Shown: in pieces, positions 1-64,000 of the stretch
Layout: each line of letters starts with the position of its first letter
How positions within the stretch are numbered: the first letter of the stretch is position 1
Assembly: GCF_029633865.1 (NCBI RefSeq)
Contig: NC_079211.1
Span: forward strand, 79,287,359-79,351,358
Source: Lampris incognitus
Lineage: Eukaryota > Chordata > Actinopteri > Lampriformes > Lampridae
DNA: 64,000 nucleotides
Reading direction: 5' to 3'
Translations under genes and position numbers: made by a program
Notes under the pieces: model-generated
Database searches by the model: none
What the model saw: only the letters and a program-made list of their open reading frames with translations
What the model was told of the DNA's origin: nothing

Positions 1-7
1 CATACAG

Positions 8-172
8 GTGTCTAACCCCAGCTCCTCTTGCATTACCACCACATGCGACTTGAGCCAAGCAAGCCAGTCGGAGAGCTTTGCTGTGCCAGAAGCGTTGAAC
101 CAGTATGTGGTTGTTGTGCCCAGTAAACTCAGACTGGTGTGTCTGGCTGCCTTCATACTGGCCAAGTGTAAG
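8..172 (+). CDS. ddx31: ddx31 exon a (linker before helicase domain 2)
   Basis: The acceptor CAG ends at position 7 and the donor GTAGGA starts at 173. The 55 codons contain [20 protein letters not shown] and AAFILAKCK, the conserved entry to the second RecA domain. The exact left boundary is less certain because only seven upstream bases are visible. Confidence 0.82.
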
Positions 173-561
173 GTAGGACTACAGTGGTTTAACAATGTGT
201 GTAGGTCATCTGAACAAAATCCTCTCTTGATCTGTGTTTGTGTGTTCATCTGAAGTTTTCCCAGGGTAACAAGATCATCGTCTTCATCTCCAGCTACGAA
301 GCGGTGGAGTTTCTCTTCTCTCTGTTTACCTCGGTCCTCGGTCCACTCTCAACCAATCACAAACCTCCGTTCAAATTCCTGCGTCTCCACGGCAACATGA
401 GGCAAGAGGTGAGAAACTGTGTTCATCCCAAAGTAGTGATTAAGATTCCAGAAGGGTCCTTGCTTCAGTTGTCTTCCTGTTCCCCGCGATGCTTTTACCG
501 ACACAAGCCTGATTACCGTCCCGCCCGGCAGCAGCAGCCTGAGACGGGATGCTGTGTTCGG

Positions 562-595
<34 letters not shown>

Positions 596-3500
596 GTCTC
601 TAATCTGCATATACTAGGCCTGTCACCCTGCTCCGCTCCCTGTCTTCATTCACTCTCGTATCCTGTGTTCACACCAAACGCGAAGCCGTTTGTTTTGAGC
701 GATGAGATGCCGTATAAAGTCAACGCAGAGATGCCAGTAGACGCGGCTTCGTGGATTCTGCATATTCGCGCTACTCGAAAACGTTCAGCTTGAGCGAGAC
801 ATTTGCATGACGCTGTGTCGCGAACACCTATCAGTGTTGAGATTCTCCTGGCGTCCTGTTGGCCAGAAGATGAAGGACAACCTGATTGTCGTGGGTTCGC
901 GTACTCGGTCCCGCAGCGAGTAACTCGAATAAAAACAAGTGATGCCACGGTCAAACTTGCGCACGTAAAGCGAGGCAGAAATGGGCTTGGCGTTTGGTGG
1001 CAACACGCCACTGGACTGAGAAAACGATAACGTCCCCCGAGAGGCCGTTTGTGACACAGCACACAGCATACACACACACTTAACGCTAGAACAACCAAGT
1101 CGGTCGTTTTAATGGTTCGGTATTTTCAAAGTTTAATAACTTTGTGGAAAAATAAAAGATGCAGCCCTGCCGCTCCCTGAGTATACACTACAACTGCATA
1201 TATTCACATTAAAACGAGTTTCAGATCAATCGCACAAAAACAAGTCGTGATAAGAGCTACCTAAAACCGCCATGAGCGGTCAGCAGGACCGTCTCGTAAT
1301 TTGCGCGTGATGGTGTGCGTCATGTCACTCTTTATGACATGTGTTGGTGGCGTCATTTCCTTCCTGAAGTTCTTGCTCTGTCCTAGAAATACACTAGCGC
1401 CCTCCAGTGGAGAGAAATAAGTCTAAACTTGATGGGTGATTATGTCCAACATGTGTGGTTACAGACGCCGCTACAGACGCGCCATGACTACCACCGAGGC
1501 GCTGCAGGATTTACAGGCGTTGGACAGCCGCCATTTTAAATTGTTTAAAAATAGTATTAAAGTTGTCAGCGTGTTAATGTTGGTGTCAGTTGTTTCATAA
1601 CAGACACACTAACATGTGTAATGCATTAATATCTCAGCTGGGTATTTATCTTGACACAATATAGAGTTTAAATCTGTTGCGATCAAAATGACCGCCCATG
1701 GTCGTTCTAATATTTTTTAATGTTCCGGTTGCTGTTTGGGACTGTTTCAATATTTATTTTCAGTTCTTTTCTTACATGTCACGTTTTTATAGGCCTTGTT
1801 ACGTTTGTTAGATTAGCAATATGTGTTTTCTGGTTTGTTTTTCAGGTAATATTTTCACTTTTTCCATTTTGTTATTCAAGTTCGACCATGTCTCTCTGAA
1901 GTTTAAACTGTTTGAAAATAGTATTATAGTTGTTAAAACGTTAATTTTGGTGTCAGTTAGTTTCATAACAGACATACTAACGTGTAATACATTAATATCT
2001 CAACCGAGTATTTATCTTGACACAATATAGAGTTTAAAAACTGGCGGTCATTTTGACCGCCCATGGTCATTTTAGGTAGGAGGGAAATCCTGGTCTTTCT
2101 AATGTTAAAGTACATTTTTAATAAAAACAACAACAACTGGCCTTCTCGACCATCGCTGCAGTAGTGTCTCTGCATCAGCCGTGGACAGGAAAGACCGAAT
2201 TTTAGCTGTTACGCAAGTGAAAAAAGGCAGTCTTGGTGATTTCTTTCATGCGCTTATCAAAGGAAAGGCTGGGATCAAACCTAACACCCAGATTTTTGGC
2301 TGCCACACTTTGTGAAACCACAGAGTTGTCGACTGTTATCGTTACTTGATCAAATTGGTGTCTGTGTCTAGCAGGGCCAATGACCAGCATCTCGGTCTTA
2401 TCCGAATTTAAAAACAGAAAGTTAAGTGACATCCAGTTTTTCACAGTAGCCAAGCAGGCCTCTAAGTTAGTGATTTGAGTATGTTCATCAGTCCTTATAG
2501 GCACATACAGCTGAGTATCATCAGCATAGCAATGGAAATTTATTCCATAACTGCGTATAATTTGGCCAAGAGGTGTAATGTAAAGAGAGAAAATAGAGGG
2601 CCAAGAACTGAGCCCTGAGGCAAACCATATTTAACCTCCGAGAATTTCGATGTAATATCACTATAGCAGACACAATGTGTTCTTCCAGATAAGTAGGACT
2701 TAAGCCAAGAGAGAGCTAAGCCAGAGACACCAAAATTACCATTTATTCTGTCTAATAGTATTATAACGATCACAGATGAAGAGACTCGGTAGCCCTTGGC
2801 TAACGGGTTGGACCCTTTAGTCGCCTGGTTAACGTTGTCGCCCGCAGTGTGGGCGATACGGGTTTGCGTCCTGGCTGTGGCGGCAGTTCCCGTGGCTGCC
2901 CCCCGAATTCGCTACATTGGTGTCAGAAGTGGGATGGTGAGATCGTGAAGGACCGTGAGGCCATCAGAAGCATTTCCTGAAGGAGGGAGGTAGTGTAACG
3001 TACATAAGTAGACACGTTAGCCCTTGGCTGACGGGTCGGACCCCTTAGTCGACTGGTTAACGTTGTCACCCGCGGTGCGGGAAACACGTGTTCGTGTCCC
3101 GGCTGTGACGGTCCAGCCAAGCTGCCCCCCGAATTCGCTGCATAGGTGTCAGAAGTGGGATTCGAGTGATTAACGTAGTCGGAATAGGACTCTGGTTCTA
3201 TTTTGTGGGTTTTCTTCTCTGAACTGGAGCCATGATTAAGAGGGACAGCTGGGGACATTCGTATTGCGCCGCTAGAGGTGAAATTCTTGGACCAGCGCAA
3301 GACGCATGAAAGCGAAAGCATTTGCCAAGAATGCTTTCATTAATCTAGAACAAAAGTCGGAGGTTCGAAGACGATCAGATACCGTCGTAGTTCCGACCAT
3401 AAACGATGGCGACTAGCGATCCGGCGGCGTTATACCCATGACCCGCCGGGCAGCGTCCGGGAAACCAAAGTCTTTGGGTTCCGGGGGGAGTATGATTGCA

Positions 3501-6500
3501 AAGCTGAAACTTAAAGGAATAGTGTACTTCGACTTGCAAGCATATGCTACTGGCAGGATCAACCAGGTTCGCATCCTGGCTGTGGCGATTCACGGGGACG
3601 CAAATCCCGAAGGAAGGGGGCAATGTAACGATAACCGATGAATAGGCTCGGTAGCCCTTGGCTAACGGGTTGGACCCTTTAGTTGACTGGTTAGTGTTGT
3701 CACCCGTGGTGCGGGAGCCATGGGTTCGTGCCCCGGCTGTGACGGTCCGGCCGGGGACGCCCCTCCCCAAAGAAGGGGGCAATGTAACGATCACAGATGA
3801 ATAGGCTCGGTAGCCCTTGGCTAACGGGTCGGACCCTTTAGTCGAGTGGTTAACGTTGCCGCTTGAGGTGCGGGAGCCCCAGGTTCGCGTCCTGGCTGTG
3901 GCGATTCGCGAGGACGTGAATCCCGAAGGAAGGGGGCAATGTAACGATCACGGACTAATAGGCTCGGTAGCCCTTGGCTAACGGGTCGGACCCTTTAGTC
4001 ACCTGGTTAATGTTGTCGCCCGTGGTGCAGGAGATACGGGTTCGCGTCCTGGCTGTGGTGGCGGTTCCCGTGGCTGCCCCCTGAATTTGCTACAGTATAC
4101 AGCGATTATTGGTGTCAAAGGCTGCACTGATATCCAGTAGTAGAAGCACAGAAGTGGAATCAGAGTCCGTAGCTAGTAAAAGATCAGTCACCACTCTGGT
4201 CAGAGTAGTTTCAGTGCTGTGTCATGCTTAAGGTTCCTACTGGTCAGTATATCCTGTAACATTTAAATTCCCCAAATATAAGGTAAAAGGTAACCCAAAT
4301 GTCAGATTCTCGTCTAATGTTTGTTTCCATCTTAAGCTTCTGTTGAGTGTCATTGACTGGCCTGGAAACAGGCGGTCAACCCATCTGTGTTCATTCAGAG
4401 TCATCTGTTTTCTCTCCTGCAGGAGAGAACCAACGTGTTCGATGAGTTCTCTGTGTCCAAGACTGGAATCCTGCTCTGCACGGTGAATACACACTCTGAT
4501 CTACACAATAACACATGTGTGTGGTGAATACACATCGTGTCAGGGCTTGAATACATCAGCAGTGGTAAATGTGTGTCAGCGGAGACACCTCACCTTAATT
4601 TCCACTTCAGCGGCGTTTAGCCTGGCACTGATGTGAATGCTCATTACTCTGTTGCAGTAGCGGCCTGTGGCCATAAATACTAGTGGGGCAGACACTGGCT
4701 GCAGCTCCTGAATCGCTAGCCACGCCCACTCTTGATATGGTTATTATAATAATTAAGTATATTAAGTACTTATATTAATTAAGTATAATAATTACTATAT
4801 TCGAGAATAGACGGTACCTGTATACAGACCAGCCAGCAGCCCACATAACGCCGCAGTAGCCAACACATTTCAAAGATGAACAATAGGCTATCCTTTAGCC
4901 CGAGTGTAAGCGACAAAAAGCTACCCACGATAAAGTAAAGCAATGTCTAAAAATAGATTACTCCAACTTTCATGATTATGAGAAGGACTTGACGGATGCA
5001 TTACGTCTAGCATGCTATCGAGTAGCTCGTTCTGGATACTTTTGGGCGGACCTTTGAAAACCGTCGCCTTTTCTAGGTGCTCCTGCACTGCAGTATCCAA
5101 CGACCAAACTAAATCCACAAGGCCACGGAAGATGCCAGGGTTATCGGTTCGATCTCGTCGTGTCCTCTAAGGGCTAGTTCAAATGCTCCACAGAGTTTTA
5201 TGCAGTCTATAAGCTTTGACAGAATGTGCTGGTTTTTGTCCACCTCCTTACTGTGCTTCCACACACTCACGTGGCAGCTCTCATCAAGCTGTGCTGCTAC
5301 GTTAGCTTGACCGAGCACGGCTAGTTTCATAGCACAGTGTACATGTGCTCTGCTTGACTCACGTTTCTTCTGAAAAGTGCTTCAAATCACTCAGCCCACA
5401 GGGTGTAGTGGTCTAAACATCGGCTTTGTGTCGATGCAGTTGCCCACTGGGGACCGGGGTTCGCGCCCCGGTCTCGTCAGATCCAAATATGTCCGGATTC
5501 GATGAAGCAGCAATAATTGGCAGCGCTGTCTTCGGGGAGGGGGCGGAGTCGGCTTGTGTTCGTCACATGAATGCGTCTCTATGTGTGTGGGGAAAAAGCA
5601 GTGGTTCGGCCTGGATTCGCCTTGTCACGGAAGTGGCGAGGCGTCTCCTTCCAGACTGCCGGCCGGAGAGATGCAGTTGGCGAACACATGCAGGATGAGG
5701 GTGGTGTTTGAACTAGAATAGGGAATGATTGGTAACTAAACTGGGAGAAAAAGGGACAAATCAGATATACATTTTTTTAAAAATCACTCAGCCCTGTGTT
5801 AGTCCATATATCCCCTTGTCCTGACCCTGCTACGGATGAGTGGAACAATCGGCTCGGGGAACAGAATACTGTATTCCGTGTTGAGCAGCCACATAGCCAT
5901 GTTTTCTTTTCATACCATGTTCATGAAAATGTCCTGTTGTAGGTTTCCCCTTTGTCCTTTGTTCGCTGAGTAATGTCAATGTCTGGTCTGTCAGGGCCAA
6001 GCTACTTAATTACTCTCTTGTCTTGTAATTGTAGTCGTTCAAATCGTTTTTTTTTAAATAAACTCTACACTGTTAGACACAGCAGGTGCAACAATGCTGG
6101 TCGCCATTTCGGCAGTAGTCTAAAAGTGCGGACTAACTCAAGAAAACGGTAGAAGGCTGCAGAGTACGGAAGTAGGGCAGACTCATTTCTGCCCCAATGA
6201 GCCTCTGTTGGCGCTTATTGCAGTTCCCCTCTTTGACCACAAGGCGCTATAATGAATCTGCCAGCGAAAGCGGGGCAACGCACTAAACTGAGACCGAATC
6301 ACTGAAATGACGGTTTTGACTTTCAAAGATCAAAAGTTGTTGAATAATTTGATTCATTTATTGCACAAAAGTAGGTAATATTTATAGCAAAGTAATTATG
6401 ATGTATTAACGAGAAAAAATAGTTTATGAGGAGTAACTATGTTTTTAGGTGGATGAATTTTTTTCTTAGTGGGGCACTGCCCCACCTGGCCATATGAACA

Positions 6501-6854
6501 GGCCGCACCTGCTCTGCTGTATCAACATCCGTATTTACCCGTTACCGAGAAATACTGAAAACAGCACTTTTCATATTTGACATGTCACCCTGCGCTTCCT
6601 GGTTATCATGTAGCCAGTGTGTGGTCATCGTTCAATGTGTATTTTATTGTGTCGCACGCAGAGTATCTTAATGTGTATGTGTGTGTGTGTCAGGATGTAG
6701 CAGCTCGGGGTCTGGACCTGCCACAGGTGACCTGGATCATACAGGTAATGAATCAACAGCTACGTGTTACAACACACACACACACATTAACATGGTACAT
6801 TTGAAACCACAGCTCTAGTCATAGAAGACTTAAGAAAATGACTTTTACCAATAG

Positions 6855-6937
<83 letters not shown>

Positions 6938-9652
6938 ACAGTATAACCCCTCATCCACTGTTGCTGAGTACATCCATCGTGTGGGTCGAACGGCCAGAAT
7001 TGGAGCGAAAGGGAACAGCCTCCTGTTCGTCACCCCTGCTGAGACCGCCTACATCACTGAGCTGGCCAATCACAACATCAGGTCAGCTGAATGATAGCCA
7101 TACTGACCACGCTCAACATCAGATTATCCTAGTAGAAATTTAAAGCCACAGTCCTGAATCTGCTGGTGTTATTGTACCAGTGTGTGTCCTATGTTACACA
7201 CTGGTACACTAATAGTGCATTTAACAGTTTCCAGTCTCGTTTTAGAGAACTTCATAGTACCGAGACAGCTCTACTTAAGGTCATTAATGACCTACTGCTG
7301 ACTGCAAGACAGAGGTGTCTTCTTGATTTTAGTTCGTTTAGACTTAAGTGCTGGCTTTGACACGGTCCATCACAACATTCTCTTACATCGCTTAGAGACT
7401 TAGGTTGGCATCAAGGCTCTTAGTTTATTATGGTCTTACCTCACCAACAGAACTTTTTCTGTTGCTCTGGGTAACTACTTACACGATGGCTCAGTTGAGT
7501 TGTGGTGTCCCTCAAGGCTCAGTCTTGGTCCCCTTCTCTCTTCTATATACATGCTGCCCTTTGGCCAGGTCATTCAAAATTCTCGATGCGATTTACTATT
7601 TTTATGCTGATGACACTCAGTTATACATGCCACTAAAACCCACAGATCCTAGCACCCTAGCAAATCTCACAACTTGCCTCTCTGACATTAAATCCTGGCT
7701 GTCCGAAATGTTTCTCAAATTTAATGATGATAAGTCTTGAGGTCATTCTGTTCAGTGCAGAAAATTCCATTAGCCCTTTTGTTACTAATCTTGATGGTCT
7801 GTCAGGTAGTCTTCAGCAGGCTGCTAGGAATCTTGGGGTAATATTCGATACTAACCTCAGTTTTGATAATCAAATGAAACATGTTGTTCAGTCATGCTTT
7901 CTCCAGCTCAAGCTGGTCTCCAAAATTAGGTCATTATTATCAATTGCCGGTCTGCAAAAAGTTGTACGTGCTTTTTATCTATTCTCGGCTTGACTATTGT
8001 AATGCACTTTATTCCGGTATCAGCCAGGGCTCCCTCCACAGTCTGCAGCTGGTACTACACGCTGCTACTCGGCTCATTACCGGGACAAAGAGGCATGATC
8101 ATATCCCTCCTGTGCTTGTCCCTACACTGGCTCCCTGTTATATTTCATATTGATTTTAAAATGTTATTGATCACTTTTAAGGCCTTAAACGGTCTTGCTC
8201 TTACATACATTTCCAATTTATTGACCTGGTATACACCCCCTTGACCATTAAGACCTGCAGATGGAGCCCCGCTGGTTATTCCCAGGTCTCGGTTTGTTAC
8301 AAAGGGTGATTGGGTGTTTGCTGTTAGAGCCCCCACACTATGGAGCTCTCTTCCTGCTGAACTAAGACACACCAAGTCCCTAGCTTCTTTTAAGTCCCGT
8401 CTTAAAACCTTTCTTTTCATGAAAGCTTTTACAAATGTCTGATATTTGTTTTTATTTATTTATATAGTTTTTATTTTTACTCTTACTTATTTGGTCTTGC
8501 TCTTGTTGTTGCCTTGTCTGGTTTATTTCTTTGTAAAGCACTTTGTAACATTGTTTTAGAAAGGTGCTATATGAATAAAGTTATTACTATTATTAGCCAG
8601 TGTTTTGCACTGTCCAGTTAAATCCCACCGCTCCCTACATTTTGTCCCTCTCGAATATCCTGTTGTACTTGGAAATACGTCACATTACGGAAGCGAGACA
8701 CGATCTGAGTGACATGTTGTCTTCACACCTAGAAAAGCCGATTTCTCTCAAATTGTTAATGAAATTATGCATGTTCAGTGATCCAGTCCCTGGTTGTGAT
8801 GTGTGGGTGGGTGTTGCTGTGTTACAGCCTATCAGAGATGAAGTTGCTGAACATTTTGTCCAATCTGATGTTGGATGACACCTATAAAGGGCGAGGCAAG
8901 TACCACAGCAAGGTGAGCAGGTAGTCTCCTTATATAGACATGCAACTGACCAATCAGGGCGCTACAAAACCCTGCAGAGTTGAATGGTGTTTTCATACAA
9001 CTCTCATTCTCTCACTGGTTCTCCTGCTGCCTTGCTCAGTCTCGGTCTCTGTTGTCTCTGTTGTCTGTATGTCTCTCTCGTTCTCTCTCTCTCTCATTCT
9101 CTCTCTCCAGACCTCCTCCAAGGCGTTGGAGCAGGAAGTGAGAGAGAGAGCCACAGTGCTGCAGACAGAGTTTGAAAACTTTGTTCACACCAATCAACAG
9201 GCAGTTCAGAGCGCCAAGAGAGGTCTGTACACACACACACACACACGTATGACGATATAGTTTAGAATCAGGACAGTAGCAGTTATTAAAAGTCCATTCT
9301 TTGCTAATAAGAATAATATTCTGATGATGATGATGATGTTGGTCTTCATCAGCCCTCCAGTCCTTCCTGCGGGCGTACACAACCTACCCAGCCTCATTTA
9401 AACACATCTTCCACATCCGCTCCCTCCACCTGGGCCATGCTGCCAAGAGCTTCGGCCTCAGAGACGCCCCGCAGGGACTCGCCAGCTCCGCCGGAGACGC
9501 TGCTGACCACACGGCACGCTCCAGGAAGCACGCCAAGAACCCGGTTCACCAGGCCGGGAAGCAGGAGGACGGAGAGCCAAGGTGAGGGCTCTTTAGACTG
9601 GACCTGTTCCAGCACATCCATGTTTACTTACATTCATCCACACTGCAGCCTG

Positions 9653-9704
<52 letters not shown>

Positions 9705-10924
9705 CCACCGTGCCAGGCTATGTGATGGTGTTAATGTCGGTGTGTGTAACATAACCCCTGATAATGTATGAAGCTTGCATGATTAAACTGTGGTGCCTTC
9801 AGGTCAGTGTAATTGTTTTGGTACATATGTGTTTCACAACCTATTAAGTATGAGTGGTCTAGGGGCGTCCGGGTAACGTGGTGGTCTGTTCCATTGCCTA
9901 CCAACATGGGGATCGCCAGTTCGAATCCCCATGTTACCTCCGGCTTGGTCCGGCGTCCCTACAGACACAATTGACCGTGTCTGTGGGTGGGAAGCCCGAT
10001 GTGGGTATGTGTCCTGGTCGCTGCACTAGCGCCTCCTCTGGTCGGTCGGGGTGCCTGTTCGGGGGGGAGGGGGAACTGGGGGGAATAGCGTGATCCTCCC
10101 ACGCGCTACGTCCCCCTGGTGAAACTCCTCACTGTCAGGTGAAAAGAAGCGGCTGGTGACTCCACATGTATGGGAGGAGGCATGTGGTAGTCTGCAGCCC
10201 TCCCCGGATCAGCAGAGGGGGTGGAGCAGAGACCGGGACGGCTCGGAAGAGTGGGGTAATTGGCCGGATACAATTGGGGAGAAAAAGGGGGAAAATCCCC
10301 CAAAAAAAAAAGTATGAGTGGTCTTGGACAGACTAGGCCCACCTGATTTCCTCTGTGCCCACCCACACTGTGGTTTCTGCCCACGCCACAGCTTCAGAGG
10401 AGCTCTGACCAGTCGTCTGGCCATAACTGATTGGTCCTTGCCAGAGTCTCTCAGGTCTTTACTGCTGCCCATGTCTCCTGCATGCAACATGTTGACTAGG
10501 AGAACTGATGGGTCACCTACCATCTGTCTGCTCTACCCAGAGCTTGACACGTGTCCTGGTTTGCAGATGATCAACGTTATTGGGTCCGCCCATGAGTGGT
10601 CGTAATGTTTTGGCTCATCTGTGTATGTCAGCGTTTTGGAAAACACCGGTATAGTGTGGGCGGAAGACCGACATGGAGGGAAAACAGGATGCATTTGTGG
10701 AAGCAGCCTGATTCACCAGTGAAGCAGTGCTGCTGTCCAGAGCAGGATGGAGGGATGACCGATGAATGTTTTCTCTCCTCAGAGCTGGGGGGCGAAAGGC
10801 TGCCGGATGGAGGGAGGTCTCCATGCTGCGCTCTGAGTTCTCCAGTGGGATGGAGGGAGACCACAGCCAGAAGAAGAAGAGGAAGAAGAGGAATACAGCA
10901 GGAGGTCAGGTGGAGGAGGAGTAA
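8..10924 (+). CDS. ddx31: DDX31-like DEAD-box RNA helicase, 3' part (9 exons, 5' end outside window)
   Basis: Probable nucleolar ATP-dependent RNA helicase of ribosome biogenesis. The exons 8-172, 265-408, 4423-4482, 6694-6744, 6942-7081, 8828-8912, 9111-9222, 9353-9581 and 10783-10924 join with matching phases into 375 codons plus a stop. The product begins in the linker before helicase domain 2 ([20 protein letters not shown]). It then shows motif IV (IIVFISS), motif V split over exons 3-4 (LLCT / [10 protein letters not shown]), motif VI ([10 protein letters not shown]), the DDX31-type C-terminal domain ([35 protein letters not shown]) and a basic KKKRKKR tail that may be a nucleolar signal. 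These blocks are recalled as typical of the DDX31/Dbp7 family. The N-terminal half (motifs Q to III) lies to the left of the window. The gene is convergent with the barhl1-like gene. Identity is inferred from motif recall, not a search. Confidence 0.9.
265..408 (+). CDS. ddx31: ddx31 exon b (motif IV)
   Basis: It starts after the acceptor TTTTCCCAG and ends at the donor GTGAGA. It encodes [20 protein letters not shown] and [11 protein letters not shown]: helicase motif IV and the LHG segment used to bind RNA in domain 2. Confidence 0.88.
564..592. repeat. (GT)n microsatellite
   Basis: About 14 uninterrupted GT units in ddx31 intron 2. Confidence 0.95.
665..1008. mobile_element. Candidate MITE with GTGTT..CACCAAACGC ends
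   Basis: The left end (GTGTTCACACCAAACGCGAAG) and the reverse complement of the right end (GTGTTGCCACCAAACGCCAAG) match at all but three positions over about 21 bp. No coding content is visible between them. The superfamily cannot be fixed and no clear target-site duplication was found. Confidence 0.45.
1084..2104. mobile_element. piggyBac-type MITE (TTAA target)
   Basis: Both ends are flanked by TTAA (1080-1083 and 2105-2108). The ends are inverted repeats: left CGCTAGAACAACCAAG; right, reverse-complemented, CATTAGAAAGACCAGG. No transposase reading frame is present, so it is non-autonomous. The interior contains a diverged direct duplication (about 1530-1730 and 1890-2080) and a perfect palindrome GGCGGTCA-TTT-TGACCGCC at 2042-2060. 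Confidence 0.72.
2195..2757 (-). pseudogene. LINE reverse transcriptase fragment, distal part (L2/CR1-like)
   Basis: Reverse-strand translation gives [44 protein letters not shown] and [22 protein letters not shown] palm and thumb motifs with the catalytic Y-A-D-D. Frameshifts interrupt it. It continues at 4099 beyond the inserted TRIM-like element. Non-LTR retrotransposon of the L2/CR1 sort by motif style; the clade is not certain. Confidence 0.8.
2762..2916 (+). repeat. TRIM-like 5' LTR with tRNA-like core
   Basis: 155 bp. It starts TATAACGATCACAG (TG to TA at the first dinucleotide) and ends GAATTCGCTACA. It contains A-box-like TAGTCGCCTGG and a TTTGCGTCCTGG T-arm remnant. Confidence 0.65.
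2917..2934 (+). promoter_or_regulatory. Primer-binding site (tRNA-Leu CAA type)
   Basis: TTGGTGTCAGAAGTGGGA follows the LTR terminal CA directly. From memory, its complement is the 3' end of vertebrate tRNA-Leu(CAA) including CCA. Confidence 0.7.
2994..3142 (+). repeat. TRIM-like LTR unit 2
   Basis: It starts TGTAACGTACATAAGTAG and ends GAATTCGCTGCA, followed by a second primer-binding site TAGGTGTCAGAAGTGGGA (3143-3160). The start resembles the fragment at 56584. Confidence 0.65.
3181..3520 (+). pseudogene. 18S rRNA fragment (central domain), captured
   Basis: About 340 bp match the middle of eukaryotic 18S rRNA in sense orientation, from GGAATAGGACTCTGGTTC through GAGGTGAAATTCTTGGACC, GAAAGCATTTGCCAAGAATG, AACGATGGCGACTAGCGAT and ATGACCCGCCGGGCAGC to GCTGAAACTTAAAGGAAT. 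Several substitutions show it is not a functional rDNA unit. Recognised from the known 18S sequence. Confidence 0.93.
3537..3568 (-). pseudogene. Antisense copy of the 18S rRNA 5' terminus
   Basis: The + strand reads CAAGCATATGCTACTGGC then AGGATCAACCAGGT, the reverse complement of the first ~32 bases of 18S rRNA. It lies 16 bp after the sense 18S fragment and runs into LTR sequence (AGGTTCGCATCCTGG) through a shared AGGT. Confidence 0.9.
3624..3782 (+). repeat. TRIM-like LTR unit 3
   Basis: 159 bp starting TGTAACGATAACCG and ending AAGAAGGGGGCAA. It carries TAGTTGACTGG (A box) and GGTTCGTGCCCCGG (B box). Confidence 0.65.
3783..3939 (+). repeat. TRIM-like LTR unit 4 (best tRNA-like core)
   Basis: 157 bp. 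Its A box TAGTCGAGTGG fits TRGYNNANNGG at every position. An anticodon-like stem CCGC-TTGAGGT-GCGG and T-arm CCAGG-TTCGCGT-CCTGG follow with tRNA-like spacing. No acceptor stem is evident. Confidence 0.68.
3940..4094 (+). repeat. TRIM-like 3' LTR
   Basis: 155 bp, from TGTAACGATCACGG to GAATTTGCTACA, preceded by a polypurine tract and followed by the target duplication GTAT. Confidence 0.65.
4099..4230 (-). pseudogene. LINE reverse transcriptase fragment, proximal part
   Basis: The reverse strand encodes [20 protein letters not shown] and [12 protein letters not shown], the RT motif just upstream of the part found at 2757. The two halves were separated by the TRIM-like insertion. Confidence 0.75.
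4423..4482 (+). CDS. ddx31: ddx31 exon c (start of motif V)
   Basis: The acceptor TCTCTCCTGCAG precedes it and the donor GTGAAT follows. The 20 codons are [20 protein letters not shown], which continues directly from exon b after a 4-kb transposon-filled intron. Confidence 0.9.
4921..5330 (-). pseudogene. hAT transposase fragment (ZMYM1-like)
   Basis: The reverse strand reads [40 protein letters not shown] and GHDE, then after a frameshift [20 protein letters not shown] and [20 protein letters not shown]. This resembles the N-terminal half of hAT-derived ZMYM1/TTF-type transposases. No full reading frame remains. Confidence 0.7.
5398..5780 (+). mobile_element. tRNA-derived SINE inside the hAT element
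   Basis: Flanked by 14-bp direct repeats AAATCACTCAGCCC (5384-5397 and 5781-5794). The head carries B-box GGTTCGCGCCCC; the tail is A-rich (GGGAGAAAAAGGGAC, ATTTTTTTAAAA). It inserted after the hAT element. Confidence 0.8.
6694..6744 (+). CDS. ddx31: ddx31 exon d (motif V)
   Basis: A micro-exon of 17 codons, [17 protein letters not shown], between the acceptor TGTGTGTCAG and the donor [14 protein letters not shown] is helicase motif V. It is too short to stand out as an independent reading frame. Confidence 0.92.
6857..6934. repeat. (GT)n microsatellite abutting a ddx31 splice acceptor
   Basis: About 39 GT units. The tract runs to within about 7 bp of the acceptor AG of the exon starting at 6942, replacing a normal polypyrimidine tract. 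Confidence 0.95.
6942..7081 (+). CDS. ddx31: ddx31 exon e (motif VI)
   Basis: It begins directly after a (GT)n tract whose end, GTGTGAGACAG, forms the acceptor, and ends at AG|GTCAGC with two bases left over. It encodes [20 protein letters not shown] (motif VI, arginine finger) and [20 protein letters not shown]. Confidence 0.92.
7175..8592 (+). pseudogene. LINE (L2/CR1-like) 3' portion, broken RT
   Basis: In three frames: [71 protein letters not shown] and [20 protein letters not shown]. It ends with the typical tail: GCTATATGAATAAAG then TTATTACTATTATTA. Several frameshifts; inactive. It lies between ddx31 exons e and f. Confidence 0.85.
8593..8827. other. Intronic sequence, nothing recognised
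   Basis: Between the LINE tail and ddx31 exon f. No repeat ends, reading frames or sites recognised. Confidence 0.5.
8828..8912 (+). CDS. ddx31: ddx31 exon f
   Basis: The acceptor TGTTACAG and donor GTGAGC frame [20 protein letters not shown] and GRGKYHSK. The first base completes the serine codon started in exon e. It corresponds to the SEIKMEDIL segment recalled from mammalian DDX31. Confidence 0.87.
9111..9222 (+). CDS. ddx31: ddx31 exon g
   Basis: The acceptor CTCTCTCCAG and donor GTCTGT frame [20 protein letters not shown] and [28 protein letters not shown] is a strongly conserved C-terminal-domain block of this helicase family. Confidence 0.9.
9353..9581 (+). CDS. ddx31: ddx31 exon h
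   Basis: The acceptor TCTTCATCAG and donor GTGAGG frame [20 protein letters not shown] and [20 protein letters not shown], followed by a low-complexity basic stretch. The motifs [12 protein letters not shown] and AKSFGLRD are family hallmarks. Confidence 0.9.
9652..9703. repeat. (GT)n microsatellite
   Basis: About 25 GT units in the last ddx31 intron. Confidence 0.93.
9861..10309 (+). mobile_element. tRNA-derived SINE, full length
   Basis: Flanked by perfect 15-bp direct repeats AAGTATGAGTGGTCT (9846-9860 and 10310-10324). The head AGGGGCGTCCGGGTAACGTGG with B box CAGTTCGAATCCCC is tRNA-like. The body carries blocks shared with other copies in this window (CTGTCAGGTGAAAAGAAGCG, ATGGGAGGAGGCATGTGGTA); the tail is GGGGAGAAAAAGGGGG and poly-A. 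Confidence 0.9.
10783..10924 (+). CDS. ddx31: ddx31 terminal exon
   Basis: The acceptor TTTCTCTCCTCAG is followed by 47 codons ending in TAA at 10922-10924. It contains [20 protein letters not shown] and an acidic end. RSEFSSGME corresponds to the RSEYSSGME recalled near the DDX31 C-terminus. A polyadenylation signal candidate AATAAA lies at 11338. Confidence 0.82.
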
Positions 10925-11458
10925 AACACCAACAGCCACAAGAAGACAGAGAGAGAGAGGTGAATGATGGGTAGACAGCAGGTCTCAGGTGGGTCCAGAG
11001 ACCCCCGGCTGGCCCTTAGAGATGACCTCGGGGTCCTGAGTGAAGTAGAAACCATCGAGATGTTGCTGTTCCCCACTGGGGAGCAGTGTGGTGGAGGACA
11101 CCCTGATGTGTGAAGTATACTGAGAAGCTTCACGACCTCTTATGGATTTTAAATGGAAGCATCATCAGCAGCAGGGGCAGGAACATTCTAAGTGTGGTGG
11201 TCTGTAGTGATGTTTGGTCCCATAGGCCCAGTACCGGTCCATGTGAACTGACGTTTTTCATGGTCACATGGACCCACCATTCACTGAATCTGTTAAAATG
11301 TGCCATAAAACACACACGTCTTTTACCACAAGTGGAAAATAAAGTTTGTAAAGTTCGTCTGGTTGTGTTCCTGGCAGACGCTGATAGAAGGACAGCAGGA
11401 GGGATTTCACAACATCTCATGACCTTTATTACTCTGATGGTTATACAGCAATGTGAAG
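10925..11458 (+). other. ddx31 3' UTR / flank
   Basis: Unique sequence between the ddx31 stop and the minisatellite, with an AATAAA at 11338. Nothing else recognised. Confidence 0.5.
11338..11343 (+). promoter_or_regulatory. Candidate polyadenylation signal of ddx31
   Basis: AATAAA lies 414 bp after the ddx31 stop codon and about 120 bp before the minisatellite begins. It is the first canonical signal downstream of the stop. Confidence 0.45.
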
Positions 11459-14400
11459 GTACTGGTGTCGCTGTGCTGTGGTATGCAAGGAGGTGGTGTA
11501 GTACATATGAGTAGTACTGGTGTAGCTGTGCTGTGGTATGCAGAGAGGTGGTGTAGTAGATATGAGTAGTACTGGTGTAGCTGTGCTGTGGTATGCAGGG
11601 AGGTGGTGTAGTAGATATGAGTAGTACTGGCGTCGCTGTGCTGTGGTATGCAGAGAGGTGGTGTAGTAGATATGCGTAGTGCTGGTGTAGCTGTGCTGTG
11701 GTATGTGGGGAGGTGGTATAGTAGATATGAGTAGTGCTGGTGTAGCTGTGCTGTGGTATGCAGGGAGGTGGTGTAGTAGATATGAGTAGTGCTGGTGTAG
11801 CTGTGCTGTGGTATGCAGGGAGGTGGTGTAGTACAGATATGAGTAGTACTGGCGTAGCTGTGCTGTGGTATGCAGGGAGGTGGTGTAGTATAGATATGAG
11901 TAGTACTGGTGTAGCTGTGCTGTGGTATGCAGGGACGTGGTGTAGTATAGATATGAGTAGTGCTGGCGTAGCTGTGCTGTGGTATGCAGGGAGGTGGTGT
12001 AGTATAGATATGAGTAGTACTGGTGTAGCTGTGCTGTGGTATGCAGAGAGGTGGTGTAGTAGATATGAGTAGTACTGGTGTAGCTGTGCTGTGGTATGCA
12101 GGGAGGTGGTGTAGTAGATATGAGTAGTACTGGCGTCGCTGTGCTGTGGTATGCAGAGAGGTGGTGTAGTAGATATGCGTAGTGCTGGTGTAGCTGTGCT
12201 GTGGTATGTGGGGAGGTGGTATAGTAGATATGAGTAGTGCTGGTGTAGCTGTGCTGTGGTATGCAGGGAGGTGGTGTAGTAGATATGAGTAGTGCTGGTG
12301 TAGCTGTGCTGTGGTATGCAGGGAGGTGGTGTAGTATAGATATGAGTAGTACTGGTGTAACTGTGCTGTGGTATGCAGGGAGGTGGTGTAGTATAGATAT
12401 GAGTAGTTCTGGCGTAGCTGTGCTGTGGTATGCAGGGAGGTGGTGTAGTATAGATATGAGTAGTACTGGTGTAGCTGTGCTGAGGTATGCAGGGAGGTGG
12501 TGTAGTATAGATATGAGTAGTACTGGTGTAGCTGTGCTGTGGTATGCAGGGAGGTGGTGTAGTATAGATATTAGTAGTACTGGTGTAGCTGTGCTGTGGT
12601 ATGCAGAGAGGTGGTGTAGTAGATATGAGTTGTACTGGTGTAGCTGTGCTGTGGTATGCCGGGAGGTGGTGTAGTAGATATGAGTAGTACTGGCGTCGCT
12701 GTGCTGTGGTATGCAGAGAAGTGGTGTAGTAGATATGCGTAGTGCTGGTGTAGCTGCTGTGGTATGCAGGGAGGTGGTGTAGTAGATATGAGTAGTACTG
12801 GTGTAGCTGTGCTGTGGTATGCAGGGAGGTGGTGTAGTAGATATGAGTAGTACTGGTGTAGCTGTGCTGTGGTATGCAGGGAGGTGGTGTAGTAGATATG
12901 AGTAGTACTGGTGTAGCTGTGCTGTGGTATGCAGGGAGGTGGTGAAGTAGATATGAGTAGTGCTGGTGTAGCTGCGCTGTGGTATGCAGGGAGGTGGTGT
13001 AGTATAGATATGAGTAGTACTGGTGTAGCTGTGCTGTGGTATGCAGGGAGGTGGTGTAGTATAGATATGAGTAGTACTGGTGTAGCTGTGCTGTGGTATG
13101 CAGGGAGGTGGTGTAGTACAGATATGAGTAGTACTGGTGTAGCTGTGCTGTGGTATGCAGGGAGGTGGTGTAGTATAGATATGAGTAGTACTGGTGTAGC
13201 TGTGCTGTCGTATGCAGGGAGGTGGTGTAGTATAGATATGAGTAGTACTGGTGTAGCTGTGCTGTGGTATGCAGGTAGGTGGTGTAGTATAGATATGAGA
13301 AGTACTGGTGTAGCTGTGCTGTGGTATGCAGGGAGGTGGTGTAGTACAGATATGAGTAGTACTGGTGTAGCTGTGCTGTGGTATGCAGGGAGGTGGTGTA
13401 GTATAGATATGAGTAGTACTGGTGTAGCTGTGCTGTGGTTTGCAGGGAGGTGGTGTAGTATAGATATGAGTAGTGCTGGCGTAGCTGTGCTGTGGTATGC
13501 AGGGAGGTGGTGTAGTATAGATATGAGTAGTACTGGTGTAGCTGTGCTGTGGTATGCAGGGAGGTGGTGTAGTATAGATATGAGTAGTACTGGTGTAGCT
13601 GTGCTGTGGTATGCAGGGAGGTGGTGTAGTATAGATATGAGTAGTACTGGTGTAGCTGTGCTGTGGTATGCATAGAGATGGTGTAGTATGGATATGCGTA
13701 GTACTCGCGTAGCTGTGCTGTGGTATGCAGGGAGGTGGTGTAGTAGATATGAGTAATACTGGTGTAGCTGTGCTGTGGTATGCAGGGAGGTGGTGTAGTA
13801 TAGATATGCGTAGTGCTGGTGTAGCTGCTGTGGTATGCAGGGAGGTGGTGTAGTAGATATGAGTAGTACTGGTGTAGCTGTGCTGTGGTATGCAGGGAGG
13901 TGGTGTAGTAGATATGAGTAGTACTGGTGTAGCTGTGCTGTGGTATGCAGGGAGGTGGTGTAGTAGATATGAGTAGTACTGGTGTAGCTGTGCTGTGGTA
14001 TGCAGGGAGGTGGTGTAGTAGATATGAGTAGTACTGGTGTAGCTGCGCTGTGGTATGCAGGGAGGTGGTGTAGTATAGATATGAGTAGTACTGGTGTAGC
14101 TGTGCTGTGGTATGCAGGGAGGTGGTGTAGTATAGATATGAGTAGTACTGGTGTAGCTGTGCTGTGGTATGCAGGGAGGTGGTGTAGTACTGGTGTAGCT
14201 GTGCTGTGGTATGCAGGGAGGTGGTGTAGTATAGATATGAGTAGTACTGGTGTAGCTGTGCTGTGGTATGCAGGGAGGTGGTGTAGTATAGATATGATTA
14301 GTACTGGTGTAGCTGTGCTGTGGTATGCAGGGAGGTGGTGTAGTATAGATATGAGTAGTACTGGTGTACCTGTGCTGTGGTATGCAGGGAGGTGGTGTAG

Positions 14401-17400
14401 TACAGATATGAGTAGTACTGGTGTAGCTGTGCTGTGGTATGCAGGGAGGTGGTGTAATATAGATATGAGTAGTACTGGTGTAGCTGTGCTGTGGTTTGCA
14501 GGGAGGTGGTGTAGTATAGATATGCGTAGTGCTGGCATAGCTGTGCTGTGGTATGCAGGGAGGTGGTGTAGTAGATATGAGTAGTGCTGGTGTAGCTGTG
14601 CTGTGGTATGCAGGGAGGTGGTGTAGTATAGATATGAGTAGTTCTGGCGTAGCTGTGCTGTGGTATGCAGGGGGGTGGTGTAGTATAGATATGCATAGTA
14701 CTGGCGTAGCTGTGCTGTGGTATGCAGGGAGGTGGTGTAGTATAGATATGAGTAGTACTGGTGTAGCTGTGCTGTGGTATGCAGGGAGGTGGTGTAGTAT
14801 AGATATGAGTAGTACTGGTGTAGCTGTGCTGTGGTATGCAGGGAGGTGGTGTAGTAGATATGAGTAGTACTGGTGTAGCTGTGCTGTGGTATGCAGGGAG
14901 GTGGTGTAGTAGATATGAGTAGTACTGGTGTAGCTGCGCTGTGGTATGCAGGGAGGTGGTGTAGTATAGATATGCGTAGTACTGGCATAGCTGTGCTGTG
15001 GTATGCAGGGAGGTGGTGTAGTAGATATGAGTAGTACTGGCGTAGCTGTGCTGTGGTTTGCAGGGAGGTGGTGTTGTATAGATATGCGTAGTACTGGCGT
15101 AGCTGTGCTGTGGTATGCATGGAGGTGGTGTAGTAGATATGAGTAGTACTTATGTAGCTGTGCTGTGGTATGCAGGGAGGTGGTGTAGTATAGATATGAG
15201 TAGTACTGGTGTAGCTGTGCTGTGGTATGCAGGGAGGTGGTGTAGTACAGATATGAGTAGTACTGGTGTACCTGTGCTGTGGTATGCAGGGAGGTGGTGT
15301 AGTATAGATATGAGTAGTCCTGGTGTAGCTGTGCTGTGGTATGCAGGGAGGTGGTGTAGTAGATATGAGTAGTACTGGCGTAGCTGTGCTGTGGTTTGCA
15401 GGGAGGTGGTGTAGTATAGATATGCGTAGTACTGGCGTAGCTGTGCTGTGGTATGCAGGGAGGTGGTGTAGTAGATATGAGTAGTACTGGTGTAGCTGTT
15501 CTGTGGTATGCAGGGAGGTGGTGTAGTAGATATGAGTAGTGCTCGTGTAGCTGTGCTGTGGTATGCAGGGAGGTGGTGTAGTAGATATGCGTAGTTCTGT
15601 TGTAGCTGTGCTGTGGTATGCAGGGAGGTGGTGTAGTAGATATGAGTAGTACTGGTGTGGCTGTGCTGTGGTATGCAGGGAGGTGGTGTAGTAGATATGA
15701 GTAGTACTGGTGTAGCTGTGCTGTGGTATGCAGAGAGGTGGTGTTGTAGATATGAGTAGTGCTGGTGTAGCTGTGCTGTGGTATGCAGGGAGGTGGTGTA
15801 GTAGATATGAGTAGTACTTATGTAGCTGTGCTGTGGTATGCAGGGAGGTGGTGTAGTATAGATATGAGTAGTACTGGTGTAGCTGTGCTGTGGTATGCAG
15901 GGAGGTGGTGTAGTACAGATATGAGTAGTACTGGTGTACCTGTGCTGTGGTATGCAGGGAGGTGGTGTAGTATAGATATGAGTAGTCCTGGTGTAGCTGT
16001 GCTGTGGTATGCAGGGAGGTGGTGTAGTAGATATGAGTAGTACTGGCGTAGCTGTGCTGTGGTTTGCAGGGAGGTGGTGTAGTATAGATATGCGTAGTAC
16101 TGGCGTAGCTGTGCTGTGGTATGCAGGGAGGTGGTGTAGTAGATATGAGTAGTACTGGTGTAGCTGTTCTGTGGTATGCAGGGAGGTGGTGTAGTAGATA
16201 TGAGTAGTGCTCGTGTAGCTGTGCTTTGGTATGCAGGGAGGTGGTGTAGTAGATATGCGTAGTTCTGTTGTAGCTGTGCTGTGGTATGCAGGGAGGTGGT
16301 GTAGTAGATATGAGTAGTACTGGTGTGGCTGTGCTGTGGTATGCAGGGAGGTGGTGTAGTAGATATGAGTAGTACTGGTGTAGCTGTGCTGTGGTATGCA
16401 GAGAGGTGGTGTTGTAGATATGAGTAGTGCTGGTGTAGCTGTGCTGTGGTATGCAGGGAGGTGGTGTAGTAGATATGAGTAGTACTGGCGTAGCTGTGCT
16501 GTGGTATGCAGGGAGGTGGTGTAGTAGATATGAGTAGTGCTGGTGTAGCTGTGCTGTGGTATGCAGGGAGGTGGTGTAGTATAGATATGAGTAGTACTGG
16601 TGTAGCTGTGCTGTGGTATGCAGGGAGGTGGTGTAGTATAGATATGAGTAGTACTGGTGTAGCTGTGCTGTGGTATGCAGGGAGGTGGTGTAGTAGATAT
16701 GCGTAGTGCTGTTGTAGCTGTGCTGTGGTATGCAGGGAGGTGGTGTAGTATAGATATGCGTAGTGCTGGCGTAGCTGTGCTGTGGTATGCAGGGAGGTGG
16801 TGTAGTAGATATGCGTAGTACTGGCGTAGCTGTGCTGTGGTATGCAGGGAGGTGGTGTAGTAGATATGAGTAGTACTGGTGTAGCTGTGCTGTGGTATGC
16901 AGGGAGGTCGTGTAGTATAGATATGCGTAGTGCTGGTGTAGCTGTGCTGTGGTATGCAGGGAGGTGGTGTAGTAGATATGAGTAGTACTGGTGTAGCTGT
17001 GCTGTGGTATGCAGGGAGGTGGTGTAGTAGATATGAGTAGTACTGGTGTAGCTGTGCTGTGGTATGCAGAGAGGTGGTGTAGTAGATATGAGTAGTGCTG
17101 GTGTAGCTGTGCTGTGGTATGCAGGGAGGTGGTGTAGTAGATATGAGTAGTACTGGCGTAGCTGTGCTGTGGTATGCAGGGAGGTGGTGTAGTAGATATG
17201 AGTTGTTCTGGTGTAGTTGTGTTGTGGTATGCAGGGAGGTGGTGTAGTATAGACATGAGTAGTACTGGTGTAGCTGTGCTGTGGTATGCAGGGAGGTGGT
17301 GTAGCATAGATATGAGTAGTACTGGTGTAGCTGTGCTGTGGTATGCAGGGAGGTGGTGTAGTATAGATATGAGTAGTACTGGTGTAGCTGTGCTGTGGTT

Positions 17401-20400
17401 TGCAGGGAGGTGGTTTTGTAGATATGAGTAGTGCTGGCGTAGCTGTGCTATGGTATGCAGGGAGGTGGTGTAGATATGAGTAGTGCTGGTATAGCTTTGC
17501 TGTGGTATGAAGAGAGGTGGTGTAGTAGATATGAGTAGTGCTGGTGTAGCTGTGCTGTGGTATGCAGGGAGGTGGTATAGTAGATATGAGTAGTACTGGT
17601 GTAGCTGTGCTGTGGTATGCAGGGAGGTGGTGTAGTATAGATATGCGTAGTACTGGTGTAGCTGTGCTGTGGTATGCAGGGAGGTGGTGTAGTATAGATA
17701 TGAGTAGTACTGGTGTAGCTGTCCTGTGGTATGCAGGGAGGTGGTGTAGTAGATATGAGTAGTACTGGTGTAGCTGTGCTGTGGTATGCAGGGAGGTGGT
17801 GTAGTATAGATATGCGTAGTACTGGCATAGCTGTGCTGTGGTATGCAGGGAGGTGGTGTAGTAGATATGAGTAGTACTGGCGTAGCTGTGCTGTGGTTTG
17901 CAGGGAGGTGGTGTTGTATAGATATGCGTAGTACTGGCGTAGCTGTGCTGTGGTATGCATGGAGGTGGTGTAGTAGATATGAGTAGTACTTATGTAGCTG
18001 TGCTGTGGTATGCAGGGAGGTGGTGTAGTATAGATATGAGTAGTACTGGTGTAGCTGTGCTGTGGTATGCAGGGAGGTGGTGTAGTACAGATATGAGTAG
18101 TACTGGTGTACCTGTGCTGTGGTATGCAGGGAGGTGGTGTAGTATAGATATGAGTAGTCCTGGTGTAGCTGTGCTGTGGTATGCAGGGAGGTGGTGTAGT
18201 AGATATGAGTAGTACTGGCGTAGCTGTGCTGTGGTTTGCAGGGAGGTGGTGTAGTATAGATATGCGTAGTACTGGCGTAGCTGTGCTGTGGTATGCAGGG
18301 AGGTGGTGTAGTAGATATGAGTAGTACTGGTGTAGCTGTTCTGTGGTATGCAGGGAGGTGGTGTAGTAGATATGAGTAGTGCTCGTGTAGCTGTGCTTTG
18401 GTATGCAGGGAGGTGGTGTAGTAGATATGCGTAGTTCTGTTGTAGCTGTGCTGTGGTATGCAGGGAGGTGGTGTAGTAGATATGAGTAGTACTGGTGTGG
18501 CTGTGCTGTGGTATGCAGGGAGGTGGTGTAGTAGATATGAGTAGTACTGGTGTAGCTGTGTTGTGGTATGCAGAGAGGTGGTGTTGTAGATATGAGTAGT
18601 GCTGGTGTAGCTGTGCTGTGGTATGCAGGGAGGTGGTGTAGTAGATATGAGTAGTACTGGCGTAGCTGTGCTGTGGTATGCAGGGAGGTGGTGTAGTAGA
18701 TATGAGTAGTGCTGGTGTAGCTGTGCTGTGGTATGCAGGGAGGTGGTGTAGTATAGATATGAGTAGTACTGGTGTAGCTGTGCTGTGGTATGCAGGGAGG
18801 TGGTGTAGCATAGATATGAGTAGTACTGGTGTAGCTGTGCTGTGGTATGCAGGGAGGTGGTGTAGTATAGATATGAGTAGTACTGGTGTAGCTGTGCTGT
18901 GGTTTGCAGGGAGGTGGTGTAGTATAGATATGAGTAGTCCTGGTGTAGCTGTGCTGTGGTATGCAGGGAGGTGGTGTAGTAGATATGAGTAGTACTGGCG
19001 TAGCTGTGCTGTGGTTTGCAGGGAGGTGGTGTAGTATAGATATGCGTAGTACTGGCGTAGCTGTGCTGTGGTATGCAGGGAGGTGGTGTAGTAGATATGA
19101 GTAGTACTGGTGTAGCTGTTCTGTGGTATGCAGGGAGGTGGTGTAGTAGATATGAGTAGTGCTCGTGTAGCTGTGCTTTGGTATGCAGGGAGGTGGTGTA
19201 GTAGATATGCGTAGTTCTGTTGTAGCTGTGCTGTGGTATGCAGGGAGGTGGTGTAGTAGATATGAGTAGTACTGTTGTGGCTGTGCTGTGGTATGCAGGG
19301 AGGTGGTGTAGTAGATATGAGTAGTACTGGTGTAGCTGTGCTGTGGTATGCAGAGAGGTGGTGTTGTAGATATGAGTAGTGCTGGTGTAGCTGTGCTGTG
19401 GTATGCAGGGAGGTGGTGTAGTAGATATGAGTAGTACTGGCGTAGCTGTGCTGTGGTATGCAGGGAGGTGGTGTAGTAGATATGAGTAGTGCTGGTGTAG
19501 CTGTGCTGTGGTATGCAGGGAGGTGGTGTAGTATAGATATGAGTAGTACTGGTGTAGCTGTGCTGTGGTATGCAGGGAGGTGGTGTAGCATAGATATGAG
19601 TAGTACTGGTGTAGCTGTGCTGTGGTATGCAGGGAGGTGGTGTAGTATAGATATGAGTAGTACTGGCGTAGCTGTGCTGTGGTATGCAGGGAGGTGGTAT
19701 AGTAGATATGAGTAGTACTGGTGTAGCTGTGCTGTGGTATGCAGGGAGGTGGTATAGTAGATATGAGTAGTACTGGTGTAGCTGTGCTGTGGTATGCAGG
19801 GAGGTGGTGTAGATATGAGTAGTACTGGTGTAGCTGTGCTGTGGTATGCAGGGAGGTGGTGTAGTATATATATGAGTAGTACTGGTGTAGCTCTGCTGTG
19901 GTATGCAGGGACGTGGTGTAGTAGATATGAGTAGTACTGGCGTAGCTGTGCTGTGGTATGCAGGGAGGTGGTGTAGATATGAGTAGTACTGGTGTAGCTG
20001 TGCTGTCGTATGCAGGGAGGTGGTGTAGTAGATATGAGTAGTACTGGTGTAGCTGTGCTGTGGTATGCAGGGACGTGGTGTAGTAGATATGAGTAGTACT
20101 GGCGTAGCTGTGCTGTGGTATGCAGGGAGGTGGTGTAGATATGAGTAGTACTGGTGTAGCTGTGCTGTGGTATGCAGGGACGTGGTGTAGTAGATATGAG
20201 TAGTACTGGCGTAGCTGTGCTGTGGTATGCAGGGAGGTGGTGTAGTAGATATGAGTAGTACTGGTGTAGCTGTGCTGTGGTATGCAGGGAGGTGGTGTAG
20301 TATAGATATGCGTAGTACTGGCATAGCTGTGCTGTGGTATGCAGGGAGGTGGTGTAGTAGATATGAGTAGTACTGGCGTAGCTGTGCTGTGGTTTGCAGG

Positions 20401-23400
20401 GAGGTGGTGTTGTATAGATATGCGTAGTACTGGCGTAGCTGTGCTGTGGTATGCATGGAGGTGGTGTAGTAGATATGAGTAGTACTTATGTAGCTGTGCT
20501 GTGGTATGCAGGGAGGTGGTGTAGTATAGATATGAGTAGTACTGGTGTAGCTGTGCTGTGGTATGCAGGGAGGTGGTGTAGTACAGATATGAGTAGTACT
20601 GGTGTACCTGTGCTGTGGTATGCAGGGAGGTGGTGTAGTATAGATATGAGTAGTCCTGGTGTAGCTGTGCTGTGGTATGCAGGGAGGTGGTGTAGTAGAT
20701 ATGAGTAGTACTGGCGTAGCTGTGCTGTGGTTTGCAGGGAGGTGGTGTAGTATAGATATGCGTAGTACTGGCGTAGCTGTGCTGTGGTATGCAGGGAGGT
20801 GGTGTAGTAGATATGAGTAGTACTGGTGTAGCTGTTCTGTGGTATGCAGGGAGGTGGTGTAGTAGATATGAGTAGTGCTCGTGTAGCTGTGCTTTGGTAT
20901 GCAGGGAGGTGGTGTAGTAGATATGCGTAGTTCTGTTGTAGCTGTGCTGTGGTATGCAGGGAGGTGGTGTAGTAGATATGAGTAGTACTGGTGTGGCTGT
21001 GCTGTGGTATGCAGGGAGGTGGTGTAGTAGATATGAGTAGTACTGGTGTAGCTGTGTTGTGGTATGCAGAGAGGTGGTGTTGTAGATATGAGTAGTGCTG
21101 GTGTAGCTGTGCTGTGGTATGCAGGGAGGTGGTGTAGTAAATATGAGTAGTACTGGCGTAGCTGTGCTGTGGTATGCAGGGAGGTGGTGTAGTAGATATG
21201 AGTAGTGCTGGTGTAGCTGTGCTGTGGTATGCAGGGAGGTGGTGTAGTATAGATATGAGTAGTACTGGTGTAGCTGTGCTGTGGTATGCAGGGAGGTGGT
21301 GTAGCATAGATATGAGTAGTACTGGTGTAGCTGTGCTGTGGTATGCAGGGAGGTGGTGTAGTATAGATATGAGTAGTACTGGTGTAGCTGTGCTGTGGTT
21401 TGCAGGGAGGTGGTGTAGTATAGATATGAGTAGTCCTGGTGTAGCTGTGCTGTGGTATGCAGGGAGGTGGTGTAGTAGATATGAGTAGTACTGGCGTAGC
21501 TGTGCTGTGGTTTGCAGGGAGGTGGTGTAGTATAGATATGCGTAGTACTGGCGTAGCTGTGCTGTGGTATGCAGGGAGGTGGTGTAGTAGATATGAGTAG
21601 TACTGGTGTAGCTGTTCTGTGGTATGCAGGGAGGTGGTGTAGTAGATATGAGTAGTGCTCGTGTAGCTGTGCTTTGGTATGCAGGGAGGTGGTGTAGTAG
21701 ATATGCGTAGTTCTGTTGTAGCCGTGCTGTGGTATGCAGGGAGGTGGTGTAGTAGATATGAGTAGTACTGTTGTGGCTGTGCTGTGGTATGCAGGGAGGT
21801 GGTGTAGTAGATATGAGTAGTACTGGTGTAGCTGTGCTGTGGTATGCAGAGAGGTGGTGTTGTAGATATGAGTAGTGCTGGTGTAGCTGTGCTGTGGTAT
21901 GCAGGGAGGTGGTGTAGTAGATATGAGTAGTACTGGCGTAGCTGTGCTGTGGTATGCAGGGAGGTGGTGTAGTAGATATGAGTAGTGCTGGTGTAGCTGT
22001 GCTGTGGTATGCAGGGAGGTGGTGTAGTATAGATATGAGTAGTACTGGTGTAGCTGTGCTGTGGTATGCAGGGAGGTGGTGTAGCATAGATATGAGTAGT
22101 ACTGGTGTAGCTGTGCTGTGGTATGCAGGGAGGTGGTGTAGTATAGATATGAGTAGTACTGGCGTAGCTGTGCTGTGGTATGCAGGGAGGTGGTATAGTA
22201 GATATGAGTAGTACTGGTGTAGCTGTGCTGTGGTATGCAGGGAGGTGGTGTAGATATGAGTAGTACTGGTGTAGCTGTGCTGTGGTATGCAGGGAGGTGG
22301 TGTAGTATATATATGAGTAGTACTGGTGTAGCTCTGCTGTGGTATGCAGGGACGTGGTGTAGTAGATATGAGTAGTACTGGCGTAGCTGTGCTGTGGTAT
22401 GCAGGGAGGTGGTGTAGATATGAGTAGTACTGGTGTAGCTGTGCTGTGGTATGCAGAGACGTGGTGTAGTAGATATGAGTAGTACTGGTGTAGCTGTGCT
22501 GTGGTATGCAGGGACGTGGTGTAGTAGATATGAGTAGTACTGGCGTAGCTGTGCTGTGGTATGCAGGGAGGTGGTGTAGATATGAGTAGTACTGGTGTAG
22601 CTGTGCTGTGGTATGCAGGGAGGTGGTGTAGTAGATATGAGTAGTACTGGTGTAGCTGTGCTGTGGTATGCAGAGAGGTGGTGTTGTAGATATGAGTAGT
22701 GCTGGTGTAGCTGTGCTGTGGTATGCAGGGAGGTGGTGTAGTAGATATGAGTAGTACTGGCGTAGCTGTGCTGTGGTATGCAGGGAGGTGGTGTAGTAGA
22801 TATGAGTAGTGCTGGTGTAGCTGTGCTGTGGTATGCAGGGAGGTGGTGTAGTATAGATATGAGTAGTACTGGTGTAGCTGTGCTGTGGTATGCAGGGAGG
22901 TGGTGTAGCATAGATATGAGTAGTACTGGTGTAGCTGTGCTGTGGTATGCAGGGAGGTGGTGTAGTATAGATATGAGTAGTACTGGCGTAGCTGTGCTGT
23001 GGTATGCAGGGAGGTGGTATAGTAGATATGAGTAGTACTGGTGTAGCTGTGCTGTGGTATGCAGGGAGGTGGTGTAGATATGAGTAGTACTGGTGTAGCT
23101 GTGCTGTGGTATGCAGGGAGGTGGTGTAGTATATATATGAGTAGTACTGGTGTAGCTCTGCTGTGGTATGCAGGGACGTGGTGTAGTAGATATGAGTAGT
23201 ACTGGCGTAGCTGTGCTGTGGTATGCAGGGACGTGGTGTAGTAGATATGAGTAGTACTGGCGTAGCTGTGCTGTGGTATGCAGGGAGGTGGTGTAGATAT
23301 GAGTAGTACTGGTGTAGCTGTGCTGTGGTATGCAGGGACGTGGTGTAGTAGATATGAGTAGTACTGGTGTAGCTGTGCTGTGGTATGCAGGGACGTGGTG

Positions 23401-23543
23401 TAGTAGATATGAGTAGTACTGGCGTAGCTGTGCTGTGGTATGCAGGGAGGTGGTGTAGATATGAGTAGTACTGGTGTAGCTGTGCTGTGGTATGCAGGGA
23501 CGTGGTGTAGTAGATATGAGTAGTACTGGCGTAGCTGTGCTGG
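11459..23543. repeat. 12-kb minisatellite array (52/55/57-bp units)
   Basis: Roughly 215 head-to-tail units, each holding GTGTAGCTGTGCTGTGGTAT and GCAGGGAGGTGGTGTAGTA. Three length classes occur: GTAGTATAGATATGAG (57 bp), GTAGTAGATATGAG (55 bp) and GTGTAGATATGAG (52 bp). The 57-bp unit is 19 codons and keeps frame; 55 and 52 both shift by one. No minus-strand frame of the unit has a stop, so antisense frames of thousands of codons arise and change phase from unit to unit. I regard these as repeat artefacts, not genes: they are pure unit repeats and have no upstream or domain support. The array starts 535 bp after the ddx31 stop. Confidence 0.96.
17770..22760. repeat. Higher-order duplication within the minisatellite (2 x ~2,496 bp)
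   Basis: Landmark variants recur at a constant offset of 2,496 bp: the ATGCATGGAGG unit at 17955/20451, the TAGCATAG unit at 18807/21303, the CTTTGGTATGC unit at 18397/20893. The copies differ by only a few substitutions (for example GTAGATATG at 18635 against GTAAATATG at 21131). Shorter duplications (668 bp at 15115/15783, 780 bp at 18678/19458) are nested inside or before it. Confidence 0.88.
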
Positions 23544-23849
23544 AGTCATACTTCTGTAGATGCTCCCTGGATGAGGAGCATCACCATCAACCAACTTCGT
23601 CTCAGTTCAGCAGCCAACCAGCCATGACAAGTCCTGACAGAAGCCATTCATGTCCATGTGGAGATGTGGAGACCCAGCAAACAACAGAGATTACACACCA
23701 CACCACCACCACCTGGGATGAGACCTGTGAACACACCATATCACAAGTGCATCACAACATATGGAAAATGATCACATCCATCATATCAACAACAGCGGCT
23801 GTTATTAAACAGGGGATCGGTTTAGCTCTAATGCCAAGTCAGATCAGAA
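23544..23849. other. Unique spacer, nothing recognised
   Basis: Sequence after the end of the minisatellite. No gene, repeat end or site recognised apart from a short CACCAC run. Confidence 0.5.
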
Positions 23850-24203
23850 CAGGCGGTCTGTTCTCTTGCCTACCGACACGGGGATCGCCGGTTCGAATCC
23901 CTGTGTTACCTCCGGTTTGGTCGGGCGTCCCTAGAGACACAATTGGCTGGATGTGGGCATGTGTCCTGGTCACAGCACTAGCGCCTCAATAGCGTGATCC
24001 TCCCACGCGCTACGTCCCCCTGGTGAAACTCCTCACTGTCAGGTGAAAAGAAGCGGCTGGTGACTCCACATGTATGGGAGGAGGCATGTGGTCATATGCA
24101 GCTCTCCCCGGATCAGTAGAGGGGGTGGAGCAGAGACCGTGACGGCTCGGAAGAGTGGGGTAATTGGCCGGGTACAATTGGGGAGAAAATTTAAAAAAAA
24201 ACA
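23850..24203 (+). mobile_element. tRNA-derived SINE, internally deleted copy
   Basis: Same family as 9861-10309: GGGGATCGCCGGTTCGAATC, CTGTCAGGTGAAAAGAAGCG and the GGGGAGAAAATTTAAAAAAA tail. It lacks about 80 bp of the centre and part of the head. Confidence 0.85.
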
Positions 24204-24296
24204 GTGATCATAAATATCAATTATCCACTCTAAGAGCAGAAGCCTATATGCCAACTTCCAAAAATCAAAGAATATTCAAGTCAATTCAAGAAACTG
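24204..24296 (+). pseudogene. LINE fragment (same family as 54350-56125)
   Basis: TATATGCCAACTTCCAAAAA and CAAGAAACTGTTC match the endonuclease start at 55277-55335. The AT satellite interrupts it here and it resumes at 24968. Confidence 0.7.
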
Positions 24297-24519
24297 TTCA
24301 ATATAATATAATATAATATAATATATAATAGAGTATAATATAATATAATATATAATATAGTATAGTATAATATATATTATATAATATAGTATAATATATA
24401 ATATAATATAGTATAATATAATATATAATATAGTATAATATATATAATAGATAATATAGTCTAATATATAGTATAATATATGATATAGTATAATGTATGT
24501 ATATATAATAAGATGATAT
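24297..24519. repeat. AT-rich (TATAATA)n satellite, left part
   Basis: Irregular repeats of TATAATATAGTATAA. It gives long but meaningless Tyr/Ile-rich frames on the minus strand. Confidence 0.93.
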
Positions 24520-24694
24520 TGTGGCAGGAATGAGGAAAAACACAGCAGACCAAGGCGAGTTTGATGTTTATTCCTCAACTCCAAAAACCAACTGCAGGAG
24601 GAACAACCCTGCACCGGCGAGCCCGGGAACGTAAACCACGCCCCCAGCTCACAGTCCTGCTAGCTGAGAGGAATAGACCTTAGTGTCCGCCACA
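24520..24694. mobile_element. Solo-LTR-like or MITE-like insert in the AT satellite
   Basis: 175 bp of GC-normal sequence that starts TGTGGC and ends GCCACA (TG...CA, perfect 6-bp inverted ends), flanked by ATAT on both sides. That fits a 4-bp duplication but is ambiguous in AT-rich DNA. No reading frame. Similar in size to the 178-bp gypsy LTR at 47410, but the sequence differs. Confidence 0.5.
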
Positions 24695-24965
24695 ATATAG
24701 TATAATATATGATATAGTATAATATATGTATATATAATAAGATGATATAGTATAATATATGTATATATAATAAGATGATATAGTATAATATATGATATAG
24801 TATAATATATGTATATATAATAAGATGATATAGTATAATATATGATATAGTATAATATATGTATATATAATAGATAATATAGTATTATATATATATAATT
24901 AATATAATATAAATATAACATAGTTCAATATAATATAATATACTATAGTATAATACCATATATAG
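24695..24965. repeat. AT-rich (TATAATA)n satellite, right part
   Basis: Continuation of the satellite, with TATATGTATATATAATAAGA repeats of about 60 bp spacing. Confidence 0.92.
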
Positions 24966-24967
24966 TA

Positions 24968-25880
24968 TAATCAGAGACCTGGCTCGGCCCTGAGAAGGGT
25001 GTGGACTTGGAGCTGAATGGCTATATGAAGTGATGTACTATATGAACAGGAAAAACTAGAATGGAGGGGTGAGGCTTTGTACGTGGATAAAAGCTTCAAG
25101 GTGGTGGGAAGCATGACGACAGCGGTTGATGACGTACTTTACAGTAGAAATCTGCATGAAAAGCATGTAATTGTGAGTTATATATACAGATCACAGGGAT
25201 CAAACATTTAAATATTTAAGGACTGGATAGAAGAAACGTATTAAAAGTCAACACAATAGAACATGTTCGTATGTGGGGATTTCAATGTAGACCTGTTGGA
25301 TCCAAATCAGCACAGTAAGACAGAAGAGTTCATTAACACAATGAATAGTTTGGGTTCATATCCTAAAATCACTAGACCCAGCAGAACCACGCCGCAGTGT
25401 GCCACCTTAACACACAACATATTCACACACACATAGAGGACAACACAGAGAGCGGCTTTTAATACATCACATCAGTGACCCTGTGCCAGTTTTTACTGCC
25501 TGACTGCAATTTTAGGAAGAACAAAGTTCCACCAACATGACATATATGAGAGTAGGAGCAGAGGAATCATGAATGCTTTTAAAGATGACTTACTGACACA
25601 CAACTGGAATATACTGTACAAAGAAAAAGACACTGACGACGCTTACGACTCATGCCTCAACACATTTCACCCCTTATATGATAAAAATGCCCAACACAAC
25701 AATTCAACAGTAAACGGAAATATAAAGATGGTCCATGGATCACAAAGGGACGACGTAACACTTGTCATAACAAACAATAACCTGCATAAAGAATTCATAA
25801 AGCTCAGAACCACTGAAGCAGAAACAAAATACAAAACATACCAACACCAGCTAACTATCAGCACCAGGATATGCAAGAAG
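24968..25880 (+). pseudogene. LINE endonuclease / N-terminal ORF2 segment
   Basis: Broken frames read ETWLGPEKGVDLELNGYM, LYVDKSFKVVGSMTTAVDDV, CGDFNVDLLDPNQHSKTEEF and a run from MNAFKDDLLTHNWNILYKEK to KYKTYQHQLTISTRICKK. The GDFN motif is an APE-type endonuclease hallmark. Stops and frameshifts throughout. Confidence 0.82.
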
Positions 25881-25960
25881 GTCAGCTGATGAGTGCGTGA
25901 CGCACGAAACAGACTTGTACTGCTATGTGTTCAACATTTTTTCCTGCATCTGTGTAGATA
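25881..25960 (+). ncRNA. Hammerhead-ribozyme-like core (candidate)
   Basis: CTGATGA (25886-25892), a perfect 5-bp hairpin GTGCG-TGA-CGCAC, and GAAA (25906-25909) followed by C reproduce the conserved hammerhead core with stem II. A weak stem III can be drawn downstream; stem I and the UH cleavage site are not convincing by eye. Such cores are known in Penelope-like and other retroelements. Activity not shown. Confidence 0.45.
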
Positions 25961-27595
25961 CAGTGCATCCGGAAAGTATTCACACCCCTTCACTTTCCCC
26001 ACATTTTGTTATGTTACAGCCTTATTCCAAAATGGATTAAATTCCTTTGTTTCTCATCAATCTACACACAATACCCCATAATGACAAAGCGAGCAAGGTT
26101 TTGTAGAAATTTTTGCAAATTTATTGAAAATAAAAAACTGAAATATTGCATGTACATAAGTATTCATGCCCTTTGCTATGACACTCAAAATTGAGCTCAG
26201 GTTCATCCTGTTTCCACCGATCATCCTTGAGATGTTTCTACATCTTGATTGGAGTCCACCTCTAGTAAATTCAATTGATCGGACATGATTTGGAAAGGCA
26301 CACACCTGTCTATATAAGGTCCCACTGTTGACAGTGCATGTCAGAGCAGAAACCAAGCCATGAAGTCAAAGGAATTGTCTGTGGACCTCCGAGACAGGAT
26401 TGTAACAAGGCACAGATCTGGGGAAGGGTACAAAAACATTTCTACAGCTTTGAAGGTCCCGAAGAGCACAGTGGTCTCCATCATTCGTAAATGGAAGAAG
26501 TTTGGATCCACCAGGACTCTTCCTAGAGCTGGTCGCCCAGCCAAACTGAGCAATCGGGGGAGAAGGGCCTTGGTCAGGGAGGTGACCAAGAACCCAATGG
26601 TCACTCTGACAGAGCTCCAGCGTTCCTCTGTGGAGATGGGAGAACCTTCCAGAAGGACAACCATCTCTGCAGCACTCCACCAATCAGGCCTTTATGGTAG
26701 AGTGGCCAGACGGAAGCCTCTGCTCAGTAAAAGGCACATGACAGCCCGCTTGGAGTTTACCAGAAAGCACCTAAAGGACTCTCAGACCATGAGAAACAAG
26801 ATTCTCTGGTCTGATGAAACCAAGATTGAACTCTTTGGCCTGAATGCTAAACGTCACGTCTGGAGGACACCAGGCACCTCTCATCACCTTGCTAATACCA
26901 TCCCTACAGTGAAGCATGGTGGTGGCAGCATCATGCTGTGGGGATGTTCTTCAGCAGCAGGAACTGGGAGACTCGTCAGGATCGAGGGAAAGATGAATGG
27001 AGCAAAGTCCAGAGAGATCCTTGATGAAAACCTGCTCCAGAGCGCTCACGACCTCAGACTGGGGCGAAGGTTTACCTTTCAACATGACAACGACCCTAAG
27101 CACACAGCCAAGACAACGAAGGAGTGGCTTCGGGACAAGTCTGTGAATGTCCTTGAGTGGCCCAGCCAGAGCCCAGACTTGAACCCCATTGAACATCTCT
27201 GGAGAGACCTGAAAATAGCTGTGCAGCGATGCTCCCCATCTAACCTTACAGAGCTCGAGAGGATCTGCAGAGAAGAATGGGAGAAATACCCCAAATATAG
27301 GTGTGCCAGGCTTGTAGCTTCATACCCAAGAAGACTTAAGGCTGTAATCGCTGCCAAGGGTGCCTCAACCAAGTACTGAGTAAAGGGTGTGAATACTTAT
27401 GTACATGCAATATTTCAGTTTTTTATTTTTAATGAATTTGCAAAAATTTCTACAAAATCTTTTTTTGCTTTGTCATTATGGGGTATTGTGTGTAGATTGA
27501 GGAGAAAAAAAAGGGAATTTAATCAATTTTGGAATAAGGCTGTAACATAACATGTGGGGAAAGTGAAGGGGTGTGAATACTTTCCGGATGCACTG
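25961..27595 (+). mobile_element. Tc1/mariner-type transposon, apparently complete
   Basis: Long inverted repeats of about 210 bp: the left begins CAGTGCATCCGGAAAGTATT, the right ends in its exact complement. The left flank is TA as expected; the right flank is TG, so that half of the target duplication has mutated. It encloses one intact transposase gene. It sits inside the block that interrupts the LINE. Confidence 0.93.
26360..27379 (+). CDS. Tc1-like transposase (intact, 339 aa)
   Basis: A nuclear DDE transposase that cuts and reinserts the surrounding element at TA dinucleotides. The N-terminus has the bipartite helix-turn-helix DNA-binding region (LSVDLRDRIVTRHRSGEGYK, then KSTVVSIIRKWKKFGS) with a GRP-type linker (RAGRPAKLS, residues ~55-63). 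The catalytic triad is visible as D152 (WSDETKIE), D243 (FQHDNDPKHTA) and E278 (SPDLNPIEHLW). D243 and E278 are separated by 34 residues, the Tc1 D34E spacing. Length equals the usual 340 aa, with no stop or frameshift. The start ATG lies about 170 bp inside the left inverted repeat. Intact coding and near-perfect ends suggest recent activity; whether it is active cannot be seen. Confidence 0.95.
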   Translation: MKSKELSVDLRDRIVTRHRSGEGYKNISTALKVPKSTVVSIIRKWKKFGSTRTLPRAGRPAKLSNRGRRALVREVTKNPMVTLTELQRSSVEMGEPSRRTTISAALHQSGLYGRVARRKPLLSKRHMTARLEFTRKHLKDSQTMRNKILWSDETKIELFGLNAKRHVWRTPGTSHHLANTIPTVKHGGGSIMLWGCSSAAGTGRLVRIEGKMNGAKSREILDENLLQSAHDLRLGRRFTFQHDNDPKHTAKTTKEWLRDKSVNVLEWPSQSPDLNPIEHLWRDLKIAVQRCSPSNLTELERICREEWEKYPKYRCARLVASYPRRLKAVIAAKGASTKY

Positions 27596-27603
27596 TGTAT
27601 GTG

Positions 27604-27657
<54 letters not shown>

Positions 27658-27683
27658 CATACACATATGTATGTATGTGTGTA

Positions 27684-27723
<40 letters not shown>

Positions 27724-27735
27724 CATATATATACA
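27596..27735. repeat. (GT)n / (AT)n compound microsatellite
   Basis: Alternating GT and TA dinucleotide runs directly after the Tc1 element. Confidence 0.9.
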
Positions 27736-28224
27736 ACAAGAGTATGTTTATATGTTTGCTTAAAACTCCAGAAATACTCATTGTAGAACAAAAAGAAAGG
27801 CATCTTTAGAATCAGCACTTTCCAAGGATTGCACAGTTCGAAAAATATTTCAAAAACCAAGTAAAATGTTTTCTTTATTTGCGAAAGAGGCATTCCAACA
27901 ATGCTTTGTGGAGACCACTGGAAGGAGGCACTACACCTAACATTGTTAATGCTAGCCTGAAGGCATGCAACATGGTTTACCCTGAGGCTCTTGAGCACTG
28001 AGTGATTAATACACACATTGGCAAAGAAGCTTGATGAATGGATTGAAAGTTATGACATTTGATCATTTCCGTTAATAAGATTCATTTATTCAACATTCTT
28101 TTATCACATGTATCATATCATAAATTATCCTATATTTCATCATCGATTATATCGTAAAGATCAGATGGTGTTGGTTGTTTTGGTGAGAACTTTTTTCCCG
28201 GGCAACGCCGGGTACCTCTGCTAG
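27736..28224 (+). mobile_element. Helitron-like 3' end (candidate)
   Basis: The segment ends TTCCCGGGCAACGCCGGG then TACCTCTGCTAG followed by T (28195-28225): a short GC hairpin 10-12 bp before CTAG, the 3' signature of Helitrons (hairpin + CTRR, next base T). No Rep/helicase coding was found and the 5' end is not placed. After it the interrupted LINE resumes. Confidence 0.4.
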
Positions 28225-28225
28225 T

Positions 28226-28520
28226 GCTATAATAACGAATTAGAGATCAATAAGAACAACACCACAGATATGTGGAATGTGTTGAATAGTTTTATTAGAA
28301 ACGGATCTATAGGCCCAAGCTGCCCTCAGTACTTGACAGATAATGATAAGACTATAAATAATATGGAAGACGTGGTCATGTGGCTTCAACACATTCTTTG
28401 TAAATTTGTGGCAGGAAAAATCAGTGACACACAAACGATCACAGAGGGGAATGATGGTGATTGTGGGGACAGAAACCCAAGTTCCATTTTTCTTAGAGTG
28501 GTAGAAGAGAAGGAAACGAC
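28226..28520 (+). pseudogene. LINE ORF2 middle segment
   Basis: CYNNELEINKNNTTDMWNVL, NSFIRNGSIGPS and GKISDTQTITEG then DRNPSSIFLRVVEEKE continue the LINE frame left at 25880. The 2.35 kb in between is therefore inserted. Confidence 0.72.
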
Positions 28521-28735
28521 TCCAAAGAGGCTAAATATCCGAGTTTCATCAGCAGCCAGTCAGACTAGCTTGGTCTAGTCAGAAAGGCACGAACTGAGGA
28601 AGCCTCTTGGATGAGAGGCGAAACGTCTTCACGGATATATATACCAAGTCCAGTTGCACTTGATTCAACTCCTTTGGATAACCATGACGACCTGGATGAA
28701 TGAGAACATTCACAGACATGTACACTCTGTATTGT
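28521..28735 (+). repeat. Repeat with CCTCTTGGATGAGAGG hairpin (Penelope-like tail, tentative)
   Basis: It contains GAAGCCTCTTGGATGAGAGG then CGAAACGTCTTCA and CCAGTTGCACTTGATTCAAC, sequences I recall as abundant in fish genomes downstream of Penelope-like elements. It replaces the RT core of the LINE. The family assignment rests on memory only. Confidence 0.35.
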
Positions 28736-29270
28736 TCATTTATTTTACCATATCTGATCTACTGTGTGGAGGTATGGGTAACACCTACAACACTAACCTA
28801 CAACCATTATGTACACTACAACACCAACCTACAACCATGATGTATACTACAACACCAACCTACAACTGTTATGTAAACTACAAAAAGAGCCATAATGACA
28901 GTTAATAATGCAGGGTATCGTGGACACACCAACAAGCTGCTTTAAAGTCAGGTGTCTTGCAGTTCATGGATTTGGTAGAATTTAACACAGCACAAATGTT
29001 CAAAGCGAGAAACATGCTACTACCCAGTAATGCACAACAATACTGTCAGACAGAGAAGGGGAATATAATCTGAGAGGGACACTAAACCTCAAGAACTGAC
29101 GTGTTGGTACAACTGTGAAGGGCATGGGCATCTCAGTCTGAGGGGTAAAATAGTGGAACAGTGTGAGCATGGAACTCAAACGCAGTACAAACACTACACA
29201 GTTCAAGAAGAAGTACAAAGTGCTGATTATCAAGAGATATATGGACGATGAAGAGTTGGGTTAACTGTTA
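28736..29270 (+). pseudogene. LINE ORF2 C-terminal segment
   Basis: LFIYFTISDLLCGGMGNTYN, YRGHTNKLLLKSGVLQFMDL, MFKARNMLLPSNAQQY and ELKRSTNTTQFKKKYKVLII match the usual C-terminal region of fish APE-type LINEs. It contains a short 3-copy tandem (CTACAACACCAACCTACAAC, 28788-28882). Confidence 0.75.
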
Positions 29271-29774
29271 AGTTTTATTTATCTCCAAACATTTCTTATT
29301 ACAGTCTTTTCATTTTTCTTTCTATGGCAGTGAGTGGATATCTGGGTTGTGCGTAGCACTGAGATGTGATTATTCTTGCTACATGACATCAGCATGTGTT
29401 TTTCTTTTACTTCTCTTATAGTTCACAGTGGGTGAGTTTGTATTGTGCAGCTCAACTTGTACTGAGTGTGAACTACACAGTACAGTGGGAAGTGAGTGTG
29501 TAATGTACAGTAGCTGAGTTGACTTAAGAGTAGGTGGGGAGGGGTAGGAATAAATAAGTGTGCACTTCCTCCTACTGCTTTTCCAACACGTACCAAATAA
29601 TCTGATGCATACGGAGATGTGTTCACTTAGTTGATGTGTGGGTTTGTTGATCACGCCACGTTACTGGCAGTGGATTATGGGTACGTTACATCCTGCTTAT
29701 TACATGTTCGAAAAAAAATCTGTCCTGTCAGCAGAACTTTGTTTACAAAGTCAAACAAGACTGTGATGCAGCTG
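29271..29774. other. No gene recognised
   Basis: Unique-looking sequence between the LINE tail and a small tandem repeat; nothing supportable. Confidence 0.5.
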
Positions 29775-29879
29775 TCCAAGCTAGCTATATGTGGTAAGCT
29801 AGCTATGTGGTAAACTAGCTATATGTGGTAAGCTAGCTATGTGGTAAACTAGCTATATGTGGTAAGCTAGCTATGTGGT
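29775..29879. repeat. 34-bp tandem repeat (CTAGCTATATGTGGTAAG unit)
   Basis: Three copies of a composite 18 + 16 bp unit, CTAGCTATATGTGGTAAG / CTAGCTATGTGGTAAA. Confidence 0.88.
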
Positions 29880-31585
29880 ACGCGAGGCAGTAGTGAAGGC
29901 TGGCAAGCCATTTATGGAGGGCCCGTTTCTGAGAGAATGCATGCTGCAGGTAGTGAATATGGCTTGCCCGGAGAAGGCCTCTTTATTCAGAAACGTCAGT
30001 CTCAGCACAAATACAATGGCAGAACGGACCAGTGAGTTGTCAGGCCACATTTACAGACAGTTGTGCACTAAAACAAACAATTTCATGCTGTATTCTTTGG
30101 CACTTGATGAAAGCACAGATGTAAAGGACAATGCTCCACTCACTATATTTGTAAGGGGTATCAATGACTGTTTTGTGTTAACAGAAGAACTGCTAACTTT
30201 ATGTCCCATGCAGGGACAGACTACAGCCAAAGACATATTTCAGGTGCTGTGCAATGCAATTGAGGGTGCTGGTCTACCCTAGAATAAATTGGCTGGAATA
30301 ACCACTGATGGTGCCCCGTCAATGACAGGAAGACAAAATAGCCTTGTAGCACTGATTCAAAGAAAGCTGGGGGAAGAGGATGTAGACCCTGCAATGACAT
30401 TGCACTGCATCATTCACCAGCAGGCACGCTGCAGCAGATGCTTGAAATGTGGCAGTGTTGTGACTGTTGTGGTGAAATGCATGAATCACAACAGATCAAG
30501 AGGTTTACAACCCCGTCAGTTCTGTGTGTTTCTGGAGGAAATAGATGCAACATATGGAGATGTGATGTACTTCACAGGAGTGTGCTGGTTGGGCAGGGGC
30601 AGTTTCCTGAAAAGGTGTTTTGAATTGAGGGAGGTGATCAGAGAATTCATGACAGAAGACGGGCTACATGTTCCTGAGCTTGATGATCCCACATGGCTCA
30701 TTGGTTTAGCTTTCTTAGTTGATATCACACAGGAACTTAACATTCTTAATGTAAAACTGCAGGGCCAGACCAACTTGTCCCTGCAGCATCTGATAGTGTG
30801 AAAGCCTTCTCTGTGAAACTCAGATAATAGAAAACACAGCTCACAGAGAAAAGATTTGTCCACTTCCCAACATGCCAGTCAATTATTGATGATGGTGCCA
30901 GAGTCAATGCTGATGAGTATGTGACTTCCACTGACAATCTGCAGCAGGAGTTTGAGCATCACTTTTCTGATTTTAAGACTCACAGCACCACTTTCCAGTT
31001 ATTTTCAGCCCTCTTCTCCTCTGATGTGGACAGTGCTCCAACACATTCACATGGAGCTCACAGACTTGCAGCACAGCACTGAGGTCAAGGCAAAGTTCAG
31101 AGCAGCACAAGGAAAGCAGGAGATGCTTGGACAGTTTCTCAGAGAGCTTCCCGAAACATTCCCACAGTTGTCCAAACTGTTCAGGCAGGTCATGTGTCTT
31201 TTCTGCAGAACTTGTCTGTGTGAGAAACTGTTCTCAACTATGAACTTTAATAAATAAAAGCATACGTCCAGACTGACCAATGAACATCTCTAGGCTGTCC
31301 TAAGGGTGTCCACTGCCCAGTCTCTGAAAACAAATGGGCCTCACCTGTGTCAGCAGAAGAAGTGCCAGGTTTCTGGCAAGAAGTGGGCTAGGCCTAGGTC
31401 AGGCGACACTATGTACATACTTACCTATTCATGTGAAAACTGAAAAAATGTGAAATAATAATAGAAAACGATGTGAAGGTTATATAGTCGAACAGTTTTT
31501 TCTTCATCCCTGTTGCACCGGCCCTCCTCCATAACACTACCTGTCAAGTGACCCCCAGGCAATTTGAGTTTGAGACCCCTGTTCT
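29875..31585 (+). pseudogene. hAT transposase remnant (GTF2IRD2/ZBED5-like)
   Basis: Broken frames read MAERTSELSGHIYRQLCTKT, FMLYSLALDESTDVKDNAPL, KLAGITTDGAPSMTGRQNSL, LHCIIHQQARCS, TGVCWLGRGSFLKRCFELRE and, near the end, CEKLFSTMNFNK. These are the RNase H-fold and C-terminal dimerisation motifs of hAT transposases of the type that gave rise to GTF2IRD2 and ZBED5. Several stops (first TAG at about 30280) kill it. GAGTTTGAGACCCCTG (31569-31584) looks like the right terminal repeat. Confidence 0.82.
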
Positions 31586-32365
31586 AGGATGTTTGTGGAT
31601 GACATTGTGATCTGTAGTGAGAGTAGGGTGCAGGTGGAGGAGAGCCTGGAGAGGTGGAGGTATGCACTGGAGAGAAGAGGAGTGAAAGTCAGTAGGAGCA
31701 AGACGGAATACCTATGTGTGAATGAGAGGGAGGACAGTGGAATAGTCTGAATGCAAGGAGTAGAGGTGACGAAGACATATGAGTTTAAATACTTGGGGTC
31801 AACTGTCCAAAGTAATGGGGGGTGCAGAAGAGAGATGAAGAAGAGAGTGCAGGCAGGGTGGAGTGGGTGGAGAAGAGTGTCAGGATTGATGTGTGACAGA
31901 AGGGTACCAGCAAGAGTTAAAGGGAAGGTTTACAAGATGGTGGTGAGACCAGCTATGTTGTATGGTTTGGAGACAGTGGCACTGATGAAAAGACATGAGG
32001 AGGAGCTGGAGGTGGCAGAGATGAAGATGATAAAGAGTTTCACTGGGAGTGATGAAGAAGGACAGGATTAGGAACGAGTACATTAGAAGGACAGCTCAGG
32101 TTGGACAGTTTGGAGACAAAGGAAGAGGCAAGACTGAGATGGTGTGGACATGTGTGGAGGAGAGATGCTGGGTATACTGGGAGAAGGATGCTGAATATGG
32201 AGCTGCCAGGGAAGAGAAGAGGAAGGCCAAAGAGGAGGTTTATGGCTGTGGTGAGGGAGGACATGCAGGTGGCTGGTGTGACAGAGGAAGATGCAGAGGA
32301 CAGGAAGAGATGGAAACGGGTGAGCCACTGTGGCGCCCCCTAACGGGAGCAGCCGAAAGTTTGTT
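31586..32365 (+). pseudogene. RTE/Expander-like LINE, 5'-truncated
   Basis: It reads MFVDDIVICSESRVQVEESL, YEFKYLGSTVQSNGGCRREM, KMVVRPAMLYGLETVALMKR, LRWCGHVWRRD, then the 3' end GGCGCCCCCTAACGGGAGCA. FVDD is the RT active site; the order and the 3' end are typical of fish RTE-clade LINEs. Frameshifts at about 31750 and 32060. Confidence 0.85.
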
Positions 32366-32793
32366 GTTTTAAAAAAAATGTATTCCTATAGTTTTCCTCC
32401 TTGTCCCACCCGATTAACCCAGTGGCATATGGCCGGAACTCTTGTGGAATAACTCCCCTGGCTCACGTTTCCACAGGAAGGAGACAGGCGTAACACCAGC
32501 TTCCTTCAAACTCGTGTCGGCTGCTCTCGCTGTTTTACACGCTGAAGCCTCCTCGCATGGATTGCATCACCTTCAGGCCGCGAAGGATGCGTAGGGAGAA
32601 TGCTTTCAGTTGCTTGGCTGCAGGCGCCCGGATGGGCCAGAGGGGTCGCTGGAGAACGACGAGTCCCCGAACACTACACCGATCTACACCCACTATCCCT
32701 CGGGTAAGGGTGGCCTAATGAAGGCCTTACCCCGTGGACGCTCTGGCTGTGACCGGTTACGGCGAGTCTGGGATACGAACCTCCCGCTCGGCC
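32366..32793 (-). mobile_element. Possible SINE remnant
   Basis: On the minus strand the right end reads GGCCGAGCGGGAGGTTCGTA then TCCCAGACTCGC, with a B-box-like GGTTCGTATCCC. No A box, tail or target duplication was identified, so this is weak. Confidence 0.3.
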
Positions 32794-33111
32794 AGTAGTA
32801 GTAGTAGCAGTAGTAGTAGCAGTAGTAGCAGTAGTAGTAGCAGTAGTATTAGTAGTAGTAGCAGTAGTAGTAGTAGTAGCAGTAGTAGTAGCAGTAGCAG
32901 TAGTAGCAGTAGCAGTAGTAGTAGTAGCAGTAGTAGTAGTAGTAGTAGTAGCAGTAGCAGTACTAGTAGTAGTAGTGGTAGTAGCAGTAGTAGTAGTAGT
33001 GGTAGTAGCAGTAGTAGTAGTGGTAGTAGCAGTAGTAGTAGTAGTAGTAGTAGCAGCAGTAGCAATAGTAGTAGCAGTAGTAGTAGTAGTAGTAGTAGCA
33101 GTAGTAGTAGT
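32794..33111. repeat. (AGT/AGC)n trinucleotide array, ~318 bp
   Basis: Interrupted trinucleotide repeat of AGT with AGC, GGT and AAT variants. It produces poly-Ser, poly-Leu and poly-Thr frames with no gene support. Confidence 0.96.
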
Positions 33112-34027
33112 CTGAATATCAAGGACCAGCCGGTGCCAAGTCGTGTTCCGTGGAGTACCGCCCCTTGGGGGCGGTATCGGTCTGGTTGAAAGTGGCTCTG
33201 GCAGACGTCCATGGTGAGGCAGTTGTTTCTTTGTTTGTAACGGCAGACACCGCAATGCGAACTGTGGGTTCTGGACCGTGGTTCAGTCACATGAATCCGG
33301 GGCAGCAGCCGTGCGTCATCGGCCACTGCTGTATGTCGCCGCTGTGCGTCTGCGTGTCCGCCATACTGGAGCGTTCCAGACCCGCAAGGAAACAACCGCA
33401 ACGTGTATTGAGAGCCGCAGACCTCCCTACCAAATGGACCGACTCGCCGAAGTCTGAACCGACTTTCATTAAGTCTGGTGCGTTATAAACATGAGGATTT
33501 GAACATTTACTGGTTTCCTATTGCAGTTAAATGCAGTTAGTACTGGGGGCGGGTCTATACCGAACCATTAACTTCCAGAACAGCCCCAACTTCCTCTGGA
33601 ACATGCAGGCTCCGGTCTGTGAATAGGCAACACGGAGTGTAAACTGTAAATGCAGAATTTCAGTTTTTGTGAGTTTCTCCAAAAACGTAGCTCTCTACAT
33701 CTGCTATGCTGCTGCAAAACTGCCTGGTGGCTTGGAGCACGATGGGTGTCAGCGGTGTGCATCATCTCTCGGAGAAGGTGAGACGCATGAAGCATTGGAG
33801 ATGCATATGCACGGTTGGCTGAAACGTTCAGCTTCCGGGAGGGTCCACATGTCCGCACAGAGCTGCAGCATCGCCACAACCATGAGGCGAGCAAGAACCG
33901 CCACATTCTAGCCCGTCTCATGGACTGTGGGAGATGCTGAGGCGCGTTGGAAGGATATCTGATGAGGGCTGAATCCGGCTGCTGTGAGAGTGAAGACCTT
34001 ACTTATTTTATTTGATTAAAGGTAAAG

Positions 34028-34030
<3 letters not shown>
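33112..34030. other. No gene recognised
   Basis: Unique sequence; short frames on both strands show no known motif. Confidence 0.45.

Positions 34031-34103
<73 letters not shown>
34031..34103. repeat. (TC)n microsatellite
   Basis: About 36 TC units. Confidence 0.96.
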
Positions 34104-34105
<2 letters not shown>

Positions 34106-34759
34106 ACATTCAAAGGTACAAACCGATAGATGACGATTTCTGTTGATGACCACAGTGGCTTGTTCGGTCATTAGAGAGCTAAAATGATTTCATTCAAGAC
34201 ATTCACAATGAACTCCTGGATGTAGCTGTCCACAAATTGTACTCCAGTATGTAGCCTAAGGAACAATCCTCCTTATGTTGCCATCTAGTGGTTACTGGTG
34301 GTATTGTTATGTGGCGTGACCGGGGGGGGGGGGAATTGTACAATGCAATGTGACAATATCAAGTTAGCTAGGTGACTTAGGTTGATTCAGCCACTGAACG
34401 AGTCACCTTAGTCATCCTCACATCCCCCTCCCCCTCCGAGAGACTCGGCAGAGCCACCACTGCCCCCGTCTGCACAATTGTTCATCTTTAACTTCACGTC
34501 AGACAAACTGCTCAGATTCTGCTGCTTTTCAAGAAATTTATTAAGGTGTTTAAGTCATAAAACGTCAATGTGAGATTGAGACCCGCAGAACCGGAGCGGG
34601 CCGGTCCGTTCAGGACGGTTCAGATCCAGACTGATGACTCTACAGAACCAGAAAGACATTTTCATCCTTTTCCGGTCACGCAAGTTAATAACCATTAATA
34701 ACGAAGCTCAGACAGACAACACACATCACAACCCGTCATACATCAGACCATCCTCGCAT
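34104..34759. other. No gene recognised; 3' flank of barhl1-like gene
   Basis: Contains a G10 run at 34321-34333 and nothing else recognisable. Confidence 0.45.
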
Positions 34760-34798
34760 CGCCTGTCAATCATCCTCTGACGGGATGATTGACAGGCG
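34760..34798. promoter_or_regulatory. Inverted pair of PBX-MEIS composite sites (16-bp stem palindrome)
   Basis: The arms CGCCTGTCAATCATCC and GGATGATTGACAGGCG are perfect complements around a 7-base spacer. Each arm contains TGATTGACAG (one per strand), the consensus for PBX-MEIS/PREP dimers. It lies 323 bp beyond the stop codon of the barhl1-like gene. Enhancer or 3' UTR hairpin function is inference. Confidence 0.45.
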
Positions 34799-34847
34799 CC
34801 GTGTTGGTCTCGACACGAGAAAAACACGGAACCAATTCATCCCAGAG

Positions 34848-34848
<1 letters not shown>

Positions 34849-34882
<34 letters not shown>

Positions 34883-35005
34883 TGTGTGCGCGCGCGTGCG
34901 TGTGTGTGAGAGAGACAGGTGTGTGTGTGTGTGTGAGAGAGAGAGAGGTGTGTGTGTGTGTGTGCGCGCGCGCGCGTGTGTGTGCGTGTGTGTGTGTGTG
35001 AGAAA
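34849..35005. repeat. GT/GC/GA compound microsatellite
   Basis: Runs of GT with CGCGCGCG and GAGAGA blocks; almost purely alternating purine-pyrimidine, thus prone to Z-DNA. Confidence 0.93.
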
Positions 35006-35120
35006 GGGGGGGGGGATAAGCCGTTGAATATTTTACATCGTCTGGTCCGGTTTACATGAAAGTCGTCCCGGACACCGACCCAATAAATCCCTTTTCGATC
35101 CGAATCTGGTCCAGGACCTT

Positions 35121-35487
35121 TTAATTAAACGCCGGCCTGTTCGGTCCGGTATCACTTCCCTTAAACACGTGGTTCACGTCGATCCGATCCAGTTTTGTCC
35201 ATCTCACAGGAGCATCGATCCCACCCCCGGCTGTCCATGCACAACAACCCGGGGCATCGTTGGCCTGCCGGCGGTGCGCAAACCTACCGAGCTGCGGTAC
35301 AGACCGAGTCCCGGGACAGACCGAGTCCCGGGACAGACAGAGTGCCGGTACTGGGTCCACGCTGGGGAATCCGACAAGACTGTGGTTGAAACGAGGCGGG
35401 AAGGAGATCATCCGGTGCAGGGCGGAGAAGGTTGTCGCCTCCAACAGAAGCTCCAGATCCACCGCCGTCTGCCGCTTCCACTTGGTC
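35121..35487 (-). CDS. barhl1: barhl1-like exon 3 (homeodomain end and C-terminus)
   Basis: The acceptor TCTCCATCAG precedes 35487 on the minus strand. The first base completes Arg53 of the homeodomain, then [20 protein letters not shown] and [11 protein letters not shown]. The frame runs to TAA at 35121-35123. The last ~70 residues do not resemble the family; another frame contains LYRSS...[13 protein letters not shown], which does. A 17-bp tandem repeat lies at the switch point. Confidence 0.75.
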
Positions 35488-38400
35488 CTGATGGAGATTT
35501 AAGAAACTACATCAAACTACGTCACAACAATAAAAACGAACCAGAGTACAAGACTAAACCAGCCAACAGGTCTGGGAAGGCTTTGTGTTTAGTAAGAATC
35601 AGTGACACAAGTTTACCCCACAGAAAATGGATTCCTGTTTTCTGTCTGTTTTAATCGAGGCAGCATCGCCCAACGCCCACTGCAAGGTCCCACTGCTAGG
35701 TCCCACTGCCAGGGCCCACTGCAAGGTCCCACTGTCAGGTCCCACTGCCAGGGCCCACTGCCAGGTCCCACTGCCAGTTCCCACTGCCAGGTCCCACTGC
35801 CAGTTCCCACTGCCATGTCCCACTCGCATGCACTTTGAGTCTCGCTTTACAAGTTCATTATCTACACAGTTGAACTCTCAAGGAGGCAGACCATTAAATT
35901 AACTAAATAAAAGGACAAACATCATGCAACAAATAGAAAAAAGATCGCGATTGCAGACATATTCGTCCAGGCTTCCAAGCCTACTGCGCATGTTCCTTCA
36001 TCCTGAGAGTCCTCTGAATCCGCACACTAGTGAGCAACTCCTGCGGCCCACCACCATCCCTACCCATGGCTGATGTCTTAGGCCACGTCCATCTAGCAAT
36101 TGCACCAAAATGTGATTTGGCAGCAATTGGCAATCTGACTTTGAGCCTGACAACTGATGACCTTAGCATCTAGTCTGCTTCTGGAGCTGTTGCTCTAACA
36201 ATGCTTATTTATAATTTTGTATAGTTTTCTGTTTGGGGTGTTCAGCACTTTACTTAACACGAGTGTTCTGTGTTTGTGTTGTTCAGGCCTCCACTGCTGA
36301 GGATGCAGAGTGGGGCACTGCAGTCACAGTCACGGGGATTTACACGATCCTGAGAGATGGGATGGGGAGGCCCGATGGTGTTTTAAGCCTCCAACGTACT
36401 CTTCCAAGGCAGCGCTGCATGGAAGGCACTCCCCGCCCCCTACAGTTTCAGCCAATCACAGCACTGGCACTAACCCTAACCCTAACCCTAACCAGTGCTG
36501 TGATTGGCTGAAACTGTTGGTGGCGGGGAGTGCCTTCCATGCAGCGCTACCTGGAAGAGTACGCTGGGGGCTTAAAACACCATCGAAGGATGGAGAGCCA
36601 GAGGCTGTGGGAATTGTCATCCAAGGCATTGGAGTCCTGACCAACACAGGCGGTGTCATCATGGGGTTCATCAAACTGTTTGGGCTCATTTATGCCCTTG
36701 AGCAAGCTTTCCAGAAAACCTCAAGTACACCTTTGGGTTTTTGCAGAAGGTCATAATGGATTTGGACGGGCAGAAGCTGACTGCAGACATGCTGCTGCTG
36801 ATCACCAAGCTGTTTGCATAAGAGGCGAACACAGGTGACAAGGTGCATTGACAAGTTTCTTTACCAGGTCTTCTGAGAGCGGTTTTTGTTTTGTTTTCCA
36901 CTTTCACCTTCTGCCCAGTCAATGACAACGGTAATCAGTGACGTCGTGGACGCTTTCCTTCTTCTGACATTTTGAAGGAATTGAGTACGCTGCACAGAGG
37001 CAGGCCAGGGGCTGTAATTTACTGAACCGTCACGTACGACTGCAGGCCTCTATTTGAATGTAACGGTGAGTGTATGACGTGCAGCCACGCGGAGGGGAGG
37101 GACTTACTGCAATTGCTCCTCCCTGACGAGCTAACGGTTGACGGGGGCTTACGATTGGAATTCCGTGGGCTCAGACGAGTGTTTACACATGGAAAGCTTG
37201 CCCACTTCACCTCCCATCCTAACCCCTGGAGTGTGACTACCCTCCACCCTTCTGCAGCTGCCGTTTATCTCTGGTGTCGTGGATGGTTGGTGTTGAGCGT
37301 GTTGGTTTTGTCTCTGAGCATTTTCAAGAAAAACATCTCAACCAGGTTTTGTCAAATGAAAAGGAATTTCACCTTATTTAATGACCAGTTAATTGTGTTA
37401 GTTTGAGTTGGGCAAACGTGAATCAGTTTCACGTAGTTATGGTGATTATTTAGCTGTGTGTGATAAGAGCGACTTGGCCTACCTCAGATCATACTGCACG
37501 GCTGCGCTTGCTGAGAGCTGGGGCTGAATGTGCTGATGGGTGGACATCTTGTCCACACTGCAGTGACCTCATCCAAGGAGCTGTTTTTACGAGTGGGGAT
37601 CTGGTTCGTTACGGCGGTCTGGACGGGCGTTGGCTGGGCGTGTCAGCAGTCTGACAGCTGACTGGACTGAATTATTGATCATTACAGCCGATTATGTAGT
37701 TTCAGCACGCGCCCTGAATTATTGATAAGCCACGCGCTCGGTCCATTATTCATGAATAAATGTCTCCTCGGTGATTTACTGAATGTGTGTGTGTGTGTGT
37801 TGGATGTGGACCGGCGGTCTCGGTTCCGGATCTCACCTGCGGTTCTGGTACCAGGTCTTCACCTGAGCGTCGCTCAGCTGCAGCGATGCCGCGAGCTCCA
37901 CGCGCTCCTGCACGCTGACGTATCTCTGACGCTGGAAACTGCGCTCCAGCTGCGCGAGCTGCTGCTCGCTGAAGGCCGTGCGCGACTTCCGGGGCTTCTT
38001 CCGCCGCGCGCCCGCCGGAGCGGCACGCTGGAGCTGTGTGTCTGAAACGGAGCGGACCGGAAGCGGCGTTAGCAAAAAAGGTAGAAGACAGAGGACAGCT
38101 TTCAAACGCTAAAGATGCGAAGAGACGGATGAGACGTAGGTTCCTGCATTCATAACGATCCAAAACAGGATGTGTTATCTTCCCGCTACCGGTTCCGGTA
38201 ATCGCGCCAAATGAGCCGCCGAGGGCGGAGGTCACCCGGAAGCCGTTAGAACAGCCCGGGTTTATTGTAGAACAAGTTCATTTAAACCGCAGAAATGAAC
38301 TCAGTCAGTCAGTGATTATTGATCATTTTAATCAAACTGAACGTTTTAATAAAATGCCTTTGATGCTCAACTCGGCCAATATCAGTTAGTAGTTTTTCTT

Positions 38401-41400
38401 CATTAATATGCCTTCCATTTCTCGGCCTAAATGCGGTGCTGCGTTACAAACACGGCAGTAACATGTAAAGTGACATGTAAACATGTAGATTAACACGTAA
38501 AGTAACATGTACACGCAAAATAACATGCAACATGTAAACATGTAAAGTACCATGAAAATTAACATGCAAAGTAACATGTAAACGCATAAAATAACATGCA
38601 CAGTAACATTTAAACATGTAGTGTAACATAAAAAGTAACAAGTAACGTGTAAACGTCAAATAACATGTAGAGTAACGTGTAAACATGTAAAGTAACATGA
38701 AAATTAACACGTAAAGTAACATGTAAACGTGGAAAATAACATGCAAAGTAACATGTAAACATGTAAAGAACATGAAAATTAACATGTAAACGTGGAAAAT
38801 TAGCATGCAAAGTAACATGTAAACATGTAAAGAACATGAAAATTAACATGTAAAGTAATGTAGTGGGAAATGCCTGGGGATGTACTTGGAATGTTGCACT
38901 GGGCTCGTGCAGCTAGAGGACCAATCACAGGTTAGCTCGCGCTGTCACAGACGCAACTATATTAGACACCGCGGGAGAGACAAAGCGCCAGAACTGTTTA
39001 GTAACCATATCGTAGACTGTCACCTTAGCGTGGGATAGAGCAGGGAAACCTAGCGTATCCTGGGCTAGATAGTAGATACGGTGGCTAGCAGTGGTAGTGT
39101 TAGCAGCAGACTGCCTCGGTACCTGTAGCTAGCTGACTACCCCCGAGAGCTTCCCCAGAGAGACTGAGATAGACATTCACCCGGTCACACCGGAGCCAGA
39201 GTACAGAGAGAGAGAGAGACACGCACCCCGGAGAGCAGCCATCCATCTCCCGCCCCGCCTAGAGCTCAGCCGCCCTGTTCCATCACCAGCCCTGGTCCCA
39301 AGGTGAGCTTGCTAACCCATTAGCACACGGCTAACTAGCAGGCTAGCCCTAGCATTGGCGCAGCTATCTAGCTAACGGTGGTGAAGCCCGGTTTGTCGCA
39401 CCTAAAAGTCCCCGCCTCCATCCATAGTTATCCGGGCTATAGAAAAACCGCGACAAGTGGTGTCAGAAGTGGGATAAAAGGTTGGGATTCGCCATAATCT
39501 CAACACCGGAGGATCCTGCCCCGGTCACATGGCGGCATAATTCAGCCTGCACACTGTGAGCTAACCCAGCTAGCAAGAAGCCATTTTGTGAAACACTGTA
39601 ATTTCTTCAGTAGTCACGTAAATCAGTGGAAAAATAAAAATGTCACAGGACAAAGAAAATGTAAAAGAACAGTCTGAGTTGAGTCTGGATGGTGCTGGTG
39701 TGGGGACAGAAGACCCCGGAGAGCACGCCTGGATGAAGCTCCTCCTGGCGCAGATGGAAACCATGAACCAGACCCAGGTTCAGATGCAACGCCAGATGGA
39801 AAACATGGAACGCCAGACCCAGGTTAAGATGCAACGCCAGATAGAGATGCAGATGGAGGCCCTCACAGCGCGTATCGATGGACTAGCGGAAGCGGTGGCT
39901 AAGCGATCTCGTCCTCCCATTCAGCGCACCGATTGGGCCCGTCATCGTTCAGATATCCAAGGTGAGCCTCCCGGTTTGTCGCCCATCGCTCAAGTAGTGA
40001 AGCAAGGGGTTTCTCCTAGTAGCCCTCAAAGCGATAGTGGTGTAGGGTCGGCAGGGGCTGTGCTCGGAGAACGAACTAGCCGAACGGTGCAAGACATGAG
40101 CCTACTCTCGCAGTTCACCCCGGCCCGGGAGAACCCAGGGGCCAGACAGCGAGACGGCGCTGATCACCTGTTGCCAGCAGCTATGGCCGCAGTGGCTAAC
40201 TTGAGCGACCGGCGCAACGAGGAGACGCCAGCCAGGCCGAGCAGCAAAGCGGCCCCAGCAGCCCTGCGCTATACAGGAAATGGACCCAGTGAGCCCGCAC
40301 CACTTACCAGCACTCCGATCGGTCATGGTGGAAAAAATGGAGCGACTGCAGTACCACCCCCCGACGGGATGCAGGGTGGCCAAATGTCCCTGGACAGCAA
40401 CGGCGGCCGAAACCTGCTGGATGACATCGTTGGAGGGCAGGCAGGTTCCTCTAGAGGTCAACAGAGCCAGACAGGAGACCTTCAAAGTCGGAGCGGCAAC
40501 CGAAGCTCACAAGGTCCCGACCGAGGACACGAAAATGACATCAAGCTCCTCGCCACTTTTGATGGTAAGGGCGACAAGGATAGTTTCGTTGGACCATTCG
40601 AACGGATGGCGAGAAAGAGGGGCTGGACCGACGAGACCTGTTTGGACGCCTTGTATCTCCGACTGAGGGACAACGCCATGTCTTTTGTCATCGCGCAGCC
40701 GGCTCCGATAAAAGATGACTACCACGCGCTCATCACCCAGTTACGCCGCCGCTACGGTAAAGAGCTGCCTGAGGGAACTGCGCGCCGTAAACTCAGCGAG
40801 GTTAAGCAGGCCAGAGAGATGACCCTCTATGAGTTTGGCGAGGAAGTGAGGAGACTTGTCACACTGGCATACCCGCAGGTTGGTGTTACACTGCAGGAGG
40901 CCTACGCTGCAGAAGCCTTTCTGCGCGGGCTGAAGAACCAAAACATCGCGTATGAAGTCCTAGGGGCAGAACCCAAAACACTAGCTGGAGCAATCAGGAA
41001 GGTTGAGGCACGCGAGTATGACTTTAAAGCGACGCTGGGGCGAGAGGTTGAAGGAAAAGGGAGAATCCGGCGAGTAGCATTGGAAGACGAGCGGCGTCGC
41101 GATAGCTCTCCAAGTCCTCCGCCGGTAGGAGACAGCATGAGCACCCCCGAGCTCAAGACCCTGGCCAGTGGCATCGACAACATTAACAAGGTGCTCTTAA
41201 ATATCGAGCGGTACATGGCCAAAGAACAAGTAGGAGTGGAACGGGGAGGGACGCTTGAGCGGGCTACCTACGCGCACACGGGGCAACGCGCGCAGCGGTC
41301 CCCGAGCCCAAGTTCCCGCAGCAAAGGGACCTGTTACCAGTGTGGAGAGGAGGGCCATTTCAAGCGAGAGTGTAACTCACGGTCACCAAGCCCGAGGGCT

Positions 41401-44400
41401 CCGAGGAAGGTCAGCGAGCAGCCATCAGTCAATCTCGGCCGAGCCTCGGGGAATGGACCCAGTCTCGTCATTCCCATCACCGTGAACAGCCTGCAGGTGA
41501 AGTGCATCGTTGACACAGGGGCCGAAGCCACGGTGATGTCCCGAGACACATTCCAACGATTAAATCTGGCCGAGCGTCGGAATCGCCATTCTGCGTAACG
41601 CTGAAGAGGGTAAAGACATGGCTGAAACCCCGAAGTATAGGGTGACCATCCGCTTGGGCCCCAAGACCATCGAATGGGATGTGTTCGTCGCGCCCATCCG
41701 CGACCCCTTCCTCCTGGGCCTAGATCTCATGTTGGCCGCTCATGTCACTGTATCCGGGGGAGGCCAGGTCTACGTCGAAGGGGAGCCAGTGGCCACAGTT
41801 ATCGTGGGTACGTCCGTGGGGGAGTACGCCGTCTCTCGCGTACTGCTGCAGGACTCTTTGACACTATCAGCGGAGAGCGAGCAGGACGTCTGGGGTGTGG
41901 TGGAAAGCCCCAAGGCAGGTATCTCCGCCGTCCTGGAGCCTGCTGGCCTCACCGAGGGAGTTTCATCTGGCAGTGTGTTGGTCAACGTTGCCCCACACGT
42001 CCCTGTGCGACTGTGTAACCTGATGCCGAAAGAAGTTAGGCTGAAGAAAGGAGCCTGCCTCGGCGTGCTAGTGGAGGCGGAAGAGGAGCTTCAGGCCCCC
42101 CAAGAGGACGACATGAGCCGAAAAAATGAACCAGCCACCGTCCGACGGATGGAGTCGTCACCAACTATGGGTCTGCCCGACCATCTGTCGTCCCTGTATG
42201 AGTCCGCCAGTGAAGGGTTGGATGAGGATCAGCGGAGGGCCCTGCAACAACTCCTGATTGAACACCAGGGCGTGTTCGCGGCCAGTGACGCGGACCTGGG
42301 GCGCTTCGATGCGGTCCAGCACCGAATCAACACTAGCGAAGGCCAACCTGTCCGACAACCGGCTCGGCGCACGCCCCTGGACTTTCAACAAGAAGAGGAG
42401 CGGCACCTGAAGAGCATGCTAGAGGCCGGAGTGATTACACCATCCACTTCGGAATGGGGCTCTCCAGTGGTGTTAGTTAGAAAGAAGGACGGAGGTGTGC
42501 GGTGGTGCATAGATTATAGAAGACTCAACGACCTGACTCTCAAAGATGCATATCCACTGCCGCGGATCGAAGAGTGTCTGGACACCCTCGAGGGGGCCAC
42601 TGTATTCTCGACTTTAGATATGCAAAGTGGATATTGGCAGATTGGAGTGCACCCGGATGATCGTGGAAAGACAGCCTTTATAACACGCTATGGGCTGTTC
42701 GAGTACACCCGAATGCCCTTCGGGCTGTGCAATGCGCCCGGCACATTTCAACGTGCGATGGAGGTGGTGTTGAGAGGGTTACAGTGGAGACACCTGCTTG
42801 TATACCTCGACGACATCATTGTGCTGGGGCGTGGAGTCGAAGAGGGTCTGCAGAGCCTGGGGAAGGTCTTGGAGCGCATCCGGGCGTACGGTCTCAAACT
42901 CAAGCCATCTAAATGCCACCTGCTGCGGAGGGAGGTCCTGTTCTTGGGGCATGTCGTGAGCGGAGACGGAGTCAGCCCGAACCCGGAGCTTGTGAAGTCT
43001 GTGAACGACTGGAGGACCCCAAGAAACCTCACTGAGCTCCAGGCTTTTCTCGGCTTGTGTAACTACTACAGACGGTTTGTGCGAGGATTTGCCCATCTGT
43101 GCAGCCCCCTCTACGAACTTCAGAAAAAGGGGGAGGGGTTTAAGTGGGGCGACACACAACAAGTAGCCTTCGAGGAGTTAAAGGCAAGACTCACCACGGC
43201 ACCTCTTCTGGCATACCCCACTCGAGATGGACTGTTTCTGCTTGACACTGACGCGTCCAACACATGCGTCGGAGCTGTCCTGTCACAGATGCAAGCAGGA
43301 GAAGAAAAGGTCATAGCCTACGCCAGTGCACATCTGCAAAGCACACAGCAGCGATACTGCGTCACACGCCGAGAGCTTCTGGCTGTAGTCCGCTTCACAC
43401 GGCAGTTTCGCCACTACCTGTTGGGCCGGTCGTTCATCATCCGGACGGACCATAACAGTTTGATTTGGCTGTTTCGGTTCAAGAGCCCAGAAGGCCAGCT
43501 GGCGAGGTGGATCGAGGAGCTGAGCCAGTACGACTTCAAAATCGAACACCGGCCAGGAGTCAAGCACAGCAACGCGGACGCGCTGTCCAGGTCACCCAAA
43601 CCCGCCTGTGACTGCTATCATGCTGGGGAGAGTCTGGACTCGCTGCCTTGTGGAGGTTGCTCCTACTGTCACCGTGAACACCACCATTGGGCAAGTTTCA
43701 GCGACGATGTGGATGATGTGGTCCCGCTAGCGATCCGTCGAACTGACTCGGAAGAGAACACCTCCGGAGCGGCAGAAGAGGGCGTTCCACCATCGGCTCC
43801 AGGAGGAGAGGCAGGAGGCCTAACGATGTCACAACCTGTCAATGAACATCAGAATGGTGCTGAAGAGAGTGAACCACCTGCTATCAACTGGTTAGCCCAG
43901 CATTCGACCAACGAGCTAGCGGAGCGCCAGAGGGGAGACGCCGTGCTAGCGAAGTTGCACCAGTGGAAGGATGAGGGGAAGCTACCGTCACAGGAGGAGA
44001 TGGCGCTGGAAGGACCTGCTGCACGGAAGTACTGGTTGGTCTGGACGCAAGTAGAAAGGCGAAATGGAGTCCTGTACTACCGCTGGGACGAAGGAGCTGA
44101 CACGCCATCCATCCTCTGTCTCATTGTTCCAACAGCGCTCCAAGAAGAGGTCCTACGTTTGTGTCACTGCGCCCTGCTGTCCGGTCACTTGGGCCGTGAG
44201 AAGACCTACCATCGAGTTCGCAGAGAGTTCTACTGGGTTGGTCTGACTGACAGTGTGAACCAGTTCGTCCGACGCTGTCCTGAATGTCAGGCGTGTAAAT
44301 CCTCTGGAAGAACAGGCAGAGCTGCCTTGCAGATGTACCAGGCCGGCGCTCCTATGGACAGGGTTCACATCGACGTGGTTGGACCGCTCCCAGTATCCAA

Positions 44401-47400
44401 GATGGGGAACCGATACATCCTTGTGATGGTGGACCAGTTCACGCGCTGGGTGGAGGTGGCCCCGATCCCCGAGCAAACTGCAGAGATCACCGCTCAGAAG
44501 CTGCTACAGGAGTTCCTCTCCAGGTTTGGAGTACCCCTGGAGATCCACACAGACCAGGGACGCAACTTCGAGAGTGCCCTGTTTCGTGAGCTCTGTGAAC
44601 TTCTCCAGGTGGCCAGGACCAGAACGACACCCTACCATCCTGCGTCGAATGGTCAAGTCGAGAGGTTCAACCGAACTCTCCTGCAAATGATCCGCTGTTA
44701 CGTGGGGAAACGCCAGAGCGAGTGGGACCAACACCTCCACCTCCTCGCCGGGGCTTACCGCAGCTCACCCCATGCCTGTACGGGTTACACACCAAACCGG
44801 ATGATGCTTGGGCGAGAAGTCAACCAGCCGCAAGGACTCACCCTGAGGGTGCAGGAAGCCAACGTTCATCGCACTTCCCCAGCCGAGTACGTTGCTGACC
44901 TGGAGGCGAACATGCGGGACACCCACGAAGTGGCGCGCCAGCATCTCCGTGCTGCCCAGCTCAGGAACAAGAAGGACCACGACCTACGTGCTCGACAACG
45001 CACATTTCACCCTGGAGATCTAGTGTATGTCCGGGACGACACCAGGAAGAAGGGTCAATCTCCAAAGTTGAAGCCACGGTGGAGAGGTCCCGGCTTCATC
45101 ACAGAGAAGATGGGAGACGTCTTGTACAGAGTCCAGGAAGGTCGTAAGGAGAGAGTCCTCCACCACGATCGACTGCTACCCTACCTCTCAGACGACGTGC
45201 CGGTCTGGATTCAGCGGAGGCGCCATGCTCTGTTGTCTGCTCCAGCACCAGCCATAGGGCCGCGGGAAACACCTGAAGGAGGTCCTCCCGCTGCTGACAT
45301 GGAGGAGCCGGGGGCGCAGAGAACAGAGGAGTACGAAGGAGTGACAGAGCAGGAGGAGATCGATGAAGACCTTGATCTCCGGCTGGAGGACCTGTTCCAC
45401 GCAAACGACGATGGAGGACCCAGCACACCAGGCTCCCCGGCTCGGTTCCAGCCGCTCCAACATACTGCTGCCAGCTACTCTTCAGGCGAGTCGACAATCA
45501 CCCAACGTCGTGGGACAGCAGCCTGTGCTCCGGGCGGGCAGTCCAACGCCCCTGACCCAGAAGGAGACGAAGCCGACGCCGCTGAGTCCCATCTCCCGTA
45601 CACCACCAGACGGGGCCGGCCAGTCCGGAGGCCCGCCTGGCTACTAGACTAACTTTGACGGACGTGACTAGTTGACTTGGGGGTTACTAGGCTAGTCACA
45701 AGAGTCCAGTATGGATAGCGACCACCCACATTTGTTTGACGCCCTTTGTTCCGGGCCTAGTTCATTTCGCGGGTGTTCTGTCCCGTTTATCGTGTTAGAT
45801 TAATCAGACTGATCTTTGTAGTCTGTTGTTCATTTATGTTGAAGGGACTCAACAGTGCTGGAGGGGGGCAGTGTAGTGGGAAATGCCTGGGGATGTACTT
45901 GGAATGTTGCACTGGGCTCGTGCAGCTAGAGGACCAATAACAGGTTAGCTCGCGCTGTCACAGACGCAACTATATTAGACACCGCGGGAGAGACAAAGCG
46001 CCAGAACTGTTTAGTAACCATATCGTAGACTGTCACCTTAGCGTGGGATAGAGCAGGGAAACCTAGCGTATCCTGGGCTAGACAGTAGATACGGTGGCTA
46101 GCAGTGGTAGTGTTAGCAGCAGACTGCCTCGGTACCTGTAGCTAGCTGACTACCCCCGAGAGCTTCCCCAGAGAGACTGAGAGAGACATTCACCCGGTCA
46201 CACCGGAGCCAGAGTACAGAGAGAGAGAGAGACACGCACCCCGGAGAGCAGCCATCCATCTCCCGCCCCGCCTAGAGCTCAGCCGCCCTGTTCCATCACC
46301 AGCCCTGGTCCCAAGGTGAGCTTGCTAACCCATTAGCACACGGCTAACTAGCTAACTAGCAGGCTAGCCCTAGCATTGGCGCAGCTATCTAGCTAACGGT
46401 GGTGAAGCCCGGTTTGTCGCACCTAAAAGTCCCCGCCTCCATCCATAGTTATCCGGGCTATAGAAAAACCGCGACAGTAACATGTAAACGTGGAAAATTA
46501 ACATGCAAAGTAACATGTAAACATTTAAAATAACATGCAAAGCAGCATGTAAACATGTAAAGTAACATGAAAATTAACATGTAAACATGTAAAATAACGT
46601 AAACACGTAAAGAACATGAAAATTAACATGTAAAGTAACATATAAACGTGTAAAATAACATGCAAAGTAACATGTAAACATGTAGTGTAACATTAAAAGT
46701 ACCAAGTAAAGTAACGTGTAAACGTAAAATAACATGTAAAGTAACATGTAAACACGTAAAATAGCATGCAAAGTAACATGTAAACATTTAAAATAACATG
46801 CAAAGTAACATGTAAACATATAAAGTCCAATTAAAATTAACATGTAAAATAACATCTAAACATGTAAAATAACATGTAAATTAACATAGGGGCGTCCAGG
46901 TGGCATGGCACTAGTCCGTTGCCTACCAACACGGGGATCGCCGGTTCGAGTCCCCGCGTCCCTACAGATACAGATACAATCGGCCGTGTCTGCGGGTGGG
47001 AAACTCCTCACTGTCAGGTGAAAAGAAGCGGCTGGTGACTCCACATGTATGGGAGGAGGCATGTGGTAGTCTGCAGCCCTCCCCGGATCAGCAGAGGGGG
47101 TGGCTCGGAAGAGTGGGGTAATTGGCCAGATACAATTGGGGAGATAAATGGGGGAAAAAACAAAACAAAAACTCCATTGTGGCCTGTATAGCACGTGTAG
47201 AGTAAAGACAGTCCTGGTATAAAATGTAGACAAACTAGTTTCATCTGTGGTCACAGTTTGAATGTAAAATGTTTTGCATTCAAGTCATGAAACTAGCCCA
47301 AAACTCAAACAACTTGATCGATTCAAATTCTTTCCCAAACCCACAAAACCGGCTTTTAGATTTCTATCAAATGTCTCTTGATGACCAGACAAGAAGAAAA

Positions 47401-50400
47401 ACGTCATGTTGTGGAGTTAGAAAACAACGAGACAGGAGACGTGAGAGTAGACGTAGTCGAGGTAGTTTACTAGCTCCAACTTTACATGTCATATATTCGA
47501 CAACGACACTGAACTCTCTGGACCGGAAGCGGAAGTGCATTCTCTCTTAGGTGAATGTCTCTAGTTATATAGATGTGGGTCACCACACAGGCCCCCCCAG
47601 AATTCACCTACACAAAACAATGCAAAACAGCAAAAGCGCAACTCATGAACATAAAAATAGACTCTACAACAGAACAGGCAATGACATAGTGCAAAGTCAC
47701 GGGGAAAACAAGTGACGAGTCGGGGGGTGGACCCTGCGGCCATAACGGCTGCGCTTCACAGGAGGGGAAACAGATGGGGCCGAAACCCGGGCCATAGGCG
47801 GGGCCGAAGCAGGAACAGAGGCAGGTGCCGGGGCCGACCTAGGAGGGCGTCCCCGCCGCGGGGGTAGGGCCAATTGCATTGGCTCCCCAATGTCCAAGTG
47901 AGCAGGCTTGAGACGGTCTATAGCGACCCGCTCCGGCCTGCCCCCCATGTCCACCACAAAGTTCTTATCCCCCGCCTCCAGGACGCGGAAGGGCCCATCG
48001 TATGGGGGCTGCAGCGGGGACCGATGGCTGTCGTGCCTAATGAAGACGTACCTCGCCGATGGCAGATCCTTGGGGACGTAGGACCGGGGGAGGCACTGTT
48101 GAGACATCGGAACGGGAGCGAAGGCACCGGCAGCGCTCCGGGACGCACTGAGGTGAGAGGCGGCCGACCAGGGAGTCGTAGCATCCGGAAGAAACTCCCC
48201 CGGAACTCGCAGGGGCTGGCCATACACCAGCTCAGCGGAGGAGGTCTGGAGGTCTTCCTTCGGGGCCGAACGCAGGCCGAGCATGACCCATGGGAGCCGG
48301 TCCATCCAGTCGCAGCCAGTGAGGCTTGCCCGCAGAGCGGCTTTCATGTCCCGATGGAACCGCTCACAAAGTCCGTTGCTCTGCGGGTTGTACGCCGTAG
48401 TGCGGTGGATCTTCATCCCCAGGTGCTCAGCGACCGCCGTCCAGAGCTCCGAGGTAAACTGGGAGCCCCGGTCGCTCGTGATGTCACCCGGTGTGCCGAA
48501 ACGGGCCACCCAGCAGCCGATGAACGCCCGTGCTACCTCTGCTGCCGTCGTGGAGGACAAGGGAATAGCCTCTGGCCACCTGGTGGCCCTGTCCACAATA
48601 GTGAGGAGGAACGTATAACCACGGGAGGGGGGCAGGGGACCCACCAGGTCAACATTGACGTGGTCAAACCGCCTCTCTGGAACCACAAACGGCGCCAAAG
48701 GGGCCTTGGTATGGCGGTGCACCTTGGCGCGTTGGCACGCCACACAAGAGCCGGCCCAGGCTCTAACATCCTTACGGAGCCCAGGCCAAACAAACTTGAC
48801 GCTCACCAGCTTGGTCGAGGCCTTCACTCCCGGGTGGGAAAGGCCGTGGACGGTGTCGAAAACTCGGCGCCGCCAGGAAGTAGGCACCAGGGGGCGCGGT
48901 TGACCGGTGGAGATGTCACAGAAGAGGGTGGTGTTGGCCGCGTCGAACGTCACGTCCTCCAGCCGTAGCGCCGTAGGGGTCGACCGGTAGTCTTGAACGG
49001 TCGCGTCCTTGGCTTGGTCCGCTGCCATAGCGGCGTAGTCGAGTCCCAAGTGAACGGCGTTAACAACCGCCCGTGAAAGGCAGTCGGCGACGAAGTTATC
49101 CTTGCCCGACACGTGTTGTATGTCCGTGGTAAACTCGGAAACCGCCGCGAGATGACGCTGCCTCAGAACCTCAGAACCACGGTTCTGAGGTTTTGGCCAT
49201 ACAGAACGTCAGCGGTTTGTGGTCCACGAAAGCGGTGAACTGTCGGCCCTCCAATAGGAACCTAAAGTGTCTGGTTGCGAGGAAGAGACCCAGTAGTTCC
49301 CTATCAAAGGTGCTGTATTTGCGCTCGCTCTCACGGAGTTGTTTACTGAAGAACGCCAACGGCTGCCAGCCCCCCCCCACCCACTGCTCACACACGGCCC
49401 CCACGGCGTAGTCGGAGGCATCCGTTGTAAGGGCTATGGGGGCGGCAGGCGACGGGTGAGCTAGCAGCGCAGCGTTGGCCAGCGCGGTCTTGGCGGCCAC
49501 AAAAGCCTCGTCCATCCCCGAAGACCAGTCCAGCTCGTCCTTAGACTTCTTACCCCGCAGGGCCTCATACAGGGGACGCATGATGTGGGCGGCACGGGGC
49601 AGGAAACGGTTATAAAAGTTCACCATGCCCAGGAATTCCTGCAGCGACTGTACAGTGCGGGGGCGGGGGAACATGGTGACAGCCTCAACCCTGGCAGGGA
49701 GGGGAACGGCCCCCTGTGGAGTGATGTGGTGCCCGAGGAAGGTGATGGACGACTCCCCGAACTGACACTTAGCTGGGTTGATGATGAGGCCGTGTTCGCT
49801 GAGCCTGTCAAACAGCTGTCTGAGGTGCGTCATGTGTTCCTCCGCCGACGCGCTGGCCACGAGGATGTCGTCTAAGTACACAAACAAAAATGGCATGTCA
49901 CGGAGCACAGAATCCATAAGGCGCTGAAACATCTGCGCCGCCCCTTTAAGGCCGAAAGGCATACGTAAAAACTCAAAGAGCCCAAAGGGTGTGATGACAG
50001 CCGTTTTTGGGACATCCAGTGGGTGGACCGGCACTTGGTGATACCCCCGCACTAAGTCGATTTTGGAATAGATGGCAGCGTCCGCCAGGTGGGTAGAGAA
50101 ATCTTGTATGTGCGGTATGGGGTACCGGTCGGGGGTCGTGGCATTGTTTAGGCGACGGTAGTCCCCGCACGGGCGCCAACCCCCGTTGGCCTTAGTAACC
50201 ATGTGAAGAGGGGAAGCCCACGGGCTGTCAGAACGGCGGACAATGCCGAGGCGCTCCATAGTCGAAAACTCCTCCCTGGCTATTGCGAGCTTGGCCGAGT
50301 CGAGGCGTCGGGCCCGGGCGTAAACTGGGGGCCCCACTGTGGTGATATGATGTTCCACGCCGTGCTTGGCCACCGCCGAGGAGAAGGTGGGTGTGGTCAG

Positions 50401-52905
50401 CTCGGGGAAATTTGCGAGCAGGCGTTGGTATGGATCCCCGGTGGAGAGTGTGTTAGCGAGGCACAGCGCTCCAGCGCCCCCAAGCGTGCAGGGGTATGAC
50501 GCAAAAGAGACGGCATCAATCACGCGACAGTTTTTAACATCCACCAGCAGGTTGAAAGCACAGAGGAAATCCGCACCTAGGAGCGGGGTGGATACAGCAG
50601 CCATCACAAAGTCCCAGCCGAAACGTCGGCCGCCAAAACACACGTCCACATGTCTGATACCGTACGTCCGAATGGACGTGCCGTTGGCGGCGTCCATCTG
50701 GGGGCCGTGACTGTCGGTCATCGTGTCCACAGCTCGTGCTGGTAGTATGCTGCGTTGAGCGCCAGAGTCAACCAGCAGCCGCCGGCCCGACAAGGAGTCT
50801 CTGATGAACAACAGCTTGCAGTCACGGCCGGCGCCCATAGCCGTTAACGAGCGCCGGCCTTGGCGTTTCCCTGAACCCTGTAACTGCAGGGTTTGCGACA
50901 CCGTTTTGCTTTTGCCCCAAACCTGGCATGGTAATAACAGAGCCCGTCGTCAGGTTGGCGGCGGGCTGTCACCGCAGCCGCGGTGTCCATATAGTCGTAC
51001 ACAGGTGGTGGTGGGGTGGTCTGGTGGGGTAGCAGGGCATGCACAAACTGTTGCCGGTTGGCCAGGAAAACCCTGTCTGCTTCAGCAGCCAGAGAACAGT
51101 AGTCCTTGGAGGCGGCGAGAGGAGAACTGGCCAGTGCTGTGCGTACAGGTGCGGGGAGCTGCCTCAGAAAAATGTGTGTGAAAAGAAAGGCCGGATCAGC
51201 CGATCCCAGCACAGACAGCATTTTTTCCATTAAATCAGACGGTTTGCCGTCGCCGAGGCCATTCGGGGACAGTAAACGGTCTGCCTTCTCCAGCTCCGAC
51301 AGTTCAAATAGTTTCAGGAGGAATGTCTTTATAGCATCGTACTTGCCAGCAGCTGGCGGAGCTTCCAACAGTGTCATTGCTCGCGCCGTTGTCGATGCGT
51401 CTAACGCCGCCACTACGTGGAAGTACTGCGTTGCATCCTGCGTTATCCCTCTCAGCTGGAACTGGGCTTCCACATGTTGAAACCACGGCCGTGGATTATG
51501 CTGCCAAAAGTCGGGTAGCTTCACAGTAGCGGTGTAAATGCTAGCGTTAGCAATAGCCATGTTGTTAGCACCGGCGTCGTCGTTGTCAGACATACTCGTA
51601 TTAGTTGTTCGATCACGTCGGGGTCACCAATGTGGAGTTAGAAAACAACGAGACAGGAGACGTGAGAGTAGACGTAGTCGAGGTAGTTTACTAGCTCCAA
51701 CTTTACATGTCATATATTCGACAACGACACTGAACTCTCTGGACCGGAAGCGGAAGTGCATTCTCTCTTAGGTGAATGTCTCTAGTTATATAGATGTGGG
51801 TCACCACAATGTCCTGTTTCCATCAATATGCCTTCTAACAAAAGTAATCGTCATCATTTCACGTCCTGCATTAATAATAATTATGGACGTAACGTTTATT
51901 TTACCACTTTTCAGACGTGTTGGGACGTCACACCACAAGACGACGTCTTTATTCCGTTTAAATAACTATTTAAATTCAGGACGTGTAAATAACTATTTAA
52001 ATATTTAAATTCAGGACGTGTAAATAAATATTTAAATTCAGGACATGTAAATAACTATTTAAATTCAGGACGTGTAAATAACTATTTAAATATTTAAATT
52101 CAGGACGTGTAAATAAGAATTTAAGTATTTAAATTCATAACGTGTAAATAATATTTACATTCAGAACGTGTTAATGACTATTTAAATATTTAAATTCAGA
52201 ATATGTCGATAGCCATTTAAATATTTAAATTCTTAAAGTGTAAATAACTATTTAAATATTTAAATTCAGAACGTGTAAACAACTCTTTAAATATTTAAAT
52301 TCATAAAGTGTAAATAACTATTTAAATATATAAATTCAGAACGTGTAAATAACCATTTAAATATATAAATTCAGAACGTGTAAACAACTCTTTAAATATT
52401 TAAATTCATAAAGTGTAAACAACTCTTTAAATATTTAAATTCAGAACGTGTAAATAACCATTTAAATATTTAAATTCAGAACGTGTAAAAACTCTTTAAA
52501 TATTTAAATTCAGAACGTGTAAACAACTCTTTAAATTCAGGCACTATAACGGTCGAGTGTGAAAACAGTTTTTTCCCGCCAACCTCTGCCGGACTCCTCC
52601 ACGCACCCCGCGTCACAGTCCGACAGGATGTCTCGGATCAGAAAGGAGGCGCCGGAGCGGCGCCGGAGCGGCACCAGCTGTCCGGGCTGCAGGGTGAGAG
52701 GAGGAGGTGAGGAGGTGCAGTCGGAGCGCGGGCTGAGCTCCGGGGAGGAGCGGCTCTCCCTGCCGGATTCTCCCGGTAGGAGGTGAGGGCTGCACGGCCA
52801 CGGGGAGAGGAGAAAGTCGACGCCGAACCGGGAGCAGGAGGCGCGGGAGAGCTGCGTGGTACCGGACGGAGTCCAGTCTTCAGAACCAGAAGTAGGTTCA
52901 TTCAT
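35121..52905 (-). CDS. barhl1: BarH-like homeobox protein (barhl1 position), 3 exons
   Basis: A sequence-specific DNA-binding homeodomain factor, probably a repressor in neural development as known for BARHL1. Exons 52584-52905, 37837-38041 and 35121-35487 join in phase (322 + 205 + 367 nt) into about 297 codons. The N-terminal exon has [21 protein letters not shown] and the FIL/EH1 motif [10 protein letters not shown] for Groucho binding. The homeodomain is residues ~124-183 ([20 protein letters not shown]... WYQNRR / TKWKRQ) with BarH-type Tyr49 and N51. [20 protein letters not shown] follows. Human BARHL1 is 327 aa; here the acidic part of exon 1 is missing and about 11 homeodomain positions differ from the near-invariant vertebrate form I recall. 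The BarH call is firm; barhl1 rests on convergent linkage to ddx31. Confidence 0.75.
35302..35351. repeat. 17-bp tandem repeat in the last barhl1-like exon
   Basis: Two exact copies of ACAGACCGAGTCCCGGG followed by a diverged third, ACAGACAGAGTGCCGG. The unit is not a multiple of three, so copy number sets the reading frame downstream. Confidence 0.85.
35675..35823. repeat. 13-bp minisatellite in barhl1-like intron 2
   Basis: About eleven copies of CCCACTGCCAGGT with AGGG, AGTT and AAGG variants. Confidence 0.92.
35824..36372. other. Intronic sequence, nothing recognised
   Basis: barhl1-like intron 2; no repeat ends or coding signal seen. Confidence 0.45.
36373..36585. repeat. Fold-back element with telomeric-repeat loop
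   Basis: Inverted repeats of about 95 bp (36373-36467 and 36492-36585; CGATGGTGTTTTAAGCC at the outside, CAATCACAGCACTGG inside) differ at a handful of positions. The 24-bp loop is CACTAACCCTAACCCTAACC then CTAA, about 3.5 vertebrate telomere repeats (CCCTAA). Confidence 0.88.
36586..36822 (+). pseudogene. Fragment of a multicopy fish protein (SAMD3-like C-terminus, tentative)
   Basis: It reads [36 protein letters not shown] and, in a second frame, [20 protein letters not shown] ending at a TAA. I recall similar endings in uncharacterised fish proteins near sterile-alpha-motif family predictions. Frameshifted and lacking an N-terminal part; could be a retro-copy. Confidence 0.35.
36823..37836. 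other. barhl1-like intron 2, proximal part
   Basis: No coding signal. CTGAATTATTGAT occurs twice (37666 and 37713) close to exon 2, with TAATTATT-like homeodomain-type words; possibly regulatory, not shown. Confidence 0.35.
37837..38041 (-). CDS. barhl1: barhl1-like exon 2 (homeodomain)
   Basis: The acceptor CTCCGTTTCAG lies upstream and the donor GTGAGA downstream on the minus strand. It encodes [40 protein letters not shown] and [16 protein letters not shown]. The intron after the first two bases of Arg53 is the expected BARHL homeobox intron. Confidence 0.9.
38450..38858. repeat. AT-rich minisatellite (AACATGTAAAGT), left part
   Basis: Irregular tandem of AACATGTAAAGTAACATGTA with units of about 16-40 bp. 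The gypsy element at 38859 is inserted in it. Confidence 0.9.
38859..39455 (+). repeat. gypsy-1 5' LTR
   Basis: 597 bp, TG...CA ends; ~99.5% identical to the 3' LTR apart from one 8-bp indel. Confidence 0.95.
39458..39474 (+). promoter_or_regulatory. gypsy-1 primer-binding site
   Basis: TGGTGTCAGAAGTGGGA, complementary to the tRNA-Leu(CAA) 3' end from memory; the same 17 bases occur in the TRIM-like element at 2918. Confidence 0.8.
39640..41598 (+). CDS. gag: gypsy-1 Gag with start of protease
   Basis: 652 codons. The N-terminal third is Gln/Met-rich coiled coil with direct repeats ([20 protein letters not shown]). The capsid-like region follows ([43 protein letters not shown]), then one CCHC zinc knuckle, [14 protein letters not shown], at residues ~565-578. 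The protease active site [11 protein letters not shown] is at ~624-634. The frame then stops in the middle of the protease; the rest is in the +1 frame. Gag packages element RNA in cytoplasmic particles. Confidence 0.9.
   Translation: MSQDKENVKEQSELSLDGAGVGTEDPGEHAWMKLLLAQMETMNQTQVQMQRQMENMERQTQVKMQRQIEMQMEALTARIDGLAEAVAKRSRPPIQRTDWARHRSDIQGEPPGLSPIAQVVKQGVSPSSPQSDSGVGSAGAVLGERTSRTVQDMSLLSQFTPARENPGARQRDGADHLLPAAMAAVANLSDRRNEETPARPSSKAAPAALRYTGNGPSEPAPLTSTPIGHGGKNGATAVPPPDGMQGGQMSLDSNGGRNLLDDIVGGQAGSSRGQQSQTGDLQSRSGNRSSQGPDRGHENDIKLLATFDGKGDKDSFVGPFERMARKRGWTDETCLDALYLRLRDNAMSFVIAQPAPIKDDYHALITQLRRRYGKELPEGTARRKLSEVKQAREMTLYEFGEEVRRLVTLAYPQVGVTLQEAYAAEAFLRGLKNQNIAYEVLGAEPKTLAGAIRKVEAREYDFKATLGREVEGKGRIRRVALEDERRRDSSPSPPPVGDSMSTPELKTLASGIDNINKVLLNIERYMAKEQVGVERGGTLERATYAHTGQRAQRSPSPSSRSKGTCYQCGEEGHFKRECNSRSPSPRAPRKVSEQPSVNLGRASGNGPSLVIPITVNSLQVKCIVDTGAEATVMSRDTFQRLNLAERRNRHSA
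41618..45652 (+). CDS. pol: gypsy-1 Pol (rest of PR, RT, RNase H, integrase)
   Basis: 1344 codons from the first ATG; the frame is open from 41564, so it overlaps gag by 35 nt in the +1 frame. Protease flap and end ([13 protein letters not shown]) at ~29-41; RT with YLDD at ~395; RNase H with DTDAS at ~541; integrase HHCC zinc finger ([13 protein letters not shown]...CPECQAC, ~849-892); DDE core HIDVVGPLP (~917), [10 protein letters not shown] (~977), [11 protein letters not shown] (~1011); GPY/F-like module [20 protein letters not shown] (~1154). No chromodomain seen. Replicates the element via cDNA and integrates it. Apart from the gag-pol frame break it is uninterrupted. Confidence 0.94.
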   Translation: MAETPKYRVTIRLGPKTIEWDVFVAPIRDPFLLGLDLMLAAHVTVSGGGQVYVEGEPVATVIVGTSVGEYAVSRVLLQDSLTLSAESEQDVWGVVESPKAGISAVLEPAGLTEGVSSGSVLVNVAPHVPVRLCNLMPKEVRLKKGACLGVLVEAEEELQAPQEDDMSRKNEPATVRRMESSPTMGLPDHLSSLYESASEGLDEDQRRALQQLLIEHQGVFAASDADLGRFDAVQHRINTSEGQPVRQPARRTPLDFQQEEERHLKSMLEAGVITPSTSEWGSPVVLVRKKDGGVRWCIDYRRLNDLTLKDAYPLPRIEECLDTLEGATVFSTLDMQSGYWQIGVHPDDRGKTAFITRYGLFEYTRMPFGLCNAPGTFQRAMEVVLRGLQWRHLLVYLDDIIVLGRGVEEGLQSLGKVLERIRAYGLKLKPSKCHLLRREVLFLGHVVSGDGVSPNPELVKSVNDWRTPRNLTELQAFLGLCNYYRRFVRGFAHLCSPLYELQKKGEGFKWGDTQQVAFEELKARLTTAPLLAYPTRDGLFLLDTDASNTCVGAVLSQMQAGEEKVIAYASAHLQSTQQRYCVTRRELLAVVRFTRQFRHYLLGRSFIIRTDHNSLIWLFRFKSPEGQLARWIEELSQYDFKIEHRPGVKHSNADALSRSPKPACDCYHAGESLDSLPCGGCSYCHREHHHWASFSDDVDDVVPLAIRRTDSEENTSGAAEEGVPPSAPGGEAGGLTMSQPVNEHQNGAEESEPPAINWLAQHSTNELAERQRGDAVLAKLHQWKDEGKLPSQEEMALEGPAARKYWLVWTQVERRNGVLYYRWDEGADTPSILCLIVPTALQEEVLRLCHCALLSGHLGREKTYHRVRREFYWVGLTDSVNQFVRRCPECQACKSSGRTGRAALQMYQAGAPMDRVHIDVVGPLPVSKMGNRYILVMVDQFTRWVEVAPIPEQTAEITAQKLLQEFLSRFGVPLEIHTDQGRNFESALFRELCELLQVARTRTTPYHPASNGQVERFNRTLLQMIRCYVGKRQSEWDQHLHLLAGAYRSSPHACTGYTPNRMMLGREVNQPQGLTLRVQEANVHRTSPAEYVADLEANMRDTHEVARQHLRAAQLRNKKDHDLRARQRTFHPGDLVYVRDDTRKKGQSPKLKPRWRGPGFITEKMGDVLYRVQEGRKERVLHHDRLLPYLSDDVPVWIQRRRHALLSAPAPAIGPRETPEGGPPAADMEEPGAQRTEEYEGVTEQEEIDEDLDLRLEDLFHANDDGGPSTPGSPARFQPLQHTAASYSSGESTITQRRGTAACAPGGQSNAPDPEGDEADAAESHLPYTTRRGRPVRRPAWLLD
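45872..46476 (+). repeat. gypsy-1 3' LTR
   Basis: 605 bp; it carries an extra CTAACTAG copy relative to the 5' LTR. Confidence 0.95.
46477..46889. repeat. AT-rich minisatellite (AACATGTAAAGT), right part
   Basis: Continuation of the tandem seen before the gypsy element, same units. Confidence 0.9.
46890..47165 (+). mobile_element. tRNA-derived SINE, internally deleted
   Basis: Same family as 9861-10309: AGGGGCGTCCAGGTGGCATG, CGGGGATCGCCGGTTCGAGT, CTGTCAGGTGAAAAGAAGCG and a GGGGAGATAAATGGGGGAAA tail. Confidence 0.85.
47166..47405. other. Intronic spacer, nothing recognised
   Basis: Unique sequence between the SINE and the second gypsy element. Confidence 0.4.
47410..47587 (-). repeat. gypsy-2 3' LTR
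   Basis: 178 bp, TG...CA, no visible difference from the other LTR. Confidence 0.95.
47697..49170 (-). CDS. pol: gypsy-2 integrase part of Pol (after frame break)
   Basis: 471 codons from the first Met at 49112; the frame is open up to the break at about 49170. It starts with the RNase H end ([18 protein letters not shown]), then the zinc-binding HGLSHPG...CVACQRA, DDE core [36 protein letters not shown], and an SH3-like end ([20 protein letters not shown]). It belongs to the same polyprotein as the frame at 49171-50901. Confidence 0.9.
49171..50901 (-). CDS. pol: gypsy-2 Pol: protease, RT, RNase H (frame broken at the end)
   Basis: 576 codons in the -1 frame relative to gag, overlapping it by 58 nt. 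Protease [10 protein letters not shown] at ~43-51, RT with [11 protein letters not shown] at ~345, RNase H with [12 protein letters not shown] at ~495 and [15 protein letters not shown] at the end. A small duplication introduces TGA at 49171 and shifts the frame; the integrase follows in another frame. Expressed by frameshifting if the signal at 50865 works. Confidence 0.92.
50826..50871 (-). promoter_or_regulatory. Predicted -1 ribosomal frameshift signal (gypsy-2 gag/pol)
   Basis: On the minus strand the heptamer G-GGA-AAC (50865-50871) is in the right register with gag codons GGA AAC. After a 5-nt spacer a perfect 9-bp stem GGCCGGCGC/GCGCCGGCC (50851-50859 with 50826-50834) closes a 16-nt loop that holds the gag stop. 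Pol continues in the -1 frame. Confidence 0.75.
50844..51593 (-). CDS. gag: gypsy-2 Gag
   Basis: 249 codons, starting at the first ATG after the primer-binding site. [40 protein letters not shown] and [19 protein letters not shown] are capsid motifs of this gypsy group. The C-terminal finger [18 protein letters not shown] (C-x2-H-x9-C-x3-C type) replaces a CCHC knuckle. The next frame (Pol) overlaps in -1 register. Confidence 0.9.
51631..51808 (-). repeat. gypsy-2 5' LTR
   Basis: 178 bp, followed on the minus strand by the tRNA-Trp-type primer-binding site. Confidence 0.95.
51950..52540. repeat. AT-rich minisatellite (TTTAAATTCAGAACGTGTAAA)
   Basis: About 15 irregular units of 24-40 bp, each with ATTTAAATATTTAAATTCA and ACGTGTAAATAA. 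It ends about 45 bp from the donor of barhl1-like exon 1. Confidence 0.92.
52584..52905 (-). CDS. barhl1: barhl1-like exon 1 (N-terminus, FIL/EH1 motif)
   Basis: Start ATG 52903-52905 ([15 protein letters not shown]) chosen as the nearest in-frame Met; another lies at 52929. [11 protein letters not shown] resembles the family N-terminus, followed by [21 protein letters not shown] and [11 protein letters not shown]. The donor GAG|GTTGGC at 52583 is imperfect but leaves the single base that exon 2 needs. The start, and whether more exon-1 sequence exists, are uncertain. Confidence 0.7.
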
Positions 52906-53005
52906 CTCTCTGTGTCCAGTACAAAGCATGGCAACAATAAAAGCAGCATCTACTGAGGACTCCGTGCAGGCTGCTGCGTCAGGACGCTCCTCTCCAAAAT
53001 ACCTC

Positions 53006-53165
53006 GAAAAACCTGAAATACTTCGGGAGAAAAACTGAAATACTTCGGGAGAAGAACTGAAATACTTCGGGGGAAAACTGGAATACTTCGGGAGAAAAAC
53101 TGAAATACTTCGAGAGAAAAACTGAAATACTTCAGGAGAAAAACTGAAATACTTCGGGAAAAGTT
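53006..53165. repeat. 22-bp tandem repeat (CTGAAATACTTCGGGAGAAA)
   Basis: Seven copies upstream of the barhl1-like start. Confidence 0.93.
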
Positions 53166-53282
53166 CCCGGAGCTGAAACCACGTGATTGGAATGAAAAGT
53201 AGATTTAAAAAGTATTTTTTCTAATGGTCCATCAACTATTCAGCTGCAGTGACAAAACACGTCCTGTATATTCCAACAAAAC

Positions 53283-53439
<157 letters not shown>

Positions 53440-53747
53440 GGATGGGTTATAGAGGATGACAGACAGGATTAGGAGGAGTAGAGGAAGAAGCATCTCCTCC
53501 CTGGGACTCCGTTCCTCCTCCGGCTGTCTCTCCCCCACGGCCACTCTGATTGGACGCTAACTGACTCATGAGGAGGAGGAGGAAAAGGAGAGAGAAAAAC
53601 CAGGGAAGAAAAACAGAGAGGACGACTGGTGGGGAAAGGAAGAGGTAGTGAGAAAAAGAAGAAGGAAGATGAAGAGAAGTCTTCATTTTTTAGAGACTCG
53701 GACAGAAGAAGACAGTTCAGTCAGAGGAGTTGGGAGAACATGTAAAC

Positions 53748-53975
53748 CCAGGTCAGGTGTCAGATGAGTGACGGATGATGCGGATGCTGAGATGATCCAG
53801 GAACGCAGGTCAGGTGTCAGATGAGTGACGGATGATGCGGATGCTGAGATGATCCAGGAACCCAGGTCAGGTGTCAGATGAGTGACGGATGATGCGGATG
53901 CTGAGATGATCCAGGAACCCAGGTCAGGTGTCAGATGAGTGACGGATGATGCGGATGCTGAGATGATCCAGGAGG
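53748..53975. repeat. 57-bp minisatellite, four copies
   Basis: Units contain CAGGTCAGGTGTCAGATGAG and GACGGATGATGCGGATGCTG; near-identical copies. Unrelated in sequence to the 11-kb array despite the same length. Confidence 0.93.
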
Positions 53976-54136
53976 AACCGCTGCCGTGCTGAGCTGAAAC
54001 TGAATCATGCTTTATTTCTGGCTTCATGGATTTTGTTAAGCCGCTTATTTGACGTTTTTTCCCTAATTTTATAACGCTGATCTTTTTCTCTGTTCCTCCT
54101 GCCCTCCCCTACATCTCCTTTACTCTCATCCCTGAA

Positions 54137-54345
54137 GGGGGCGGGGGGGAGACAGGCGCCCCGACCGACCAGAGGAGGCGCTAGTGCAGCGACCAGGACA
54201 CATACCTACATCCGGCTCCCCACCCGCAATTACGGCCAATCGTGTCTGTTGGGAAGCCGGAGGTATCACGGGGATTCAAACCAGCGCCCCCCGTGTTGGT
54301 AGGCAACGGAATAGACCTCTACGCTACCCGGACGGCCCTCTTTCC
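54137..54345 (-). mobile_element. tRNA-derived SINE, 5' part
   Basis: Reverse complement of the family at 9861: AGGAGGCGCTAGTGCAGCGA, GGGGATTCAAACC and a head GCTACCCGGACGGCCCT. Truncated before the tail region. Confidence 0.8.
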
Positions 54346-54349
54346 GTTT

Positions 54350-55420
54350 CCTAAACACAATTACGAAGAACTGCACAAACAAGAGTGGCGCCACCAAAGA
54401 AGAGGTCAACTACAGAGGAGGAAATCCCGGAGATGAAGGATTGGCTCAACTTTGTGTCAGCACAGATGGAGGATGTCACGAGGCTAATGGCAGATGTCGC
54501 GAACCAGCAGAACCGGATTAGTAGGGAATCGGATCTAAAAAACCAGAATGATGAGAAACACAAGACGGTCGCCCAGTTAGAGTACAGACTGTAAGACCTT
54601 GAGCAATATACTCGCATGAACATGTAATAATCAGCGGATTGGAGACTAGGTCATACGCCAGGGTGGCGGGACCGATCGCGGCGGTGTGCATCGAAACCGA
54701 GCTGGATCTTCTGGAGCAACAGGTGACTGTTTCGTTGCCAAACCAGGCATATCCGTGGACAACAACTTTATCGAAGCGTGTCACCCTCTCCCAAGAAAAG
54801 ATGGGGGCAAACCAGCAATAATAATCCCATTTACGAACAGAAAAAACAAAACTGCATCACTAAAACAAGGAAGGAAGCTGAAGGGAACCAGTGTCTAGGT
54901 GAATGAGCACCTGACCAAGAAACACACGAACATTGCCAGTAAAGCTCGCTTGCTAAGGAAGCAGAAAGACATTCAATCTTTGTGGACGACCAACTGAAAA
55001 GATTTCATCACGCTTAATGGAACACCAGAGGGAGCAAAGGTGCTCTGTGTCAGAGAGATCGTAGAGCTGGACAAGTACCAGTAACTACAAGTAAGCAAAG
55101 TAATATATTGGACTACTGGACACTAAAACTCATGAACCTTGAACAAGACATCGATCCTGATGTTAACTTCTTCCATGATCTAAACAATAATTGTTGTTAT
55201 CACACTGATGAACTATTTAACAACAATGTTAATTCAGAGAATGGTTTGTCAATCATCCACTTTAACAGTAGAAGTCTATATGCAAACTTTCAAAACATAA
55301 AGAATATTTATATCTAGTCAAGAAACTGTTCAGTATCATAGCGATGTCTGAGACCTGGCTCAACAACGAGAAAGGGATGGATTTTGAGATGGACGGATAT
55401 GTCTTAAATCACATGAATAG
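54350..55420 (+). pseudogene. LINE ORF1 and start of ORF2 (APE-type)
   Basis: The ORF1 remnant MAPPKKRSTTEEEIPEMKDW, VTRLMADVANQQ, TELDLLEQQVTV and CHPLPRKDGGKPAIII looks like a coiled-coil/RNA-binding LINE ORF1. ORF2 starts about 55108; LSIIHFNSRSLYANF is the first endonuclease motif. Frameshifts; interrupted by a solo LTR at 55421. Confidence 0.75.
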
Positions 55421-55950
55421 TGTTGCGGGACAGCTCCCTGACAGACAGACAGTCTGACTAAAGTAACGCGAGACCCTGTTAGCCAATGAGAAGAGACTTA
55501 GGAATGCGTGCGTGCTGCCTATTGTTATCCATTGCACAGCACAGCGTGAGTTAGTTGTTATAGTGGTTTACAGACTGTCACACAGTGTTAGCTTAGCATA
55601 ACGTGTTAGCGATCAGACGTAACATTCCTGACTCCTACACCTCGACTGAGCTGACGCTAGACAGTGACTAACCAGCGACGACCATAATAGAACCAGTAAG
55701 AGTGATTACCAGCCCCCAGAGAGAGATCAGAGTGTGCAGCCAGTGACAGTGCGAGTGTCTGCAGAGTGAGACCATCCCAGCCAGGCTAGCCAGCGTCCGT
55801 CATCGTCTGCAGACTGCAGGAGCAGTGCAAGGTGGGTTGCTAAACCCGTAGCCTAGCCCGGCTAATTAACGCCAGAGACTGTGTTGTCGCACCATAATTC
55901 CCAGCCTCCAACTACTTAATATAAGAACATCTAAACCCAGTCCCGCGACA
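55421..55950. mobile_element. Solo LTR of a gypsy-type element
   Basis: 530 bp, from TGTTGCGGGACAGC to CCCAGTCCCGCGACA, with target duplication ATAG (55417-55420 and 55951-55954). The end CCGCGACA equals that of the gypsy-1 LTR, but the body differs. The LINE frame resumes directly after it. Confidence 0.85.
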
Positions 55951-56125
55951 ATAGGAAGAACAAGAAAGGGGGTGGTGTGGCTCTCTATATGTAGACAGAA
56001 ACCTCAGTTATAAGGTAGTAGAAAACATGTCTACAACTATTGATGACGTAATGGAATGCATCCCCACTTACATTCACATGGAAAACATGACAAGTGTAAT
56101 TGTCAGTTGTTTCAGTATAACGAAT
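55951..56125 (+). pseudogene. LINE endonuclease, continuation
   Basis: KKGGGVALYVDRNLSYKVVE and STTIDDVMECI continue the frame broken by the solo LTR; truncated at about 56125. Confidence 0.72.
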
Positions 56126-56583
56126 GAAGACAGACGCGCGGTGTCAAGTTAAGTAACCACGTTAGAACAGACACAAGTCCCTGTGTGCGGGGTCGATAGC
56201 TTCCTAACTGCTTCCGGAGTATGACAGCCTGGCTAGTCGATTACCTATCACCTAGATCCCGTAACATCATCCTTCTCAATAGAAAGTGCAAACGCAGCAG
56301 CGTCACATTCAGTTCTTAGAATACAAACCCGTCCTGACATTGGAGCGGACTCTATGCTCATACGATTCACGATAACAGGGTCTGGTGGCTTTAAGAGAAA
56401 GCGTTTCCGGGTTGGCAGGGGGAGCTACGGCGATGATTGGTTGGAGCAGCGCCATGTTGCTGGGGCTGTTGCTTTGTAGAGAAAATAAAAGACACACGCG
56501 TGTCCGTCTCTACTTCCCTGCAATTTCCACATTGGTGACCGCGACGTCCGCCTCGGCTCGCCCAGACAGAAGCGCAAAATACT
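56126..56583 (+). mobile_element. LTR fragment with primer-binding site
   Basis: TGCAATTTCCACA at 56519-56531 is followed by TTGGTGACCGCGACGTCC, similar to the gypsy-2 primer-binding site. AATAAA at 56477 fits an LTR R region. The left LTR boundary is not resolved. Confidence 0.5.
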
Positions 56584-56639
56584 GTAACGTGCATGGATAA
56601 GTAGACACGTTGGTCCTTGACTAACGGGTCGGACCCTTT
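56584..56639 (+). repeat. TRIM-like LTR fragment (same family as 2994)
   Basis: TGTAACGTGCATGGATAAGT, AGACACGTTGGTCC and CTAACGGGTCGGACCC match the LTR unit at 2994-3060, then it breaks off. Confidence 0.75.
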
Positions 56640-57897
56640 TAGTCCATGGGCCAGAGCCCAAAATTTCCTATTTCGGTACACTCAAGGTGGCAAAACTTAC
56701 TTATAATTTTTGAAAGGATCCATGTCTGTAGATGATATTTTGGTATGATAACCATTCCTGAGTGGCAGCTGTATCACAGTTATCAGCTCATGAAGTTAAC
56801 CACCCCCTAAAGTAAATTGCATTTTAGACGCTGGTGCATATCCTGGTTTAGCCTCATGGTCAGGACATTTTTCAATGTTCTATAATATTGTCTTTGGTAT
56901 CATTTTAAAGGGGACCTTCTTAGCTTTCATTCAAGCCCTGTTGTGGATATTTCTCACAAATATAGAGGTCACTTGAGCTCTTCAACCCGTCAATAACACA
57001 CATCTTTCTGCAATGTTCGCCTAAACTATATACTTTCTTTTAGCCCTGTGGCATCTAGGAATATCAGGGACACAAAACACAAAAACTGGAATACTCACAG
57101 GACTGTAAAGATTCAGGAAATGTATAATATACCCATACTATTTCATTGTGTGAGGTGATTGTGAACCTTAAATTAGAAGGACATTATTACTAAGAAACTA
57201 ACTAGACCAAAGCCAGTTAGTCCATGGGTCAGACCAGATATCGATATCACCCAAGGTGACACAACTTCACTGGTGCCATTTTATTTGGTACACTAACAGA
57301 AGTAAAATAATACATGATAACCTTTCCAAATGAGCAGCTATTTCATTTTTCTTTCAGGAAACCTGTTTCGGTGCCTCTCATGATTGTGTATTTGCCCAGA
57401 TTTTTACAAATATAGCATTTCAACACCCCTTGTACTGATTAGCCTAGCTTAAACTCTGGGACAGTTCTTAGTTGGCCAACAACCAAGGATAACCAGTACT
57501 GTGTACTTCCATTCATTGTGCTAAGCTAGGCTAACGTGCAGCCAGATAGCTTTCTACTAAACACATATAGAGGAAACTGGTATCTATCTTCTTGTCTCAC
57601 TCTGGAGAAGATTGTAAGCTAATTTCCCATAATGTTAGCATGTTCTTTTAATGTATATGTTAATATGATTAGTTAAAGTGGCTACAAGGAACTTTCATCT
57701 TGTGTTGATTTTAGCGGCCTCATGTGGACAAAATACAGCTGTTGCATAGCAACTAGATAATGTATCTATTTGTGGCTATGTAAGATAAATAATGGTAATA
57801 TGACGCTGGTGAAGCAAAGTAAACTTTGTTTTAGTAGTGTTCATACACCTAAGTTACATGTATTTGTTTGTATGTGGCAGGTGAAAACTGACTGAAT
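56640..57897 (+). other. 5' non-coding part of a large transposon-like unit
   Basis: No coding. Two diverged direct repeats start with AGTCCATGGG (56641 and 57219) and share AAGGTG(G/A)CA and GATAACC blocks. They lead up to the long frame at 57898. Confidence 0.45.
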
Positions 57898-60800
57898 ATG
57901 GCCACTGGTGAACAAGCAAGTTTTTACCCAATACCAAAGCGCCCACGGGTGGAGTGCATTATCCACTGTTCTGATGATACAGATAAGCTGGTTTCACTAC
58001 AAAGTGTCGACTCATGGAGAACTCTGCTCAGGGCAGCTCAGATACGAAATCATGCACCAGTTTTGAAACTGGCAAAAGACATTCCTGAGGGACAGATTCC
58101 AGCAATCTACTACCACAGAAAGTGTCGCAGTATCTTCACTATGAAGCAAATTCTTGATGGCCTCCTTGCAAAAGAAAAGAAAAGTTGTGTCTCTGCTGAA
58201 GAGAAACAATCTAAGAGAGTAGCTCGACATGCTCCAAGTACATCTAGGACTTATGATGCAGAGTGCATATTTTGTCAGAAAAACAGCAAATATTCCAAGA
58301 GACAGAATACGAGAGAAGTACTGGTGCAGTGTCGAGAACTGCGAGCTGATGCAAAGATCAGGAGTCCAGCCACAAAGAAAAGGGACAGCAGAATCCTTGC
58401 CATTGTGAGTAGAGACCTTGTAGCAGCTGAAGGGCACTACCACAGGTCATGCTATAGACTTTACACCAAAGAAGAGGTTTCCAAAGGAGAGGTTGCCAGC
58501 AATGAAGATGATGATGATGCTGCAGCCCAGTATGAAGCTGCTGTGAATAAGGCATACAATGAGCTGTTCCTCTTCATCAGGATGGAGCTTTTTGGCAATC
58601 CTCAAGTGATGACAATGACTGATCTCTCTTCTAGACTGGTAGCTTCAATGAACTCCCAAGGCATTGCCCAAGTCAAGGAATCAGCCAAGAAGCACATAAG
58701 GCGAAACCTGGAGAGTGAGTTTGCTGGAGCCTTGCAGATATTCCCTGATGAGAAAGGAAAATTCCTCCTCTATCCCGATAACTTGTCCATGAGGGAACTT
58801 GCCAAAGAAAATCAGTCTCTCAAAAGGGAGCTGCAGACCCTGAAAAGTGTCAGTGCACAAGATGTTATAGCCAAAGCAGCCATGAAATTGAGAGCAGACA
58901 TTAAAAGTCAAGATGTTCCTCAAACCTGGCCGCCTGAAGTCAAACCAGAAGCAGAATGTCCTACCATTCCAGAGTCGCTCATTATCTTCCTGTACTCTCT
59001 GCTCACAGGCTCAAATGATCCTGATCATGCATCCCAGAGAGTGCAGTGCCTTCTGCAGTCATTTGGCCATGACATAGTATATGCAGTGACATGTGGAAAT
59101 ACCAAGCCTTCCAAGCACATTGTTCTGCCATTCAGTGTCAAATCGTTGACAGGAAATGTAGAGTTGATAAACATCCTCAACCGACTTGGTCACAGTGTGT
59201 CCTATTCACAGATGGAAGAGATCAACACTGCCCTGTGTCTCCAGAAACTCTCATCATCAGGGAGTGGCATTGCCCTTCCAGCTAACATCCATCCTGGCAT
59301 ATTCACAACTTTAGCCTGGGACAATATCGACCGTCTTGAAGAAACTGTCAGTGGTGAGGGAACATCTCACAGAGTCAATGGGATTGCTGTGCAAGCAAAG
59401 CCAGTCAACCCACTTCCTGTCCAACCCATGCCCACTGTTCCCAAAACAAAGAAGAGAAGCATTGATGGACCCCCACCAATGTTACCAACTTACAATGCTG
59501 GACAACGGGTAGGGCCACCACAAAGCAAAAAGTCAGATGCCGATACTGCAGCCAATACTAAGCTTGCCAGAGAGAAAAACCTTCTTTGGGTCCTAGCACG
59601 CATGTCACAACAAGAAGAACAGTCAGTCAGCAGCTGGACAGGCTTCAACATCCTGACTCGAGGAGAGATGACGGTCATCCCCGACAATATAGGCTATCTG
59701 CCTACCATCAATGCTCCAGCGACACAAATGTCTACTGTCAACGAGGTGCTTAACCAGTCACTGAGCATCATGCAGTGCTTAGGCCTGAGGAAGATTGTCT
59801 GTGTCTTTGACCAAGCCCTGTATGCGAAGGCTGTCGAGATCACATGGAAACACCATGACAAGTTCCATGATATCATCGTTAGGCTTGGGGTATTCCACAC
59901 CATCTGCACACTGCTGGCAATAATAGGAAGGCGTTTCCAAGATGCTGGACTCAAAGACCTCTGCATTGAGTCTGGCATGATTGCAGAAGGCTCAATTGCT
60001 GGTGTTATGGATGGCCGCAAGTACAACAGGGCAGTGCGACTACGCAAGCTCCTGTATGAGGCTCTCATGCGACTGACCTTGAATGGTTTCCTGTCCTGGT
60101 TGGAAGAAACTCACAGGAATGACATGGTTCACCTGAATGAGACACTGAAGACCATTGACAGCCTTGGGAAAGAAGTCTCACAACATGCTTTGAAGGAGGT
60201 CCTCGAGAACAGCTCTTGTACACGCATCATGGATCTATTTGAAGTCTACTGTGAGTTCCTTAGAGGTGGAAACGGCAGCCTCTCGAACTTCTGGATGTCC
60301 TATTTGGACATGGTTGAAATCTTGTTGGGGCTCATCCGAGCATCCAGAGAGGGAGACTGGATGCTACACTTGGCTAGCATTCGAGCAATGATCCCATGGT
60401 GCTTTGCTTATGACAGGATGAATTATGCACGCTACCTCCCCTACTACTACGCCCAGATGTCTGAGCTGCCCATCACACACCCAGATGTGTACACAGAATT
60501 CATGGAAGGAGGCTTCTCAGTCCAACTGGGCTCCACCAATCCCTTTGGCCGAATCCCTGTTGACCAAGCTATAGAAGAAACGGTGAACAAAGACACCCAA
60601 ACAGCTGGAGGGACAAAGGGATTCAGCTTGAAGCCAGGAGCTGTGACCAAATATTATCTCACAGCTGAGTATAGAAGCATGTACCTCAGACAGCTGAGAG
60701 ACCTGACAGGTCAAGGCAGGTGCAAATGGTCTCATCCAGATCTACAGAGTCCAAGGATCAAGAGAGATGAAGCAGATGTCCAGTCTCTCATGGACCTTAT

Positions 60801-61146
60801 GGAGAATAACTGGCTCAATCCTATGTCCCCTGATGAGATTGATTTGGTTAGCCTCTCCAGTGGCAACATGGCTCCACCTGATGTGACCATAGATCTCTTG
60901 AGAGCTCTTGAGAAAGGAGAAGAGGCCTACCAAGCATTCCAGCAAACAAGGTTAGATGCAGACCCACCACCTGTGAAATTCCACGACAAGATGACCAAGC
61001 AAAGTCTGAAAACATTCTCCAATGTCAGCACAAAACAAGCTCATGGAAAGAAAGCACAGGATGTGGTTCTGAAGGCAGATAGAAACCTTTTCAGTCACAT
61101 GATCCTGGTGGCTGAAAGCAGGAAGGTGAATGGTCACAGCTATTGA
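57898..61146 (+). CDS. Large transposon-type protein, C-terminally truncated (1082 aa; Academ-like?)
   Basis: I do not recognise this with certainty. Two Cys/His clusters at the N-terminus (CIIHC...YYHRKCRSIF and CIFCQKN...HYHRSCYRLY, residues ~20-190) look like zinc modules; a coiled coil (MRELAKENQSLKRELQTLK) is at ~298-316. Conserved-looking blocks with acidic residues follow: AWDNIDRLEETVSGEGTSHR (~475), CVFDQALYAKAVEITW (~635), RLGVFHTICTLLAIIGRRF (~660). They could form an RNase H-like core. Related uncharacterised proteins that I recall from fish and invertebrates continue for several hundred residues with a nuclease-like domain. Here the frame leaves that pattern after MILVAESRK, where gypsy gag sequence starts. 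No stop or frameshift in 3.2 kb suggests youth or constraint. Confidence 0.6.
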   Translation: MATGEQASFYPIPKRPRVECIIHCSDDTDKLVSLQSVDSWRTLLRAAQIRNHAPVLKLAKDIPEGQIPAIYYHRKCRSIFTMKQILDGLLAKEKKSCVSAEEKQSKRVARHAPSTSRTYDAECIFCQKNSKYSKRQNTREVLVQCRELRADAKIRSPATKKRDSRILAIVSRDLVAAEGHYHRSCYRLYTKEEVSKGEVASNEDDDDAAAQYEAAVNKAYNELFLFIRMELFGNPQVMTMTDLSSRLVASMNSQGIAQVKESAKKHIRRNLESEFAGALQIFPDEKGKFLLYPDNLSMRELAKENQSLKRELQTLKSVSAQDVIAKAAMKLRADIKSQDVPQTWPPEVKPEAECPTIPESLIIFLYSLLTGSNDPDHASQRVQCLLQSFGHDIVYAVTCGNTKPSKHIVLPFSVKSLTGNVELINILNRLGHSVSYSQMEEINTALCLQKLSSSGSGIALPANIHPGIFTTLAWDNIDRLEETVSGEGTSHRVNGIAVQAKPVNPLPVQPMPTVPKTKKRSIDGPPPMLPTYNAGQRVGPPQSKKSDADTAANTKLAREKNLLWVLARMSQQEEQSVSSWTGFNILTRGEMTVIPDNIGYLPTINAPATQMSTVNEVLNQSLSIMQCLGLRKIVCVFDQALYAKAVEITWKHHDKFHDIIVRLGVFHTICTLLAIIGRRFQDAGLKDLCIESGMIAEGSIAGVMDGRKYNRAVRLRKLLYEALMRLTLNGFLSWLEETHRNDMVHLNETLKTIDSLGKEVSQHALKEVLENSSCTRIMDLFEVYCEFLRGGNGSLSNFWMSYLDMVEILLGLIRASREGDWMLHLASIRAMIPWCFAYDRMNYARYLPYYYAQMSELPITHPDVYTEFMEGGFSVQLGSTNPFGRIPVDQAIEETVNKDTQTAGGTKGFSLKPGAVTKYYLTAEYRSMYLRQLRDLTGQGRCKWSHPDLQSPRIKRDEADVQSLMDLMENNWLNPMSPDEIDLVSLSSGNMAPPDVTIDLLRALEKGEEAYQAFQQTRLDADPPPVKFHDKMTKQSLKTFSNVSTKQAHGKKAQDVVLKADRNLFSHMILVAESRKVNGHSY

Positions 61147-63616
61147 CATGTGTCGCGCAGCAGAGCAAACTGACATCCGTATGAGAGCAATGGAGTTTGC
61201 AACAACACCGCAGCCGGAGGCAGTGCATGCCGTTGCTAGGCAACCCAGACAAAACCAATGGAAACAGAGCAATCCACCCAGAACAGCAGGAGATGCAGGC
61301 AATTGCAAATATTGTGGCAGCTCGCATTCAAGGGGCAGAGAGCATTGCCCGGCCTTCGGGAAACAATGTAGGTCATGTGGGACACTTAATCACTTTTCTA
61401 AAGTGTGCTTAAAGAGCAAAAAGGGGCATGCTGAGGGCAAGGTAAACTGTGTGGAATACACAGAAGAACCCCCAGAGCATAGTAATGATGCAGATGATCT
61501 GTACATGTTTGAGTCAATCGGCGCAGTGCACACCAAAGGAAAGAAGTGGTTTGTGACTCTGAAACTCCACGACAAGCCACAACAATGTCAGCTGGACTCT
61601 GGAGCCACCTGCAATGTAATGGGCTTTCAAGACAAGAAAAGGCTGGCCCCAAACACACCTCTCCGCCCGAGTGACACCAGACTGAAGCTGTATTCGGGGG
61701 AAACACTGAGCTCTATGGGCACCTTTGAGACTGACTGTACTGTGAGAGGCCAAACACACAAGCTCTCATTCGAAATAGTGAGGACCAGCCAACATCCTCT
61801 TCTGTCAGGCTCCACCTGTGAACACTTAGGGCTCATGCATATCACAATTCCAGAGGATGTGCTCAAAATGGAACACACACAACCAGGAGCCCTAACTAAA
61901 GAACAGCTTATCAACAGATACAGTGACGTGTTCAACTCCCCTGTGGAATCCGTGCCTGGGGAGGTCCATTTTGACCTTGATCCTAGTGTTGCTGCAGTAC
62001 AGAGTGCCCCTCGCAATGTCCCAATCGCAATGAAAGCAGCAGTCAAAGCCCAGCTGGACAAGTACGAGGCTGACGGCCACCTTGCGCCTGTCACAGATCC
62101 TACAGATTGGATCAGCAACATGGTGATTGTTAAAAAACCGGAGAAGCTGGGAATATGCATTGACCCTAAACCATTGAACAAAGCCCTAAAGCGCTCTCAC
62201 TACATCATGCCTACCTTGGAGGACATTTTGTATAAATTGCCCAAGGCCAGAGTCTTCACGTTAGTGGACGCTCGGGATGCATTCCTGCAATGCAAACTGG
62301 ACTATGAGAGTAGCCTCATGACCACGTTCTGGACCCCCTGGGGGAGGAAGCGGTGGCTCAAGTTACCATTTGGAGTATCGGTGGCGCCCGAGGTATATCA
62401 GCGCAAGCAGCACGAGCTCCTCGCCGGTCTGAAGGGCGTTGAGCCCATTGCAGACGATATCCTGGTCGTCGGCTGCGGGGACACAGACAAGGAGGCTGGG
62501 GACGACCACGACGTCAAGCTTGCGGCGTTGATGGAACGCTGCCGCGAGGTCAAGCTTCGCCTCGGCCTGAAGAAGTTGCAGTTCAAGGTGGCTGAGGTGC
62601 AGTTTCATGGCCACATTCTCTCATCTGCTGGACTGAAGCCCGATCCAGAGAAGGTGAGAGCCATTATTGACATGCCGAACCCAACAGATAACAAGGGCGT
62701 GCAGCATCTCATTGGCTTCGCTAACTATTTAGCCAAGTTCATGCCTCATCTATCTACTGTCTGCGAGCCGTTGCGACGCCTGTTGGACAAGGACACACCC
62801 TGGCACTGGCTGCCTAAGCACGAGGCGGCGGTTCATGAGCTTAAGGCACTGGCGACAGCCATGCCCGTCCTGCGCTACTATGATGTAACTAAGCCAATCG
62901 CAATCCAGAGCGACGCCAGCCAGAGCGGTCTCGGATGTTGTCTCATGCAGGAAGGTCAGCCCATCGCATTTGCCTCGAGGGCTCTTACCCCCACCGAAAA
63001 AAACTATGCACAAATTGAGAAGGAGTGTCTCAGTATCGTCTTCGCCTGCCAGAGGTTTCACCATTACCTATATGGCCGCGACCCAATCACAGCAGAGACG
63101 GACCATAAGCCTCTGATCTCTATTTTCAGCAAGCCACTTCTCAATGCACCCAAGAGACTCCAGAGCATGCTCATGACTCTGCAGAACTACGACCTGAGGG
63201 TAACCTACAAACCAGGCCCAGAGATGTTCATAAGCGACACGCTCAGCAGAGCTACGACTGGATGCTCCGGCATAGGGACTGCATATCAGCGACACGCTAT
63301 CTGCTCTCTGCAACAAGAGCAGGAAGACATACAGCACGTGAACCAGGCAGAGTACCTGAATGTGACTAACCAGCGGCTGGAACAGATCAGACGACACACC
63401 GACAGAGATGAATGCTTACAGGCACTGAAGAACACTGTTCTCGTGGGCTGGCCAGATGTAAAGGAGGAAGCGCCCCTCATCGCTAGGGAGTACTGGCCCT
63501 TCAGGGATGAAATCAGTGTGCAGAATGGAGTTCTGTTCCGGGGGCAAAAAGTAGTCATCCCAAAGTCACTCCGCCCAGAAATGTTGACGCGCATACATTC
63601 AAGTCACAGGGGGTGA
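61130..63616 (+). CDS. pol: gypsy-3 Gag end and Pol (5'-truncated)
   Basis: 828 codons from an ATG that lies inside gag (VTAIDMCRAAEQTDIRMRAM), so the true N-terminus is missing. Two zinc fingers: CKYCGSSHSRGREHC and CRSCGTLNHFSKVC (~59-94). Protease QLDSGATCNVM (~154), RT with IADDILVVG (~441), RNase H with QSDASQSGLGCC (~593), integrase N-terminal region (YWPFRDEISVQNGVLFRGQK). It ends at a TGA created next to a G5 run. It overlaps the previous frame by 17 nt through a chimeric junction. Ty3/gypsy of the K02A2.6-like type. Confidence 0.9.
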   Translation: MVTAIDMCRAAEQTDIRMRAMEFATTPQPEAVHAVARQPRQNQWKQSNPPRTAGDAGNCKYCGSSHSRGREHCPAFGKQCRSCGTLNHFSKVCLKSKKGHAEGKVNCVEYTEEPPEHSNDADDLYMFESIGAVHTKGKKWFVTLKLHDKPQQCQLDSGATCNVMGFQDKKRLAPNTPLRPSDTRLKLYSGETLSSMGTFETDCTVRGQTHKLSFEIVRTSQHPLLSGSTCEHLGLMHITIPEDVLKMEHTQPGALTKEQLINRYSDVFNSPVESVPGEVHFDLDPSVAAVQSAPRNVPIAMKAAVKAQLDKYEADGHLAPVTDPTDWISNMVIVKKPEKLGICIDPKPLNKALKRSHYIMPTLEDILYKLPKARVFTLVDARDAFLQCKLDYESSLMTTFWTPWGRKRWLKLPFGVSVAPEVYQRKQHELLAGLKGVEPIADDILVVGCGDTDKEAGDDHDVKLAALMERCREVKLRLGLKKLQFKVAEVQFHGHILSSAGLKPDPEKVRAIIDMPNPTDNKGVQHLIGFANYLAKFMPHLSTVCEPLRRLLDKDTPWHWLPKHEAAVHELKALATAMPVLRYYDVTKPIAIQSDASQSGLGCCLMQEGQPIAFASRALTPTEKNYAQIEKECLSIVFACQRFHHYLYGRDPITAETDHKPLISIFSKPLLNAPKRLQSMLMTLQNYDLRVTYKPGPEMFISDTLSRATTGCSGIGTAYQRHAICSLQQEQEDIQHVNQAEYLNVTNQRLEQIRRHTDRDECLQALKNTVLVGWPDVKEEAPLIAREYWPFRDEISVQNGVLFRGQKVVIPKSLRPEMLTRIHSSHRG

Positions 63617-64000
63617 TGCATGCTACCGACACGCTCAAGAGACATTGTACTGGCCCAACATGCAGTCAGAGATAAAGGACTTTGTAAGCAGCTGCTCGAC
63701 CTGCAATGTGTACGCCCACAATCAGCAAAAGGAGACCATGCTCTCTCACGAAGTACCAACCAGGCCATGGCAGGTCTTGAGCATGGACCTATTCAGCTTC
63801 AGACAGAAAGACTATCTCCTAATAGTCGACCACTATTCCGATTTTTGGGAGATTGAGCTTCTACCCGACATGTCTGCAGAGACAGCCATCAAGCGATGTA
63901 AGGCACAGTTCGCCCGACATGGTCAGCCAGAGAAGGTTATTACAGACAACGGCCCTCAGTTCACAGCTCAGTTCACACGGTTCGCTTCTGAGTGGGAATT
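63617..64000 (+). pseudogene. pol: gypsy-3 integrase, shifted frame, runs off window
   Basis: In the next frame: DACYRHAQETLYWPNMQSEI, CSTCNVYAHNQQKE, QVLSMDLFSFRQKDYLLIVD and KVITDNGPQFTAQFTRFASE, the zinc-finger end and the DDE core up to the second Asp. It continues beyond the window. Confidence 0.88.

Follow-up and report, generated by a model that had tools for sequence, protein, structure and literature searches.

TRIMs with small-RNA promoters in their LTRs are poorly understood. The closest described system is Helenus (TRIMp3; Kojima 2024, PMC10886601), known from zebrafish, other Cypriniformes, a catfish, milkfish, sturgeon, paddlefish and coelacanth. Helenus elements, which include zebrafish LTR-11_DR, are gene-less and have short LTRs with tRNA-like A and B boxes, a primer-binding site (PBS) and a polypurine tract (PPT). 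They make 4-bp target-site duplications (TSDs) in animals and have tRNA-Leu among their vertebrate primers. In zebrafish the copies number in the thousands, and one sentence mentions tandem arrays (PMC10886601). The main text of that paper contains none of the terms '18S', 'template switch' or 'without PBS'.

Other systems share single features. The plant TRIM Cassandra also carries pol III-type small-RNA sequence in its LTRs and forms tandem arrays, with template switching proposed; in its description (PMC7215508) that sequence is 5S rRNA with terminators inside the 5S, whereas the fish family described here is tRNA-like and has no TTTT in eight copies. In compound LTR elements of Triticeae, as presented by Sabot and Schulman 2007 (PMC1950507), abnormal template switching yields a complex daughter that is inserted whole; those elements fuse two retrotransposon sequences, whereas the fish TRIM also takes in 18S rRNA and primer tRNA. 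Likewise, LINE-1 chimeras arise when reverse transcriptase joins its template to cellular RNAs, including 5S and 28S rRNA and tRNA, according to PMC13174262. LINE-1 chimeras are target-primed, unlike the fish case, which concerns an LTR-type element with a 4-bp TSD and 18S rRNA.

We analysed a 64,000-nucleotide stretch of the Lampris incognitus genome (hereafter the window), in which positions 2762-4094 are an insertion of 1333 bp. It is a scrambled copy of a gene-less TRIM that is common in this fish, a kind known since 2024. An earlier note on this DNA had thought such an element new in a fish; the Helenus layout was reported in 2024 from zebrafish and other fishes, and the kind of element is therefore not new. 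The Lampris family resembles Helenus in layout, as judged from the published description. Beyond that description, it has PPT-ended, TSD-flanked units lacking a PBS; in addition, one copy contains part of the primer tRNA and another contains 18S rRNA. The best overall explanation, and a probable one, is a mosaic copy of a Helenus/TRIMp3-kind fish TRIM that was mobilised by a Gypsy element, assembled by template switching and integrated once.

The limits and layout of the insertion are clear (Table 1). The 4-bp duplication that had been claimed is there, GTAT, as one outer pair enclosing the whole mosaic. Rejoining the flanks with one GTAT restores an uninterrupted reverse-strand frame through the pre-insertion site. 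Pfam returned only RVT_1 for its left piece (E 0.01, under the Pfam cut-off) and no match for its 41-aa right piece; by its motifs, we take the frame to resemble a LINE reverse transcriptase. The element itself contains one frame of at least 150 aa, which is antisense and runs through the repeats. All five LTR-like units counted earlier were located (starts at 2762, 2994, 3624, 3783 and 3940), and three end in GCT(A/G)CA (at 2916, 3142 and 4094). The outer LTRs, U1 and U5, are 87.7% identical. The middle units end in a PPT and lack an LTR end and PBS, and the tail of U3 differs from those of the adjoining units. The PBS and PPTs described earlier are likewise present, with three PPT-LTR junctions starting at 3610, 3769 and 3926; the window holds three PBS matches at up to 3 mismatches, a number equalled in 0 of 100 shuffles. 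The fragment after the second PBS begins with TCGA, which also extends the reverse complement of the reference tRNA-Leu past the PBS. Features absent from the earlier note are the 18S rRNA (3181-3568), the second PBS, the sixth, partial unit reaching 3623, whose first 6 bases are common to the antisense 18S piece, and the Gypsy element at 38859-46476.

Table 1. Features of the mosaic TRIM, the candidate helper and a further LTR fragment, in window coordinates
Feature	Position	Strand	Remarks
TSD, left copy	2758-2761		GTAT
U1, 5' LTR	2762-2916	+	155 bp, type 1; A box 2818, B box 2861
First PBS	2918-2935	+	TGGTGTCAGAAGTGGGAT; tRNA-Leu type, 18/18
Short internal region	2936-2993	+	PPT at its end
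U2, complete LTR	2994-3142	+	other subfamily (type 2); A box 3046, B box 3089
Second PBS	3144-3161	+	tRNA-Leu type, 17/18
A-box fragment of tRNA-like unit	3162-3180	+	after second PBS, before 18S
18S rRNA piece, sense	3181-3520	+	326/340 bases match a teleost-like 18S reference
18S rRNA 5' end, antisense	3522-3568	-	Rfam model positions 1-51
Partial sixth unit	3563-3623	+	part of T-arm, tail, PPT 3609-3623; no LTR end, no PBS
U3	3624-3782	+	type 1; PPT at end in place of LTR end and PBS; A box 3680, B box 3723
U4	3783-3939	+	type 1; PPT at end; A box 3839, B box 3882
U5, 3' LTR	3940-4094	+	ends GCTACA; A box 3996, B box 4039
TSD, right copy	4095-4098		GTAT
Intact-looking Gypsy, candidate helper	38859-46476	+	LTRs 38859-39455 and 45872-46476, 98.2% identical; TSD GTAA
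PBS of this Gypsy	39458-39475	+	18/18 identical to mosaic TRIM PBS
Type-2 LTR fragment	56583-56644	+	62 bp; same family as mosaic TRIM

The same layout recurs across the genome, where a first look gave 3547 candidates for LTR plus PBS and 2146 for the internal region, with 40 of each scored. Simple copies are LTR-PBS-PPT-LTR elements of about 347-430 bp; in eight picked from 21 loci, the internal region measures 41-122 bp and contains a PBS and a PPT. They have the two LTRs and the short internal region of a TRIM, lack coding capacity and fall below the TRIM size of 1000 bp, which the window copy exceeds because it is a mosaic. Of the 28 outer pairs taken from 39 loci, 9 have an exact 4-bp TSD, all nine being RTAY, against a mean of 2.7 and a maximum of 9 in 2000 shuffled pairings, at least one of which equalled the observed count. 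An internal-region query gave a 4-bp TSD at 6 of 30 loci, a raw count without a control. RTAY is the target duplication in most exact cases among the genome copies. Six copies of the main subfamily, each about 420 bp, have LTR pairs 87-94% identical, compared with a between-copy mean of 89.2%; a second comparison gave 83.1 within and 81.7 between copies. The two LTRs of one copy are barely closer to each other than to those of other copies. Because the family is old, age and recombination do not separate cleanly. LTR and PBS words searched in viral contigs and the LTR word in genome contigs gave no result, and five LTR/PBS words did not occur in the paper texts searched.

Judged from sequence, the LTRs carry a tRNA-like candidate pol III promoter whose structural likeness to tRNA is weak. 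A and B words, as the earlier note had said, stand at one tRNA-like spacing, 43 nt in 5/5 units, an agreement that is not independent because the units are homologous. Its perfect T-arm in every LTR did not hold up: by hand, the T-stem is 5/5 in U4 only, 4/5 in three units and 3/5 in one. A scan for A+B pairs found six in the element, a count equalled in 0 of 500 shuffles (148 of which had at least one pair), but in three of the six the A word listed is foreign to its unit, being an upstream word of equal score for U1 and U5 and part of the 18S (3520) in the third. Against reference tRNAs, the family block scored above 1000 of 1000 shuffles for tRNA-Gly and 997 of 1000 for tRNA-Asp; for tRNA-Val the match was not strong, with 28 of 1000 shuffles equally good. 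It is tRNA-Val that Kojima aligned with fish Helenus (PMC10886601). Single units gave mixed results: of seven reference tRNAs, the numbers for which a unit exceeded all 300 shuffles were 0, 1, 2, 4 and 1 (U1 to U5). All these tRNA comparisons, and those with 18S below, use informal reference sequences, Rfam alone being independent.

The tRNA likeness could instead be a coincidence or a decayed relic, with pol II driving the family as in ordinary TRIMs. The Rfam tRNA model fits this account, having a single, sub-threshold match (U4, 13.9 bits against a gathering threshold of 29) and no hit up to E 10 in the remaining stretches searched, as does the B-box A58, non-A in 5/5 units; ARAGORN, run with the bacterial code, called no tRNA. 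Box conservation is scarcely above background: the boxes are conserved in the genome copies, which had been proposed as a check, but at 0.90 (A) and 0.87 (B) they barely exceed the remainder (0.85). The constant spacing, the scan count and the tRNA-Gly and tRNA-Asp scores argue the other way, as does the lack of a TTTT terminator in the eight copies examined and in the window copy outside the 18S insert. We consider a relic unlikely. RNA polymerase III would then transcribe the TRIM from the A and B boxes of its LTRs.

The 18S rRNA comprises 388 bp within a single tRNA-like unit, where a sense and an antisense piece adjoin and the latter terminates at the mature 18S 5' end. Compared with the 18S reference, the antisense piece is exact at bases 2-31, then has a 19-base gap followed by 14/16 matches. 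The sense piece contains the sole TTTT runs of the element (3201 and 3210). No second place with the window copy's 18S junction appeared among 40 scored of 343 candidates, and literature searches for 18S capture gave no result. A sister copy, L037, is TSD-flanked and contains both an inverted unit and 48 nt of reverse-complement tRNA-Leu including the PBS (46/48 against the reference tRNA-Leu). The 18S inside a unit, the tRNA-Leu stretch with the inverted unit and the single outer TSD all favour the repeated recombination or template switching suggested earlier. In the mechanism we propose, tRNA-Leu would prime synthesis, and several template switches inside one particle would join type-1 and type-2 TRIM RNAs and 18S rRNA. 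Repeated returns to the R region would pile up PPT-ended units, and the completed mosaic cDNA would integrate in a single event.

A competing account has the mosaic built after integration, from a normal TRIM whose tandem units were made by unequal crossing-over and gene conversion, the 18S being a later addition through repair or insertion. Recombination may enlarge the tandem arrays of small TRIMs, as Kalendar 2020 states (PMC7215508), and at least three unit starts were listed at 17 of 39 loci, where one start may be listed twice. Yet the inverted unit and tRNA-Leu stretch of L037 are not products of unequal crossing-over, and at the 18S insert about 18 unit bases are absent relative to U4, not duplicated. 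Between the sense 18S and the reference the difference is 4.1% (14/340), somewhat under half of the 12.3% LTR difference, and so fits entry at or after integration alike. On balance, post-integration assembly seems distinctly improbable. An ordinary tRNA SINE or satellite without LTR-type replication, to which the A and B boxes and tandem units might point, is ruled out by the PBS, the PPT, the TG..CA ends and the many genomic LTR-PBS-PPT-LTR copies that have 4-bp duplications, and the TRIM assignment of the earlier note stands.

For template switching within a particle, a Gypsy such as that at 38859-46476 would supply capsid, reverse transcriptase and integrase. This element, which has gag, protease, RT, RNase H and integrase matches, lies 36 kb from the mosaic TRIM and shares its PBS. 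The TRIM PBS occurs in one of the three Gypsy-like elements of the window; the second has a different PBS, as does the third, as far as can be judged without an LTR pair. Apart from the PBS, a G-rich PPT and the LTR ends, the TRIM internal region and LTR have no match to the candidate helper, whose single TSD, GTAA, is not RTAY.

Two LTR types are combined within copies, and these mixed-type copies look like recombinants. Among copies found with U1, a query that is biased, a type-1 PBS unit is followed by type 2 in 14 and by type 1 in 8, two of the latter being double calls of one start; seven pairs are other or untyped. The internal-region query returned 30 loci, 16 not typable on both sides; of the 14 typed, 10 are 2-2, two weakly 1-1, one 1-2 (the query's own place) and one weakly 2-1. 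This typing makes the mixed copies look like recombinants, and systematically distinct lineages of 5' and 3' LTRs were rejected after this query.

The PBS-less units may form a lineage of their own. A PBS and a PPT bound the internal region of the family, as in Helenus, but not in these units. The 27 loci with a PPT junction gave 32 pairs, of which 7 matched as TSDs, whereas seven displaced offsets together gave 1 match in 224; of the seven loci with an exact duplication, five lack a PBS. A literature search for PBS-less elements gave no result. Tentatively, and with the balance somewhat against it, the PPT-ended units might be a parasite of the TRIM whose members share one deletion, which removed the PBS together with the LTR end and much the greater part of the internal region, and are copied through borrowed tRNA-Leu-primed strong-stop DNA of PBS-bearing TRIM RNAs. 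Repeated R-to-R strand transfers could conceivably then yield (U3-R-tail-PPT)n-U3-R-U5 (LTR regions, not the units of Table 1), with plus-strand synthesis from the outermost PPT setting the left end, a step we hold equally tentatively. If so, this would be a third-order parasite, as the TRIM itself would borrow Gypsy enzymes; it would have a replication shortcut of its own and would generate new tandem repeats. If the lineage is real, an LTR element may lose its own priming site yet keep spreading.

The genome copies seem to record the primer used (the 48 nt of tRNA-Leu in L037) and a stray cellular RNA (18S to its mature 5' end), and also seem to show strand transfer as a route to tandem repeats. 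They bear on how fish genomes should be annotated where tRNA-like loci or pieces of rRNA occur. Elsewhere in the window, the same TRIM family is represented by a 62-bp piece of a type-2 LTR.

The element at 2762-4094, a mosaic TRIM with tRNA-like LTRs, is built of five LTR-like units plus a partial one (table) and has GTAT at both ends. Deleting the insert and one GTAT restores a single reverse-strand frame across the site, containing DISAAFDT. The whole 1333 bp therefore lies within one target duplication, as the earlier note had proposed from its 4-bp flanks. We take the interrupted frame, from its motifs, to be that of a LINE reverse transcriptase. Pfam backs this weakly (RVT_1, E 0.01, under the cut-off, in one of the two frame pieces).

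Coordinates of features in the window and in two other family loci
Feature	Position	Strand	Remarks
Surroundings of the element	2300-2761 and 4095-4500	reverse	apparent decayed LINE
U1	2762-2916		full LTR; then PBS 2918-2935, short internal stretch, PPT
U2	2994-3142		second full LTR, subfamily other than U1's; then PBS 3144-3161
A-box fragment	3162-3180		upstream of 18S insert
18S rRNA	3181-3520
18S 5' end	3522-3568		orientation opposite to 3181-3520
Partial unit	to 3623		PPT in place of LTR end and PBS
U3	to 3782		PPT in place of LTR end and PBS
U4	to 3939		PPT in place of LTR end and PBS
U5	3940-4094		closing LTR of element
Tandem array	11459-23542		55-bp unit repeated about 217 times over 12 kb; long frames without stops, the longest of them on the minus strand
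Minisatellite, AACATGTAAA type	38457-38858 and 46476-46887		either side of candidate helper
Candidate helper Gypsy	38859-46476
Second Gypsy-like element	47410-51808	minus	178-bp LTRs, 100% identical
TRIM LTR fragment	56583		upstream of the two long frames
Two overlapping long frames	57892-63616		1084 aa, no Pfam match; 828 aa, Pfam RT and RNase H
L102 copy	854-1162		PBS-less, TSD ATAG; type 2 LTR subfamily first, type 1 second, opposite to most mixed copies
L037 half tRNA-Leu	1055-1125	reverse complement	beyond PBS

Searching the 1.48-Gb genome with an LTR+PBS query gave 3547 first-look candidates, and an internal-region query gave 2146. Forty were scored in each case (top non-self identity for LTR+PBS, 91%), and no near-identical relative of the window copy was among the scored places. 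The search did find the LTR-PBS-PPT-LTR copies with exact 4-bp TSDs that the earlier note had anticipated. Eight simple copies share one layout: a single spacer base separates the first LTR from the PBS, a PPT precedes the second LTR, each LTR is about 150 bp long and 41-122 bp lie between the two. Their LTR pairs are 77-85% identical, and they hold no TTTT. Exact TSDs flank 9 of 28 outer pairs in 39 loci, all nine RTAY (shuffled flank pairing: mean 2.7, maximum 9, 2000 shuffles), and 6 of 30 internal-query loci, including L063 with its irregular left edge. LTR pairs are 87-94% identical in six copies of the main subfamily, against a between-copy mean of 89.2%, and 82% identical in the mixed copy L055. 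The family is old in the Lampris incognitus genome.

It belongs to the known Helenus kind; its novelty lies in a PBS-less, PPT-ended form and in rRNA capture. Kojima 2024 (PMC10886601) describes Helenus as gene-less elements with tRNA-like LTRs, PBS, PPT and 4-bp TSDs, zebrafish included, so the earlier suggestion of something new in a fish is not supported; that account gives tandem arrays one sentence. Template switching is discussed in passages on Cassandra, together with tandem arrays (PMC7215508), and on Triticeae elements (PMC1950507). Judged by title and abstract, searches confined to open-access papers brought up no fitting report of 18S capture by LTR elements or of PBS-less elements.

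The T-arm/tail/PPT/U3 junction of the window copy is present elsewhere, mostly at 90-97% match among the other scored places. Of 27 such loci read, 7 have an exact TSD pair and 20 have none (displaced flanks match in 1 of 224 cases versus 7 of 32 at true flanks). Five of the seven TSD-flanked copies lack an internal PBS (309, 310, 309, 470 and 750 bp); the unit count is two in L050, L052 and L102 and three in L089. The same kind of tail stands at the junction in 27 of 27 loci, as expected given the query. The window's own U3 has a different tail, as does the opening unit of L089, and more than one deletion therefore exists. Within-copy U3 identity is 96-98% in L089, 91% in L052 (where both U3 parts have a private variant in common), 82% in L050 and 78% in L102, and 84.6% between copies. 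The U3 sharing expected from reverse transcription is thus present in some copies and absent from others. Tentatively, and at somewhat less than even chances that the U3 comparison leaves unchanged, the PPT-ended units may parasitise the TRIM itself.

The captured rRNA is eukaryotic 18S (Rfam, 261 bits for the stretch; 326 of 340 bases identical to a teleost-like 18S reference). One base beyond it, an antisense piece (Rfam 26.8 bits, model 1-51, under gathering) terminates at most one base from the mature 18S 5' end. A T-arm follows downstream, and CCAGGT is common to both at their boundary. Read from the sequence, the 18S stands where the anticodon part of the tRNA-like unit would be. A 126-base query across the downstream junction matched at full length at the window locus alone (40 scored of 343 candidates); three other places extend 10 bases past the remaining matches, and for L050, one of the three, these bases are its own unit sequence. 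Five 18S words occur in none of 38 other family loci. TTTT runs within the element are confined to the 18S part, where pol III would be expected to end its transcript. We infer that reverse transcription is the stage at which the window copy formed, and that it is a dead end.

Another copy, L037, bears further signs of template switching. It is 446 bp long, flanked by GTAT at each end, and contains an inverted unit. Its PBS is extended by 30 bases of tRNA-Leu reverse complement (46 of 48 overall against a reference tRNA-Leu), probably a copied primer; in Rfam the T-arm hairpin of this stretch scores below threshold, and only under tmRNA and other families. In further families of LTR elements, such a stretch after the PBS could be a useful marker. 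TCGA after U2's PBS is compatible both with four tRNA-Leu bases and with the following A-box fragment; among 57 PBSs preceded by an LTR end, GGTG follows 23 and TCGA 2. At least three unit starts occur in 17 of 39 loci. Both-strand A-box cores (loose 25-base word, at most 6 mismatches) also occur in 17 of 39, part of which may reflect neighbouring insertions.

A-to-B word spacing is 43 nt in all five units of the window element. Its six A+B pairs, three relying on an A word not belonging to that unit, were equalled in none of 500 shuffled versions. Compared with human tRNA sequences, the family 70-nt block outscored all 1000 shuffles with Gly and 997 of the 1000 with Asp; equally good shuffles per 1000 numbered 8 for Glu, 28 for Val, 180 for Lys, 181 for Leu and 277 for His. 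Rfam gave one sub-threshold tRNA match, in U4, and none in the remaining stretches tried, and ARAGORN called no tRNA in the window or 39 loci. Judged by its A and B boxes, the LTR reads as tRNA-like promoter sequence, not a tRNA, with poor structural likeness.

Anatomy, TSDs, the mosaic inside a single TSD and the 18S and tRNA-Leu stretches are legible in the DNA itself. In the mechanism we propose, pol III would transcribe the TRIM, a Gypsy would mobilise it in trans, and tRNA-Leu would prime synthesis. Templates would be switched within the particle, PPT-ended units would come from iterative R-to-R transfer, and the Gypsy integrase would carry out integration. A plausible helper is the Gypsy at 38859-46476, whose PBS is identical to the TRIM's and whose PPT boundary reads GGAGGGGGGCAG/TGTA versus GGAGGGGGGTAG/TGTA in TRIM copies. 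It has TG..CA ends, a 4-bp TSD and domain matches to gag, protease, RT, RNase H and integrase; comparison of the two showed no similarity apart from PBS, PPT, end and TSD signals. The second Gypsy-like element has its coding part spread over three frames and a PBS that differs from the TRIM's, TGGTGACCCCGACGTGA.
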